From Hyaloperonospora brassicae (lineage: Eukaryota; Oomycota; Peronosporomycetes; Peronosporales; Peronosporaceae), in contig CANTFL010001287.1 of assembly GCA_947650285.1 (NCBI GenBank), positions 310,001 through 374,000 on the forward strand: 64,000 nt of DNA. The letters run 5' to 3'. This document shows, piece by piece, positions 1-64,000 of this stretch. The position numbers and the translations under genes were made by a program. Numbering within the stretch: position 1 is the first letter of the stretch; the number at the start of each line of letters is the position of its first letter. Under the pieces are notes generated by a model. That model searched no databases and was not told the origin of the DNA. It saw only the letters and a list, made by a program, of their open reading frames with translations.

Positions 1-467
1 CACGGATCGATGCTGCCAGCTCACCCTTGGCTTGTACCTTCTGAGCCAAGGTAACCCCAGGATGAAATCAAATTTGTCATCCAGATTCAGTACGATGAAG
101 TCATCATCGTACTGTTCGCCCTCTAACGTGTAGTGGATTCCTACTACACGTTTCTCAACGGTTATCGATGCGCCTGTTGCAAGGCGCACCGTCATCCTTG
201 TGAGGGGAATGTCGCGCTCAACGAACTTGAGCCTACGACCCTCTAGTGACTGGCGACGAACAAAGTTGTTTGACGCCCCACAGTCTACTCGGGCACGAAG
301 CGACAAGTCATTTGTCGCTTCCAACTTCAAGGTGATGAGCGAAACGTCATCACCAGGTGCAGAGACACACAATGATTGTGTATCTGGAGCAACTTTCGCC
401 AAGAGATTTGCAAATTCTCTTGAGGTTGCTGGATCAGGAGGGCGCTCCGCCCCTACTGACCCCGACC
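1..467 (-). CDS. pol: Protease region of pol, Gypsy copy A (partial)
   Basis: Open in the -1 frame relative to gag and continuing off the window. It contains the retropepsin-like active site V-D-C-G-A-S (Asp codon at 283-285) and the downstream FILGLPWLRRY block that matches the usual ILG-x-x-W element of Gypsy proteases. No stop is seen, whereas copies B and C both have TAA after the V-R-R-Q residues that follow the active site. It would mature Gag-Pol inside the particle. Confidence 0.85.
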
Positions 468-1607
468 ATATTTTGATGGTCCGTCTCGCTGTTGCGGCTT
501 CGCAACAGCGCTGGACTCACGCCCATTGCCCTTTCTGGCGAATGGTCGTCCATTTCGCTCAGTACTGTTTGGTACTGGGCGTGAAGCACTACACTCGTAT
601 GCGTAGTGCCCTAAATTCTGACAGCGATTGCACCTCTGCAATCGCTTGTTGTTTGAAGAGCGAGGTCTCTCGCTCTCAACGTAGCAGAGGTCCATTGGTT
701 CTGGACCTCCAATCTCTTGTCGTCTCGGTGGACGATAAGAGTTTGAGCTAGCATGAGCCTGTCTCATGCTAAAGTCTTCCTGTTCCGCGGCTGATATCGC
801 TTCTTCAAGCGTATTCAGCTCAAGGCGGAACAGGTGGCTCCTGACGGGCCCTTCTGCGAGCCCTTGCATGAACACCGTAATCAACGTGTGTTCATGAACT
901 GGGTTGGCAGTTATACTACTCGCAAGGAGTCGTATCTGTTGTGCGTAAGCGTGCACATCACGCTTACCCTGCTTGAGTTTCAGGAGCTCTGAACGAGCCC
1001 TGAACTCAGCCCGTGGCGGCTCAAACGTTTGTCTGAGCCGGGACTTGAAGTCATCTAGCGACCTAAACACGTTTGGGTCGCTACTCTCGAGTCCCAGGAA
1101 CCAGGTTTTGGCACGCCCTGCCAAGTGGGTCTGAGCAAATGTGAGTTTCATTTGCTCATCTTCGACGCGACGATCCCTTAGGGCTCTGTCGAGTTCGACA
1201 AACCATAGTAACAGGGAGTCCTCCGGGACTCCACTGTACTTGGAGATGTCAACTTTCATGACTTCGGGACGACGCGCATGCGCCGTCCCGCCCACAGCAG
1301 CATGGAATTGCTGCTGTCTCAACAGCTCCGTCTGTTGAGCACCGAGATCTCTCAACTGCTCGGCCTGTTGAGAGCCTTGCTGGTGAAGCAAGGCTACTTT
1401 CTCCCTTTTAGTGACAAGTTCATGTTGAATGAACTTGGCGATAGCGGCATGTTGTTGGTCTCTGTCTAGAGACTCCAACATGGTGCTGACGACGAGTTCG
1501 CCTACGGTAGAACTCATTCGTTCTACCGCACCCCATTCGATGTCACTCAAATGGGTAAACCCTTCACGCGTGGCGTGAAAGGTGTCTTCTTCATCCAACA
1601 TGTTCAT
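453..1607 (-). CDS. gag: Gag polyprotein of Gypsy copy A (intact, 384 aa)
   Basis: Structural protein that packages the element RNA. The frame is intact from an ATG that lies inside a 12-bp-arm inverted repeat shared by all copies. Residues about 1-110 are a helical, Glu/Gln-rich stretch with coiled-coil character (repeated QQ and LR.LGA patterns). The middle carries a retrotransposon-gag core around FAQTHLAGRAKTWF and FEPPRAEFRARSELLKLKQG. Near the C-terminus is a CCHC zinc knuckle of the form C-N-R-C-Q-N-L-G-H-Y-A-Y-E-C, followed by a basic tail. It ends at a TAG that lies inside the hairpin of the presumed gag-pol frameshift signal. The slippery run here is damaged (AAAATAT instead of AAAAAAT). 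Confidence 0.93.
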   Translation of the reverse strand: MNMLDEEDTFHATREGFTHLSDIEWGAVERMSSTVGELVVSTMLESLDRDQQHAAIAKFIQHELVTKREKVALLHQQGSQQAEQLRDLGAQQTELLRQQQFHAAVGGTAHARRPEVMKVDISKYSGVPEDSLLLWFVELDRALRDRRVEDEQMKLTFAQTHLAGRAKTWFLGLESSDPNVFRSLDDFKSRLRQTFEPPRAEFRARSELLKLKQGKRDVHAYAQQIRLLASSITANPVHEHTLITVFMQGLAEGPVRSHLFRLELNTLEEAISAAEQEDFSMRQAHASSNSYRPPRRQEIGGPEPMDLCYVESERPRSSNNKRLQRCNRCQNLGHYAYECSASRPVPNSTERNGRPFARKGNGRESSAVAKPQQRDGPSKYGRGQ

Positions 1608-1641
1608 GTTGGATGATGTGGTCCTTGGAAGGACTACAAAG

Positions 1642-1649
1642 TGCTACCA
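1642..1649 (-). other. Primer-binding site of copy A
   Basis: TGGTAGCA (minus strand) begins two bases inside the LTR end, the usual place for a reverse-transcription primer site. The start of the motif resembles the TGGTA(T/G)CA 3' complement of initiator tRNA-Met used by many LTR elements. Copies B and C have the same motif at the same place; copy D has TGGGATCA. Confidence 0.7.
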
Positions 1650-1651
1650 GG

Positions 1652-2041
1652 TGTAACGGGGCACACCCTTGCGTAACTTAACGCAAGGGATTTGGGTGCC
1701 CCGACGGACGTACGCGTGGCAAGCGAGGAAGCGTAGGTAGGGTAAAAGTAGAACTATTATATTAATAAAATTAAGTCTTTAAACTACTGTCTCTTCGTTT
1801 GACTTAATTCAATTATACTAATATAACTGCATGTATGGTGACGTCTCGTCACCACTCATTGCGCGCGTCTTGCGGCGATTGGTGGGTTGATATCATCACG
1901 ATATCAACCAATAAACAGACCCTTTGGTCGACCCTTCAATATCACCACTTTGGTGATATTGTTTAAAGAATATCCATCTTATATTCTTTATTGTCACTTT
2001 CCTTAAAGTGACAATTTCATGTAACGGGCTGCCCCGTTACA
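1652..2041 (-). repeat. 5' LTR of Gypsy copy A
   Basis: A 390-bp LTR with ends TGTAACGGGG and CCCCGTTACA, so it carries TG...CA termini inside a 10-bp inverted repeat. It contains the family's stem-loops, for example a pair around CGTCACCA and the AATATCACC/GGTGATATT pair. It is followed in the element direction by two bases and then the TGGTAGCA primer-binding site. It should hold the promoter for gag-pol, but I cannot place a start site. Confidence 0.93.
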
Positions 2042-3050
2042 CTGCGTATGTTGGCAGCTACGTGGTGTAGTCATTGAAAGAGTTAGAGAGAGAAAGAGAG
2101 AGAGAGAGACTTTGTATGACGACATCTCAGCTCAGATGTTTTGGATACGGGTGCAACAAACGCATGCAGCAACTGACGATCCGGTCAAGTACATGCTGAC
2201 CACCTCGAGAAGAAACTGGTACCTGCATTCCAGCTAATTAGTTGTCAATTTGCAGCATGTGAACAAGTAAGCGACAGTGTCAGTTCGTGTGTATGTTTAT
2301 TCGACGTCATCTACTTACTGCGAGATACTGACTCGACCTCAAGATCAGTTTTCGCACGTGCTACAGCACTTGTCTATCCATGTAGATAAGGTCTCGGACC
2401 GGAGGCGGTGTTCTGCATGAAGGAGCGCCTTGCAATCTCAACTTGACGGTCCGAAGACCTCGTGAGCCTTATCTTTGTAGCAGCAAAGAATGCAGCAAAA
2501 CACTCGCTGACACACCTTACCGAGCAGTTTATACGCGCTTTTCTCCACATAGCCTCTGTCGCTTGCTGTACTTGTGCCGCCGAAATGAACGTCTCATGAG
2601 GAACATACGGGTAGCACGGACAAAAGAGAGACAGCGAGGAATGCAGTTGTGATCAACTGTCCTCAAATAAACCTTTGTATCGTGACGTTTACGCTTGACG
2701 AGGTTGTGTTGCAAGTCACGAAGTACCCAGTGTCGATCGATCATACAGAGACAAGGGCACAAAGCTGGCCGTGCAGATCAAAGCAGAGTTCGAGATGGCA
2801 ACAACGTATAGTACTTCGCCTCGTATCAAAAAGCGTATCGGGTACGATGGTATTGATCTACTGTATACATGAACGACAGTTCCTACTTCCGTATCCACGT
2901 TGTGGTTGCAGTGGTCTTTGCCTCACCAGAACGCGGCTGAAACTTCATCGTGAGAAAAATGTACACTTTGGTCCTGCGTGTGATGGTCAGCGGCGTTTAT
3001 ACTTAGCTGGAGACGGTACCTTCGTGTGGAAATGTAGACGTTTTCTTCAC
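2042..3050. other. Intergenic stretch, GA microsatellite at 2084-2110
   Basis: No recognisable gene. Directly beside the LTR is a GA-rich microsatellite (2084-2110). The longest frame here (2649-3299, plus) is cysteine- and arginine-rich without any motif and overlaps a better minus-strand exon, so I treat it as a shadow. Confidence 0.5.
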
Positions 3051-3323
3051 TCAAAGCTTAGCTGCTCTTGCGGGTTTGCCATCGGTATCCACTTGCTCGA
3101 CGTTGGTCTCCTGTACCTCGACAGCGCCCTCCAATGTAGCGCCAACGTTCGTCTTCTCCTTCTCTACAACCGTCATAGACTCGGCAACGGCTTCCGTTTG
3201 CGCGGTAAGCGTCACAGCTTCAGCCTCTCTAACATCGTCAGACGCACCGGCAAAGACAGCCGTCTCGCCAATTGCAGCGGCTCCGGCAAGCTCAATTGAG
3301 TCAGTACCCGTCTCGGTCTCGAC
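3051..3323 (-). CDS. Exon-like C-terminal coding segment, unknown protein
   Basis: An open minus-strand segment with strongly protein-like composition: about 90 residues rich in Glu, Ala, Val and Thr, strongly acidic, with no ATG needed. It begins after an AG dinucleotide that could be a splice acceptor (3324-3325) and ends at TGA (3051-3053) with the residues A-R-A-A-K-L. A C-terminal AKL is a variant of the peroxisomal targeting signal PTS1. I do not recognise the family. No upstream exon is evident, so it may be a stranded last exon of a decayed gene. The plus-strand frames over it are shadows. Confidence 0.4.
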   Translation of the reverse strand, partial: VETETGTDSIELAGAAAIGETAVFAGASDDVREAEAVTLTAQTEAVAESMTVVEKEKTNVGATLEGAVEVQETNVEQVDTDGKPARAAKL

Positions 3324-3733
3324 CTTATATGTAAGATTTTGAAGGAAGGGTGTGAATCTAAGGAAAAGGGGTGTGAATTTAGCAATTCCCTATATATATT
3401 GTGTATAATCCCTTAATTAGTTGATAAATAATACTTTTGGCAATCATCTATTTTGATATCAATACCATGAAATGGGGTCATCCCATTTTATAAGCTCGTT
3501 ACAACTTGCTTAGCTGGCGATATGTTGGCGTTGTCTGCCGCTACGCTTACACTACATGCAGATATCATGCAGCCTGTGCGAGAGTCAGATTGACGAAGCA
3601 CATTACTCGAGCGAGATATACATGGACGCCAGTTGCACACAATCGACGCACGAGAATAAGAAAGGATACAGACCGACTGATAAGAATGGACAACACTTGA
3701 TAATAGAGCGACATTACATTCTACGTTTAGCTT
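3324..3733. other. AT-rich intergenic stretch
   Basis: AT-rich DNA with a near-duplicated word (GTGTGAAT-T-TA twice around 3350 and 3371). Short plus-strand frames are present but have no features worth calling. Confidence 0.4.
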
Positions 3734-4429
3734 CTACGCAGTTTTGTCCTTTCGTACACCGAGCGGGCTACAATACGCCTTGTAATTGGCTACGATGGCA
3801 TCCACGAGTTCAGCATCAACCTTCGCAATGAATTGTGGAGAGAGGTATAGTTCATTTCTGATGGTTTCCGGACTTTTCCAATCCTTCCACCATTTATCGA
3901 ACAGCTTCCGTTGAACCCCCTTCACTCTTTCCAGATACTGATCGCCCAGCAACTTCTCGGACATCGACAACACGATTGCCGTCATAAACTCGCCATCCTC
4001 TTGTTCAAGAATGCCCAAAACCTTGGCATTCTCGTTGAGCTTTTCTTCATCAGTCAGCGATGACGGAAAATGACCAAGAAGGCTTCTAACCTTTGTGACC
4101 AGTGTCCGTTTTGCTAAACTGCTAAGATGCTCGATACGGTCATACCCAAGCTGGGCCATGAAATCAATAAACGCTAACTCCGCTTCAAAGCCAGATTGTA
4201 CAGCAAAGTCGTAAAGAACGCCGCCCACTCTGCGAATCCCATTCATTGCTCGATCTTCCTGGTCTTCGCTGCCGGATGTTTGCGCCCTGAGAAGTCTGCT
4301 GGCCGCCTTGTGCTCGAGCTCATGCGGACCATGAACCGTGGCCCCTGGCTCGATGAGTCCGGAGGCTCCATCAGTGATGGCAGGCAGCGCACCACCCAAA
4401 AAGGGCGCGACGAGGTAAAAAACCCGCAT
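3734..4429 (-). CDS. Secreted RXLR-dEER effector protein (231 aa)
   Basis: Predicted host-translocated virulence effector. I chose the ATG at 4427-4429 over the one 13 codons upstream because only it gives a proper signal peptide: MRVFYLVAPFLGGALPA, hydrophobic with a small-residue end. Then come RLLR (residues 45-48) and an acidic EDQEDR (55-60), the canonical RXLR and dEER motifs at normal distance. The C-terminal domain (about 65-225) is helical. A W-rich stretch (WW at 180-181, W184), S-P-E-T-I and a late Y-K-A-Y (216-219) resemble the WY/LWY effector fold. Single exon, as usual for this class. The flanks are repeat-rich, also typical. The host target cannot be read from sequence. Confidence 0.86.
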   Translation of the reverse strand: MRVFYLVAPFLGGALPAITDGASGLIEPGATVHGPHELEHKAASRLLRAQTSGSEDQEDRAMNGIRRVGGVLYDFAVQSGFEAELAFIDFMAQLGYDRIEHLSSLAKRTLVTKVRSLLGHFPSSLTDEEKLNENAKVLGILEQEDGEFMTAIVLSMSEKLLGDQYLERVKGVQRKLFDKWWKDWKSPETIRNELYLSPQFIAKVDAELVDAIVANYKAYCSPLGVRKDKTA

Positions 4430-4851
4430 CAGTCGACCTTTGGTATGCCAGGGACGAGCACTGGGCAAAGGTGCGCGAAACGAAAAGTGAGCAAACTACA
4501 CAAGTGCTCGAGCGACCCGAATGCGATGCGCTGTGCAGCGTTGCAGAAAAAGACTGCTCCATGCCAGACGCTGACCAGACCAGTCGTCGTGATCGTCAAC
4601 GAATGGCGTCACGAGATTAGGACATAACTGGCGTGGGTGGGGATCGTGGCTGCAGCAAGACACCGGGAAGCCAGGTATGGTAGCTGTTTATGTGCAGCCG
4701 CTCGCATTCGATATTCGAGCGAAAGAGCACTGTGATACTAGTAGTCCATCTTTTCCCGCAACTCATCAGCCGTCATAGCTACAAAGCCATGCGTGACAAG
4801 GGGCACCACACTGGCTCCAGACGTTTCCGTCGACTCACTCTCGCAGCATTC
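4430..4851. other. Effector 5' region, no gene seen
   Basis: The presumed promoter of the effector lies in the bases just right of 4429, but I could not identify an initiator element with confidence. Small frames on both strands have no recognisable content. Confidence 0.35.
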
Positions 4852-5199
4852 CTAGCACAACTCTCGTGAATTCCATGAGGCCCGGAAACCTGGTCTGAAG
4901 TCAGGCTGCGAGTATAAGTGCGGAACCAACCAGTCTATCGCTATGAGCGCCCGAGTCGATTCTTGCTGATACTGATATGCCTGTCTTGCCACGCCACTTA
5001 CAGACCCAGCATACGCGTGTCGACTTGACTTTGCAGCGCGTCTAGTGCCTGAGATTGTATCGGCTGCAAGCCACTCTGGCCAAACGAAGCGTCCTGACTC
5101 GACAAGACCCATAGCTGCGACAAGAAGACCCATGAACTCTGTCGATGACAATGGATGGGTAGCGTAAAAGTGATGGCTTACGACACCTGGACTCATCAC
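4852..5199 (-). CDS. Hypothetical protein (115 aa)
   Basis: An ATG-initiated minus-strand frame with balanced, protein-like composition (blocks such as FMGLLVAAMGLVE, FVWPEWLAAD, ALIAIDWLVPHLY). It has no family I recognise and no signal peptide. It lies 423 bp upstream of the effector gene on the same strand. It could be a small gene, one exon of a larger one, or a chance frame. Confidence 0.35.
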   Translation of the reverse strand: MMSPGVVSHHFYATHPLSSTEFMGLLVAAMGLVESGRFVWPEWLAADTISGTRRAAKSSRHAYAGSVSGVARQAYQYQQESTRALIAIDWLVPHLYSQPDFRPGFRASWNSRELC

Positions 5200-5270
5200 G
5201 ACGAAACTTTGCAGACTTCATCTCGTCGGAAAGCAGGGGTGATCATCGAATAACAAGTCTGTGTGGTGTA

Positions 5271-5296
5271 GAAGTACAACCTACAGGTTGTACTTC
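5271..5296. repeat. Perfect 11-bp inverted repeat (hairpin)
   Basis: GAAGTACAACC, four-base loop TACA, GGTTGTACTTC. It is isolated between genes and is not part of any recognised LTR element. Confidence 0.6.
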
Positions 5297-5375
5297 CTGA
5301 GCATCAGAGAAAAGTGGGGCCACTGTCAAGGGCTTGACATGGATCACCAGGAGACTCGTCCGCTGCAGATGGAAG

Positions 5376-5457
5376 TTGCGGCCCGACTGGAACTCAAAGG
5401 ACTGCGCCTGCTGAACTAGAGTGCGGCCCGACTGGAAACCAAAGGACTGCGACCTGC
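5376..5457. repeat. Short direct duplication (about 35 bp)
   Basis: The words TGCGGCCCGACTGGAA and CAAAGGACTGCG recur at about 46-bp spacing with small changes. This looks like a local tandem duplication. The remaining stretch to 6130 holds only weak frames and a second small duplication of a CAGCTATAGCG word near 5816-5860. Confidence 0.5.
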
Positions 5458-6130
5458 ATCCGGGGCCACTGCGACCTGCAACTGGTGCGACTCTGGCACA
5501 GCCGACTGGAGCAGTTCTCCGGAAGGCTGTGCCCTTTGTGTTGGGGTTAAGCGTTATGGTTCGCTCGTGATACCAGATGCAGCCATGTTACGAAATTGTG
5601 AACGCAAGGCTCCTACAAGCTTGCACGAATGTAACAATCACCTGCTGAAACTGCAATACGATACACGCATGCGCTGCCAAACTGTCAAATATATGTAAAT
5701 GATGACGGGCGAGCAGCCCACAACTTAGCTCGCGCCTTTTTGTAGCGGCAGGAGGCCATTGAAGATGCTTTGCTTCAACAGCGGCTCTTTTTCCGATCGA
5801 ACAACGCACTCGTCACAGCTATAGCGCAGCCAAGACATTCGCAGCTATAGCGTAGTCGGGACATTCACAGCTGCCCGGCAGCAGTTCCGCCTGAGTTCAC
5901 ACCAAATTCAATCAATTCATCGTCGTGGTGAAGCTTTGCGGGCAAGGCGGCGTCATCGCCCCTCAAACGCCTGCTACTGATCGGGCGTGGACGAAATATC
6001 TGCAGCTGCGGCGAGCATTTCGAACTCCGTTTGCGCCGGACAGGATGTCTGTCTTTGTATCCAGCCAGAAACCTTTCTGCAAAGCTCAATTGAAAATTGA
6101 TAGAACGTCATAACTTCAAACAAAGTTGAC

Positions 6131-6306
6131 GGGAGAGGCTAAATACACCTAGTATTATTGCTAAATACACCGGCGCCTGTCCATTAGACAGAAGGTTTAT
6201 ATGGCAACAGTTGTATCACATTTAACCCACGTCAATTCAAATATTGCAGGATAAACCAATCAGAAATGCACCTGAATCGGAGCCAGGCCACGCTAATTTA
6301 AATAAG
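6131..6306 (+). repeat. Left terminal inverted repeat of the Mutator-like element
   Basis: Aligns with the reverse complement of about 7230-7403 with scattered substitutions, so the element is not freshly inserted. Confidence 0.78.
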
Positions 6307-7229
6307 TTGCAAAATATGTAATTAAAAATGCACCCGCCGCTTATCACTGCAACCGTAAATAAAATATTCTGGTCCTTGATGTGTCGCAGCAGAGTTTCTG
6401 TGCGTGATTTTCCACCATGTGCCTTTTTGTTTACCTTCTAAACGATATTGTGGACATCCTTGGCATTTATAATGACACCTGCCTCCTTAAACTAGTTAAC
6501 AATATCCTAAAATAACCCCATACAGACAAAAAGATAATGGCCTGCTGTATATAACTCCAAAGTGCACACATACTTGTGGATGAGGTCCATCCTGATGCAT
6601 CTGGACGACCTTAGAATTGCTATCGTCGATTTATCGCGTCGCACGTCGAGCCGCCGGTGACGCTGAGAGCATGGTCTTGCTATTACAACGAGAGTGGCCG
6701 GTGTATCAGTTGACCACGAAAAACGTTGACCAGGCAATTTTTTCGGAGCCTTCTTAACATACATGATCACGAGCTCGCGCGAACAGCCGACCTTTTTTGT
6801 TCCGCGATCTCGCATTGACGTGTGCCGACTGTGGGATCTCCGATAATGTTTTTCCTGCCAACATGTGAGAAAACTGCGCTTGGGATCAATCGAACGGCTG
6901 AGGGATACACTAATAGCAAAGCCTTGCCGTACAACGTCATGATTCAAAGCCTCGACAGCCGTCTTTTGACTGTTATAAGGCTCGACCGGTGGAGATTCTT
7001 CACAGGTCCATAAGATGTCAGCGGCGGCAGGACTAGGGCCAGCATAAACATTGAACATTACCTCATTATCAGCGACGACAGAATTAGTACCAGCCTCAAA
7101 AACCGTAGCAGTGGCAGCAGAAGTAGTGGAGGTGGATAGAATAAGTATTAGCATTAATGACCGTAGCAGTGGAATCAGAAGTAGTGGAGGTGAATGAAGG
7201 GCTTATCATCATGCGTTAGGCAACAATGG

Positions 7230-7403
7230 ATTTCTTTTTAGATTGACGTGGCTATGTAACAGGTGCATTTCTACTTAGCTTATCATGCAATATTTGAATT
7301 GACATGGCCTGAATGTGATACAATTGTTGCCACATACACATTAAGTCTAATAAATAAGCGCCGGTGGATTTAGCAATAATGCTAGGTGCATATAGCCTCT
7401 ACA
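7230..7403 (-). repeat. Right terminal inverted repeat of the Mutator-like element
   Basis: Reverse complement of the left repeat. The outermost bases are TGTAGAGGCTA here versus GGGAGAGGCTA on the left. Confidence 0.78.
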
Positions 7404-7935
7404 AAAGTTGGCACACAGGTATACCTTCTCGGCTCTTTGAAGACCTTGTACTTTCATATTGATTTGTCCAATTTTCTGTTTCCTTGTTTATTTAGATAGA
7501 GAGATGTAACGACGTTTAATTAACATATTACTACGTACAAGATGTCCGAAAGATCCTGAGCCAAGAAAGGAGTACCGGATTCGGTAGTGTTTTGAAACTA
7601 TCCTCCGTAGTCTTTAAAAACTCGAGGATCTATGGCAAAGAGGTCGAGCCCAGCGCGCAATAACGGCTCTTGGACTACTGTGTCCACCCCTCTGTGCTCG
7701 CGTTTTTCCAGCGCTGTGAGCTGCTGGATCCCGACTTCCCAATATCGTGAGATGCTTTGCTAAGACAACGTTTGCTTCCCCTTGTTTACTGCGTCACAGC
7801 GCTCGATATATAAGTGAGATAGGCATATGATGATCATCAAAATTAAATCCTACGCCAGACGTCGACCGCAGCATCTGCGTCATTCTAAAATCGTATCGTT
7901 AGCCGGAACCGCTGTCTGGCAGGAATTAAAGGAGC
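7404..7935. other. No gene seen
   Basis: Between the DNA transposon and the LINE tail. It may include the LINE 3' UTR, but I see no clear A-tail or boundary. Confidence 0.3.
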
Positions 7936-8358
7936 CTACAATTTAACGCTTCCGAGAAAACGCCGGGAACCTAACAGATGCTGAACGATTACCACTGTAC
8001 AGTAACCTATTAGTTTGCTCCAACAAGCACGTGCTTTCGGGAATCCCCAAAATATGTGAGCCGCTGTATCTTTAACCCCATGACACCGCGAATTTGCCCG
8101 AGAACTATTATATAGGTGACGATGCTCATGATATATGTTAAGTTGCTTGGTAGCGACTCGATAGCACGTACAGGCCAAATATCCAGTGATACCATGGGCG
8201 TGATCAGAAACTGGGGAGGGGCGCTGATGCGCCGCGACCCCCTGACAAGGATCTGTACTGAAGGCCATACCCAATCGCTCAATCAACCGTTTCAACGCTT
8301 CAGCAAGTTTACGTTTGTGTAGCCCGAACGCCGAACAAAAAACATTCCTTCGAATCAA
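7936..8358 (-). pseudogene. LINE C-terminal zinc-knuckle-like remnant (relic 1)
   Basis: The 140-aa frame contains R-C-H-G-V-K-D-T-A-A-H-I-F-W followed by A-C-W, a degenerate version of the C-x-x-C...H...C motif after the RT of many LINEs. It sits downstream of the RT blocks on the same strand. Confidence 0.5.
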
Positions 8359-9667
8359 ACCGTTTGAGACGTTGTCGGCGACCGCCTACGGAAACCTGTG
8401 GTGTCTGGGATGCGCGTAAAACACCACGCCGTGTCGTCGGAGGCGGTGAACTTCAGCTGAACGTTCAGCCCCCAAATTCAAAGCCACATTCAGGAGGTCG
8501 GTAATGATAACCCAGCTAAACCAATCATCACCTTGGCGAAGTCGAACCTTTTCGGCAACTGAGCCGAATGGATCATCCCTCTTTCCAACAATGTGTCCCC
8601 TGCTCTCCTTGGACCAGTCGGGCCGAAAACGAAGCCGAGGCGCATGGCGAAGCATCAATGGAGGGTCTTGTTCGAGTTCCATCTGGACACTGAAAGGAGG
8701 AGATGCCAGAAGTATCGTCGCGGTCCAACACCGTACTTGGATTGGGAGTGAGATGTAGAGTACCGTTACGCAAGTGAGATGCTAAACAAGAACTCAGTCG
8801 GCCCTATTATTCGGATTTGCAAGATCGATATAGGGCATACAACGATCCGGTCACATGTGGATCAAAGCGGCTGCTGACCCCGGTCGTCTCGTATATATGG
8901 ATTGCCACACTATCCCAGCGTCCCCCAAAATTGGTGAAGCGCGGTCAATTGAGTGTAGTAGGACGCAGATGCTTCGGGTAAAGCAGACGCATAAGATAAA
9001 ACCCAGCCCCCCCGTCCCACCAGCTATGTGCACCATTTAGCAAGGTAGAAGCGTGCGTACGCACCCTGTCACTCAATCCTTTAAAATGCTCTGCCGTAGG
9101 CTCTAGAAGTAAGTCAAGATCCCGCACAAATGATCCCTTCGATAACTTGACTAAAACGGTTTCTCACTCTCTAGGCTGATGCCGTTCATGCATTACCAAT
9201 GCAAAAGTTGTTGGCATACCCCGATAAGCCCTGAAGCGCCACGAGAAAAAATACTTGTCGTGGTTCTGCGTGAGCCACTGCAGAACGTGTTTAGTACGCT
9301 GTGTTTTAATGGCGACCTCAACCGATACCAGGCCTACAAACCTAGGCTTTATTGGGCGTGTAGAGTAGGCCCGGTTTAATCTTGTTTCTGCCGGCTTCCG
9401 GTGTTGTATCGGCGTCCATAGAAATTGACTGTACAAATTGCTTAAGTCCTGGCGCGCTCATTCCGGGATGTTTATTACTGCGGCCGTCAATATAATGGAC
9501 GGGAGAAATCTTGAGTTTGGATACAGCGCTCGATTTTTCACAATTGTCGTAATCCTCGAAGCCGTGATCAACCGCCGTTGTAGCTTTCGGATCCTAAGCA
9601 CCAAATTGAAATGCTGCAAGTCGCCGGTACCAACCTCATGGCCTAAGTACCGTACAGTTTCCTTAGT

Positions 9668-10400
9668 TTATAGGATACGTACGGCGCGATATTCTGGCAT
9701 CCTCAACCCCGATTTCAAAAAAATAGTTTGCTCTTGTCCGGCTGAAAGATTATACCGGACAGGGCACCAAAACGAGAAACAAACCTTAGCGCCATATCGA
9801 CCTGACCCGCTTTCTCTAAAAAGTATCGTCGAACCGTCGACATAAGCTAAAACATGTGCGTTGCCCTCGCTACCCCTGGGAAAGAAAGGTCTCGCACAGT
9901 GGGAAACTTCGACTTGCAACGTTAAAACACTCCACGAAGAGGAGAAAAACAGTGGGGCGAGCGGAAATCCCTGCCAAATTCCCGATACCACCGAAAACGG
10001 ATAGGACTTTTCTCCTTTTATAAAAACCAAAGCCGTGGTTCATCTATGCAGCTGACAAACAAGCTGAATATATCTTGTTTCAAATCTAAATTTACGTAGG
10101 GTCTCGTAGAGAAATTCCCTGTCAACAGCGTCGTACGCCATACGAAAATCCAGCCAAAGAATGACTCGTCTTTCAGTGGCTTCCATCGCTTCTTCCGTAG
10201 CAGCCGTAGCAAGCTGCGAGAGTATCAATATCACCATTTTTCGCATCTATCTGTCGTGCACGAAGCTTTGGTGCGAATAATCAATAAGTTTTGGTAGGAC
10301 GCGTTGTAATCGTGTTGCTAGCACCTTCGCAAAAATTTTGTAGCTTGTTTGAAAAACTGAAATAGGCCAATAATCCATCGCATCCACAAATTCGCCTTTT
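9668..10400 (-). pseudogene. LINE reverse transcriptase remnant (relic 1)
   Basis: Reading along the minus strand: MDYWPISV then YKIFAKVLATRL (the entry block of LINE RTs), LDFRMAYDAVDREFL (motif A), GIWQGFPLAPLFF (motif B, normally R-Q-G-C-P) and AYVDGSTILF (motif C, where the second catalytic Asp of the D-D pair is Gly). The blocks lie in several frames. The motif C change and the frameshifts mean no enzyme is made. Confidence 0.8.
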
Positions 10401-11939
10401 TTCTCAGAAGGATGATAAGGGATTTTCGAAAAGAGACCGAGGGATGTGCTCCTGCCAAGATTTCATAGCTTCCCCGAACAAGCGCTGGAACAAGCCGCGC
10501 TGCCGTATCTTTATAAAAGTCATGTATCGGACCATCCGGAAAGCTGATATGTGACGGCTAAGCCCCACGATCGCCGAATAGGACGTCCGCTTCCGTGATC
10601 TCCGCTTAAAGGCCTGATATGTTTCCGCTGAGAGGACGCGATCTATGAGAATTTTTGCAAAGAGCTCAATGGCCTTGCTGATCCGTCTAGAGTTTCGATG
10701 CGGTGGACTACATCGAGAATAGTGGGTCATTTTGATGCGAAACTACCGGCCATAGTCATAATGCGTTTAAATGCCGGTCCATGCCGCTACAAAATCATCG
10801 TGACGTGCTTATTGTGTTTGTAGTCGGCAACTCTGCGAATTACGAACGGAGGCGATCTGTGGATTAGACAAGACGTTGACCAAGGCTCACTAGGTGATCC
10901 TGTCACAATTCTTCGATGTAACAAGTATCCTATAAGGACGATTTAGCGATAGCCGTCGAGAACATCACCGTACTTTGTGCCGGAGGCGTGCCCGGCGTTG
11001 CTGAGCTCGCTTACTGACCCGACAAATACAGTGTTTACATTTCTTCACTTGCATGTCCCAAGTCGCTGCAGTGAAATCCTGACTAATCGCCATGCCTTCC
11101 ATTTCCTTGACCATTTCAGTAATCACTTGGTCAGGATGTAATAGGATACTTCACCGGAAAACATACGACCCGCCGTCGAGGCCTGCACGAGCCGCTCAGT
11201 CAAAAAAAATACCTCTTGATATTCCGACAAATTAGACGGGAGACGTGTCTCCATCCACGGGATGTTGTCTGCCCATGTGGAAGGGACATAGATTCGGTCA
11301 ATACGACAGAGCGTTCACCCGCTCAGAAGGAAAGCCAGTCCTTAAACTAGTCGGAACCACCGTCATTAGCATAATCGCGCAATAATCTTGTATCTGCGAA
11401 GCCAGTCATGTCAATGACGGCGTCGAGGTCTGGACTATACGACCTGTTGGCACGGTGATGTCCATATCGATCAATGAGGGGACTCTAAACAGTATTTGGT
11501 TTCCAGCGAGATCCGTGGCGAACGAGTCCAAATTTCAGGAGAACAAATGAGCGAAATAATTTACGTTCGGACCGTAATTGAGCTGCGTAACGATTTACGA
11601 GGACGACATCATCAATAAAGACGGGTACCACCCTAATATTCCAGTGTTGCTGATGCCGGGACGTAACATGACCGAGTAAGAGCACTTGAATTGAGATATT
11701 GACCCTACAATCGATTCCATTGAGCACTAAGCATATCCTCTTCCTCGGCCGTGTGAACGTGAGTTTCTTGTAAGCACCAAGCCAGCGGCCTTTAGATACA
11801 TGTGTTGGCGCCACGCCGTCATCCAGTCGGACCTAGCACTCTCTTTAGAGAATCTCACGTTCTGAGTGATGTAGACAAAATTAACTTTCGGTCGCTGATA
11901 CCGAATTGCCGAAGACAGCTGTAAACTCGACTACTCCTG

Positions 11940-12530
11940 AAGAAACCGGTAACAGCCGTAAACGTCCGCTGTATCAAGTGAGGTATTTCGCAGATGGTCA
12001 TACCGGGGCTCCGTTAAGATGCCCTTAGTATTTAAGGAGGAACTGTTGTTCCGTAGGAGCTGACGCAGTGAATAGGAATCAGACAAACGTTCTCCAGTCC
12101 ACCTGTTGGTCACTCGATCTATGAGAAGCCCGCTGATATTGAATGTGTTTCCAAAAAAAGCGGACATGACAACGTAGTTTCTCGGGGAGGAATCGGTGGT
12201 ATGACGTCCCCAGTTTCGGGCCAGGATCTCCTGGTCAAACAATACAGCACAGAGCAAATGTTGACCGAGGCGGACCCGGCGTTGCGGGTCTCAAATCCGT
12301 GAGATTTCGTCTTTCGCATAGTAAACAGCCCGGAGCTTACTCCAATTATCTTCATTGTCCAGCATAGTGGTGAGCGGAGAAGAGGTACGAATCCACTGCG
12401 TTCGAGCAATCCATTCATCGAGCCACTGAATTGTGGGGAGGGTCCGGCTCTCTGTGCCGAAACGTTTAAATCCCCGACAGCAAGCACTTCTGTCGCCATA
12501 ACGCTGCTCACTTCTATAAAAATTGGTCAT
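11940..12530 (-). pseudogene. LINE endonuclease-like remnant (relic 1)
   Basis: The word LAVGDLNVSAQ matches the G-D-x-N block of APE-type LINE endonucleases. Neighbouring frames continue with blocks such as YYAKDEISRI and VRLGQHLL in shifting frames. The catalytic set is not complete. The position, between ORF1-like and RT regions, is right for an endonuclease. Confidence 0.4.
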
Positions 12531-14305
12531 ATAACTATTTAGAAATTATCCAGGAAAGACAAAGTGGCGAACGCGGTGACGTAAGAGATCAGGCTACAGC
12601 TGCGCTGTTTGCACCCACGCCTATGTGCCACTATGAACAAGAGAGTAAGGTGTTGCTGCTTCAATAGGCCATTTAAAATCGAGAGCATCCCAGACCTGTG
12701 GCCAATCATCCCGGTCGATGCGGTCGCATACCGCTGTGAGCATAGGTTAGAAACCTTCTTAGCTCGGCCTTTTTTTACAGGACGAAGACCCTGTGGTGCA
12801 TTCCTCGTCCCTTCCAACGTCCGTCGGAGAGGTAAGAAGGTCTAGTTTGCGTTATAAGGGAGACCTCCATGAACTTCTCCTGGACTGGCTCGAAAAGCAA
12901 CCTCAATGGCAAGATGACTGCGACGTCACGGACCCCAAGGTATTATCCCGGCCAGGGAGCACGCTTAGCGAATGCGACAAGCCACCGCCCAAATGGGGAC
13001 TTTTGGACTGTGCAGGAGAAGTAGAAAGGTGGTTCTGATCGCTAAGTGTTAATTTTGTGGTGGCTGCCTCCGCTGACAAGCCGTTATCCTGTGCCCGATG
13101 GTGACTTGGTCGGTGCGGGTGTCTGAAAAAGACATTAGATCGGACCCGTGGGGATGAATAGCGATCTGTTAAGTGATTTCGCCCCCCAACCGTACAATCT
13201 ACGGTGCAGAGACTGTCTTATCGATTTCGGCTGCCCACAGAACACCAGTACACGACATGACGGATTGAGAGTTCTCGGTCGCCTCATCCTCCACCCGGCC
13301 ATGCAATACCATCTTGTTCGGGTGGAAATTGCGGCAGCCCCACTGATCTCTGACATAGTCCCGAATGAGTCGATCTTTTCACGCTGTAGAAACGTGGCTG
13401 CATACCCTAGTATACCGCTCCAACCCCATCAATCATTCGGGATAGTGGTGGCTCGATCTGAGGAAGTATCAGCGTAGTCGTGTTTATACCTTTTGAAGTG
13501 AGCCGCCGACTCTTCTCCGGTTATCGTCAGCCATCCGTGGCCGATATTTGTCAGCGCAGTGACCCGCACATCATATGACATCTGATCCTGTTAATTGATC
13601 GTCCCGGTGAACTTGATGCCCCGTTTTATTCTAGCCCTTAGGAGCACCAGATTCTTTGTAGGCGCATCTAAGGCTGACTGAGCGACAGCTTGGGCCATCA
13701 CCATGGCCAAACAATTGCCCGTCGCGTATGTATGCTCCTCTCTTATAGCAAATAATTGAAGCAGTTCGGTCTCACGAAGGTTTCATCTTCAGGACAGGGC
13801 TCCATCGGGATCGCATTGTGACGATTGGTCGGAAGCTGGCTGTTTAGACGCGTGCAGTATTTAGGTTCCGACGCTATTTGGTTTAAGCGTTGGCCCGGAA
13901 AGGACTGGCGATTCACCTCTGTTGGTGGCCTCTCGTTGTCAAGTCCTAGAATGCGGCGATTGATGAGAGGAGACCGGAAGAGAATATGGGGCTTGACTCA
14001 TAAACAGGTCAGTCCATTCTCAAGAACCTTTGGTGGCAGGCCCGGGGACCGGCTCATAAACCGACTTCTTGCTTTCGTCCTACAAAACCTGCAACACATG
14101 AAGCTCTCCGGATGTGGGCTTGTATTGTCTCAAGAGACTTAGAAGAGAACTATAGACGCTACCAACCTCGTAGGGGTCGGGTCAGCCAAGATTGCGCGGG
14201 CCGGGTTCTTAGCGCAGGTTCGGATAACCCAATATGCGAGGTGTCATTTTTGTATACCGGCTGGACTGGTATCCCAGTTGGCTGAGGCATCGTCACAGGA
14301 AGCCT

Positions 14306-15496
14306 TCACGTCGGTACTTCCGAGACAAGTGAAGTCACCGCTGCCTGAGATGCCGCTTCCTCAGACTGTTGCAGTTCAACCCGCCGGCTGGACATCTGTC
14401 TCATCTCTTCCGGACTGCTACCTGATTTTGACAGATCTTCGACAGCCTGAAGTTTCTCCTTTTTAACCTCAATGCCGCCCAAACCCCGGGAGTTGCGCAT
14501 CCGTAAATTGACACCGCGCCGCAGGTGACCCAAGTTGTCACAAAAAAAAATTGCAGAGATCGATCGACGTCCGGGTGCTTGATGATGATTGGTATCCCGA
14601 ACCAAAGAAGTCGCACAAATTCTTGTAGAAAAGTGGGGCGTCTCGCCAGAAAAAAGGTGACCTTCCATACGTAGAAATCCTGAAGGTAGGAGGGCGCGTA
14701 TCCATATCCTCCAGCTCAAAAACGGTGGGGCTTTTAGTGCGAAAATAAGATGCGATGCGCCCAATCTCGTGAAACCATGTCACATTCTGCAAAAATATAG
14801 AGTAAACAGTGCGGGAGTGCCCCAAACTACTGTCAGGTACCCAATATTTGAACCAAACGGATCCCCGCACCGGCTCGTGTACATTCTCGATAATGTATAC
14901 ACGCCCCTTAAAAGGTATGTGAACATCCTGAACCTTGAGAGATACTGCCCTAGAGAATAAGTAAATATGAATCGTTCGGGTCGAGCGAGTGTAGCTGATA
15001 GCTTTTGTAAGCCCTAGTAAGCGATATATCTCAGGCAGGCACACCCGCAGCAGCCCCACATTTCCATAATCGTTTCTGTGACTCCGTTTGAGCTCTGCCG
15101 GCCAATCGGAATTGGACGGCCTCTTCCTATAGTGTGGAAGAGATTCCTATCAAACTGAGCCTCGACGGTGCTATACAGCCGAAGACACTCTTCACTAATG
15201 AAGACGGATCGAAGAAAGTCCGGCATCTGACGACACGCGACATGACTTACTGCTATGAACACGATGATTCGCCATTCATTATCCGTGCCCACCCGTAATC
15301 GGTATGCACGGACGGGTCCGAGCCGTGCGGTACATAAAGGCGTGAGTTTAGAGCCCGCATTCACCGAAAATTGGGCTGGGTCAAAAAAAACTCCTTTTAC
15401 ACCAGAGCAGGGGACCCCACCAAGCCTTCCGTAACGTTTGTCGCCCCGTGGCGCACTACCCGTGCCCACTGATCGGGAAACGGCGCCGTGGCCCAC
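14306..15496 (-). pseudogene. LINE ORF1-like remnant (relic 1)
   Basis: Two main overlapping minus frames (15014-15496 and 14538-15059, with 14306-14764 in another frame). The word RLRVGTDNEWRI followed by CRQMPDFLRSVF matches RLRADTDDEWKI and CRGMPPFFRTIF in relic 2 at about 32.42 kb, which ties both to one family. A later block reads IPFKGRVYIIENVHEPVRGS and then FRTKSPT. A nucleic-acid-binding ORF1 role is by analogy only. Confidence 0.5.
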
Positions 15497-16567
15497 TAAT
15501 AAAGACTGGCCACTTTATTGATGATATCTTTAAAGACCCACCGTGTCAGCAAGATGCCCGTATCAAACTTCGTAGCGAGTCGTTTCCAATCAGTAAATGT
15601 ACCAGAGCTGACAACAAAAAACTGCCGAAAAAACCAGGTAAACTGTCCTGATCAGGGCCCTTGAGCTTCTGAAGCGTTTACGCTATCCTGGGAGGGCCTC
15701 CGAGCGAATAAGAACTCGAGCGTATTCGACATCGAGCAGCTCTTGAATGGTCTGGTGCTATACCTCTAAGTGACCAGGTCCGGCAGACGTCCTCATCGAC
15801 TTCTATACGGCCTCAAACATGTCCCTAGGGTCCGTCTGGGGTAAGGGCTTCCGTGGACGTCTTCACGCTCGGACGCACATAGTCGCTAGGGACCGGTGAC
15901 TGTACCGTGCTCACCTGGGGCGGCACCCATTAGTGATTCTTTAGGGGAAGTGGTGCGTTAGGCTAATCTTTAAAATGATGACTGCAGGTTCAATCCCCTC
16001 AATGTGTACCAAAATCCCTGAGGGTAATAATTGCAGTACAATTACCACAGTAGCTAAAAATCTGCCACTACCGCTCAAAAGCCATGGTTAGAAAATATAC
16101 CGGATATAGTGGGTCGTTTGCGTTCCAGAAAATACCTCACTAATCTTATCAATATTGGGACGGCGTACCTTCGGTGTTAGGCAGAGCCTCTTCCGATACG
16201 GCTGGAGCTGGGCGTAAAACGTCGATTGTTTTGCTGTCCAACCCAGATCCCGGTGACGTGACGCTCTCTAGAAGGCTGACATAATCGCCGCCATCAGCTA
16301 CTTCCTAAGATATGGGATCTGCGAGGTAACCGGACGGCTGCGGTTCGTTCACTACACCGTGTGATAAAAAGAAATTTTTAAACGTTCGTGACTCCTGAAC
16401 GCGGATCCCCAGCGATGCTGCTGAAAGAGGCTCATCCTCTTATTCCCTATCCCGGGGGAGGGGGCTGGTGGTGGCTCGGTTGCCGTCGTTTGATAGATGC
16501 TGGCTGACGCCAGTTCGTGTTTATTATTACTCCCCGCCCAAAACAACGCAGACTATAAAGTGCTTCG
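15497..16567 (-). other. LINE relic 1, 5' leader region
   Basis: No convincing frame. By analogy with relic 2 this is the leader between the conserved 5' head and ORF1. It contains a tRNA B-box-like word (GGTTCAATCCC near 15988) that I do not accept as a tRNA. Confidence 0.35.
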
Positions 16568-16985
16568 TTGTTTATTTGGCCCTATGACCATCGAATATGT
16601 CGTGTTGTCGTTTGGAGTCGTGATGCCAATTTCAGCTCCAAAACGTTGTTATACATCGGCATAGTAGCTTTCAGATACCGAGAGCCGGTATACATGGGTA
16701 GTTTAGCCTCAGGTACCGAGAGACCGTAACATCAGGTGACATTTCTTGATTCAAAGACGTATTTTCTGAAAATCAATCTGTTTCGATTGGGACAGCAAAC
16801 GTATTTTGGTAGTAGCAGAAAACAAAAAGTGCGTCACAAGATGGGATAATAAAATGCTCGAATAATCAGAAGAAAGCATAAAATGATACGAACAAACACA
16901 TGCGCCACTGATGTATATTGCACGAGCGCATACACACATGCCTGCAATCGCACATACACGTCCATGTATATCGTTTTGCTTCCCT
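16568..16985 (-). repeat. 418-bp repeat, copy 1 (5' head of LINE relic 1)
   Basis: Reverse complement of 30803-31220 with one mismatch noticed over 418 bp (GAGGCT versus GAAGCT). Both copies stand directly upstream of a LINE relic and in the same relative orientation, so they are probably the LINE 5' UTR or promoter. A 62-aa frame inside (MCVCARAIYIS...) is identical in both copies but has no recognised function. Confidence 0.85.
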
Positions 16986-17621
16986 ATATAATATCAGTAA
17001 TTAAAGTCTATGTCGTCTGTACCTTCTGTACCGTCTACAGTCATGATGAATCAAGTGATAGGTGCGTAGAGGCGTCAATGTGACTGCTTTGCTCACCTCT
17101 TCATTGTACGACTACGATTTTTTCATCGCTATGATCCAGACTTTTATGGTTTTGTACTGTATAAATTGGGAGCTTTCGCCTTGGCGGTAATGCTTGATGA
17201 AGTCAGTTGAGTGAGTGCACGTACTGTAGGCTGAGACAGCACAGTGTCAAAGTGTCACTTTACAGTGATGTAAATGATGCTCATGGTACGAATATTGACA
17301 TCATAAGACGACGAATAACAACACAGCAAAGCAAACATGACACAGGACTTACGACAGAAACTTCTTGGCGCTACCGCAGGTGGTCTTCACACGGATGCAC
17401 AGATCCAGCGCATACAACCTGTGCCCGAAAGCTTTACTGTCTCTACTCGGCCTTGTACTGAACATCTATATACAGGCTAAATAATTTGTGGCAAGTTACT
17501 CAGCGCCTCGCGCTGTAACCCCAACAGAAGTAACGTTAGTCGTCGTATGCTCGATCCTGCAGCACCAAGACAAAACGTGACAATGACAAAGCCCACCATA
17601 GTGACTCGCTCTTCCTCACGT
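16986..17621. other. No gene recognised
   Basis: Contains an 84-aa plus-strand frame (17207-17461) of ordinary composition that I do not recognise. No other structure was seen. Confidence 0.3.
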
Positions 17622-18073
17622 TGTAACGGGGCACGCCTTGTGTCAATTCGACACAATGTTGTGTGCACCCGACGTCACGTACGCGTGGAGTGAGGAAGCG
17701 CAGCGAAGTTGACAGAACTCGAAAGTTCTGTCGAAGGGAAGAATAGTAGAATTGAATTTTATATAGTTATGTTTATTAATAAACTATCTTTAGTCTTGAG
17801 CTAACTATATTAAACTACCTTCTGCTATGTGGGTTTCTTTCTCACCACCCATTGCGCGCGTCCAGCAGCGATTGGTAGTTAGTCTGGTTGATGTACCGAG
17901 TACAACAACCATCAGGTGGAGCAACCCATAAATGAAATGTTAGCCTCGGGGGTAATGTTCCTTCAACCTTAATCCTTACGAGTAATGTCAATTGAAAATT
18001 ATCTAAAATAGATAATGCTAAAAACAAGGATACAAAAAAATGAATTATTATGTAACGGGCTCACCCCATTACA
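17622..18073 (-). repeat. Old solo LTR (S1)
   Basis: Starts TGTAACGGGG and ends CCCCATTACA, with internal landmarks of the Gypsy LTRs (GCGCGCGTC, CACCACCCATTG, GTTGATG). At 452 bp it resembles the longer LTR of copy D. I found no matching 5-bp flanks (CACGT left, CGAGT right) and no adjacent primer site or polypurine tract, which fits an old solo LTR. Confidence 0.75.
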
Positions 18074-18472
18074 CGAGTAGCTTTTCACAGTATCGCAACA
18101 GGATAGCAGACACTGTTCACCACAGCATGGTCACATGTGCCCAAATTTTATCGGTCGAGAAGACGAGGTATGTACGCCGTGCAAACAGTTGTTGAATCAG
18201 ACTGTTATTCTCGATTACGTGTGTCCCTCTGATGGCATACAAAACAGGGGCTTCGCCCCTCCCATGATATGGTGGATTGTAAGCGCAGTGACCGGCGTCT
18301 CAGCCTAGGACTGTGATTGGCGGTCGCTACTCTTTGTCTTCCAGTCAACACCATGCTGTATATTCTCACCTCGCATCGTTGATCGCGCAGACAGCATAAC
18401 GTTACATCGAGCAGCACAGATCGACGTCTTGTTCGTTGACGAATCGCTCTGCAGTGAACTCATTTGCGCAGC

Positions 18473-20499
18473 TTACCTTGCGTCGGCGTTGTGCTGGCCC
18501 AACTGCCGCAACCATGACTCGCATGGCAACGGTTCAAAGGCGGCGCTATTTTTATTCTGCACCTCTGCGAAGCAGAATCGAGGATCGGGTGATTGTAATG
18601 ATGGCTTTTGCTGATTCGAGTTAGGCAAATTGTGAATAACACAATTACAATTAATGCATTGCATTGCAAAATTTGGGCTTGGACCGCATGTTTCCGTGCA
18701 ACGATCCCGTCGATATCTGAGCGGACAACAGCAATCTTGTGACGCATTCACGTTTACAAAGTTGTTGTAGTCCGTTATAATGTTATTGCAGCTTTCACAA
18801 ATGGCAGGAGCTCGCTTCGTATTCGTATCTCGCTGTAACGGACAACACCCTTGCGTGACCTTAACGCAAGGGTTTTGGTAGGCCGACAGACGTACACAAG
18901 GCAAACGAGGATGCGTAGATAAGGGAAAAGTAAAACTGTTGTATTAATATAATCAAGTCTTTTGTTACTGTCTCTTTGGTTAACCTGACTAAATTATGTT
19001 AATCTAACTGAGTGTATGGTGAAGTCTCGTCACCACTCATAGCGCGCGTCCTGCGGCGTGTGGTGGGTTGATATCGTCAAGATATCAACCAATGAGCAGA
19101 CCCTTTGGTCGACCCTTCAATATCACCACTTTGGTGATATTGTTAAAAGAATATTCAACTTAATATTCTTTATTGGCATTTTTTATGTAAAGTGACAATT
19201 CCATGTAACGGGCTGCCCCGTTACACTCGCACTACGAATGTACTTTTCGAGTTTCGACTAAGGTTTCGAAATTCACTGAGCTTGAGTTTATCCTGAAGTG
19301 ACAACGCTGTCCGGTACTTTGAAGTCTACGAGCAGTGTCTCGACATACTTCAGGAAACGAGATGCAATCCTAGAGCTCATCTCGGTAACGTCATGCTCTC
19401 CACATATTATCGCTCACGTGTGCAAGCCCAAAACATCAAGCCCCGGTCTGTATCTTGCCAGCTAGCTGCAGCGACTTGCCCATCAATGGACGAAGCGCAG
19501 ACCGTTGATTGGTCTGATAGCTATCAAGCACATCTTGACCAGTGCGTACAAAGTCTTCGGCTCGTGACGCCATCATCGGAAGCGATCATGTGCTCGATAG
19601 AATTGAAGCTTGAGACACGTAGATAGTTGCGACGATCACTTTGAGTTATCGACATGGGGTAGCAAGACCTCTTTTGGTGCTCGAATCTCCCGTTGCGACG
19701 GCGTTGACGTTCACTTTGGACCCAAATCAAGGCGCATGTCTTTGTGCATCAACTCAACGCATCTTGTAGCATGTGAGCCCTTCGAGAAATGGTTACTCAG
19801 CGCTGAGTGTAAGCGACGTAAAGGCTACAGACGTTTTGAAATCTAAAAACAGCATTCGTTGCCCACAAGAGCGAATTCAACACACTTTTGTGCTTCGCTA
19901 GCTAAAGAAAGAATCGCTTGGCTGACACATTGTTCATTCAGCAAAGTGAGCTTGTCCGTAGCATGAATGACCTCAAGCAATTCTGAGTTCTCTGTACAGA
20001 GCTTGGCATCAACGCAGCCTGTGTAGTCTCGAAGTTCAGCAGACCAACGCTTGATAATGGTGACGATAGGAATATAATCCTTCCGCTCAATAATGACTGA
20101 ATGTATTGCGAAGGCGATACTGTATGAGAGCGGTGCAAGCATCGAAACGAATTCGTCAACGAGTGAAACTGTTGTGAAACTATCGTGTTCATTGAGTTGC
20201 ACTGACGGAGAAGCTGTAAACGGTCACAGCACAATGACCCGAGGGTGTATAAGGAGAGCAAGACTGACACCGATGGATCTCAACACAGATATGATCTGAT
20301 CGGACCCGTGTTGGTTTGACGAGTTTTTTGTCACAACAGCTGACGTAGACGACAAAGTCTGAGCCTCGCCTTCGCTTGATGCGCGAGACATAAATGGCGG
20401 ACAAAGCGAAGATTTCTGCAACGCGATGATAAGGCGCATGGCTGTGTAGCTTTCGTACAGCGTTGCGTCCCAACCATCGCTCAAGCTCAGATCATTCAT
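18473..20499 (-). pseudogene. Decayed or multi-exon host gene, unknown protein
   Basis: Successive minus-strand blocks have strongly protein-like composition: MNDLSLSDGWDATLYESY (from 20499), SLVDEFVSMLAPLSYSIAF (about 20.15 kb), KTLYALVKMCLIAIRPI (about 19.55), ASSIDGQVAAASWQDTDRG (about 19.48), EMSSRIASRFLKYVETLLVDF (about 19.37), LQDKLKLSEFRNLSRN (about 19.28), then across the solo LTR STFVV and RDTNTKRAP, and a Cys-rich stretch to 18473. They lie in shifting frames. Only one junction looks like an intron (an in-frame stop at 20224-20226). The last block ends at AAG/GTAAGC, a good splice donor. Most frame shifts are too close together for introns, so I favour a pseudogene. I do not recognise the family. 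Confidence 0.5.
18834..19225 (-). repeat. Solo LTR (S2) with target-site duplication CTCGC
   Basis: 392 bp from TGTAACGG to CCCCGTTACA, close to the LTRs of copies A and C. It is flanked by a perfect 5-bp duplication, CTCGC at 18829-18833 and 19226-19230. There is no internal element sequence, so two LTRs recombined. Removing it joins the frame ...STFVVRDTNTKRAP..., so it sits inside a formerly open frame. Confidence 0.93.
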
Positions 20500-20789
20500 G
20501 GTCTTATTGGTACCTGAGGACCCCCACGTCCAAGCCGAAGACTTCTACGACATCGGGGTTTCCAACTACAGCATGCGAGTCACCATAGACATTTCAGTAG
20601 CTTTCGCTCACCCCCTACAACACTACTTTTCGTCGAGCTAAACGCTGCACTTCAACGACGGACTGTGGTGTCTCGGCACGAATTGCACACCGATACTGGA
20701 GCACAAACGAATGCCGCCGGAAAGTAGTGCGATGAATGCAGAACATCAATCACAGATTTCCATCGGACAGCAGATCCATCATCCGTCAG
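20500..20789. other. Gap between the unknown gene and ATG101
   Basis: A plus-strand frame (about 20450-20640) contains protein-like blocks such as PEDPHVQAEDFYDIG and YSMRVTIDISVAFAH. It has no recognised family and may be a gene end or chance. Confidence 0.3.
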
Positions 20790-21623
20790 CTACGCCATGA
20801 GGCCCACACTAGAGCTCCCTAGCCCTGCACCATAGATGCTGCCATCTCGAGCCGAGTCCAAACTAGTGCATGTCATGATGTCAAAGTCATACATCGCCTT
20901 CGGAATGTGCTCAATGCTCTGTACTGCCGTCAAAATATGCAACAGTGCATTTTGTAGCGCTGCTTCCGTCTCGCCCGCACATGTCTCTTTTTCCTCTACA
21001 CACCGAAGCAAGAGTCAACAGTGCTTGCTCTTTTTCGTACACTGAACACCGCATGTGATCGTCTCACCTTGTGACGCTGCTGATAACGATGCGACCGTCA
21101 CGGGCACGATCCACTTCTCAAACACGGTCTTCTCCTCGTTTGACATGAGTCCAAACAGCGCTTTCTTCACTGTCCGCTCGAAGAACGTGACGACGACGTA
21201 CCCGCGATGGCCACCGCGGACGGTGCTGCTGGCACCGGCCGAGTTCAGCAATGGCTGTCCGTTTGAGGTCACCAGAGCGCCCCCGAGAGTTCCCGTCAAA
21301 GACCTACTACCACCAACGGCGGCCAGACTTTCTCCACCGACCACCAACTCCTCAAAGCTGCGCACCGCGTGGTCCACTTTGCGACTCACGTCTCCCACTG
21401 CGCACAGCGCGTACGTGATGTTTGGAAACGCTTGACACGAGGCTTCGCTGGGGCGGACAGGCCCCGGGGCTCTCGTAAACAGCACCGTGTGCAGCAGACA
21501 CGTGATGGCGTCGCCCACGTCTTCAGCCGGTACCGTAACATTGTCGAGAACGTGCTCTTTCCATGACGTGGTCGAGCCATGTGCGCTCTTCGCGCCGCTG
21601 CTGCGACTCGCGACACTCGTCAT
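20790..21623 (-). CDS. ATG101: Autophagy-related protein 101 (ATG101), two exons
   Basis: ATG101 is the HORMA-fold partner of ATG13 in the ATG1/ULK1 kinase complex that starts autophagosome formation in the cytosol. Exon 1 (21623-21068) contains the family signature CLLHTVLFTRAPGPVRP (residues 42-58), then FPNITYALC, a VVVTFFER strand and FGLMSNEEKTVFEKWIVPV. Exon 2 (20995-20790) carries the C-terminal SIEHIPKAMYDFDI block, like the HIP...FPYEI end of plant ATG101. The exons share one frame but are split by TGA. A 72-nt intron (21067-20996; donor AAG/GTGAGA, acceptor TGTGTAG/AG) removes it and gives 253 aa. Human ATG101 has 218; the extra length is an N-terminal extension and a Gly-rich insert (about 95-140). 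The start is the first in-frame ATG. Confidence 0.88.
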
Positions 21624-21699
21624 GGGACGAAAGCGAACGTTGTATCGGTCTTAGCAGCAGGTCATAAAACGAAGTGACCCCTTTTTATTCTATTGATAG

Positions 21700-22129
21700 T
21701 AAAACCGATCAATGCGAAGATTATCTTAATTGACAATATGAATCAATATTGCGTCGCTAAGGAAATATGGATAAAATATTACCTTGGAGGAAATCTTTAT
21801 GGATGCTCCACTTGTTGATTGATATGTGGGCCATGATTTCTGCCAAATCAACCATCAATCGCTTCTAGATGCGCGCAATGGGTGGGATTGAGAAAATTGA
21901 ATCGTAGATTGTAGTTTGATATATTTCAGGTAAGACAAAGAAGATTGATTAAACGAAACTGATCGTATCGGATACAAATCTACTTTCACCATTTTCATAA
22001 GCATCCTTTGCTCAACTCTCTCTCGCGCTTCCTCAACGCGCGCGTGTAGTTGAGATACAATATCACGCACCCTCATATTATATTATATACAAGGAATTAC
22101 CAGCAAACTGGTAAGATGCGTCCCCGTCA
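21700..22129 (+). repeat. Decayed 5' LTR of relic E
   Basis: Ends CCCCGTCACA directly before the primer site. ATCAACCATCAATCGCTTCTAG and GCGCAATGGGTGG match the central LTR words of copies B and C (reported here as separate short blocks). The left boundary is uncertain. Confidence 0.6.
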
Positions 22130-22224
22130 CACCTGGTAGCACAAAGTGGCTGCTAAACGACCACGATCACCTCATCCGGCCTGAACAGGTTGGGCGTTGA
22201 GACAAGCTTCCACAAGACGCGTGA

Positions 22225-22440
22225 AGGCTTTTACCATTCAAGTGACATCGAATGGAGTGCGGTAGAGCAAATGAGTCCTTCTTTTGGCAAATGACGTTAG
22301 TGCCATGTCGGAGGCTCTTGACAGAGACCAACAACATGCCGCTATATCCAAGTTCATCTTAAATGAACTTTTCGCTAGTGAAAGGTATCTTTGCTTCACC
22401 AGCAAGGCTCTCAACAGGCCTAAAAGTTGTGGTGGAGTGG
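22225..22440 (+). pseudogene. gag: gag N-terminal fragment, relic E
   Basis: Matches the copy B gag start region: AGTGACATCGAATGG, GACCAACAACATGCCGCTAT, and the CAGCAAGGCTCTCAACAGGCC word. No open frame remains. Confidence 0.7.
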
Positions 22441-24004
22441 TAATCACAATTTTCTTGTGATCCTGACTCTGCACTGGCGCCAGGACGACCGACTAACGGG
22501 GGGGGTACCCCGATTCCGTGTTTTGTATGTTCTAGCTCACCTTGTGTACCCGTCGGTGGGGCGGGTTGCGCTCTTCTTGGTGGACTTGAGCTGAAGCTGA
22601 ACTTGACCGTCTTAGATAGAAGTGTTGATCGAGTGGAAATGCTTCACCCGGTCAAACGTAGGTGCGGATCGCGTGAAAGTTCTTCACTCGATCGCTTGTA
22701 ACTTGGACGCTCTCTTAGATTCGCCTTTGCCAGGGGTGATGCTTGATACGCGAGCCTTCTGACCGCTTAAGCAGTCTCGTGATCTTGAATCTGAACCGTA
22801 AGGTTCACTGCGTCCTATCGCGGTTGATGGGGGGGTGAGAATTGACGTTTCGCCTGGCCAAACAATCCAAGGGCGAAGTTCGCTGAAACTTGGGTGACTC
22901 TCTATTCAACGGGAGGCCAAAGATCCTGCCCGGGAGAAGTAGACGCGTGTCTTTCGTTGCAAACTCATTCCTGTTCAAATGCCAACCAACCAAATCCAAA
23001 ACCTATGACTATGCCTATCTGTTCGCTAGATCACTGTTGCGTATCGCCTGTCTATGTATTCATCTCTTACCTCATGTGGTCTACAGCATACACTTTGTAG
23101 CGGATCGCGGTGCAGTGGATCGCGGTATGTGATCCACCTCGACCCACTCCCTAATGGATCGCTCCATAGTGGGATCGCGATGACGCGGATCGCAATGCAG
23201 CGTATCGCGGTGCAGTGGATCGCGGGGTAGTGGATCGCGGTATATGCTCCTCACCAATTATGTTTCCACGCAAGTATGTGTCGACACAATCAAGCATAAC
23301 ACGCCCAGGGTGGGTTGTGATCAATCTTTCGAGCCTCTGATCGAGCATCGACCGTCGGGTCGCAGTCAATTTTGAGACCTCCCATGTTTGATGATTTTGG
23401 CGATCCGCTCCTCCAGCTTATTTCCATATTCACCTATCTTCCATTGCCGTTAGCGATCCAGTACTCTGGTTGATGCTCACCCGTTGTACGATCCGGTCCT
23501 TGTAATTTGGCGATCCAAGCCCTTGTAATTTGGTGATTCAAGCCCTTGATCGCGAATCGCGATCGACCAATTATCGATCCTCGACTATACTCCTTCTCGA
23601 CCGTTAGGTAGTACCATCCGAATAACTTCAACAGTCATTTTCTGTCACTCATTCGTCTGATAAGATCCTGCGTCCCAACGCCACGGTCAAATCTCGTGAT
23701 CACTTAACCACAAAGTTAGGAGGACCCGGTGATCAACATGTCGATCTGTTGAGACGGCATCAATTTGATGCTGTTATGGGCGGGTCCACATACACGCGTC
23801 GTCCCGAGACCTTGAAGATATGTTGATACAGCCATAACTATAGAAGAGTAGAGGAAGACTTCCTGTTATAATGGCTCGTCGAATTGGACGACTCTATACG
23901 AGCTGGTCGCATCTTCGACAATGAGATGCAAGTTGCATTTTTACAGTCCAATTGTTTTGAACATGACAAGAATTGAGCTTACGTTCCACGATGTATATAT
24001 TTTT
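22441..24004. other. Repeat insertion in relic E, with GATCGCGG minisatellite
   Basis: Separates two gag fragments. It begins with a diverged copy of a repeat (TGTGTACCCGTCGG near 22547) also found at about 24.67 kb. At 23101-23254 an imperfect tandem repeat of about 15 bp (core GTGGATCGCGGTGCA) occurs; further GATCC-containing words follow to 23600. Confidence 0.5.
23101..23254. repeat. Minisatellite, about 15-bp unit
   Basis: Around ten imperfect copies of a unit with core TGGATCGCGG. The spacing is uneven in the middle. Confidence 0.65.
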
Positions 24005-24440
24005 TGGGTTGTAGAAATCTTTCAAGTCCCGGCTACGACAAATGTTCGAGCCGCTACGAGCCGAATTCCGGTCTCGTGCTGAGTTTCTAGAACTCAAAGG
24101 GCAATCCATTGTGCATGCTTGCGCGCAGAAGATCCGATGTTTTTAAATTTCATTACCGCCAGTCTGATAGGTGAGCACACGAACATTAATGTGTGTATCC
24201 GAGGTATCACGGAGGGTACCGTCATGACCCATCTGTTTGCCTGACATCGAAATTACTAGATCAAGAGATCTTCGCTGCGGAGCAGGATGCATCAAGTTTA
24301 TTCCAAGGTCAAACTACTTCGTCTATCTGACGTCCTTCGAGAAGATAGCAAACCGGACATCCTACGAACATCTGTTTCGTGGAGGGCAGCGTACCCGCTC
24401 CCGAGGGTACAAACGATTCGAAATGCAATTTTAGTCAAAC
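24005..24440 (+). pseudogene. gag: gag core fragment, relic E
   Basis: Contains SRLRQ/FEPLRAEFRSRAEFLEL-like coding words (TTTCAAGTCCCGGCTACGAC, GAGCCGAATTCCGGTCTCG) that align with the gag core of copy B at about 37750. It is full of stops. Confidence 0.65.
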
Positions 24441-24664
24441 AGTAGAACACTAGGCCTTTGAGCGTAGTCCCTCAAACCCAGGTGTACATATTAAAGTACT
24501 TATCGACCGTCTGTTGGCCAAAAATGCACCAATACGCGGTTCCGACGTTGCTGCAAAATCGAATATGTGGTAAGGTGGGGTCTCAATACTTCCTGATGAG
24601 CCCCCAAAACACTCACTGTGCAAGACTGCGACTGACAGGGGGTACCTCGATGCCCCTCAAGGAC

Positions 24665-25235
24665 CTTGAATCATGTGTACCCGTCGGCTGGCGGGTTTTA
24701 CGCTTCGGTAGACTCGGGTAGAGACACAGATGGGTTCTCCTTGGTAGAGGTAGGCTTGGGAACCGAGTGGATATGATTTACTCGGTGAGCCAGTAGGTGC
24801 CCACTCGATCGACTCGATCGAGAGTGAACCAATGATCAAATTCTTCAGGTAGCTTGTCGCCATGGCGTTCGTGCAATCACAGGGGGCTAACCTCCTAGCC
24901 TATACCGTGCTTCTTAACCGCTAGGTTGGGAGGCCGATTCCGATTGCGGATATAGAGCGGAGTTGCTACTCGACGAACCCAGAGGTAATATAATTCCTGG
25001 AGTACTACTTGAACTTGATCTCGCCACGGATCTGTCTACAACGGGGGGCCAAAGTGTATACCAACTTCAGAACAGGACGGCAGACTTTACCATTTATCTC
25101 TTTAAGCACGACAACGACGTGCCACGTAGATCTCAAATTAGAATTACTCAATATCGTCCTATCCTCAAAATTATTTACTCTATTTTTGCCCGGTGCACTG
25201 ACTCTTCACGAAACTGGTCAAGAGTAGCCGGACCT
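24665..25235 (+). repeat. Dispersed repeat R, copy 2
   Basis: Diverged direct copy of 29140-29690. Shared words include CACTCGATCGACTCG...TCGAGAGTG, GCTTGTCGCC/ACTTGTCGCTCC, GGGAGGCCGATTCC and the following GAACAGG...GGCAGAC/GGAAAGAC region. A third, worse copy starts near 22545. The unit could be an LTR of another element inserted into relic E. Confidence 0.6.
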
Positions 25236-25503
25236 TGAGGGACCGGGTCTACCAGCAAGGGACTCTAGTCCACCTGTGAGGGACCCGAGTCCACCGAGAA
25301 GGGACCAGGTCTACCATGATAGAACCAGGCTAGCCGGTGAGGGACCGGGTATACCACTAAGCGACCGGACCTACCAATGCGAGACCGGACCGAATAAGAA
25401 GATGCCATTATCTACCGGTGAGGGAGCGGGTGTACTAATGAGGTACCCAGGTATACCGGTAGGGGACCAGGCATAACGCTGATGGACCTGGTCTACCAGT
25501 GAT
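25236..25503. repeat. Minisatellite, about 20-22-bp unit
   Basis: About a dozen imperfect units of the type GAGGGACCGGGTCTACCAGT. The end of repeat R copy 3 (29690-29760) carries two or three units of similar type, so the array belongs to repeat R. Confidence 0.75.
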
Positions 25504-25874
25504 AAGCCGCGGTCGTCTTGTGTCAGTACATCTTAATCGGTAATTTCGCAACGGACTTCCTCTTAATTGATCCTTCGGTACCATATATCACGACGGCTCA
25601 ACAACTATCGAATTTTTTTCTCCTTCGGACACCCTCTTCCCTGAGCTTGACTCTTGTCCCTTCACCGTGCCGACCTCATGGTCTACTACTCTTCAAAATC
25701 ACTTCACCACATTTTAATGAGGCTTGCTGTCAAAAAAACGGTCGGTGCCAGTAGAAGAGGATATCCCTGATGATCCATCTATGATAATAAATTTTGTAAA
25801 TATCTTGATTGATGTTGCATCTAAAGCACATTCATTGTGTGGTACTACCCCTAGTAATGTGTTACTCTTATCAC
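25504..25874. other. No gene seen, tail of repeat R
   Basis: Between the minisatellite and the protease fragment. A word near 25725 (CTTGCTGTCAAAAAAACGG) is A-rich; nothing else was recognised. Confidence 0.3.
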
Positions 25875-28870
25875 ATTGAATATCGAAGTGATTCAAGATT
25901 TAGCACTTCGTGTTCCATTCGACAGTGGGGCCTCAGACAACTTTATAGGACGCCAGGCCAGTCGATAGAGGATTGTAGGCTCAAGCTCGTTCAGTGCTAC
26001 ACCCCTCCTACGAGCATTACGGTGCGCTTTGAAACAGGCGCATCTATAGCAATGAGAAGACGTGTAGTGGGAACTCACTACAAATCATAAGATGAGCAGT
26101 ACAATGATAAATCTAGCGTACTGGACTTGGGTGAAAATTTGATGTCATCCTTGGTCGACCATGGATCATTGGTACGAGCCAAGAGTTATCTTGCAGGATC
26201 AATCCGTGAAGATGCATGTTGCTTGTTCATCAGAGGTCCATCTGATAAACGTCTTGGAGCGCTCACAAGCGTATTAATGCTCTACAAGTGAGAGGGTGAC
26301 CTCGCTCGTGGTTTGGTCGTTAGTACGACTGCACAAAAGCTCAGTGTATTGTAAACACTACGATTTGGAGCAAGCGGTCGGTAACTGTCTTGAAACACAG
26401 GCAGTGTCGAATGTTTACCACCCGTATACGTCGAGTGTATAAGAACATGGATGTTTATTTGAAAGGAAACATCCAAGGCGTCTAAATTAGTTGTCGATGA
26501 GAGACAAAATAGTGATTAAGAGTATACCGAACAGTCGACCGTTGAAGACCGAACTGTGGTAGCGCTGCCACTGTCTGAAGACGTCGAGAGAATAGGTCCC
26601 CACGTACTTTAGGACCAATACCCTCAAGATAGGCTTACTGAGGTAAAATATCCTTAGGGACATATAGAGACAAGTTCCCAGAAAGAAACCGAGGCACTGA
26701 TAGTCTTGGTGAACGACAGAATACTTGTCGGCGCTTGAACGCTTTGTTAGTTCCTCTGAAGTTAACTTCGGGGTAACCACAATTTCCAATTCTCAAGCCT
26801 ATAGAATTCTTACGAGGTCTACGGAGTGGAGAAGTTAAACAATCTGCTTACTTGTCGCAGAGGAAGATAGCGTCACCGATACATAGCTGGCGGTAATTTT
26901 CGCTGAGGACGAATGCGTTTTCAGCAGCTCATCGATGAACAAAAGTGTCCTCGCTGAGAAGACTCGGATCGAACGATGAACGTCTCAATCCTGGGAGTCG
27001 TCAAAAGAACATTTCTTGCAAAAATATTTGATCGAAGTCACGGATTATATACTGCATCCTTGCAGTGCGATTATCCAAACGATAAAGGAACTCATCCCAA
27101 GATTGAACCAATATCAGGTTCAAAGTATTGTATCATTAAGCAGTAGCCACATCCTCGTGAACAGGTACTAGCGATCGACAAGATCGTTGCCGATCGTTGA
27201 GCAGCGGGTCATTTGAGAAATCAACTTCCCCGCATTATTCTCCTCCCTTCCCTGAGCGAAATACCACAGGAGAATTGCAGATAGTGCGTATATCTATTAA
27301 GTTGTATGCTGACACATTACCGGCTCAAACGATGACATCGAGGAAGAAAGCTTATATACATGATGCTGATATGTCAAAGAATACAAAAAATTTCGTCTGT
27401 ACGCTGGATGAACGAATTCTATCTGATCCTGATGCGTGAAAAAACACATCTCGTAACATCAGTAAGCAAGCCCAGCGGTATACTATGTGAGTTGCTGGTC
27501 ATTCCACAGGGGCTATAGAACGACCCTATAGCGTTCAACGGATGTATAACAAATCTGTTGAGATCGGTGCGAGATTTCAAACGAGTTACTTGCTATCAGT
27601 CGCGTCATCTACAACCATCTGAGCGCAACTATGTAGTGCATGTCGATAAAATATATGCCACGAAGTATGCACTAGCCAAGCTTTGCGTCCGTCTCTGAGG
27701 AAATAGACTGATCGTTGTGTACACGAAAGATTCGTTCGTACGCACGGCTGTTTACAGTCCCATTCAATCGCTAAGAATGGCGAGGTGGATGTCGTTCTTT
27801 GCGAAGTATATCTTCTTTATTTGATACAATATAGAACGGCTGAACGGCGTCGCTGATGCTATATCAAACCGGCCTGACTCAGATCCGGTGGTGTCATCCA
27901 ATATCGAGCATAATTTCACTGATGTCATGCTAACTAGCAGCGTCCCTTCTTCGAGCTTGCTCGATGACTCAAGAATTCGAACGATATAGGCACATCAATT
28001 TTGCGTCTCATGTATTATATTACAATCCATTCCGACAGCTTTAAAATTTTGCCAGCGACGTACCGGCCTTTATCGGATCTGCAAACAACTCGCGATGAAC
28101 TGCTGTATTGCGCAGATGTTTCCGAAAACACATCACGTTTCATCATACCTTCTCATATTAATATACACTCACGTATCATGCATTAGTATCAAGATGCACC
28201 AATAATTGGGCATCTTGGCCGTGACAAGACTGCTCTAACGGTAAGTCGCGACTTTTACTGGCCCCGCGAGTATTGATTGTGTGCATGTGCACTTCGTTTT
28301 GTGCGGTGTGTAAACGGATAAAGTCTATTTTTTACACCGTGCGTCATTGCAGCGTCTACCGGTGCTAGCAGAGTGCTCGATGTCCGTTTCAATGTACTTC
28401 TAATTTGAAGAATTTTATCCAAAATCGTAAGAATGCGGCTATTTTTGTTTCATTAGCCGATTTAGCGAGATAATGCGTCTTGTTATGTCTTGGAGTTAGT
28501 CACAGCCGAATATTGGTCTCTTTCTTTCGTCGACACTTTATTTCTTAGTAATGACTTACTTAATGATCTCGTCTCTGACACCCTCTATCACGGATAAGGT
28601 TTGGCAATTTGTGTTATGTTTTCTCAATACACGGTGGAAGATGTATTTTTTGGTCATTCGAAAACAGATGGCTAGACAGAGCGTGCGAACAGTGTCCTCG
28701 CAGATATTCTTCGAGGCATATACACTCAGTCACGTGTTGGAGATATTTTGTTATCGATGGTCGAGGCCCTACCATTAAGTTAATACATGCATATACCGCG
28801 CATACACCAGTCCACGTGAATGGATTACACCATCAATGAATGCCCACTCTACTAGAGTGTGACGCTTGCT
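25875..28870 (+). pseudogene. pol: pol remnant (protease, RT, RNase H, integrase), relic E
   Basis: Protease active-site word F-D-S-G-A-S with a following N-F-I-G-R-Q near 25.92 kb. RT entry words near 27.08-27.22 kb (CCTCGTGAACAGGTACTAGCGATCGACAAG region, in parts). RT motif-B flank TTCAACGGATGTATAACAAA at 27.53 kb. RNase H words near 27.58 and 27.74 kb. Integrase zinc region ACTTTTACTGGCC near 28.25 kb. Integrase end H-T-P-V-H-V-N-G-L near 28.81 kb. Stops and deletions occur throughout, and the catalytic RT Y-x-D-D region is deleted. Confidence 0.72.
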
Positions 28871-29139
28871 GAAGAAGGAAGAACTCACTTAGGCAACGAA
28901 AGTGACTCATTCTCAACATGTCTGAAGGTGACGCGATTACACAACCGATTTTGTAGAAAACTACTCAAGAAGCTAATTTTTATCCGGCCCACCTTCCATT
29001 ATGATCCATCTTGGAGGGGCGATATATAATGAATTAAGATTTATAAGCTGAGTGGTGGAACTTAGACAACTCACTGTCTTGGACTGCCTACTTATGGAGA
29101 GGTATTCCGACGCCGCTTATGGACCATATCTGGCCTTGT

Positions 29140-29690
29140 TTACCCGGAGGATAGCTGGGGTACACACTTCAGTAGACATGGTGGGTATATACAATTCGAT
29201 CTTGATCAAGTTACAATTGGGGGTACCAAGTGGATACGCTTGACGCGGTGGATCAGTAGGCGGTTACTCGATCGACTCGGTCGAGAGTGGACTTGTTACT
29301 ACAATATTTAGGAAACTTGTCGCTCCTGGGCATTTCTTTGTTTTTACAGGGGTGGAAATCACTCGGCCTTTGCTCATCTCCCTGACGACAAGGCCGGGAG
29401 GCCGATTCCAATATCAGACCTGGAAGGGGAATGCTAGTCGATGAAACCACAGGTAAAATACTTCCTGGGGATCTGCTTTAACTTGGTCTTGCTACGCCAT
29501 TGAATTGAACGAGGGACCATATATATTCTTTCTACGGAACAGGCGGAAAGACATACAAAGTTCCTTTATCACGACAGAGTTGTTGCAAGAAGATCGCAAA
29601 TCAAATAGTATATTTAGTATTGTCCAATCCTTTAACTTTTTTACTCGACACATGCCTTATGACCAAGTATCGATGTGACTAGTCAGGAAC
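29140..29690 (+). repeat. Dispersed repeat R, copy 3
   Basis: Direct, diverged counterpart of 24665-25235, followed at 29690-29760 by a few minisatellite units. It lies right after the integrase relic. Confidence 0.6.
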
Positions 29691-29760
29691 ATCTTGACCT
29701 AGAGGGCTCAGGGTCCACCTTGAAGGCCTTAGATTCACCGTGAAAGACTCTAGGTGATAG

Positions 29761-30469
29761 TAGGCTACTTACATCTCCTATTGGCCTCCTCCTGGTTTAT
29801 TATTTCTAAAACAGCGCTTTACCACAGCCGCTGCCTGTACTTTCTCAGCTTTACAGCGAGTACGCGCATGTCATTCACTCGGAAATCGCGTAATGCCTAA
29901 CCTTATACTTCTGAAATGAGCTTCTCGAAGTCGTGGCCTTTTACCGATGTAATCACCTAAGCCCGACCCTCCGCTTGACGAAACAGGCCGGTCCCCACTG
30001 CATTTACCATCACTCCTTCCAGTCGCAGTGTTGAGGCAGTATACGATGCGCTCCTCGCCTGTTTGCTCCGCATCATGTACATGCTGTCCCCGTCGGTCGT
30101 CTCTTCATCTGCTGCTGCTCGAGACGAGGTCCCTCTTGTCGTCTTTCCCCCCACTGCAACAGATTATTATATCATTTTTGCAACCCCTCCGGCCGTCCTG
30201 GACTACTCGTCGGCGGCCACGAAGGCTAGTTATATAGCCTGGCGTCAAGGCTTGCTGGATTAAATGCAAACGTGGCTTGGAAGCCTGCCTCGTCGAGGCT
30301 TTAGAAGGTCGGCAGGCTTTCGTCCCTTCTCGCACGGCCCACTGGCTCGGTTGGTTCGAGCGATTTGAGAACAAGCTGGGCGGCGGATTCCTTCTTGTAA
30401 GGTAGACGTGCAATATTCTTTAGCGCTAGAAGGCGTGGGTTGACCACCTGCGGTGGCAGCTCGAAATTA
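29761..30469. other. Unassigned stretch with a short plus-strand frame
   Basis: A 66-aa plus-strand frame (30063-30263) has protein-like blocks (EVPLVVFPPTATDYYIIF, YSSAATKASYIAW) ending at TAA. I do not recognise it. The rest holds no clear feature. Confidence 0.3.
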
Positions 30470-30773
30470 GTGTCTATACTAAGTACGTTCGTGTTAAGTT
30501 TTCTTTCGATTAATGAAGAAATAAAGATTAGTCTTCCTTTTTATCTCTCAAAAATACGTGTCTTGATATCGTTAAGAGTCTATCATACGCCTTGTGAATT
30601 CAGCTACTATTGGATTACTCTGTGCTGTGATTATCTCAATCGTTCGGTCCCTTGGAACAGAGGTCGTAGGCTCTCTGAGATTGTTGACTCTCTAAGTTGG
30701 GTTCTCTGAACCAAATTTGCTCTTTAAGAGTTTACTCTTTCTTTGACTAAAGGAGCTGTGAAGCTCCGCTACA
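30470..30773 (-). repeat. Partial LTR (S4), same family as solo LTR S3
   Basis: The right end, reverse-complemented, starts TGTAGCGGAGCTTCACAGCTCC and continues with the AAAGTAAA...TCTTA and TTCAGAGAACC words of S3 at 34154. The left part is too diverged to place the end. Confidence 0.6.
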
Positions 30774-30802
30774 ATATGAATTTCATGTTTTTGATGTTAG
30801 AG

Positions 30803-31220
30803 AGGGAAGCAAAACGATATACATGGACGTGTATGTGCGATTGCAGGCATGTGTGTATGCGCTCGTGCAATATACATCAGTGGCGCATGTGTTTGTTCGT
30901 ATCATTTTATGCTTTCTTCTGATTATTCGAGCATTTTATTATCCCATCTTGTGACGCACTTTTTGTTTTCTGCTACTACCAAAATACGTTTGCTGTCCCA
31001 ATCGAAACAGATTGATTTTCAGAAAATACGTCTTTGAATCAAGAAATGTCACCTGATGTTACGGTCTCTCGGTACCTGAAGCTAAACTACCCATGTATAC
31101 CGGCTCTCGGTATCTGAAAGCTACTATGCCGATGTATAACAACGTTTTGGAGCTGAAATTGGCATCACGACTCCAAACGACAACACGACATATTCGATGG
31201 TCATAGGGCCAAATAAACAA
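30803..31220 (+). repeat. 418-bp repeat, copy 2 (5' head of LINE relic 2)
   Basis: Inverted, almost identical partner of 16568-16985. Sequence immediately outside both copies differs. It stands about 1.2 kb upstream of the ORF1 motif of relic 2, the same distance as in relic 1. Confidence 0.85.
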
Positions 31221-31903
31221 GGAAACAGAATATTGGTCAAATCGATAGAAATTACCGGGTCTTCGCAAAGCCGAAAAGGTAGAGGCCTTTTTAACGTACA
31301 TTCATTTTTCAATTCACTCGTCGAATCGCCGTGCACGGAGCAGAAATTTAACCGAGTCCCGGGGTAGTTGTTTTTAGCCCATACTAGCGAAAGCGTCTTA
31401 CGCCGAGGCAGGAGGTTATTAAGACTCAATGGACATCCCCTCTCGTAAGGTTATGGGCGGGGCGGAGCTACAAGACCCGCGACCCGGACCCTAGGTGCAG
31501 CGGGCATCGAGGAGAACTCTTGTAGCCGCGCTTCGGAGATGGGGACCAGAGGTCTTCCAGCCGCTGCCCCAAAATTAAAGACGAACTTCCGGGCAGTGGT
31601 GTCGCCACTGCGGAATCAGACCGGCCGAAAGCTCTGCCACTTGGAATGAGCGACATTTATCCCGCTGAGGTCGAGACAATGGGCGGAGAGGAGTCCGAAT
31701 CAATAAGGGGCGGGCCGATGGACGAGTCCAGTGAAGAGACGGGGCCTGAATCTCGGATGTTTCCCTCCAGGCAATCGACACGAGGCGGGTGATTCGGGTG
31801 GTCAATTTCATGCGGACCGGAGCGGAGCGAGGAAACTGCTGGACCGCGTGGTCCTGTAGTTCTCCGGCCTCCTATAACTAGTAACGAGCAGTTTTTTGCG
31901 GCA

Positions 31904-32692
31904 ATGGCGGCTAAACTTCGTGCCTCTATAGTGGTGGCTCAACGGAAGGCGTGGAAAACAAAGGTTGTGGCTTTGTTTGCGGCAATGGCGGCACTCACCA
32001 TACCGCCAGAGCGGATGCCACCGACGTATAAACGGTACCCAAAGCAGAATGGAGACGAGGTAGCCTGGCTCCTTGGTTTTGTTTTAAGCGGATGAGTAGC
32101 GTCAATTGATGCACTAACACCCAATGGTCTAGGTATGCTCGAAGAATCTGGCGCGATCTATACAATTCGACTCGTTTTTGGTCGTAATTTTTTAGAGATC
32201 GTAACCAGCAAGATTAAGCTGGTTCGGAAGCCTGTGCTGAACTAATGGGCAAAAAACATACAGCCGCACGGTCTACCGATCGCGCTACTGGGACCGATGT
32301 ACAGACAGAAACTGACGACAGGTACATATTTAACTTAGCCGAGTATTCGGCGGCTTTAATTGACCGGATGCGGGTAATATGTGCAGATTTCGTTCGGGAT
32401 CGATCGGGTCCACGCCTTCGCGCGGACACAGACGATGAGTGGAAGATACTTCAGGGGATGTTGTAGCGAGATATTGTCTGCAGAGGTATGCCGCCGTTTT
32501 TTCGAACTATATTTAATGATCCAGATCATTTGCGCTTTCAAACTACGATTTAGGTGGAGGGCGATTTGTCGTTTTTTTGTAGGAGCGGCAACTATTCCAG
32601 CGATCCGCCAGCACGCTCATTCGTTGATAGAGGACATGTTGCTGACTGTCGAGGGTCTAAATAAACCTCGAGAACCTTCAGCGTATGCTTAG
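31904..32692 (+). pseudogene. LINE ORF1-like remnant (relic 2)
   Basis: Frames at 31904-32095 (MAAKLRASIVVAQRKAWK...) and 32245-32466 carry the RLRADTDDEWKILQGML word. The following bases in shifting frames read CRGMPPFFRTIF and then EGDLSFF, parallel to relic 1. Stops break it. Function is by family analogy. Confidence 0.5.
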
Positions 32693-34153
32693 TCAGGTAA
32701 AGACAATTAGCGAAAATCACGACAACCGGTCCATTCGCCTCATCTCCATACCCGGGCGACGGCGAAGACATTCCAGCACACGATCGTCCCATTAAGAATC
32801 CGTAAATATCTACTGCACAACCCACACGCTTCGGGAGAGGGATCGATGTGGAACCGGCAGGTCAGTGTTGACGGCTCTCGCCTGACGCCGCACACAAAGT
32901 GAGTAGTTTTGGTCTACAAAGTCATCCGTTATATGGACAGCGGGCGTCTCGGGGCATTTTTAACGGATCACATTTGTGCGGAGATTGAGATGGAGAATTT
33001 GAACGCATACACACTTACCTCCCGCACCTTCACGGTATGATAATTAACAACACGGTTGACTGAGTGGCTTGAATTTCTCCGCGTCGGTTGGTATGGAACG
33101 AATGTCGTCCTTGGGCAACCTGACCTAAAACGGCCTTAGCAGTTCCTGCGGCGCGAGATTACTCGGCTGAACTGTTACAGTGTCCGGGATATGTGACTGC
33201 ATCCAAAGTGGAAGTTTAGTATCTCGAGGATTTCGCTGTTGCGTTTCGAACATTTGCAGCCATACAGGAGGTGGTGTCCCAACGGCTGTGATAACAGGAC
33301 AAAACGAAAGAATGGCGGATTCGGTGGTTATGCCTCCTTCGGTGCGCGTCATCAGGCCGGGCCAGGGTCTTGATAGCAATCTATTCACCAGTGTGGGGGA
33401 TGCCGGCTTGCGTATCAGCGGCGGCTCAGCATCGCCCGCATGGCCCGCCGATAATTCTAATGCAGTCCCCGAACCGACTCCGAAAATTTCTCTAGGTCAC
33501 GGTGTCTCGACGTGGTCGTCTTCACCTGCGTGGACCAGTTTAACAGGTTTGTACTCGTCCAGCTGCTTTGTCCAGGCGGTATGATGTCCTCACTGATCCT
33601 GCTAAAATATCTGTGATCCAGAGGTTTCGGTCAAGGCGGGTCTTGACCCGCGGCGGTGCGTTGAGTAGTCTACCCCGCGAATGTCTACCTCGTACATCGA
33701 GATAGTCCACGGAACTGGAGGCAGCTTCTTTTTATGTAAAGGGACCACCGCAGGTGCCAAGTACACCTTAAATTAGTAGCTATTACACAACGGAAACGTG
33801 CTGCAGTACGGCAATCGATCTCGGGTGTGGGCACCCTATTGTGACAACTTCCGGCGGTGCCTGAGGTGGACAGGTTAACATCCATTACGAAGGAATCGAC
33901 TTTGCAGGCGTTTAAGTCGAAGACCGAAGACAAGCCGGAAACAGGGGATGTTCCAGCGCTCTCGGTAGTCCAAGCTCTAGCAAATGACGACCTGATACAT
34001 GAGGAAAGGACACTGCTTTACGCTGCCTCATGTGTGCAACGCAAATTAAATACACGGGTCATTATACATGACGGATCAATTTGACCATGTGGAGCGTGTG
34101 AACACTCTTGTCACTGTCCGGAATGGGCGAATGGACGTGTCTCCAGTAGAGTC
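32693..34153 (+). other. LINE relic 2 body, no clear motif
   Basis: Contains a 134-aa frame (33180-33584) with a Gly/Pro/Ser-rich middle and a 75-aa frame (33857-34084). Neither shows a motif I can name. From its position this is probably ORF1 tail or spacer. Confidence 0.35.
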
Positions 34154-34677
34154 TGTAGCGGAGCTACACAGCTCCTATAGTCAGAGGAAGACTAAACGCT
34201 CTTACGAGCAACTTTGGTTCTACGAACCCGACTCAGAGAGTCAACGGCTCAGAGAGCTAAGGTTTTGGTTCAGAGAACCCGACTCAGAGAGTCAACAAGC
34301 TCAGAGAGCTTACGGTCCCCGTTCCTAAGGGACCAAACGATTCAAAAGAATCACAGCACAGAGTGCTCAGGAGCAGCTACCTTCACAGGTATTGCTAGCT
34401 CCTACCTATTAAAGACGCCTCGTAAGGCACGTGTCTTTCAGTGATCAAAAGGGGAACTGAATTTTTATTTCATTATTAAACCTAAAAGAACACCTTAGAA
34501 CAACGTATTTAACCTGCCCTAAATAACCTCAAAAGATATCGTAATCAACTGATGACAGACATCAGTCTTCAACAATTAATACACTCACTGTGTTCCAAAA
34601 TTACTTTATAGGGTACCCCCTCTCTTGTGTGCACCACACCTATCATCGACTACCAGCCGACGTGTAACCCCGTTACA
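34154..34677 (+). repeat. Solo LTR (S3) with target-site duplication GAGTC
   Basis: 524 bp, from TGTAGCGGAG to CCCCGTTACA, flanked by GAGTC at 34149-34153 and 34678-34682. It is a different LTR family from copies A-D, yet also made of short stems: GACTCagaGAGTC, GGTTCtacGAACC, GATTCaaaaGAATC, GGTCCC/GGGACC. It interrupts LINE relic 2. Confidence 0.9.
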
Positions 34678-34952
34678 GAGTCGACCAAACAATTTAAATC
34701 TTTTCTTGAGCAGTACGCTGCCTCTGTCATCTATCGGGGACCATCTGCTGGCCACTTTAACTGAGGAGGCATCTCCATGCTTGTTCTAGCTGCTAATATT
34801 TTACAGCGAGCCACTTAGAGGATCGGACAGCCACTCACGGATCACCTTCCTTGACACTGCTGCATGTACAGGCCTTCCTCGATGTCAAAGGATAACAAGG
34901 TGATTGAGACGAGTGAGCAGCTCATTTTGACTGTTTCTCTGATTGCGTCGAG

Positions 34953-35743
34953 ATGATTGCGACGGCCAATAGAGGGGGGAGTCAAACAGATCTTTCTTAT
35001 ACTCCAGTACACAATCGCCAGTATTCGCCCTACGTACAATATTCGCATCCTGATCTAGCCGAAGATGAGGTCTCTGCGGGTGACAGCAGCGGTGAAAAAA
35101 TGTATTATATATCGCCAGATGACACTAGCGATATAGAGATGAAGGGCGAAGACGAAGGGTTGGCTGGTATTGTCGGTGCCGTCACTCCGCCCCGCTGGGG
35201 GGCATGGGAGAATTGTCTACCCGACTAGACGTCGCTGACATTACGAAATTATTGAGCCGTGACATTCAGTTTAAACTTCGGTGCTCTGCGTCGTCTTGCT
35301 ATCCCGCCCTGATTAATTTCTTAGCGAATACAATCGTCGCCTGGTCTACGACTGCCCAGCTCCGCCTCGGGTCGACGGACCCTATGCAGCTCGGTCCGGC
35401 GGCCACCCGGATGCTGCATTTTGACTATCATATTCCGGATACGGTGATGAGCCGATGGCGCCCCTGGGCGGCCTTAAAAGAGGTTCATTCTGCCACCGTA
35501 TTTGTGCAACAGATGCCCGGCTTTTGCAGGGTATGGTGTGCAGTGTGTAAGTATTTTGCGAACGGTGGCGGCGGCAGCGCTCCGCCTTCCTTGCTTCTTG
35601 AAACGCCTTCTCGATGGATTTCGTTTACGAGTTATGATCCTATCCAAATGTGGGGCTACGTCGTGGGACAGTGTTCATACCGAGGTCTCTATCCGTCAAC
35701 GTACCTCGACAAAATCACTAAGAGTAATCCGAGTGCAAAGTAG
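34953..35743 (+). pseudogene. Broken ORF of LINE relic 2, unrecognised
   Basis: Two overlapping plus frames (34953-35228 acidic, Ser/Asp/Glu-rich; 35204-35743, 179 aa, with LLSRDIQFKLRC, IPDTVMSRWRPWAAL and a small C-x-x-W-C-A-V-C cluster) appear to be one gene with a frameshift. Their place between ORF1 and the expected endonuclease suggests the start of LINE ORF2 or the end of ORF1. No named domain was seen. Confidence 0.35.
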
Positions 35744-36756
35744 CCGTTGATACGTTAAAGCAAGAGGTGCAGCACCTTAACGATCGACGAATTTAATTCC
35801 TATAGGGAAACGTGACGCGATCTTGCATCATATTGGCCACGGATAGCATTTGATGGGTTTCCAACCGTAGGGGATAAAACCATTATCTGAAACAAGGTGG
35901 TTGGAATGGATTCGCAGCGCCGACTCGCTATATATTCGCCGCTTTCCCCACAAAAGTCAACTTCTCTAGATTTTAAGTCACGAAACCCTCGTGGCGTGAG
36001 CCGCGGTCTGGTGTCGAAAATTTATTTACGGTCGTCTCGTCGCGCATCGCGAGCGGTCTTCCGATCCGGCAACTAGTTGATATATTGACGATTGGGAGCG
36101 TCGCAATTCGCGGCAACCAGCATGGGCCTCGCTAGCGCGCCAATTATCAACAGTTCGTATGATCGGCGGCGCTCGAAGGCCAGCGGATACGGAGGGACTT
36201 TCTTCTGCGATGTTATGATGTAAATCATAAAAAAAGTTGGCCCGTCACATCCTATGTCTGTCGCTGTACAATGCCGAGATCAAGTCTGCGATAGGCACGT
36301 ATGACGCAAAAGATATCGTCATTGCGTGACGAATTACGCAAACGTTGTGCGAAATTCAGAGTTTTGGCGGAATATCGTCCGGCGTTTTATGAGATAGACA
36401 CCCAGGGCGACTGGCCCATACTCGACAAGCTCTTTGAACATTCTCCTACCCAGCTGAGTGTGCACACTCACCTCGATACTAAGGCCAGAGGTCTTCACCG
36501 TCCGGACCCTGCGTTCTGTCAGCCCCATCCTTATGCAGATCTGGATGGAATGTTCCTATCAGCTTTAATGGGCTGAAACTTTCCTTGCTAGAGAAGACAA
36601 TACGGTCCCTTTCAAAAAAAAGGATTTTCCGCGTCGACACGTAGAATGTACGGGAACTTGATACATCTGAGCAGACTACTTGATTTTAAGGCCTAGCAGC
36701 GACTACCTACGGGTCAGCGATCCATTTCTTGTTGCTATCAAGAAATGCACGTGGAC
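35744..36756 (+). other. LINE relic 2 body up to the Gypsy insertion
   Basis: A 91-aa frame (36301-36576) has protein-like composition (SLRDELRKRCAKFRVLAEYR) but no recognised domain. By position this interval should correspond to the LINE endonuclease region. Confidence 0.3.
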
Positions 36757-37148
36757 TGTAACGGGGCAGCCCGTTACATGGAATTGTCACTTTACATAAA
36801 CAATGACAATAAAGAATATTATGTTGAATATTCTTTAAACATTATCACCAAAGTGGTGATATTGATGGGTCGACCAAAGAGTCTGTTCATTGGTTTATAT
36901 CTTGATGGTATCAACCCATCAATCGCCGCAAGACGCGTGCAATGAGTGGTGACGAGACGTCACCATACACTCAGTTATATTAGTATAGTTAAGTTAAGTC
37001 AAACAGCGAGACAGTGGTTAAAGACTTAATTATATTAATATGACAGTTCTGCTTTTTCCTTATCTACGCTTCCTCATTTTCCTCGTGTAGGCTGTCGGGC
37101 GCACCGAAACCCTTGCGTTAACTTCACGCAAGGGTGTGCCCCGTTACA
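36757..37148 (+). repeat. 5' LTR of copy B
   Basis: 392 bp. It begins with a perfect hairpin TGTAACGGG-gcag-CCCGTTACA. It differs from its own 3' LTR at many positions, far more than the 3' LTRs of B and C differ from one another. Confidence 0.95.
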
Positions 37149-37150
37149 CC

Positions 37151-37158
37151 TGGTAGCA
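37151..37158 (+). other. Primer-binding site of copy B
   Basis: TGGTAGCA two bases after the LTR end, consistent with an initiator-Met-like tRNA primer. Confidence 0.7.
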
Positions 37159-37192
37159 CTTTGTAGTCCTTCCAAGGACCACATCATCCAAC

Positions 37193-38346
37193 ATGAACAT
37201 GTTGGATGAAGAAGATACCTTTCACGCCACGCGTGAAGGGTTTACCCATTTGAGTGACATCGAATGGGGTGCTGTAGAACGAAGAGTTCTACCGTAGGCG
37301 AGTTCGCCATTAGCGCCATGTTGGAGTCTCTCAACAGAGACCAACAACATGCCGCTATCGCCAAGTTCATTCAACATGAACTTGTCACCGATAGGGAGAA
37401 AGTAGCCTTGCTTCACCAGCAAGGCTCTCAACAGGCCGAGCAGTTGAGAGAACTCGGTGCTCGACAGACAGAGCTGTTGAGACAGCAGCAATTCCATGCT
37501 GCTGTGGGCGGGACGGCGCATGCGCGTCGTTCCGAAGTCATGAAATTTGACATTTCCAAGTACAGTGGAGTCCCGGAGGATTCCCTGTTACTATGATTTG
37601 TCGTACTCGACAGAGCCCTAAGGGCTCGTCGCGTCGAAGATGAGCAAATGAAACTCACATTTGCTCAGACCCACTTGGCAGGGCGTGCCAAAACTTGGTT
37701 CCTGGGACTCGAGAGTAGCGACCCAAATGTGTTTAGGTCGCTAGATGACTTCAAGTCCCGGCTCAGACAAACGTTTGAGCCGCCACGGGCTGAGTTCAGG
37801 GCTCGTTCAGAGCTCCTGAAACTCAAGCAGGGTAAGCGTGATGTGCACGCTTACGCACAACAGATACGACTCCTTGCGAGTAGTATAACTGCTAACTCAG
37901 TCCATGAACACACGTTGATTACGGTGTTCATGCAAGGGCTCGCAGAAGGGCCCGTCAGGAGCCACCTGTTCCGCCTTGAGCTGAATACGCTGAAAGATGC
38001 GATATCAGCCGCGGAACAGGAAGACTTTAGCATGAGACAGGCTCATGCTAGCTCAAACTCTTATCGTCCACCGAGACGACAAGAGATCGGAGGTCCAGAA
38101 CCAATGGACCTCTGCTATGTTGAGAGCGAGAGACCTCGCTCTTCAAACAACAAGCGATTGCAGAGGTGCAATCGCTGTCAGAAGTTAGGGCACTACGCAT
38201 ACGAGTGTAGTGCTCCACGCCCAGTGCCAAACAGTACTGAGCGAAATGGACGACCTTTTGCCAGAAAGGGCAATGGGTGTGGGTCCAGCGCTGTTGCGAA
38301 GCCGCGACAGAGAGACGGACCATAAAAAAATGGTCGGGGTCAGTAG
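37193..38346 (+). pseudogene. gag: gag of copy B (frameshift and two stops)
   Basis: Homologous to the intact 384-aa gag of copies A and C. A one-base deletion near 37283 (CGAAGAG where A and C have CGAATGAG) shifts the frame. TGG became TGA at 37594-37596. TCA became TAA at 38323-38325, just before the natural end. The zinc knuckle C-N-R-C-Q-K-L-G-H-Y-A-Y-E-C is preserved. The 12-bp-arm inverted repeat at 37184-37209 straddles the start codon. Confidence 0.92.
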
Positions 38347-40395
38347 GGGCGGAGCGCTGACTGATCCAGCAACCTCAAGAAAATTTGCAAATCTCTTGAC
38401 GAAAGTTGCTCCAGATACACAATCATTGTGTGTCTCTGCACCTGGTGATGACGTTTCGCTCATCACCTTTAAGTTGGAAGCGACAAATGACTTGTCGCTT
38501 CGTGCCCGAATAGACTGTGGGGCGTCGAACAACTTCGTTCGTCGCCAGTAACTAGAGGGTCGTAGGCTCAAGTTCGTTGAGCGCGACATACCCCTCACAA
38601 GGATGACGGTGCGCCTTGCAACAGGCGCATCGATAACCGTTGAGAAACGTGTAGTAGGAATCCACTACACGTTAGAGGGCGAACAGTATACGATGGTGAC
38701 TTCATCGTACTGGATCTGGATGACAAATTTGATGTCATCCTAGGATTAAATTGGCTTAGAAGGTACGAGCCAAGGGTGAGATGGCAGCATCGATCCTTCA
38801 AGATGCCTGCCGCTTGTTCATCAGATGGCCATCTGATGAACATCTTGGAGTGTTCACAAGCGTGTGCATGTACCGCGAGTGAGTGCGATGGCCTCACTTG
38901 CGGTACGGTCGTTAGCACGACTGCACAAGATCACAGTGTAGTTGATCACTACGCTGTGGAGCAAGCTCCCGGCGGCTGTACAGAAGTACAGGCTGCGCCG
39001 AAGATCCACCACTCGAATAAGTCGAGTAGACCGGGACATGAATGCATGCCTAGCGGGCAGCATCTTAGAAGAAAGAAACATGTTGCCTTCAAGGGGCAAC
39101 ATGGAAATCCTAGGTCGACTGGAGAGTCGACCGTAGAGGATTGGTGCCTGACTGTGGTTGCACAGCCACAGTCGGAAGACGTCGAGGGAATAAGTCCCCA
39201 CGTACTTGAGGAAGAAATTCCTCAAGAGTCACTTGCTGAAGGATCAGGCCCTCAGCAACCTGTGGAAGCAAGCTCCCAGGAAGAAACCGAGACGTTGAAC
39301 GTCTTGGTTAATGACGGATCAAGCGTAGGTGCTTATACGCTTGATCTGATTGTGCCTCCGAAGTTACCTTCGGAGATAACTCAGTTGCCAACGCTAGAAC
39401 CGAAACGGTTCTTGCGTGATCTGCGTAGTGGCAAAGTCAAGCATATCTGCATACTCGTCACAGAGGACGAGTATGTGACCGACATTCGGTCGGCAACAGT
39501 ATTTGCTGAGACCGAACGGGTTCTCAGCAGCTCATCGATGGACGAAAGTGTCCTCGATGAGAAGACTCGGATTGAGCGATACACGTCTCAATCCTGGGAG
39601 TCACTTCAGGAAAATCCTTTGTATAAGGATTTGATCGAATTCAAAGATGTATTACCTGAATCCGTGCCTTGCGAGTTGCCTAAGGACAAAGGCACTCGAC
39701 ACGAGACTTATCTAAAATTGGGCTCGAAATACTGTGTCATGAAGCAGTGGCCACTGCCTCGTGAACAAGTACTAGAGATCGACAAGTTCTTTGCCGATCG
39801 CTTAGCAGCGGGCCATGTGAGGGAATCAACATCCCCTCACAGCTCTCTGACCTTCTGTGTGCGAAAGGCCACAGGAGGGTGGCGGATAGTGCACGCATTC
39901 AACAAATTGAATGCTGCAACGGTGCCGGCTCAGACGCCGATACCGAGGAAGGACGTAATCATAGATGGTATGTCAAAGAGTACCATCTTTTCGTCCATGA
40001 ATCTGATTGATGGATTCTATCAGATCCTCATGCGTGAACGGGACATCACGTTCACAGCAGTGAGTACCCCTAGCGGGATGCTGTGGGAGTGGCTAGTGAT
40101 GCCACAGGGGCTGAGCAATGCCCCTGCAACATTCAACAGATGTGTGACAAATCTGTTGAGACCGGTGCGAAGTCTCGCACCGAGTTACTTCGACGATGTG
40201 TTCTTGCATAGCCGGGATATGGACGGAAAGACGGACGTTGAAGTTCACAGACTCACTTTCGTCGGGTTCTTCAACTTATGCGCAAGCATAAGTTGCACGC
40301 CAACCTCAATAAGTGTATATTCGCGGCCATCGAAATACCACTTCTTGGGTTCATCGTGGGTAAACACGGCGTACGCCCTGATCCCGAAAAGATAA
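38332..40395 (+). pseudogene. pol: pol of copy B: protease and most of reverse transcriptase
   Basis: Protease: R-I-D-C-G-A-S-N-N-F active-site region, then TAA at 38549-38551 (shared with copy C) and a two-base insertion near 38689. RT (ORF 38776-40395): VRKATGGWRIVHAFNKLN, IFSSMNLIDGFYQI (motif A region), GLSNAPATFNRC (motif B) and SYFDDVF, the catalytic Y-x-D-D box. After E-V-H-R a one-base deletion near 40250, shared with copies C and D, shifts the frame; the correct continuation is in the next ORF. Confidence 0.92.
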
Positions 40396-42007
40396 AGGCG
40401 ATCACCGACTGGCCGGTGCCAGTCGATGTCAAGGGACTAAGGAAGTTCCTCGGATTAGCGGCGTACTTACACAAATACTCAAGGAACTGCGCCGAGATGA
40501 CTGTTCATCTTTCTTGCTTGCTCAAGAAAAATGTCAAGTGGTCATGGAACGCTGAGTGCCAGCGTTCCTTTGAAGGTATCAAGCAAAGCTCGATGTAATC
40601 GCCGATCTTGGCGATTGCAGATCAGGACAGACCATTTCATGTGGTCTGTGACGCCAGCGATTTCGCAATCGGCTGTGCGTTAATGCAGTTCGATGCAGAT
40701 GGCGCGGAGCGCGTCATCTGTTATCAGTCGCGTCAGCTGCAAGCAGCTGAGCGTAATTACCCAGTGCATGACAAGGAACTCCTTGCCATGAAATATACAC
40801 TGTCTAAGTTCCGGGTCTATCTATTGGAAGATAGACCGTTCATCGTCTATACGGACCATGCGCCATTACGCACGGCCGTAAACAGCCCACACCTCTTGCA
40901 AAGAAAGGCGAGGTGGCTGTATTTCTTCGCGGAGTATAACCTCTCCGTGGAGTACAAACCAGGACGAATCAATGTCGTCGCTGATGCGCTTTCGCGCCGG
41001 CCCGATTTCGAGCCGGACGCACAACTAAACAGTGAGGATAAGCCCACTGTTGCGACACTTTCAGTCAGTGTCCCGTCGTCAAGTTTACTTGACGACGTTC
41101 GAAAGGCATACGCGGAAGATAAGGATCTTCTGCGATTGATGGATCATCTGGTGAATCCATCCAGTAAATCCATGAGGGATTTACCGGCTTTGTACCGATC
41201 CTCGTCGGATCGGTATAGTACACGCAACGGATTGCTGTACTATACAGCTGTTGCCGACGACACGTCTCGTGTCGTCGTACCCGCTCATCATGATTTGCGT
41301 TTACGCATCATGTATGAGTGTCACGATGCCCCAACAGGCGACCATCGTGGTAGAGAAAAGACTCACCTCACGGTAAGTCGTGACTTTTACTGGCCACGCC
41401 AGTATCAGTTTGTCCGCAAGTAAATGCGTGCTTGCGAGGTTTGTCAACGGGTGAAGCCTAGTCCTTCATCCCGTGCGCCATTGCAGCCTCTGCCTGTTCC
41501 GACAGAGTGCTGGCAGTCCGTTTCAATGGACTTCGTCTTCGATTTTCCCGAAGACGCTCACAAGAATAATGGTATTCTTGTTTTTGTTGACCGATTCAGC
41601 AAGATGGTCCATCTTGCTGCTGTCCCTGAGTCGACCAAGGCTCAAGGTTGTGCTCGTGTCTTTCTCGACACGGTCTTTAGACTCCACGGGTTACCCCGTG
41701 AACTCGTATCCGACCGTGACCCTCGGTTCACGGCGGCATTTTGGCAAACCGTGTTCCGTACTCTCGGAACACGATTGAAGATGTCCACTTCTGACCATCC
41801 AGAAACAGATGGTCAGACGGAACGTGCGAATCGTGTCCTCTAAGAGATCCTTCGAGGATATGTCCACTCGTTTCCGAGTTGGAGCGAATTCCTACCCATG
41901 GTGGAATTCGCCATCAATAATTCGGTGCATGCTTCCACACAGCACACACCGTTTTACGTGAATGGCCTATGCCATTCACGTGTGCCCACCCTTATAGAGT
42001 GTGACTC
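40278..42007 (+). pseudogene. pol: pol of copy B: RT end, RNase H, integrase core
   Basis: RT connection FLGLAAYLHKYSRNCAEM. RNase H region VVCDASDFAIGCALMQ, then YQSRQL, HDKELLAMKY and VYTDHAPLR. Integrase zinc-binding H-H...C-x-x-C ending in C-E-V-C-Q. Integrase core with Asp in SMDFVFDFPE, Asp in VSDRDPRF and Glu in DGQTERANR (D,D,E set). Stops: TAA at 40596-40598, TAA at 41421-41423 (shared with C; copy D has a Tyr codon here) and TAA at 41841-41843 (Glu codon in C). Confidence 0.92.
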
Positions 42008-43240
42008 TTGGATAAGGGGGGGGGGGCCCGCTCGAGCAAAAACCGTTTTGGCTCTTGCTCATCACGTGTCGACGCTAACGTCGTCACGTATGATGCCGAT
42101 GTCGATCAAGTCGACATAGATGAAGAAGATCGCCTCAATAATAGCGATGACGCTATTATTGACTCGGATGATGATGACGATGCTGGTATATTCAGCATCG
42201 TCAACGATTATGCCAGCGAGGAAGAAGACAACCTCGCTGAAGAAGAGAACAATCTCTTAGCAGTGCGCACGAAGCGCACTGAAAGACAAAACAAAGAGTC
42301 AGCAGAGAACTTCCTGCTGACTCGAGAGGCGGTAGTCCGTTTCGTTCAGGACTCCATCGCAAATGCAGTGGACCGTCAGAAACGGAACGCAGACAAGAAT
42401 GGAAGAGTAAATGTTCTTTCATTTAAAATTATCGACCTAGTACTACTGTCTACGGTAAACTTACCTGGACATACAGTCACTAGTGTCGGCAGTAGTAAAC
42501 TACTACCGAAGTACATTGGGCCATTTCAAGTGTTGCATCGCAAGGGCAATGCATACACACTCGAATTGCCACGTAGGATGCGCACGCATCCTACGTTTTA
42601 CGTGGGGAGGCTCAGGCCGTACTGTCAGTACGAGCCTTCTTCTTCCGATGAAGATATCCCCCACGTTCAAGAACATCCATCAAGTTCTTGCGTTCGCGCT
42701 CCAGACGATCCGTCTGGTCGCGCAGATAAGATACCTCGGAACTCAACCGAGATATCTCCCCGCGAGCTGTCGCCAGCTCGCCGAATAGGGAGCGGACATC
42801 CCGCTCGACCTGAAGCTGCTCTGTGGCATAATCGGCGCGATCCCTTGCCCGATCAGCCTCGTGATCCTTGCGGTTCTTCCGCACGGTATCAGTCAAAGCG
42901 TAGCGCCGGTCGCGCTCGTGCTTCAAGTCATCGCGCAATTCATCGATTGCGCGATCCATCTCGTAAGGGTGGAGATGGTGAGCCGAATCATCTGAAGGAG
43001 GTCTTTCCTCCTCCACCACATCCTTTGGTGGATGCTCACGGTGATCAACGCTTTCTAGTTGAGCGTATCTTGAATCAACGTGACGATTCAGGATCAAGGA
43101 CGAGCTACCTCGTCCAGTGGCGGGGGTATCCACCCTCTTGGAACAGCTGGGACCCCCGCTCTCAGCTGTTGATGGATGTTGAAGGTCTCGTCCGCCAGTA
43201 TGACGAGACCCATCCGATGAGTCCTGTGGCCCATCGGTAA
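42008..43240 (+). pseudogene. pol: pol of copy B: integrase C-terminus and chromodomain
   Basis: After an 11-G run (42016-42026) that puts the frame out of step, a 410-codon frame holds an acidic stretch, the integrase C-terminal LLPKYIGPFQVLHRKGNAYTL block (GPF/Y-like), a long Pro/Arg-rich linker and a chromodomain [14 protein letters not shown]...[16 protein letters not shown]. Chromodomains can steer integration to modified histones. The linker and chromodomain DNA (42612-43240) is read on the other strand as a coiled-coil ORF. Confidence 0.88.
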
Positions 43241-43343
43241 ACACGCGCCCTAGGCGCTTGTAGACGGATTGCAAGTTTGCAATCGCGTCACGCATCTCAG
43301 CCGAGATGTGTGCCCTTCCCCAGGGCGAACTTAGGGAATACAC
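42612..43343 (-). CDS. Antisense ORF 2 of copy B (243 aa, coiled coil)
   Basis: An intact minus-strand frame overlapping the sense pol frame by about 630 bp. The C-terminal half is a long charged coiled coil ([53 protein letters not shown]). The N-terminal half is Ser/Gly/Pro-rich. It is in the same frame as antisense ORF 1, separated by two stops in 61 nt; GTGAGT at the end of ORF 1 is a good splice donor, so the two may be one spliced gene. Copy C has the same ORF with one amino-acid difference seen. No family recognised. Confidence 0.65.
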
Positions 43344-43403
43344 GTTCCAATGTGCACGTTGCGATTTGTCGACACAGCTCGCACAAGGATCACCCTAAGT
43401 GAG

Positions 43404-44222
43404 TCATTGAATGCCAGACTCACTTGACAAACAGTGCAACCGGTACCTAGCACCGGTTGGCGTTCGCCTTTCGAATCTGAGGCGTGTCGCCTCAAGTTTC
43501 TTGAGCCACCCTTCTCGTCCAAAATTCTTTACGTTTTGGACGAACGCGTTCCACGCAGCCAAAAGCGATGCTTTGTCACGCTTTTGGTTGCTGTTGTACC
43601 ATCGATGTCTAAGAAAGACATAGAGATAAAAATCCTCTTCAGCGCGAAAGTTCTTCCCGCTGGAACTCAAGCCGTGAAGCTCGGTCGCATCGAATAAAGG
43701 TATTCGATGGTGTTGGTTTGTCTCGTGAGACAAGCTATTGATGAGCCGTTCGGGCAGACGCCACGGCTTCGACTCATCACCCTTCACAGTGGTATCTCTG
43801 TAGGTATCACGGCTCCCAGAATGACGACGGCTCACGCCATCGTCATCAAGCTCGTGCGAAGAAGCACGAGTCGGCGGTGGTAAGGAGTAATACTCCTCAC
43901 CACTCTGGTCACCTTCATCATCACTGCCGAACAGACTGTGATGCAACTCACGAGTCCGTTCGTTCGGCAGTGGCCTTGGCGAATACTGAGGCGTCGCCGG
44001 TGAGCGAGACGCCTCTGGAACATTGCCCGAGTCAGACACGTCTGGCTCGCCAGAGTAGATTACCTCTACGTCGGGGTCATCATGCGCACGAGGTGTGGTA
44101 CCGCGTGCACCTGCAGCACCTGTTGCTGCAGGTGGAGAACGAGCAGCAGACGACGAATCGTCTGCCGCAGAGGCTGGCACAGCACCGGGCTGTGCGGGTC
44201 TTGAGTCACCTTGCATTGACAT
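43404..44222 (-). CDS. Antisense ORF 1 of copy B (272 aa)
   Basis: Starts 130 bp inside the 3' LTR and runs back towards pol. Residues 1-150 are disordered, Ser/Pro/Asp-rich (SRPAQPGAVPASAADDSSS, GSDDEGDQSGEEYYS). Residues about 160-265 look folded, with DFYLYVFLRHRWYNSNQKR, LLAAWNAFVQNVKNFGREGW and LKKLEATRLRFERR. No signal peptide or transmembrane segment, so it is not an envelope gene. Sense frames across it are shadows. Copy C preserves it with about five changes; copy D has a decayed homologue. Confidence 0.65.
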   Translation of the reverse strand: MSMQGDSRPAQPGAVPASAADDSSSAARSPPAATGAAGARGTTPRAHDDPDVEVIYSGEPDVSDSGNVPEASRSPATPQYSPRPLPNERTRELHHSLFGSDDEGDQSGEEYYSLPPPTRASSHELDDDGVSRRHSGSRDTYRDTTVKGDESKPWRLPERLINSLSHETNQHHRIPLFDATELHGLSSSGKNFRAEEDFYLYVFLRHRWYNSNQKRDKASLLAAWNAFVQNVKNFGREGWLKKLEATRLRFERRTPTGARYRLHCLSSESGIQ

Positions 44223-44315
44223 GTTAACTATGCGAGGTCAAGCGGAAAGTGAATGGAACGGACCCAACAAGTGCTCCCTGTCCCAATGGTGCCCAACGGG
44301 CGGCCGCTATATTTT

Positions 44316-44338
44316 TGATAGTCACACGGTGACTATCA
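44316..44338. repeat. Perfect 10-bp hairpin before the polypurine tract
   Basis: TGATAGTCAC-acg-GTGACTATCA, immediately followed by the polypurine tract. Copy C has the same hairpin and copy D a close version (TGATAGTCA...TGACTATCA). Confidence 0.85.
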
Positions 44339-44341
44339 GTT

Positions 44342-44352
44342 AGGGGGGGTGA
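44342..44352 (+). other. Polypurine tract of copy B
   Basis: AGGGGGGGTGA directly abuts the 3' LTR, the usual plus-strand primer site. Confidence 0.8.
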
Positions 44353-44745
44353 TGTAACGGGGCAGCCCGTTACATGGAATTGTCACTTTACATAAACAAT
44401 GACAATAAAGAATATTATGTTGAATATTCTTTTAACAATATCACCAACGTGGTGATATTGAAAGGTCGACCAAAGAGTCTGTTCATTGGTTGATATCTTG
44501 ACGATATCAGCCCACCAATCGCCGCAAGATGCGCGCAATGAGTGGTGACGAGACGTCACCATACACTCAGTTATATTAGTATAATTAAGTTAAGTCAAAC
44601 AGAGAGACAGTAGTTTAAAGACTTAATTATATTAATATAACAGCTCTGCTTTTACCCTACCTACGATTCCTCGCTTGCCACGTGTACGTCTGTCGGGGCA
44701 CCGAAACCCTTGCGTTAACTTCACGCAAGGGTGTGCCCCGTTACA
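44353..44745 (+). repeat. 3' LTR of copy B
   Basis: 393 bp ending CCCCGTTACA, followed by the target duplication TGGAC. Nearly identical (about five differences by eye) to the 3' LTR of copy C. Confidence 0.95.
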
Positions 44746-44750
44746 TGGAC

Positions 44751-46314
44751 AGCATGTGGAAATAAATAGAGCTGCACGATGACAGGAAGAGAAAGTGGGA
44801 TCAGCCACAGTATACTACGGGTCTCTCCTCTCATACTGGAGTCTCGGTGCTGACTAAACCGGGGTATATCTATCTTACATGAACTCCGTCGGGCTGCCAA
44901 TGCATACATGTGGCACCCTAATCAAGGAACAAACCGTGTTATATAAGTTGATTTTTGATGACGTTCTTCTAGTAAACATCCATGCGTCAAATTGTCCTGC
45001 TAAATTTTTATCTCTCTTCATGGATTGCCATGATCAAGACGAAAAATTGTCTTCGCGGGCTCCCTTTATTTCGTTTAAAATTACCACCTCGGTCGCTTCG
45101 GCAGCACGCGTACTGAACGTCCAGAAAGTGCGTAGTTTGGTCTCTAAAATAACTTCACTAGGGCTCGAGGACGCCATAATGTTGTCGACTCCGACGGACG
45201 ACGACGATCAATCCGAATCGACCTTTTTTACGAAATGAACCAAATTGACGGCTAGCAGAATCGACCGGTTGTATGTTCCTCTGCAGTGGAAGGCGTCAGT
45301 GCAATGATTGGAGATGACCGAGCCAGTCGCCGCGTCCGATCATTTACGATTGTCTATTGCTTTAGCGCAGAGTGCGTAAAACGATTAGACTACTCGTTCG
45401 GTGCGTCCAATGTAAAACCCGATTATCTCTCAGCATTCAGCGTGGGTCCAGCAGGCGCTACTGTCGGAGCACATCGATTGGAATGTGATCAGAGCCTTAT
45501 TTACGCGTACATGGAATGATCAGGTGATACGAATTCATCTTGCTATCACAGCGGTGCGCAAGCGTTCGAATCAACGACAAAACGGTATTTGTCAAAAATT
45601 CAGCGGCAGACGTAGGCGGGTCTCTCGAGTCAACAGCAGCCCATCCAAGCCAATCGTGTTTCTCTTTATGAGTAGTGTATATTTCAGGTTGGCCGTCTAC
45701 TCGAGTACAACCGATGTTTTGCGCTGAGATTTAAAGCGAATTTACGACTGGGAGCGGGACCGAACGGTAAACGACCTTCACCAACCCTATGAGGACCCGT
45801 TTAGTCGATATTTCACCATCGTTGATAAGCTTGCGACGGATTTCCAACCGGTCTTGGGCCGGATTCACAACACAACACCACTGTAGCTCGTGCGCCAGGC
45901 GTTCACCGTGTTCGTCATGATTAATGAGACTCGTAAACTGACGTTTATTAAATAAATGTTTGCCTTCTTCAGATTGTAATCACGACTATAGTGGTTACGG
46001 CGATCACAGAACTTAGTCGGAACAAGGAGACGGAACCTAATGGGCTCAATCACGACTCCTTTAAGGACAATCAGTAGATCTTGTCGCCGGCTATGGTCAT
46101 GATTAGGAACGAATATCTTCATTAAAGGGACCCGCCGCCCTCATTTTGGAAGGTCCTCATCATGCCACTTCGCAAAATATGGGACCCGGTCGTCGCTATG
46201 GATTGCCGACCCATAATGCTCCTTTAAACGAAGTACAATATATTTGCTAACCTTCTGGTAGCACGAATACAACGGTTTCTGCCCACCGCTAGTGGGGACG
46301 ACCAGCAGGCTTAT
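44751..46314 (+). other. LINE relic 2, middle portion before RT
   Basis: Spacer between the two Gypsy copies. A 119-aa frame (44879-45238) has protein-like composition and an acidic end but no named domain. 45239-46314 shows only weak frames. By position this is LINE ORF2 upstream of the RT. Confidence 0.4.
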
Positions 46315-47180
46315 GTGCAGGGACGACAGATGATGAAAACAGACATGATGATGCTGACCGCAGTCTCCACTGCGCAAGCCGAACTAGACTTGACCGCAGC
46401 ACGTAGTCAATTCATTTTAACGAATAATTTTCGGAAGGCATACGACACGGTGGCACAGGGTTTCCTCTTTCAGGTGCTGGAATCGTTAAATTTTGCTACT
46501 CCATTTATACGCATGTTGCAGAAGTTACATAGGATGGCCACGGCTAAATTCTTGGTCAATGGCTCTGTGTCTCAGCCGCTAGATATCACGACAAGAATTC
46601 GGCAGGAATGCCCTCTAGCGCCATTGTTGTTTGTCGTGGCGGCGGATGTATTGTCGTTGGCGATCACACAGGACAGAGAGCTCTGGGGGTCGCGATTTCT
46701 GGTACACCCGGGGAACGTCACGTTTAATTCGCGTTTGTCGATGCCTTTACAGTGTTTTTTTTAAAAAACTAAAGGTCTTCCACACGTCCTTGATATCGTA
46801 GCGGCGTTCGGGCGTCAATCGGGATCGCCGTGCAACCGACAAAAAGTTAGGTCATCGTTCTGAATCCGTCAGTATTTTTGCCTGAATATGAAGTGAAACC
46901 GGTGTTGCCGCATGGTGCAACATCACGTTACCTCGGACATCAAGTGAAAATGGAAAAACGCGCGGGTTCGAATCGGGCGATCTCGATTCGAAACGTGCGG
47001 AGGCGACTCGCGACGCCTCCTCGGGCTTCGACTAGTGTCTCTCTTACGGCACTAATTTTTAATGTCATCTTGATCTCCGGCATACTATTTACGTCGGCGG
47101 TCTTCGATAACCCTTACGGGGATAAAGAGGAGCTTCATAACCGTTACAAACAGTATTTGTGGCGACGTGCGATCTTATAA
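46315..47180 (+). pseudogene. LINE reverse transcriptase remnant (relic 2)
   Basis: The frame 46315-46764 reads NNFRKAYDTVAQGFLFQVL (motif A, Asp changed to Asn), KLHRMATAKFLVNGS, and RIRQECPLAPLLFVVAADVL (motif B, R-Q-G-C-P with Gly changed to Glu), then stops. After a frameshift, 46878-47180 reads SRYLGHQVKMEKRAG and a thumb-like RRLATPPRAST block with a later YKQYLWRRA. The sister of the RT in relic 1. Confidence 0.78.
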
Positions 47181-47611
47181 GAGCGCAGTCGCCATAAAGA
47201 CTCCCCGGCCATTCTCTACACACCACATGGAAGTGGTTGAATCGTCTTGGTTTCGTTAGGGGTGGCTGATAAATCACAATAGATGAAACGCGCATATCTT
47301 TGGCTTGCACAGCGAGGCGACCGATGTGTCGCGGCGTGGAAGTATTGGACCTTCCAGGAGGCACATGATGATGCTTATATTGTTATAACATCGCTTGCCC
47401 TTGTTCATTCTTGCAGCCACGGAGCAAGATAGGTGGTGCATCGTCCGGGCTCCGATATGTGCTTGGCCTCGACCGTCAATATCGAACATATGACACTTCA
47501 TGACAGGCATCGGCTACATATGCCCTTGCTCATCTTGCAGACCTCGCGCTGACCGGCAGGGGTCAGGCTGACGATTAGGTTTCCGGCTCCTTTACCAGCA
47601 ATCACTTGGCA
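47181..47611 (+). other. LINE relic 2, after RT
   Basis: No open frame of note. It runs into Gypsy copy C at 47612. Confidence 0.35.
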
Positions 47612-48004
47612 TGTAACGGGGCACACCCTTGCGTGAAGTTAACGCAAGGGTTTCGGTGCCCCGACAGACGTACACGTGGCAAGCGAGGAATCGTAGGTAG
47701 GGTAAAAATAGAACTGTTATATTAATATAATTAAGTCTTTAAACTACTGTCTCTCTGTTTGACTTAACTTAATTATACTAATATAACTGAGTGTATGGTA
47801 ACGTCTCGTCACCACTCATTGCGCGCATCTTGCGGCGATTGGTGGGCTGATATCGTCAAGATATCAACCAATGAACAGACTCTTTGGTCGACCTTTCAAT
47901 ATCACCACGTTGGTGATATTGTTAAAAGAATATTCAACATAATATTCTTTATTGTCATTGTTTATGTAAAGTGACAATTCCATGTAACGGGCTGCCCCGT
48001 TATA
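47612..48004 (-). repeat. 3' LTR of copy C
   Basis: 393 bp. The terminal base pair is mutated (...CCCCGTTATA where CCCCGTTACA is expected, base 48003). It is closer to the 3' LTR of copy B than to its own 5' LTR. Confidence 0.93.
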
Positions 48005-48014
48005 TCACCCCCCT
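48005..48014 (-). other. Polypurine tract of copy C
   Basis: Minus-strand AGGGGGGTGA next to the 3' LTR. Confidence 0.78.
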
Positions 48015-48133
48015 AACTGATAGTCACCGTGTGACTATCAAAAATATAGCGGCCGCCCGTTGGGCACCATTGGGACAGGGAGCACTTGTTGGGTCCGTTC
48101 CATTCACTTTCCGCTTGACCTCGCATAGTTAAC

Positions 48134-48952
48134 ATGTCAATGCAAGGTGACTCAAGACCCGCACAGCCCGGTGCTGTGCCAGCCTCTGCGGCAGACGATT
48201 CGTCGTCTGCTGCTCGTTCTCCACCTGCAGCAATAGGTGCTGCAGGTGCACGCGGTACCACACCTCGTGCGCATGATGACCCCGACGTAGAGGTCATCTA
48301 CTCTGGCGAGTCAGACGTGTCTGACTCGGGCAATGTTCCAGAGGCGTCTCGCTCACCGGCGACGCCTCAGTATTCTCCAAGGCCACTGCCGAACGAACGG
48401 ACTCGTGAGTTGCAACACAGTATGTTCGGCAGTGATGATGAAGGTGACCAGAGTGGTGAGGAGTATTACTCCTTACCACCGCCGACTCGTGCTTCTTCGC
48501 ACGAGCTTGATGACGATGGCGTGAGCCGTCGTCATTCTGGGAGCCGTGATACCTACAGAGATACCACTGTGAAGGGTGATGAGTCGAAGCCGTGGCGTCT
48601 GCCCGAACGGCTCATCAATAGCTTGTCTCACGAGACAAACCAACACCATCGAATACCTTTATTCGATGCGACCGAGCTTCACGGCTTGAGTTCCAGCGCG
48701 AAGAACTTTCGCGCTGAAGAGGATTTTTATCTCTATGTCTTTCTTAGACATCGATGGTACAACAGCAACCAAAAGCGTGACAAAGCATCGCTTTTGGCTG
48801 CGTGGAACGCGTTCGTCCAAAACGTAAAGAATTTTGGACGAGAAGGGTGGCTCAAGAAACTTGAGGCGACACGCCTCAGATTCGAAAGGCGAACGCCAAC
48901 CGGTGCTAGGTACCGGTTGCACTGTTTGTCAAGTGAGTCTGGCATTCAATGA
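48134..48952 (+). CDS. Antisense ORF 1 of copy C (272 aa)
   Basis: Counterpart of 43404-44222 in copy B, opposite to this element's pol. Same length, with about five residue differences (for example S-G-E-S-D versus S-G-E-P-D, and S-S-S-A-K versus S-S-S-G-K). Disordered acidic Ser/Pro half, then a folded-looking half with FLRHRWYNSNQKR. Uninterrupted although the neighbouring pol is full of lesions. Confidence 0.65.
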   Translation: MSMQGDSRPAQPGAVPASAADDSSSAARSPPAAIGAAGARGTTPRAHDDPDVEVIYSGESDVSDSGNVPEASRSPATPQYSPRPLPNERTRELQHSMFGSDDEGDQSGEEYYSLPPPTRASSHELDDDGVSRRHSGSRDTYRDTTVKGDESKPWRLPERLINSLSHETNQHHRIPLFDATELHGLSSSAKNFRAEEDFYLYVFLRHRWYNSNQKRDKASLLAAWNAFVQNVKNFGREGWLKKLEATRLRFERRTPTGARYRLHCLSSESGIQ

Positions 48953-49012
48953 CTCACTTAGGGTGATCCTTGTGCGAGCTGTGTCGACAAATCGCAACGT
49001 GCACATTGGAAC

Positions 49013-49744
49013 GTGTATTCCCTAAGTTCGCCCTGGGGAAGGGCACACATCTCGGCTGAGATGCGTGACGCGATTGCAATCTTGCAATCCGTCTACAAGC
49101 GCCTAGGGCGCGTGTTTACCGATGGGCCACAGGACTCATCGGATGGGTCTCGTCATACTGGCGGACGAGACCTTCAACATCCATCAACAGCTGAGAGCGG
49201 GGGTCCCAGCTGTTCCAAGAGGGTGGATACCCCCGCCACTGGACGAGGTAGCTCGTCCTTGATCCTGAATCGTCACGTTGATTCAAGATACGCTCAACTA
49301 GAAAGCGTTGATCACCGTGAGCATCCACCAAAGGATGTGGTGGAGGAGGAAAGACCTCCTTCAGATGATTCGGCTCACCATCTCCACCCTTACGAGATGG
49401 ATCGCGCAATCGATGAATTGCGCGATGACTTGAAGCACGAGCGCGACCGGCGCTACGCTTTGACTGATACCGTGCGGAAGAACCGCAAGGATCACGAGGC
49501 TGATCGGGCAAGGGATCGCGCCGATTATGCCACAGAGCAGCTTCAGGTCGAGCGGGATGTCCGCTCCCTATTCGGCGAGCTGGCGACAGCTCGCGGGGAG
49601 ATATCTCGGTTGAGTTCCGAGGTATCTTATCTGCGCGACCAGACGGATCGTCTGGAGCGCGAACGCAAGAACTTGATGGATGTTCTTGAACGTGGGGGAT
49701 ATCTTCATCGGAAGAAGAAGGCTCGTACTGACAGTACGGCCTGA
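49013..49744 (+). CDS. Antisense ORF 2 of copy C (243 aa, coiled coil)
   Basis: Counterpart of 42612-43343; only A-I-L-Q versus A-N-L-Q was noticed. Coiled coil over about residues 125-225. Overlaps the pol chromodomain frame 49116-50093 on the other strand. Confidence 0.65.
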
Positions 49745-50093
49745 GCCTCCCCACGTAAAACGTAGGATGCGTGCGCATCCTACGTGGCAATTCGAGTGTG
49801 TATGCATTGCCCTTGCGATGCAACACTTGAAATGGCCCAATGTACTTCGGTAGTAGTTTACTACTGCCGACACTAGTGACTGTATGTCCAGGTAAGTTTA
49901 CCGTAGACAGTAGTACTAGGTCGATAATTTTAAATGAAAGAACATTTACTCTTCCATTCTTGTCTGCGTTCCGTTTCTGACGGTCCACTGCATTTGCGAT
50001 GGAGTCCTGAACGAAACGGACTACCGCCTCTCGAGTCAGCAGGAAGTTCTCTGCTGACTCTTTGTTTTGTCTTTCAGTGCGCTTCGTGCGCAC
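49116..50093 (-). pseudogene. pol: pol of copy C: integrase C-terminus and chromodomain
   Basis: Same domains as 42008-43240: KYIGPFQVLHRKGNAY and the chromodomain [12 protein letters not shown]. The frame is open, but it is cut off from the integrase core by the frame change at the C-run 50330-50339 (10 bases). Confidence 0.88.
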
Positions 50094-50277
50094 TGCTAAG
50101 AGATTGTTCTCTTCTTCAGCGAGGTTGTCTTCTTCCTCGCTGGCATAATCGTTGACGATGCTGAATATACCAGCATCGTCATCATCATCCGAGTCAATAA
50201 TAGCGTCATCGCTATTATTGAGGCGATCTTCTTCATCTATGTCGACTTGATCGACATCGGCATCATACGTGACGACG

Positions 50278-50931
50278 TTAGCGTCGACACGTGATGAGCA
50301 AGAGCCAAAACGGTTTTTGCTCGAGCGAGCCCCCCCCCCTTATCCAAGAGTCACACTCTATAAGGGTGGGCACACGTGAATGGCATAGGCCATTCACGTA
50401 AAACGGTGTGTGCTGTGTGGAAGCATGCACCGAATTATTGATGGCGAATTCCACCATGGGTAGGAATTCGCTCCAACTCGGAAACGAGTGGACATATCCT
50501 CGAAGGATCTCTTCGAGGACACGGTTCGCACGTTCCGTCTGACCATCTGTTTCTGGATGGTCAGAAGTGGACATCTTCAATCGTGTTCCGAGAGTACGGA
50601 ACACGGTTTGCCAAAATGCCGCCGTGAACCGAGGGTCACGGTCGGATACGAGTTCACGGGGTAACCCGTGGAGTCTAAAGACCGTGTCGAGAAAGACACG
50701 AGCACAACCTTGAGCCTTGGTCGACTCAGGGACAGCAGCAAGATGGACCATCTTGCTGAATCGGTCAACAAAAACAAGAATACCATTATTCTTGTGAGCG
50801 TCTTCGGGAAAATCGAAGACGAAGTCCATTGAAACGGACTGCCAGCACTCTGTCGGAACAGGCAGAGGCTGCAATGGCGCACGGGATGAAGGACTAGGCT
50901 TCACCCGTTGACAAACCTCGCAAGCACGCAT
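50278..50931 (-). pseudogene. pol: pol of copy C: integrase core
   Basis: 217 codons from the second half of the zinc-binding motif (C-E-V-C-Q) through the full D,D,E catalytic core, where the Glu codon lost in copy B is kept. It is preceded by TAA at 50932-50934, the stop shared with B. Confidence 0.9.
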
Positions 50932-52076
50932 TTACTTGCGGACAAACTGATACTGGCGTGGCCAGTAAAAGTCACGACTTACCGTGAGGTGAGTCTTTTC
51001 TCTACCACGATGGTCGCCTGTTGGGGCATCGTGACACTCATACATGATGCGTAAACGCAAATCATGATGAGCGGGTACGACGACACGAGACGTGTCGTCG
51101 GCAACAGCTGTATAGTACAGCAATCCGTTGCGTGTACTATACCGATCCGACGAGGATCGGTACAAAGCCGGTAAATCCCTCATGGATTTACTGGATGGAT
51201 TCACCAGATGATCCATCAATCGCAGAAGATCTTTATCTTCCGCGTATGCCTTTCGTACGTCGTCAAGTAAACTTGACGACGGGACACTGACTGAAAGTGT
51301 CGCAACAGTGGGCTTATCCTCACTGTTTGGTTGTGCGTCCGGCTCGAAATCGGGCCGGCGCGAAAGCGCATCAGCGACGACATTGATTCGTCCTGGTTTG
51401 TACTCCACGGAGAGGTTATACTTCGCGAAGAAATACAGCCACCTCGCCTTTCTTTGCAAGAGGTGTGGGCTGTTTACGGCCGTGCGTAATGGCGCATGGT
51501 CCGTATAGACGATGAACGGTCTATCTTCCAATAGATAGACCCGGAACTTAGACAGTGTATATTTCATGGCAAGGATTCCTTGCCAAGCACTGGGTAATTA
51601 CGCTCAGCTGCTTGCAGCTGACGCGACTGATAACAGATGACGCGCTCCGCGCCATCTGCGTCGAACTGCATTAACGCACAGCCGATTGCGAAATCGCTGG
51701 CGTCACAGACCACATGAAATGGTCTGTCCTGATCTGCAATCGCCAAGATCGGCGATTGCATCAAGCTTTGCTTGATACCTTCAAAGGAACGCTGGCACTC
51801 AGCGTTCCATGACCACTTGACATTTTTCTTGAGCAAGCAAGAAAGATGAACAGTCATCTCGGCGCAGTTCCTTGAGTATTTGTGTAAGTACGCCGCTAAT
51901 CCGAGGAACTTCCTTAGTCCCTTGACATCGACTGGCACCGGCCAGTCGGTGATCGCCTTTATCTTTTCGGGATCAGGGCGAACGCCGTGTTTACCCACGA
52001 TGAACCCAAGAAGTGGTATTTCGATGGCCGCGAATATACACTTATTGAGGTTGGCGTGCAACTTATGCTTGCGCAT
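50932..52076 (-). pseudogene. pol: pol of copy C: RT end and RNase H
   Basis: Two frames (51564-52076 and 50932-51567) joined through a one-base deletion near 51575 (GTGCTTGGCAAGGAATCC). RT connection, the RNase H VVCDASDFAIGCALMQ and VYTDHAPLR blocks, and H-H of the integrase zinc motif are present. Confidence 0.9.
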
Positions 52077-53749
52077 AAGTTGAAGAACCCGACGAAAGTG
52101 AGTCTGTGAACTTCAACGTCCGTCTTTCCGTCCATATCCCGGCTATGGAAGAACACATCGTCGAAGTAACTCGGTGCGAGACTTCGCACCGGTCTCAACA
52201 GATTTGTCACACATCTGTTGAATGTTGCAGGGGCATTGCTCAGCCCCTGTGGCATCACTAGCCACTCCCACAGCATCCCGCTAGGGGTACTCACTGCTGT
52301 GAACGTGATGTCCCGTTCACGCATGAGGATCTGATAGAATCCATCAATCAGATTCATGGACGAGAAGATGGTACTCTTTGACATACCATCTATGATTACG
52401 TCCTTCCTCGGTATCGGCGTCTGAGCCGGCACCGTTGCAGCATTCAATTTGTTGAATGCGTGCACTATCCGCCATCCTATTGTGGCCTTTCGCACACAGA
52501 AGGTCGGAGAGCTGTAAGGGGATGTTGATTCCCTCTCATGGCCTGATGCTAAGCGATCGGCAAAGAACTTGTCGATCGCTTGCACACGTTCATGAGGCAG
52601 GGGACACTGCTTCATGACACAGTTCTTCGAGCTCAATTTTAGATAAGTCTCGTGTCGAGTGCCTTTGTCCTTAGGCAACTCGCAAGGCACGGATTCAGGT
52701 AATACATCTTTGAATTCGATCAAATCCTTATACAAAGGATTTGCCTGAAGTGACTCCCAGGATTGGGACGCGTATCGCTCAATCCGAGTCTTCTCATCGA
52801 GGACACTTTCGTCCATCGATGAGCTGCTGAGAACCCGTTCGTTCTCAGCAAATACTGTTGCCGACCGAATATCGGCCACATACTCATCCTCCGTGACGAG
52901 TATGCAGATCTGCTTGACTTTGCCACTACGCAGATCACGCAAGAACCGTTTCGGTTCTAGCGTTGGCAACTGAGTTATCTCCGAAGTTAACTTCGGAGGC
53001 ACAATCAGATCAAGTGTATAAGCACCTACGCTTGATCCGTCATTAACCAAGACGTTCAACGTCTCGGTTTCTTCCTGGGAGCTTGCTTCCACAGGTTGCT
53101 GAGGGCCTGATCCTTCAGCAAGTGACTCTTGAGGAATTTCTTCCTCAAGTACGTGGGGACTTATTCCCTCGACGTCTTCCGACTGTGTCTGTGCAACCAC
53201 AGTCAGGCACCAATCCTCTACGGTCGACTCTCCAGTCGACCTAGGATTTCCATGTTGCCCCTTGAAGGCAACATGTTTCTTTCTTCTAAGATGCTGCCCG
53301 CTAGGCATGCATTCATGTCCCGGTCCACTCGACTTATTCGAGTGGTGGATCTTCGGCGCAGCCTGTACTCCTGTACAGCCGCCGGGGGCTTGCTTTACAG
53401 CGTAGTGATCTACTACACTGTGATCTTGTGCAGTCGTGCTAACGACCGTACCGCAAGTGAGGCCATCGCACTCACTCGCGGTACATGCACACGCTTGTGA
53501 ACACTCCAAGATGTTCATCAGATGGCCATCTGATGAACAAGCGGCAGGCATCTTGAAGGATCGATGCTGCCATCTCACCCTTGGCTCGTACCTTCTAAGC
53601 CAATTTAATCCCAGGATGACATCAAATTTGTCATCCAGATCCAGTACGATGAAGTCATCATCGTACTGCTCGCCCTCTAACGTGTAGTGGATTCCTACTA
53701 CACGTTTCTCAACGGTTATCGATGCGCCTGTTGCAAGGCGCACCGTCAT
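51959..53749 (-). pseudogene. pol: pol of copy C: protease end and reverse transcriptase
   Basis: 596-codon frame with the protease FDVILGLNWLRRY block, a poorly conserved linker, and RT motifs as in copy B including SYFDDVF. The final 45 or so residues are out of frame because of the one-base deletion near 52103 shared by B, C and D. A variable patch (CPLPHERVQAIDKFFADRLASG) differs clearly from copy B but matches copy D. Confidence 0.91.
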
Positions 53750-54030
53750 CCTTGTGAGGGGTATGTCGCGCTCAACGAACTTGAGCCTACGACCCTCTAG
53801 TTACTGGCGACGAACGAAGTTGTTCGACGCCCCACAGTCTATTCGGGCACGAAGCGACAAGTCATTTGTCGCTTCCAACTTCAAGGTGATGAGCGAAACG
53901 TCATCACCAGGTGCAGAGACACACAATGATTGTGTATCTGGAGCAACTTTCGTCAAGAGATTTGCAAATTCTCTTGAGGTTGCTGGATCAGTAGGGCGCT
54001 CCGCCCCTACTGACCCCGACCATTTTTTGA
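53750..54030 (-). pseudogene. pol: pol of copy C: protease active-site region
   Basis: Reached by -1 frameshift from gag. A-R-I-D-C-G-A-S-N-N-F active-site word, then TAA at 53801-53803 where copies A and D have a Ser codon. Confidence 0.85.
53988..54028 (-). promoter_or_regulatory. -1 ribosomal frameshift signal at the gag-pol junction
   Basis: In gag frame the codons are TCA AAA AAT, giving the slippery heptamer A-AAA-AAT (54028-54022). After an 8-nt spacer (GGTCGGGG) follows a hairpin with 9-bp stem TCAGTAGGG / CCCTACTGA and an 8-nt loop (53988-54013). The gag stop TAG is inside the stem. Pol continues in the -1 frame with no stop before the protease. Heptamer, spacer and stem meet the classical pattern of retroviral signals. 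Confidence 0.78.
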
Positions 54031-55161
54031 TGGTCCGTCTCGCTGTTGCGGCTTCGCAACAGCGCTGGACCCACGCATATTGCCCTTTCTGGCGAATGGT
54101 CGTCCATTTCGCTCAGTACTGTTTGGTACTGGGCGTGGAGCACTACACTCGTATGCGTAGTGCCCTAACTTCTGACAGCGATTGCACCTCTGCAATCGCT
54201 TGTTGTTTGAAGAGCGAGGTCTCTCGCTCTCAACATAGCAGAGGTCCATTGGTTCTGGACCTCCGATCATTTGTCGTCTCGGTGGACGATAAGAGTTTGA
54301 GCTAGCATGAGCCTGTCTCATGCTAAAGTCTTCCTGTTCCGCGGCTGATATCGCATCTTTCAGCGTATTCAGCTCAAGGCGGAACAGGTGGCTCCTGACG
54401 GGCCCTTCTGCGAGCCCTTGCATGAACACCGTAATCAACGTGTGTTCATGGACTGAGTTAGCAGTTATACTACTCGCAAGGAGTCGTATCTGTTGTGCGT
54501 AAGCGTGCACATCACGCTTACCCTGCTTGAGTTTCAGGAGCTCTGAACGAGCCCTGAACTCAGCCCGTGGCGGCTCAAACGTTTGTCTGAGCCGGGACTT
54601 GAAGTCATCTAGCGACCTAAACACATTTGGGTCGCTACTCTCGAGTCCCAGGAACCAAGTTTTGGCACGCCCTGCCAAGTGGGTCTGAGCAAATGTGAGT
54701 TTCATTTGCTCATCTTCGTTGCGACGAGCCCTTAGGGCTCTGTAGAGTTCGACAAACCATAGTAACAGGGAGTCCTCCGGGACTCCACTGTACTTGGAAA
54801 TGTCAACTTTCATGACTTCGGGACGACGCGCATGCGCCGTCCCGCCCACATCAGCATGGAATTGCTGCTGTCTCAACAGCTCTGTCTGTCGAGCACCGAG
54901 TTCTCTCAACTGCTCGGCCTGTTGAGAGCCTTGCTGGTGAAGCAAGGCTACTTTCTCCCTATCGGTGACAAGTTCATGTTGAATGAACTTGGCGATAGCG
55001 GCATGTTGTTGGTCTCTGTTGATAGACTCCAACATGGCGCTAATGGCGAACTCGCCTACGGTAGAACTCATTCGTTCTACCGCACCCCATTCGATGTCAC
55101 TCAAATGGGTAAACCCTTCACGCGTGGCGTGAAAGGTATCTTCTTCATCCAACATGTTCAT
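54007..55161 (-). CDS. gag: Gag polyprotein of Gypsy copy C (intact, 384 aa)
   Basis: Same length and domains as gag of copy A: N-terminal Gln/Glu-rich coiled-coil-like region, retrotransposon gag core, zinc knuckle C-N-R-C-Q-K-L-G-H-Y-A-Y-E-C, basic tail R-D-G-P-S-K-N-G-R-G-Q. Start at the ATG within the inverted repeat next to the 5' LTR. Because gag and its frameshift site are intact while pol is dead, this copy could still supply Gag. Confidence 0.93.
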   Translation of the reverse strand: MNMLDEEDTFHATREGFTHLSDIEWGAVERMSSTVGEFAISAMLESINRDQQHAAIAKFIQHELVTDREKVALLHQQGSQQAEQLRELGARQTELLRQQQFHADVGGTAHARRPEVMKVDISKYSGVPEDSLLLWFVELYRALRARRNEDEQMKLTFAQTHLAGRAKTWFLGLESSDPNVFRSLDDFKSRLRQTFEPPRAEFRARSELLKLKQGKRDVHAYAQQIRLLASSITANSVHEHTLITVFMQGLAEGPVRSHLFRLELNTLKDAISAAEQEDFSMRQAHASSNSYRPPRRQMIGGPEPMDLCYVESERPRSSNNKRLQRCNRCQKLGHYAYECSAPRPVPNSTERNGRPFARKGNMRGSSAVAKPQQRDGPSKNGRGQ

Positions 55162-55215
55162 GTTGGATGTTGTGGTCCTTGAAAGGACTACAAAGTGCTA
55201 CAAAGTGCTACCAGG

Positions 55216-55608
55216 TGTAACGGGGCACACCCTTGCGTAACTTAACGCAAGGGATTTGGGTGCCCCGACAGACGTACACGTGGCAAGCGAGGAAGCGTAG
55301 GTAGGGTAAAAGTAGAACTGTTCTATTAATATAATTAAGTCTTTAAACTACTGTCTCTCTGTTTGACTTAATTCAATTATACTAATATAACTGCATGTAT
55401 GGTGACGTCTCGTCACCACTCATTGCACGCGTCTTGCGGCGATTGGTGGGCTGATATCATCAAGATATCAACCAATGAACAGACTCTTTGGTCGACCTTT
55501 CAATATCACCACGTTGGTGATATTGTTAAAAGAATATTCAACATAATATTATTTATTGTCATTGTTTATGTATAGTGACAATTCCATGTAACGGGCTGCC
55601 CCATTACA
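55216..55608 (-). repeat. 5' LTR of copy C
   Basis: 393 bp. Differs from the 3' LTR of the same element at about 20 positions, including one in the terminal palindrome (CCCCATTACA). A 10-bp local duplication, CAAAGTGCTA, stands next to it (55191-55210). Confidence 0.93.
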
Positions 55609-56327
55609 TGGAAGATATCGGACGTGTCCAGACTTTTTTGGCCCACGTGTTGGTGGACAGACAATCCATGGTTATGCGATGACACCGGTGGGTATAGGAC
55701 GCGCAAGAGATACGATCGCAATCGGCCGTACTCAGTTCAAGATTTTGACATTGAGCGCACTGGTCCGATAACATACGTCTGCCATGTTTCGTTGGCTGAG
55801 GGGGCGGAAAAGCACCACACGGACCGCAAGCTATGCCGTTGGGCGTTAGCGATTTGGTTGGGGAATCCTCCGTTGGCTATTGCCCAGATATGTGAGGTAA
55901 TCCCCACTGTCGCTTCACAGAACTCCCCGGTATTCCGGCTGGCCTTCACCTGGGTGCTGGTAGCACTTGATGCGGTCCGTGAGGTGGTGGATACGTCACC
56001 GGCGGTACCATCCCGGGTCATCAGGCTGAAGCAATCATCCAACAGGATTATTTGGAACGTCGATGACTTAAATTTGGTCTCGCCGGAGTGTTGGCATAAT
56101 GTAGCCGCCTTTTAGCGCGCCCAAAAAGATCATAGACCTGTCATCGAGGCACATATATATCAATCCACAGCTTTCCGTGGGATGTCCCGCCGAACATCGC
56201 GAAGCGGTATGTATTTAGGCACACCAAGCGCCAGCCGTATTACAAGGCCAAAATGGAGCTCGGAAAGAATTTGGTAGGTCTGCTCCACAAGTTGCAAAAC
56301 TGTACGGACCAAGGAATTGGTACTCTG
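55609..56327 (+). other. LINE relic 2, probable 3' portion, with a 163-aa frame
   Basis: The frame 55624-56115 contains YVCHVSLAEGAEKHHTDRKLC and then RWALAIWLG, loosely like the C-terminal C...H...C motif of LINE relic 1. It lies where the LINE tail is expected after copy C is removed. The rest up to 56327 shows nothing. Assignment is an inference from position and a weak motif. Confidence 0.4.
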
Positions 56328-56769
56328 TGTAACGAAGCAGCCCGTTACATGATATTATCATTCAGGATAAAATGACAATAAAGAATATTACGTTGAGTAT
56401 TCTTTCAACATTATCACAAAGCATGATGATATTGTTGAAGATGACCGAAGGGTCTACTCATTAGTTGATATCGTAATAATGTCAACCCATCAATCGTTGC
56501 TAAACGCGAGCAATGGGTGGTTAGCAGACGTCATCATACGTTTGGTTATATTAGCATAATTAAGTCATAACAAACAGAGACCTATGAGTTATAGGACTTA
56601 GTTGTATTAAATAACAGTTTTACTTTTACCACGACTAGAGCCTTTGTCTTAGTCGTTCTATCTTCCTCTATGTAATTCTACACTTAACAGGGCACTGACT
56701 ATCACTGCAGTCAGTGATAGTAAACTCCGCACGGGTTGACCAGTACGCAGTCATCGGTACCCCGCTACA
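56328..56769 (+). repeat. 5' LTR of copy D
   Basis: Starts TGTAACGAAGCAGCCCGTTACA and ends CCCCGCTACA, then CC and a degenerate primer site TGGGATCA (56772-56779). Contains the stem pair GACTATCACTG / CAGTGATAGT near 56700, again the family's hairpin style. Confidence 0.9.
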
Positions 56770-56819
56770 CCTGGGATCACTTTGTAGTCCGCACAAGAAC
56801 TACACTCGCATCGCTCAAC

Positions 56820-57927
56820 ATGAACATGTTGGTCGAAATCAAAGGCTACATATTTTACGGAACTCGTGAACCTACTCCCATTTGAAAGACATCGAATGGA
56901 GTGCGATCGAACGAATGAGTTTGACCGTTGGCGAGGAAGCTATTTAGGCCATTCTATCCACAAGGGATAGAGACCAGCAGCATTCCGTCATTAGCAAGTT
57001 CTTGCATCGAGAACTTGACGGGTCGCGAGCTCAAGTGACCTGGTTGAAACAACAAGATCACCAGCGGACGGAAGAACTAAGACAACTTCAGTCTCAATCC
57101 GCACCTTCGACACGTGAGCGTCGACAAGACTTTAAAGGCTTGAGATATCCAAGTATCACGCAGTCAAGGAGAACTCCGTGTTAAGATGGCTCGTCAAGTC
57201 CGATGGTGCCATCAAGGCCCGTCGCATCGACGATGAGCAAATGCAAGTCTCATTTTCGCAGTCGTACTTGACAGGGGGCTCCAGGAATCGGGCTTTAAAT
57301 CTCAAGTATCACGACCCGAACGTGTCCGAGTCTTTAGACGTCCTCAAGACCCTGGTCAGCGAGACGCTCGAGCCACCCAGGGCAGAGTTTAGGAATCTTT
57401 CTGAGCTCCTCGAGATCAAGCAGGGTAAGAGTAAGGTTCACGCTTACGATCAGCATGTACGCTACATTGCAAAATGCACGGTAGTGAACCCTGTGAGGAA
57501 ATTTGTGAAGATCACAACATTCATTCGAGGTCTAGCAGATGGTTCCGTCAGAGACCACCTCTTTCGCTGGGATCTAAAGACGCTCTCCGAATCAATCTAC
57601 GCTGTGGATCAGAAAGACTTAAGTGTGAGACAGGCTCACACTACGCTGACCCCCAATCCTTCACAGAGACGATCAGATCTCGGATGTCCAGAGCCAATGA
57701 ATCTCTGTCATATCGAGTGCGAGAGACCTCGCCTTTGAACGAAACGCGAATTGTGGGACTCCATCGCTGTCATAAGTTGGGACACTATGCATACGAATGC
57801 AGTGTCCCCCGCTCAGCACCGCGAGGTGCTCACCCACCAGCAAGAAGAACTGGAGGGCGAGGGTCCGTTGCTGTTGCGAAGCCGCAACAGCAAGGTGGGC
57901 CATAAAAAAAATGGTCGGGGTCAGTAG
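56820..57927 (+). pseudogene. gag: gag of copy D (several frameshifts)
   Basis: Fragments: N-terminal region, core (57178-57738 with LEPPRAEFRNLSELLEIKQG) and zinc knuckle C-H-K-L-G-H-Y-A-Y-E-C near 57.77 kb. The A-run (57904-57911), the following spacer and the 9-bp hairpin (57921-57946) of the frameshift signal are kept. Confidence 0.85.
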
Positions 57928-58535
57928 GGGCGGAGCGCCCTACTGATTAAGCAACATCAAGAGAATTTGCAAATCTCCTGAAGAAGGTTGCTCTCAACAC
58001 ACAGCCCCTGTGTGACTCTGCACTTGGTGATGAAGTGTCCCTCATTACCTTGACGTTGGAAGTGACAAAAGACTTGTCGCTTCGTGCCCGAATAGACTGT
58101 GGGGCGTCGAACAATTTTGTTTGTCGCCAGTCGCTAGAGGCAGGAATTTTAACTTCGTCGAGCGGGAGATCCCTCCAACGAAGAAGACGGTGCGCCTAGC
58201 GACAGGAGCATCGATCAATGTGAAGAAACGTGTAGTTATGAATCCACTATACGTTGAAAGATGAACAGTACGATGATGACTTCATCGTACTCGACGTGGA
58301 TGAAAAATTCGATGTCATCCTAGGACTACCTTGGCTCAGGAGGTACGAGCCAAGGGTGATCTTGCAGCATCGATCAGTTACGATGCCTGCTACTTGTTCC
58401 TCAAATGACCACCTGACGCATGACTAGGGACGCCCACATTAACGTGGATGTACTACGAGCGAGTGCGATGGCCTCACTCGTGGTACGGTCGTTAGCACGA
58501 CTGTACAAGAAAACAATGTAGATGATCACTACATT
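57928..58535 (+). pseudogene. pol: Protease region of copy D
   Basis: A-R-I-D-C-G-A-S-N-N-F at about 58.09 kb, followed by V-C-R-Q-S with no stop at the site of the TAA in B and C. A small deletion soon after breaks the frame. The linker region has a large deletion relative to copy B before 58570. Confidence 0.8.
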
Positions 58536-59693
58536 GTGGAGAAAGCTCTTCTGGACCCTGAGGTTGTGACTTCCCAGGAAGAAACCGAGACGTTGAACGT
58601 CTTGGTTAATGACGGATCAAGCGTAGGCGCTTATACGCTTCATCTGATTGTGCCTCCGAAGTTACCTTCGGAAATAACTCAATTGCCAACGCTTCAACCG
58701 AAACGGTTCTTGCGTGATCTGCGTAGTGGCAAAGTCAAGCAGATCTGCATACTCGTCACGGAGGATGAGTATGTGGCCGATATTCGGTCGGCAACAGTAT
58801 TTGCTGAGAACGAACGGGTTCTCAGCAGCTCATCGATGGACGAAAGTGTCCTCGATGAGAAGACTCGGATTGAGCGATACACGTCTCAATCCTGGGAGTC
58901 ACTTCAGGAAAATCCTTTGTATAAGGATTTGATCGAATTCAAAGATGTATTACCTGAATCCGTGCCTTGCGAGTTGCCTAAGGACAAAGGCACTCGACAC
59001 GAGACGTATCTAAAATTGAGCTCGAAGAACTGTGTTATGAAGCAGTGTCCCCTGCCTCATGAACGTGTGCAAGCGATCGACAAGTTCTTTGCCGATCGCT
59101 TTGCATCAGGCCATGAGAGGGAATCAACATCCCCTTACAGCTCTCCGACATTCTGTGTGCGAAAGGCCACAATAGGATGGCGGATAGTGCACGCATTCAA
59201 CAAATTGAATGCTGCAACGGTGCCGGCTCAGACGCCGATACCGAGGAAGGACGTAATCATAGATGGTATGTCAAAGAGTACCATCTTCTCGTCCATGAAT
59301 CTGATTGATGGATTCTATCAGATCCTCATGCGTGAACGGGACATCACGTTCACAGCAGTGAGTACCCCTAGCGGGATGCTGTGGGAGTGGCTAGTGATGC
59401 CACAGGGGCTGAGCAATGCCCCTGCAACATTCAACAGATGTGTGACAAATCTGTTGAGACCGGTGCGAAGTCTCGCACCGAGTTACTTCGACGATGTGTT
59501 CGTCCATAGCCGGGCTATGGACGGAAAGACGGACGTTGAAGTTCACAGACTCACTTTCGTCGGGTTCTTCAACTTATGCGCAAGCATAAGTTGCACGCCA
59601 ACCTCAATAAGTGTATATTCGCGGCCAGCGAAATACCACTTCTTGAGTGCATCGTGGGTAAACACGGCGTACGCCCTGATCCCGAAAAGATAA
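58536..59693 (+). pseudogene. pol: RT of copy D (copy-C-like tract)
   Basis: 385-codon frame with the same RT motifs and the same out-of-frame tail after E-V-H-R as copies B and C. It shares with C the patch CPLPHERVQAIDKFFADR, which B lacks. Y-F-D-D-V-F is intact. Confidence 0.88.
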
Positions 59694-61330
59694 AGGCGAT
59701 CACCGACTGGCCAGTGCCAGTAGATGTCTAGGAACTGCGAAAGATCCTCGGATTAGCGGCGTACTTACACGAATACTCAAGGAACTGCGCCGATATGACT
59801 GTGCATCTTACTTGTTCACTCAAGAAAAGTGTGAAGTGGACATGGAACGCTGACTGTCAGCGCTCCTTTAAATGTATCAAGCGGAGCTTGATGCAGTTGC
59901 CTACATTGGCGATAGCAGATCAGGGCAGACCATTTCATGTGGTCTGTAAAGCCAGCGATTTTGCGATCGTCTGTGCGTTGATGCAGTATGGCACAGACGG
60001 TGCAAAGCGCGTTTTCTGCTATCAATCGCGTCATTTGCAACCAGCGAAACGCGATTACCCAGTGCATGACAAGAAACGCCTTGCCATGAGCTACGCACTG
60101 TCTAAGTTCCGGGTCTATCTCTTGGGAGATAGACCGTTCATGGTCTATACGGACCATGCGTCACTACGCACGGCCGTAAACAGCCCACATCTCTCGCAAC
60201 GAATGGAGAAGTGGCTGTCTTTCTTTAAAATGTACAATTTATCCGTGGTGTACAAACCAGGACGACTTTAAGTCCTCGCTGATGCGCTATCATGTCGACC
60301 CGATTTCGAGCCGACTACACACGTCAACAGTGAGGCTTTGCCTACTATTGCGGCGCTATCAGTCAGCGTGCCTCCGTTGTCTTTACTCGATGACGTGCGG
60401 AAGTCATACACAAGGTATATGATTCCCCTTCGTTGGATGTGTCATCTTGCGAACCCATCTCGAAAAATCCTTGTCAAATTTGCTGGTTCTATACAGTCCC
60501 TCTTTAGATCGGTATAATACTCGCAGTGGTATGCTGTACTACACAGCAGTAGATGACGACACTCCTCGTGTCGTCATTCCCTATCATGATAACTTGCGGG
60601 TACGCATCATGTTCTGATGTCACGATGTGTTATCAAGCGGGCATTGTGGTAGAGAAAAGACTTATCTTACAGTAAGTCGCGACATTTACTAACCCCGTTA
60701 GCATCATTTTGTCCACAAGTACATTCGTTCTTGCGAGGTCTGCCTACGGGTGAAGCCAAGTCCTTCATTCCGTGCACCGTTGCAGCCTCTGGTGGTGCCG
60801 GCAGAATGTAAAAGGTCCGTTTCCATGGACTTTGTCTGTGGGTTTTCCGAAGATACTCACAAGAATAACGGTACTCTTGTGTTTGTGGATCGCTTCAGCA
60901 AGATGTGCCATCTTGCTGCGGTCCCCGAGTCAATCAATGCAAACGGCTGTGCGCTTGGCTTCAACGACATAGTGCTTCAACTCCACAGATTAAGCGTAAA
61001 CTCGTATCCGACCGTGACCCTCGGTTCACGGCGGAGTTTTGGCAATCCGTATTCCGCACTTTAGGAACACGGTTAAAGATGTCAACCTCTGACCATCCTG
61101 AAACAGATGATCAGACAGAACGTGCAAATATGTCCTTGAAGAGATAATTCGAAGCTATGCCAACTCCTTCTCGAGTTGGAGTGAGTTCTTGCCGATGGTC
61201 GAATTTGCCATCAACAACTCTGTGCATGCGTCCACGACGCATACACCGTTCCACGTGAATGGCTTAAGCCACCCACATATCCCCTACATTATACAGAGTG
61301 ACTATGGGCTAAGAGGGGGAGGGAATCGCT
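59694..61330 (+). pseudogene. pol: RT end, RNase H and integrase of copy D
   Basis: RNase H words (DFAIVCALMQYG, VYTDHASLRTAVN) in 59795-60271; catalytic surroundings are altered (VVCKASD for VVCDASD). Integrase pieces: C-E-V-C near 60.74 kb, SMDFVCGFSED, VSDRDPRFTAEFW, DDQTERAN. Stops and frameshifts between them. The zinc region keeps a Tyr codon where B and C have TAA. Confidence 0.85.
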
Positions 61331-62414
61331 CGAGCAAAAACCTTTTTGGCTCTTGCTCATCACGTATCATCGCACGCGCCGATATGTTTGATGCCGATAT
61401 CGGTGATGTCGACATCGACACAATTGGCCTTAGCAGTAGCAATGACGACGCTGCTACATCAGACGGTGATGATGATGATGAAATATTAAGCATCGTCAAC
61501 GATTGTGCCAGCGAGGAAGATAAAAACATTGCTGAAGAAGAGAACAACATCTAAGCAGTGCACACGAAGCTCACCGAAAGACAAAACAACGAGCCAGCAG
61601 AGAACTTCCTGCTGACTCGAGAGGCGGTAGTCTGTTTCGTTTAGGACTTCATCGCAAATGCGGTGGACCGCCAGAAGCAGAATACAGACAAGAATGGAAG
61701 ATCAAATAGTCTTTCATTTAAGGCTAACGACCTAGTACTACTGTCTACGGTAATCTAATCTGGACATGCAGTCACCAATGTCGGCAGTAGTTTACTACTG
61801 CGGAAATACATTGATCCCTTTCGTGCATTGCACTGCAAGGGCAATGCATACATGATTGAATTGCCTCGCAGGATGCTCACGCATCCTACATTTTATGCTG
61901 GTCGTCTCTGCCCGTACCATCGGCACGACGGCTTTCGAGAACAGAGATAGCCGGTACGCGTAAGAATTTGAAAAGAGTCTTGTGGTCACGGACCAAACTA
62001 TCAAGTTGTTTCTTCAGCAACGCAGTCTCGCGTCGAGCGCCTCTAGACCGTCGCGCACATGACGCCTCTAGCGTTAGTTCTCAATCCTGATAAACGCGGA
62101 ATATGATCGGTCCTTCTCTTGATCGGCACGGAGACGTCGTACGGTCGTCAGCAAGTCGTGCCGACGATTGTACTCGTGCTCCGCGTCTTCTCTCAATTGG
62201 GTCAGGTAACGTTCATAGTTACCCAAAGTATTTTGCAGGCCCGGCAGCTAAGCCGGACCTTATCTTTCCACTACCGCCGGATCCAGTGGTGAATTCTCAC
62301 GGTGGTCGACGCTTTCACGTGGGGCGTATCTCAAACCGCCGCGTGAAGAACGGGGAGCTGACAAGTTACCTTGTCCGCTGGCGTGGGTACCCACCATCGT
62401 ATGACAACTGGTAG
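61331..62414 (+). pseudogene. pol: Integrase C-terminus and chromodomain of copy D
   Basis: Acidic stretch (61189-61554 frame), a decayed integrase C-terminal block, then a chromodomain [15 protein letters not shown]...[16 protein letters not shown] ending at TAG where B has a Trp-Asp codon pair. Confidence 0.82.
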
Positions 62415-63473
62415 CCTCGATCCCAGCTGATGGCTGATGTTGAGGGTCTCGTCCAGCAGTACGACGAGACTCATCCGATTGGTATGAGGTCCCATCGGTA
62501 AACACGTGCTATTATGGCTTTTAAACGTATTGCAAGTTTGCAATCGCGTCCCGGATCTCATTCGAGATGTGTGCCCTTCCCCAGGGCGAACTTAGGAAAT
62601 ACACGTACCTATGTGCACGTTGCGAGTTGTCAACACAACTCGCTCAAATATCACTCCAAGTGAGGCAAGAAATGCCTGGCTTGCTCGACAAACGATGCTA
62701 CCGGAATCTTGCACCGGTTGGTGTTTTCTTTTCAAACTCGATGCTTACTGCTTAAAGATTTATTAGCCATCCTTCTCGACCATAATTCTTGACATTTTGG
62801 AAGAACGCGTTCCACGACGCCAAAAGCTAGGGTTTGTCACGCTTTTGGTTACCGTTGTACCATCGATGCCTGAATAAAGCATTGAGATAGAATTCTTCTT
62901 GAGCTCAAAAGTTCTTCGCGCTGGAACTCAAGCCAAGAATCTTTCTCGCATCGAATAAAGGAATTCGATGGTGTTGACTTGTACCGTTAGACAAGCTACT
63001 GATGATCTGTTCAGGCATAAGACACGGCTTCAACTCATCACGCTTCGAAGTGGTACCTTTGCAGGTACCACGGTTTTCAGTATGGAGAGGGCTCGCGCCA
63101 TCGTCAACACGCTCGCGCGAAGTCGCACGAGTTGACTAGCGATGACTTATCATACTCATCAACGTATTCACCATCACTGCCGAACAGACTGTTACGCATG
63201 TCGCGAGTCCGTACGTTCGGTTGGTCTCTTGATGAACGAGGAACCGCAGGTGAGCGCGATCCCTCAAAAAAGCTTTCCCGAGTCAGAAACATCTGATTTG
63301 CCAAAGTAGCTGAACCCTAGCTCGGGGTCACTGTGTGAATGAGGTGTGATACCACATGCGCCTGTATAAACACTTGCTGCAGGCAGAGAACGAGCAGCTG
63401 ACGACGAATCGCCCGCCGCAGAGGCTGGCGCAGTAGCAGACTGCGACGTCTTTGAGTCACCCCGCATAGACAC
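62260..63473 (-). pseudogene. Decayed antisense ORF pair of copy D
   Basis: Minus-strand pieces match the antisense proteins of B and C: MSMRGDSKTSQSATAPASAA (63473), SFFEGSRSPAVP and RNSLFGSDGEYVDEYD (63.1-63.3 kb), and a fragment with RESVDHRENSP (62.26-62.5 kb, versus [11 protein letters not shown] in B). The gene therefore predates the split of the subfamilies. Confidence 0.65.
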
Positions 63474-63601
63474 GTTAACTGTGCGAGGTTAAAGTCAGAA
63501 TAAATGGGTCTGACCAACAGGTGCTCCCCGTCCCGTTGGCATCCAACGGGTGGCCACAAAGTTTTGATAGTCAATCGGTGACTATCAGTTAAGGGGGGTG
63601 A

Positions 63602-64000
63602 TGTAACGGGGTAGTCCGTTACATGATATTGACATTCAGGATAAAATGACAATAAAGAATATTACGTTGAGTAATATTTTAACATTATCACAAAGCATGA
63701 TGATATTGTTGAAGATGACCGAAGGGTCTACTCATTAGTTGATATCGTTATAATATCAACCCACCAATTGCTGCTAAACGCGAGCAATGAGTGGTTAGCA
63801 GACGTTATCATACGTTTGGTTATATTAGCATAATTAAGTCAGTACAAACAGAGACCTAAGAGTTATAGGACTTAGTTGTATTAAATAACAGTTTTACTTT
63901 TACCACGACTAGAGCCTTTGTCTTAGTCGTTCTATCTTCCTCTGTGTATTTCTATATTTAACAGGGCACTGACTATCACTGCAGTCAGTGATAGTAAACT
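63602..64000 (+). repeat. 3' LTR of copy D (cut by window end)
   Basis: Starts TGTAACGGGGTAGTCCGTTACA after the polypurine tract AAGGGGGGTGA and follows the 5' LTR closely up to the GATAGTAAACT word, where the window ends. Confidence 0.92.

Follow-up and report, generated by a model that had tools for sequence, protein, structure and literature searches.

Hairpins of lineage-specific stem length packed along Ty3/gypsy retrotransposons of the oomycete Hyaloperonospora brassicae

Genome-scale ordered RNA structure is familiar from RNA viruses, in which the coding genome folds far below its shuffles and the pairing is of the RNA type, with G-U pairs favoured on the sense strand. Palindromes within coding sequence have been described in the mitochondria of Nematomorpha, where arms were counted from at least 15 bp (mean 43, up to 142) and where a templated by-product origin has been proposed (PMC6649704). 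In maize Sirevirus LTRs, palindromes are described as clustered in the cis-regulatory region and linked to small RNAs (cited in PMC10760457), and template switching that homogenizes arms and inverts spacers has been described for yeast genes (PMC8604942) and RNA stems (PMC8794818).

The window analysed here, a 64,000-nt stretch of H. brassicae DNA (contig CANTFL010001287.1, positions 310,001 to 374,000), contains copies of a Ty3/gypsy LTR retrotransposon with gag, reverse transcriptase, RNase H, integrase and a chromodomain between its LTRs. The features used below are as follows.

Copy A, 1-2041, minus strand: cut off by the window start; 5′ LTR at about 1652-2041; gag frame 453-1643 (Pfam PF03732, PF19259).
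Copy B, 36757-44745, plus strand: full-length, chromodomain-bearing Ty3/gypsy element; its LTRs at 36757-37148 and 44353-44745 are 91.6% alike.
Copy C, 47612-55613, minus strand: full-length; 98.3% identity to B; LTRs 93.4% alike.
Copy D, 56328-64000, plus strand: diverged H1 subfamily, 78% identity to B; LTRs 94.2% alike; fewer hairpins per length.
Solo LTR of the same family, 18833-19225, minus strand: 86-88% identity to the B LTRs.
Relic E, 22122-28868, plus strand: decayed relative of the element, in pieces with 65-75% nucleotide identity to B; its long hairpins are gone.
Hairpin at 37184-37209, plus strand: perfect, 12 bp with a 2-nt loop, spanning the presumed gag start codon; 12 bp in copy A, 11 bp in copy C.
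Stem at 41074-41097 (centre 383.5), plus strand: subfamilies differ by G-C versus A-T pairs.
Antisense frame of 277 aa, 43404-44237, minus strand: between pol and the 3′ LTR; conserved protein, no function assigned.
Second antisense frame of 260 aa, 42612-43394, minus strand: overlaps the end of pol.

The coding region of copy B, which is made up of several broken frames, matches the Pfam domains gag, RVT_1, RNase H, integrase H2C2, SH3_Tf2-1 and Chromo. The 277-aa antisense frame has 36 homologues and is matched on the antisense strand of D at 57-62% of amino acids; the 260-aa frame weakly matches a leucine zipper (PF14389, E 3e-4), short of the Pfam cut-off.

A first-pass annotation had described copies A, B and C as full of short perfect hairpins from the LTR to the antisense genes, and all 13 inverted repeats that it named were found, each with the arm claimed or one base longer. 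Perfect inverted repeats with arms of at least 8 and loops of 3-15 were counted in the window and compared with the mean of 100 dinucleotide shuffles. This yielded 28 repeats in copy A (0.32 expected), 80 in B (1.47 expected, shuffle maximum 5), 83 in C (1.57 expected) and 5 in the solo LTR (0.10 expected), together with 39 in copy D (1.46 expected), which lay outside the original observation. The four flanks were near chance, with 4 versus 2.8 (16.8 kb), 7 versus 2.8 (17.5 kb), 1 versus 0.5 and 0 versus 0.1. The excess also survived 200 codon shuffles per frame that kept the protein: all 15 element frames exceeded every shuffle at arms of at least 8, and of six flank frames five had no such repeat and one had a single one. 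In 120-nt windows, the mean folding-energy z-score of copy B was -3.86 for the sense and -3.83 for the antisense strand, compared with -0.31 and -0.32 for two flank stretches. Both the shuffle and the folding checks proposed by the annotation bore it out. The stems differ in sequence and are spread across the whole element, with a longest arm in the window of 14. In the four pol frames for which hairpin coverage was measured, it came to 37-60%. The annotation had further contrasted the elements with neighbouring LINE relics and putative effector and ATG101 genes; the flanks agree, but the stretch 22122-28868 is a decayed relative of the element. In its part at 25732-28868, relic E has two arms of at least 8 and a stem-pair retention equal to the independent-decay prediction. 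Relic E also has a residual excess of short hairpins of 5-6 bp (38 versus 23.7 and 10 versus 5.6).

The hairpin packing is thus real and far above chance. That chance, base composition or codon bias made the hairpins is refuted, and vanishingly unlikely, given counts out of reach for dinucleotide and codon shuffles, flanks near expectation, and the five Copia frames of the same genome, which show at most a small excess at 6 bp and, like the flank frames, nothing of comparable size.

Comparison with other elements of the genome went beyond the first observation. The trait is present in at least three related Ty3/gypsy lineages with different stem-length spectra: 8-10 bp in H1 (copies A-D), from 8 bp up in H2 and about 5 bp in N. 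With loops of 3-6 and the mean of 200 codon shuffles for comparison, H1 had 26 stems of arm 8-10 in L020 (0.28 expected) and 16 in L010 (0.34), and H2 had 13 of arm 8 in L069 (0.35) and 9 of arm 8-9 in L070 (0.27). The five N coding pieces, none of which had an arm of at least 8, contained 42 (7.2, maximum 15), 41 (6.9), 42 (6.6), 39 (7.4) and 17 (2.7) stems of arm 5. A reading of N as devoid of hairpins, taken from arms of at least 6 and at least 8, was wrong, as its excess lies at 4-6 bp and peaks at 5. The size classes overlap and are not exclusive, because 4-bp stems are also enriched in N (53 versus 22) and 5-bp stems, more weakly, in H1 and H2 (loop 3-6: 21 versus 8.5, 19 versus 7.4, 20 versus 8.6 and 13 versus 8.8). 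Non-coding N DNA had 39 stems of arm 5 (11.7 expected), and that of L093 five 7-bp stems (0.8 expected) and one of 8 bp. Coding and non-coding densities were similar, at 7.3 and 7.1 per kb in H2 and 10.1 in H1 pol against 8-18 in H1 LTRs. In H2 and N, folding surpassed that of shuffles by less (z -0.8 to -1.5). The H1 subfamilies L075-L078 were sparser, with 6-10 arms of at least 8 in 1.4 kb versus 17 in L079. Different lineages rarely had stem positions in common (0-2 of 23-50 stems). Stem length correlated with GC in A (rho -0.67) and in the leader and gag of B (-0.61) and at about -0.19 in B and C; a trade of stem length for GC was rejected as a general rule, the correlation being absent in L020 and L069. 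No relatives in other organisms' DNA were found in viral_contigs or genome_contigs, a test that lay outside other oomycetes; among those, protein relatives are listed from Peronospora, Phytophthora, Globisporangium and Pythium.

None of the known mechanisms accounts well for these hairpin-packed lineages. As in Nematomorpha, many perfect inverted repeats lie within conserved protein-coding genes, with paired substitutions and gain and loss between species; the bias there against pairing third with third codon positions may recur here, in H1 only. Unlike that animal mitochondrial DNA, the elements belong to a nuclear assembly, with arms of about 5 or 8-12 bp, lineage-specific spectra and a similar non-coding density (PMC6649704). 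The elements resemble Sirevirus in having palindromes within an LTR retrotransposon, but here varied stems extend over the whole element rather than forming a clustered motif (PMC10760457). Separately, Sirevirus-like motif arrays are present in some Copia elements of this genome.

Among the meanings offered by the annotation were a structured genomic RNA and a DNA-level property. The former would correspond to ordinary genome-scale sense-RNA structure, as in RNA viruses, serving compaction or packaging. Folding is indeed pervasive and beyond shuffles, a likeness judged by general criteria for viral structure; unlike such structure, the pairing here is of the Watson-Crick type without a clear leaning to G-U, the strands fold alike and stem length depends on lineage. 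G-U and A-C numbered 138 and 129 among one-sided changes within the family, 10 and 13 among shared states, and 17-25 and 18-25 when the stems of L010 were read in H2. L020 stems read in H2, in a cross-lineage reading that took in L020, L010 and part of L015, did lean to G-U (26-30 versus 15-19), as did N (11 versus 7), and the stem centred at 1198.5 contains, in several subfamilies, three or four G-U pairs. Sense loops were, mildly in favour of this explanation, richer in A than the sequence outside (0.29 versus 0.24; chi-square p 0.0004; six of eight sets) but not in T (0.25 versus 0.25). The number of GNRA loops was small. Against it, antisense z-scores lay within 0.4 of the sense ones, and the presumed gag start is covered by a 12-bp hairpin. 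Given the near parity of G-U and A-C departures and the similar folding of the two strands, selection acting on the sense RNA alone sits poorly with the data; although some results favour it, we consider the explanation quite improbable. The stems fit a DNA-level or two-strand property.

Another rival is escape from RNA silencing, in which hairpins on both strands would hinder small-RNA targeting or sense-antisense pairing and small RNAs from either strand would fold on themselves. The two strands fold about equally well, and the conserved antisense frame of H1 makes antisense RNA plausible. In Phytophthora infestans, most annotated small-RNA loci are described as overlapping retrotransposons, where 24-30-nt RNAs dominate (PMC3804510). 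However, a 5-bp stem, as found in N, would hardly be enough to stop targeting, the Copia frames of the same genome lack the trait, and the 2.25 kb 3′ of one H2 pol gene have no match to either antisense protein, yet H2 has hairpins. Silencing escape is judged improbable. The antisense genes were rejected as the cause of the hairpins, being absent beside that H2 pol gene.

How stems change over time bears on whether they are selected. In favour of selection, 12 of 216 pairs occur with two or more Watson-Crick types among 11 copies, one 12-bp stem differs at 11 of its 24 bases between L020 and L010 yet retains nine pairs, and 259 of the 291 stem pairs of L087 are the same in L090, at 89% identity; in copy B, loops of 0-2 nt are less common than those of 3-5 nt. 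Against it, 80 of 614 H1 pairs are broken in at least three copies and only two of 614 have two Watson-Crick types, and some multi-base stem changes are carried by one arm alone. Within-family constraint in H1 is weak once ascertainment is removed: an apparent halving of divergence in stems (0.019 versus 0.037) came largely from picking stems in one reference copy and is weak with the stems of all copies. With the latter, shared third-position alleles per site number 0.07-0.08 in stems versus 0.13 outside, singletons are likewise scarcer (0.21-0.23 versus 0.29-0.30), and the comparison at four-fold sites gives p 0.04-0.11. A simple age gradient fails: D, with LTRs more alike than those of B, has half as dense a set of hairpins; because of this, and because other H1 subfamilies are also lower, relic E is the one case that argues for decay. 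The annotation's suggestion that codon choice gives way to pairing holds only in part, since stems lie in less conserved parts of the protein. Amino-acid changes unique to L020 number 21 of 73 in stems and 26 of 191 outside; loops are just as rich in them (9 of 30), and the stem excess may therefore reflect a regional difference in rate.

The main rival to selection is templated arm-copying, in which fold-back template switching or mismatched-hairpin repair in cDNA would make the arms exact complements, the protein acting only as a filter and the hairpins being a by-product. Stem ends are abrupt (pairing past the first mismatch 0.17-0.29, chance 0.25), perfect stems outnumber those with one mismatch (44 versus 18 in L020, 17 versus 1 in L071), the opposite of shuffles, and the parity of G-U and A-C also fits. 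Like known template-switch products, these are short, perfect, small-spacer inverted repeats, some with possible loop inversions (PMC8604942, PMC8794818). Six distinct same-context candidates for loop inversion were found, three of them homopolymer loops indistinguishable from complementation; the control transformations gave one case for reversal and none for complement alone. Between L020 and L010, changes fell on one arm in four stems, at (2,0) or (0,2), and on both in one, at (1,1); with L015, which aligns poorly, as a second outgroup, one-arm changes appeared in five of nine multi-change stems. The L020 phase distribution (20/7/17) may also resemble the bias of Nematomorpha (PMC6649704); third-third stems number 7 of 44 in L020, 8 of 21 in L069 and 17 of 55 in L087. 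The template-switch cases described are scattered over separate genes (PMC8604942, PMC8794818), whereas each element here holds tens of stems, their length depends on the lineage and the arms show no clear asymmetry. Compared against outgroups, the arms show no significant difference (lowest p 0.09); when D serves as the second outgroup, the L020 branch shows 13 and 13 changes and all four multi-change stems near balance. No double change is common to at least three copies, versus 34 broken one-sided ones. Arm conversion would not predict the 5-bp class or the lower edge of H2 at 8 bp, and coding and non-coding densities are alike. We regard it as unlikely, though a serious contender.

We prefer, tentatively and with less than even confidence, selection on a folded strand. 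A single strand, genomic RNA or cDNA, would fold, and the replication cycle would select for a string of hairpins whose size is set by the lineage. The presence of a stem of the right size would count, and its sequence and place would not; if so, stems would turn over between lineages, some pairs would change together and a dead copy would lose its stems. The reader of stem size rather than sequence might be the nucleic-acid-binding protein of the element (Gag/nucleocapsid), and the hairpins might act as units of packing or protection; both are guesses. In its fullest and more doubtful form, the proposal is a structural message laid over the genetic one, in which hairpins independent of sequence, their stems about 5, 8 and up, or 8-10 bp long according to lineage, would run across coding and non-coding DNA and be recognized by an element protein.

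If true, hairpins of lineage-specific size throughout a mobile element would be a new constraint on coding DNA. The folding, packaging and protection of LTR-element genomes would become testable, as would the role of silencing, coat protein or polymerase. The finding also bears on the old question of whether paired sites co-evolve by selection or by templated copying, for which one genome offers many natural replicates, with Copia elements as built-in controls. The dating of elements and codon-based inference in such genomes would be affected.

Copy B (window 36757–44745, +) is a Ty3/gypsy element that codes for gag, RT, RNase H, integrase zinc-binding, SH3 and chromo domains; copy A encodes gag and copy D RT. 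All 13 inverted repeats listed in the first-pass annotation were present, some of them one base longer than claimed, and its description of copies A, B and C as back-to-back short perfect hairpins held up. A full scan of the window (arm, that is, one side of a perfect inverted repeat, at least 8; loop 0–15) returned 254 repeats, at about 10 per kb in these three copies and mostly 0–1 per kb in element-free sequence. At arms of at least 8 and loop 3–15, with the mean of 100 dinucleotide shuffles as the expectation, 28 repeats were observed in copy A where 0.32 were expected, 80 in copy B (1.47 expected), 83 in copy C (1.57), 39 in copy D (1.46) and 5 in the solo LTR of the same family (0.10). 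Four flanking stretches gave 4 versus 2.8, 7 versus 2.8, 1 versus 0.5 and 0 versus 0.1; the flank at 19226–36756, which contains the decayed relative E, was also raised at arms of at least 6 (87 versus 47). Observed counts exceeded protein-keeping codon shuffles in 15 of 15 element frames, and six flank frames held one arm-8 repeat in total. Folding energy in 120-nt windows likewise set element apart from flank, with mean z of −3.9 (sense) and −3.8 (antisense) for copy B, −0.3 for two flanks, and −4.9 and −5.1 for the related L020, whose open frame is long.

The lineage of these copies, H1, is a large family in the 100.56-Mb assembly (898 contigs) that includes the window: the best 150 of 3630 RNase H search candidates were scored, and all 150 lay above the cut-off. 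Genome-wide members bear the hairpins too, with 6.0–13.6 arms of at least 8 per kb in 30 pol pieces (L009–L038) and the highest density, 13.6 per kb, in three pieces from 1339-aa frames (L020, L032 and L033). The LTR ends form an 11-base terminal inverted repeat (window 36757–36778, 37138–37148), and the first 22 bases (36757–36778) make a 9-bp hairpin of their own. Open frames also run antisense to the element:

43404–44237, − strand: first antisense frame, 3′ end of the H1 element, 36 protein homologues
42612–43394, − strand: second antisense frame, 3′ end of the H1 element
48119–49744, + strand: antisense frames in copy C

The first is probably a real antisense gene. It is 57–62% conserved in copy D, one of its 36 homologues is labelled a core-binding domain protein (H. 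arabidopsidis), and an antisense-frame homologue, P0122, is recorded from H. brassicae. One pol gene of lineage N has, downstream, a 298-aa open frame in antisense (L093 1083–1976, −) that matches none of the antisense proteins of H1.

A tree of 12 rows, unrooted and hence silent on the order of change, split the gypsy pol pieces and the window family into three groups: H1 (L020, L028, L010, L082), H2 (L069, L070, L072) and N (L087–L091, L091 spanning 40% of the columns only). The sample comes from one genome and comprises four H2 and five N coding pieces plus one non-coding piece each, several being near-copies. Stem-length spectra (loop 3–6, 200 codon shuffles per piece) differed between lineages. 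In N, arms of exactly 5 were raised in all five pieces (42 versus 7.2, shuffle maximum 15; 41 versus 6.9; 42 versus 6.6; 39 versus 7.4; 17 versus 2.7), and no coding piece had any arm of at least 8. H2 peaked higher, at arm 8 in L069 (13 versus 0.35) and 8–9 in L070 (9 versus 0.27), and H1 at 8–10 (L020, 26 versus 0.28; L010, 16 versus 0.34). The lower edge was sharp in L069, with arm 7 near chance (3 versus 1.8) and arm 8 at 12 versus 0.6; in L070 arm 7 was raised too (5 versus 1.5). The classes are not exclusive: 5-bp stems were about two-fold up in H1 and L069 (21 versus 8.5, 19 versus 7.4, 20 versus 8.6) and numbered 13 versus 8.8 in L070, and N was raised at 4 bp as well (L087, 53 versus 22). 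The favourite loop in N was 3 (22 of 47 five-base stems in L087, 15 of 45 in L090; loop 2–12). Non-coding DNA had similar size classes, with 8 stems of 8 bp and 7 of 9 bp downstream of H2 (L092), and 39 versus 11.7 stems of 5 bp and 5 versus 0.8 of 7 bp downstream of N (L093). Hairpins (arm at least 5, loop up to 12) covered 0.60 of the frame in L020, 0.37 in L069, 0.38 in L087 and 0.39 in L090, versus 0.16–0.17 in codon shuffles.

Among 30 Copia loci, a comparable spectrum excess was absent from all five long frames tested, two of which were raised at 6 bp (11 versus 5.0, 9 versus 5.2); both flank frames were at chance. Arms of at least 8 numbered 0–9 per Copia locus. Eight loci had at least four, mostly from motif arrays near one end, and the other 22 had 0–3 versus 0.4–1.1 expected. 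These palindromic arrays (L040–L043, L046, L049, L050, L055; for example L040 538–611 and L049 574–670) consist of TGACGTCA, which we take to be a CRE/bZIP site, ATTACTAAT and ATTACTCAT, and are reminiscent of Sirevirus cis-regions.

Stem positions were largely unshared between lineages: 2 of 25–31 comparable L020 stems and 2 of 23–29 comparable L010 stems coincided with H2 stems, and L087 stems coincided in 2 of 50 cases with L020 and 0 of 46 with L069. Within lineages, L087 and L090 had 39 of 57 centres in common at 89% identity, and L020 and L010 had 35 of 47. The property is therefore common to the lineages while single stems turn over. L020 stem columns lie at less conserved protein sites (the control pair L087–L069 differs at 0.49 there versus 0.36 outside), so protein function limits stems under selection or conversion alike. 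In relic E, 178 of 335 L020 stem pairs were unchanged, 0.53 versus the 0.50 predicted by independent decay; whatever maintains stems thus seems, from this one relic, not to act on dead copies.

Selection on a folded strand, the reading we prefer, would account for the size classes, the compensation and the like density in coding and non-coding DNA. One 12-bp stem kept 9 pairs between L020 and L010 despite 11 of 24 bases being different, and 12 of 216 pairs had at least two Watson–Crick types (23 hairpin centres, 11 copies, 1.4-kb pol segment). Set against this reading, constraint within the family is weak. Across 30 H1 rows, 80 of 614 pairs were broken in at least three copies and 2 of 614 had two Watson–Crick types; third-position variation in stems was about 0.6 of the outside level (four-fold sites, p 0.04–0.11), and singleton alleles were also fewer inside stems. 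An earlier, stronger constraint figure was inflated by ascertainment and was discarded. Loops were more variable than other sites (four-fold shared alleles 0.21–0.24 versus 0.16) and diverged faster than non-hairpin sites in most comparisons (H1 pol, window 38644–43240, L009–L038), for instance 0.29 versus 0.18 at third positions of L020 and L010. L079, 97% like L020, has a distinct loop block in common with L075–L077 (alignment centre 1062.5), a sequence pattern that suggests recombination between H1 subfamilies.

The main rival, templated conversion of the arms, accounts for perfect blocks with abrupt ends, for symmetry and for the few loop inversions, and some stems do have a change in one arm only; however, changes were balanced, 13 and 13, with copy D as outgroup, and the 5-bp class is hard to derive by conversion, which we consider somewhat less likely than selection. 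At one 4-nt hairpin loop of the RT region the copies differ by an exact inversion, AGTC/GACT, while the surrounding sequence otherwise matches (3 versus 29 copies; copy D, window 59461–59480, versus L009 and others).

If selection acts on a folded strand, the evidence on balance argues against its seeing the sense RNA alone, although very short stems might not tolerate G–U. One-sided departures within the family numbered 138 G–U and 129 A–C, and as shared states in the 1.4-kb segment 10 and 13. Interior mismatches were about equal in H1, with numbers too small in H2; read in H2, L020 stems gave 26–30 G–U and 15–19 A–C, and L010 stems 17–25 and 18–25. N leaned to G–U (11 versus 7), and a single stem had three or four G–U pairs in several subfamilies. 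Wherever both strands of a set were folded, sense and antisense energies differed by no more than 0.4 z units. Sense loops were A-rich (A 0.29 versus 0.24 outside, T 0.25 versus 0.25; p 0.0004; six of eight sets).

No relatives of the elements were found in the two other DNA collections scanned, and no description of pervasive hairpins in retrotransposon coding sequence was recognised among the top-ranked full-text matches of a literature collection with few subscription journals. Closest among the precedents met are the palindromes in mitochondrial coding sequence of Nematomorpha (PMC6649704): they have perfection, coding location and turnover in common with the hairpins here, but much longer arms. 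Viral genome-scale RNA structure shares the low folding energy but not the pairing rules. The hairpin trait of these elements matches neither in full and may therefore be new in kind.
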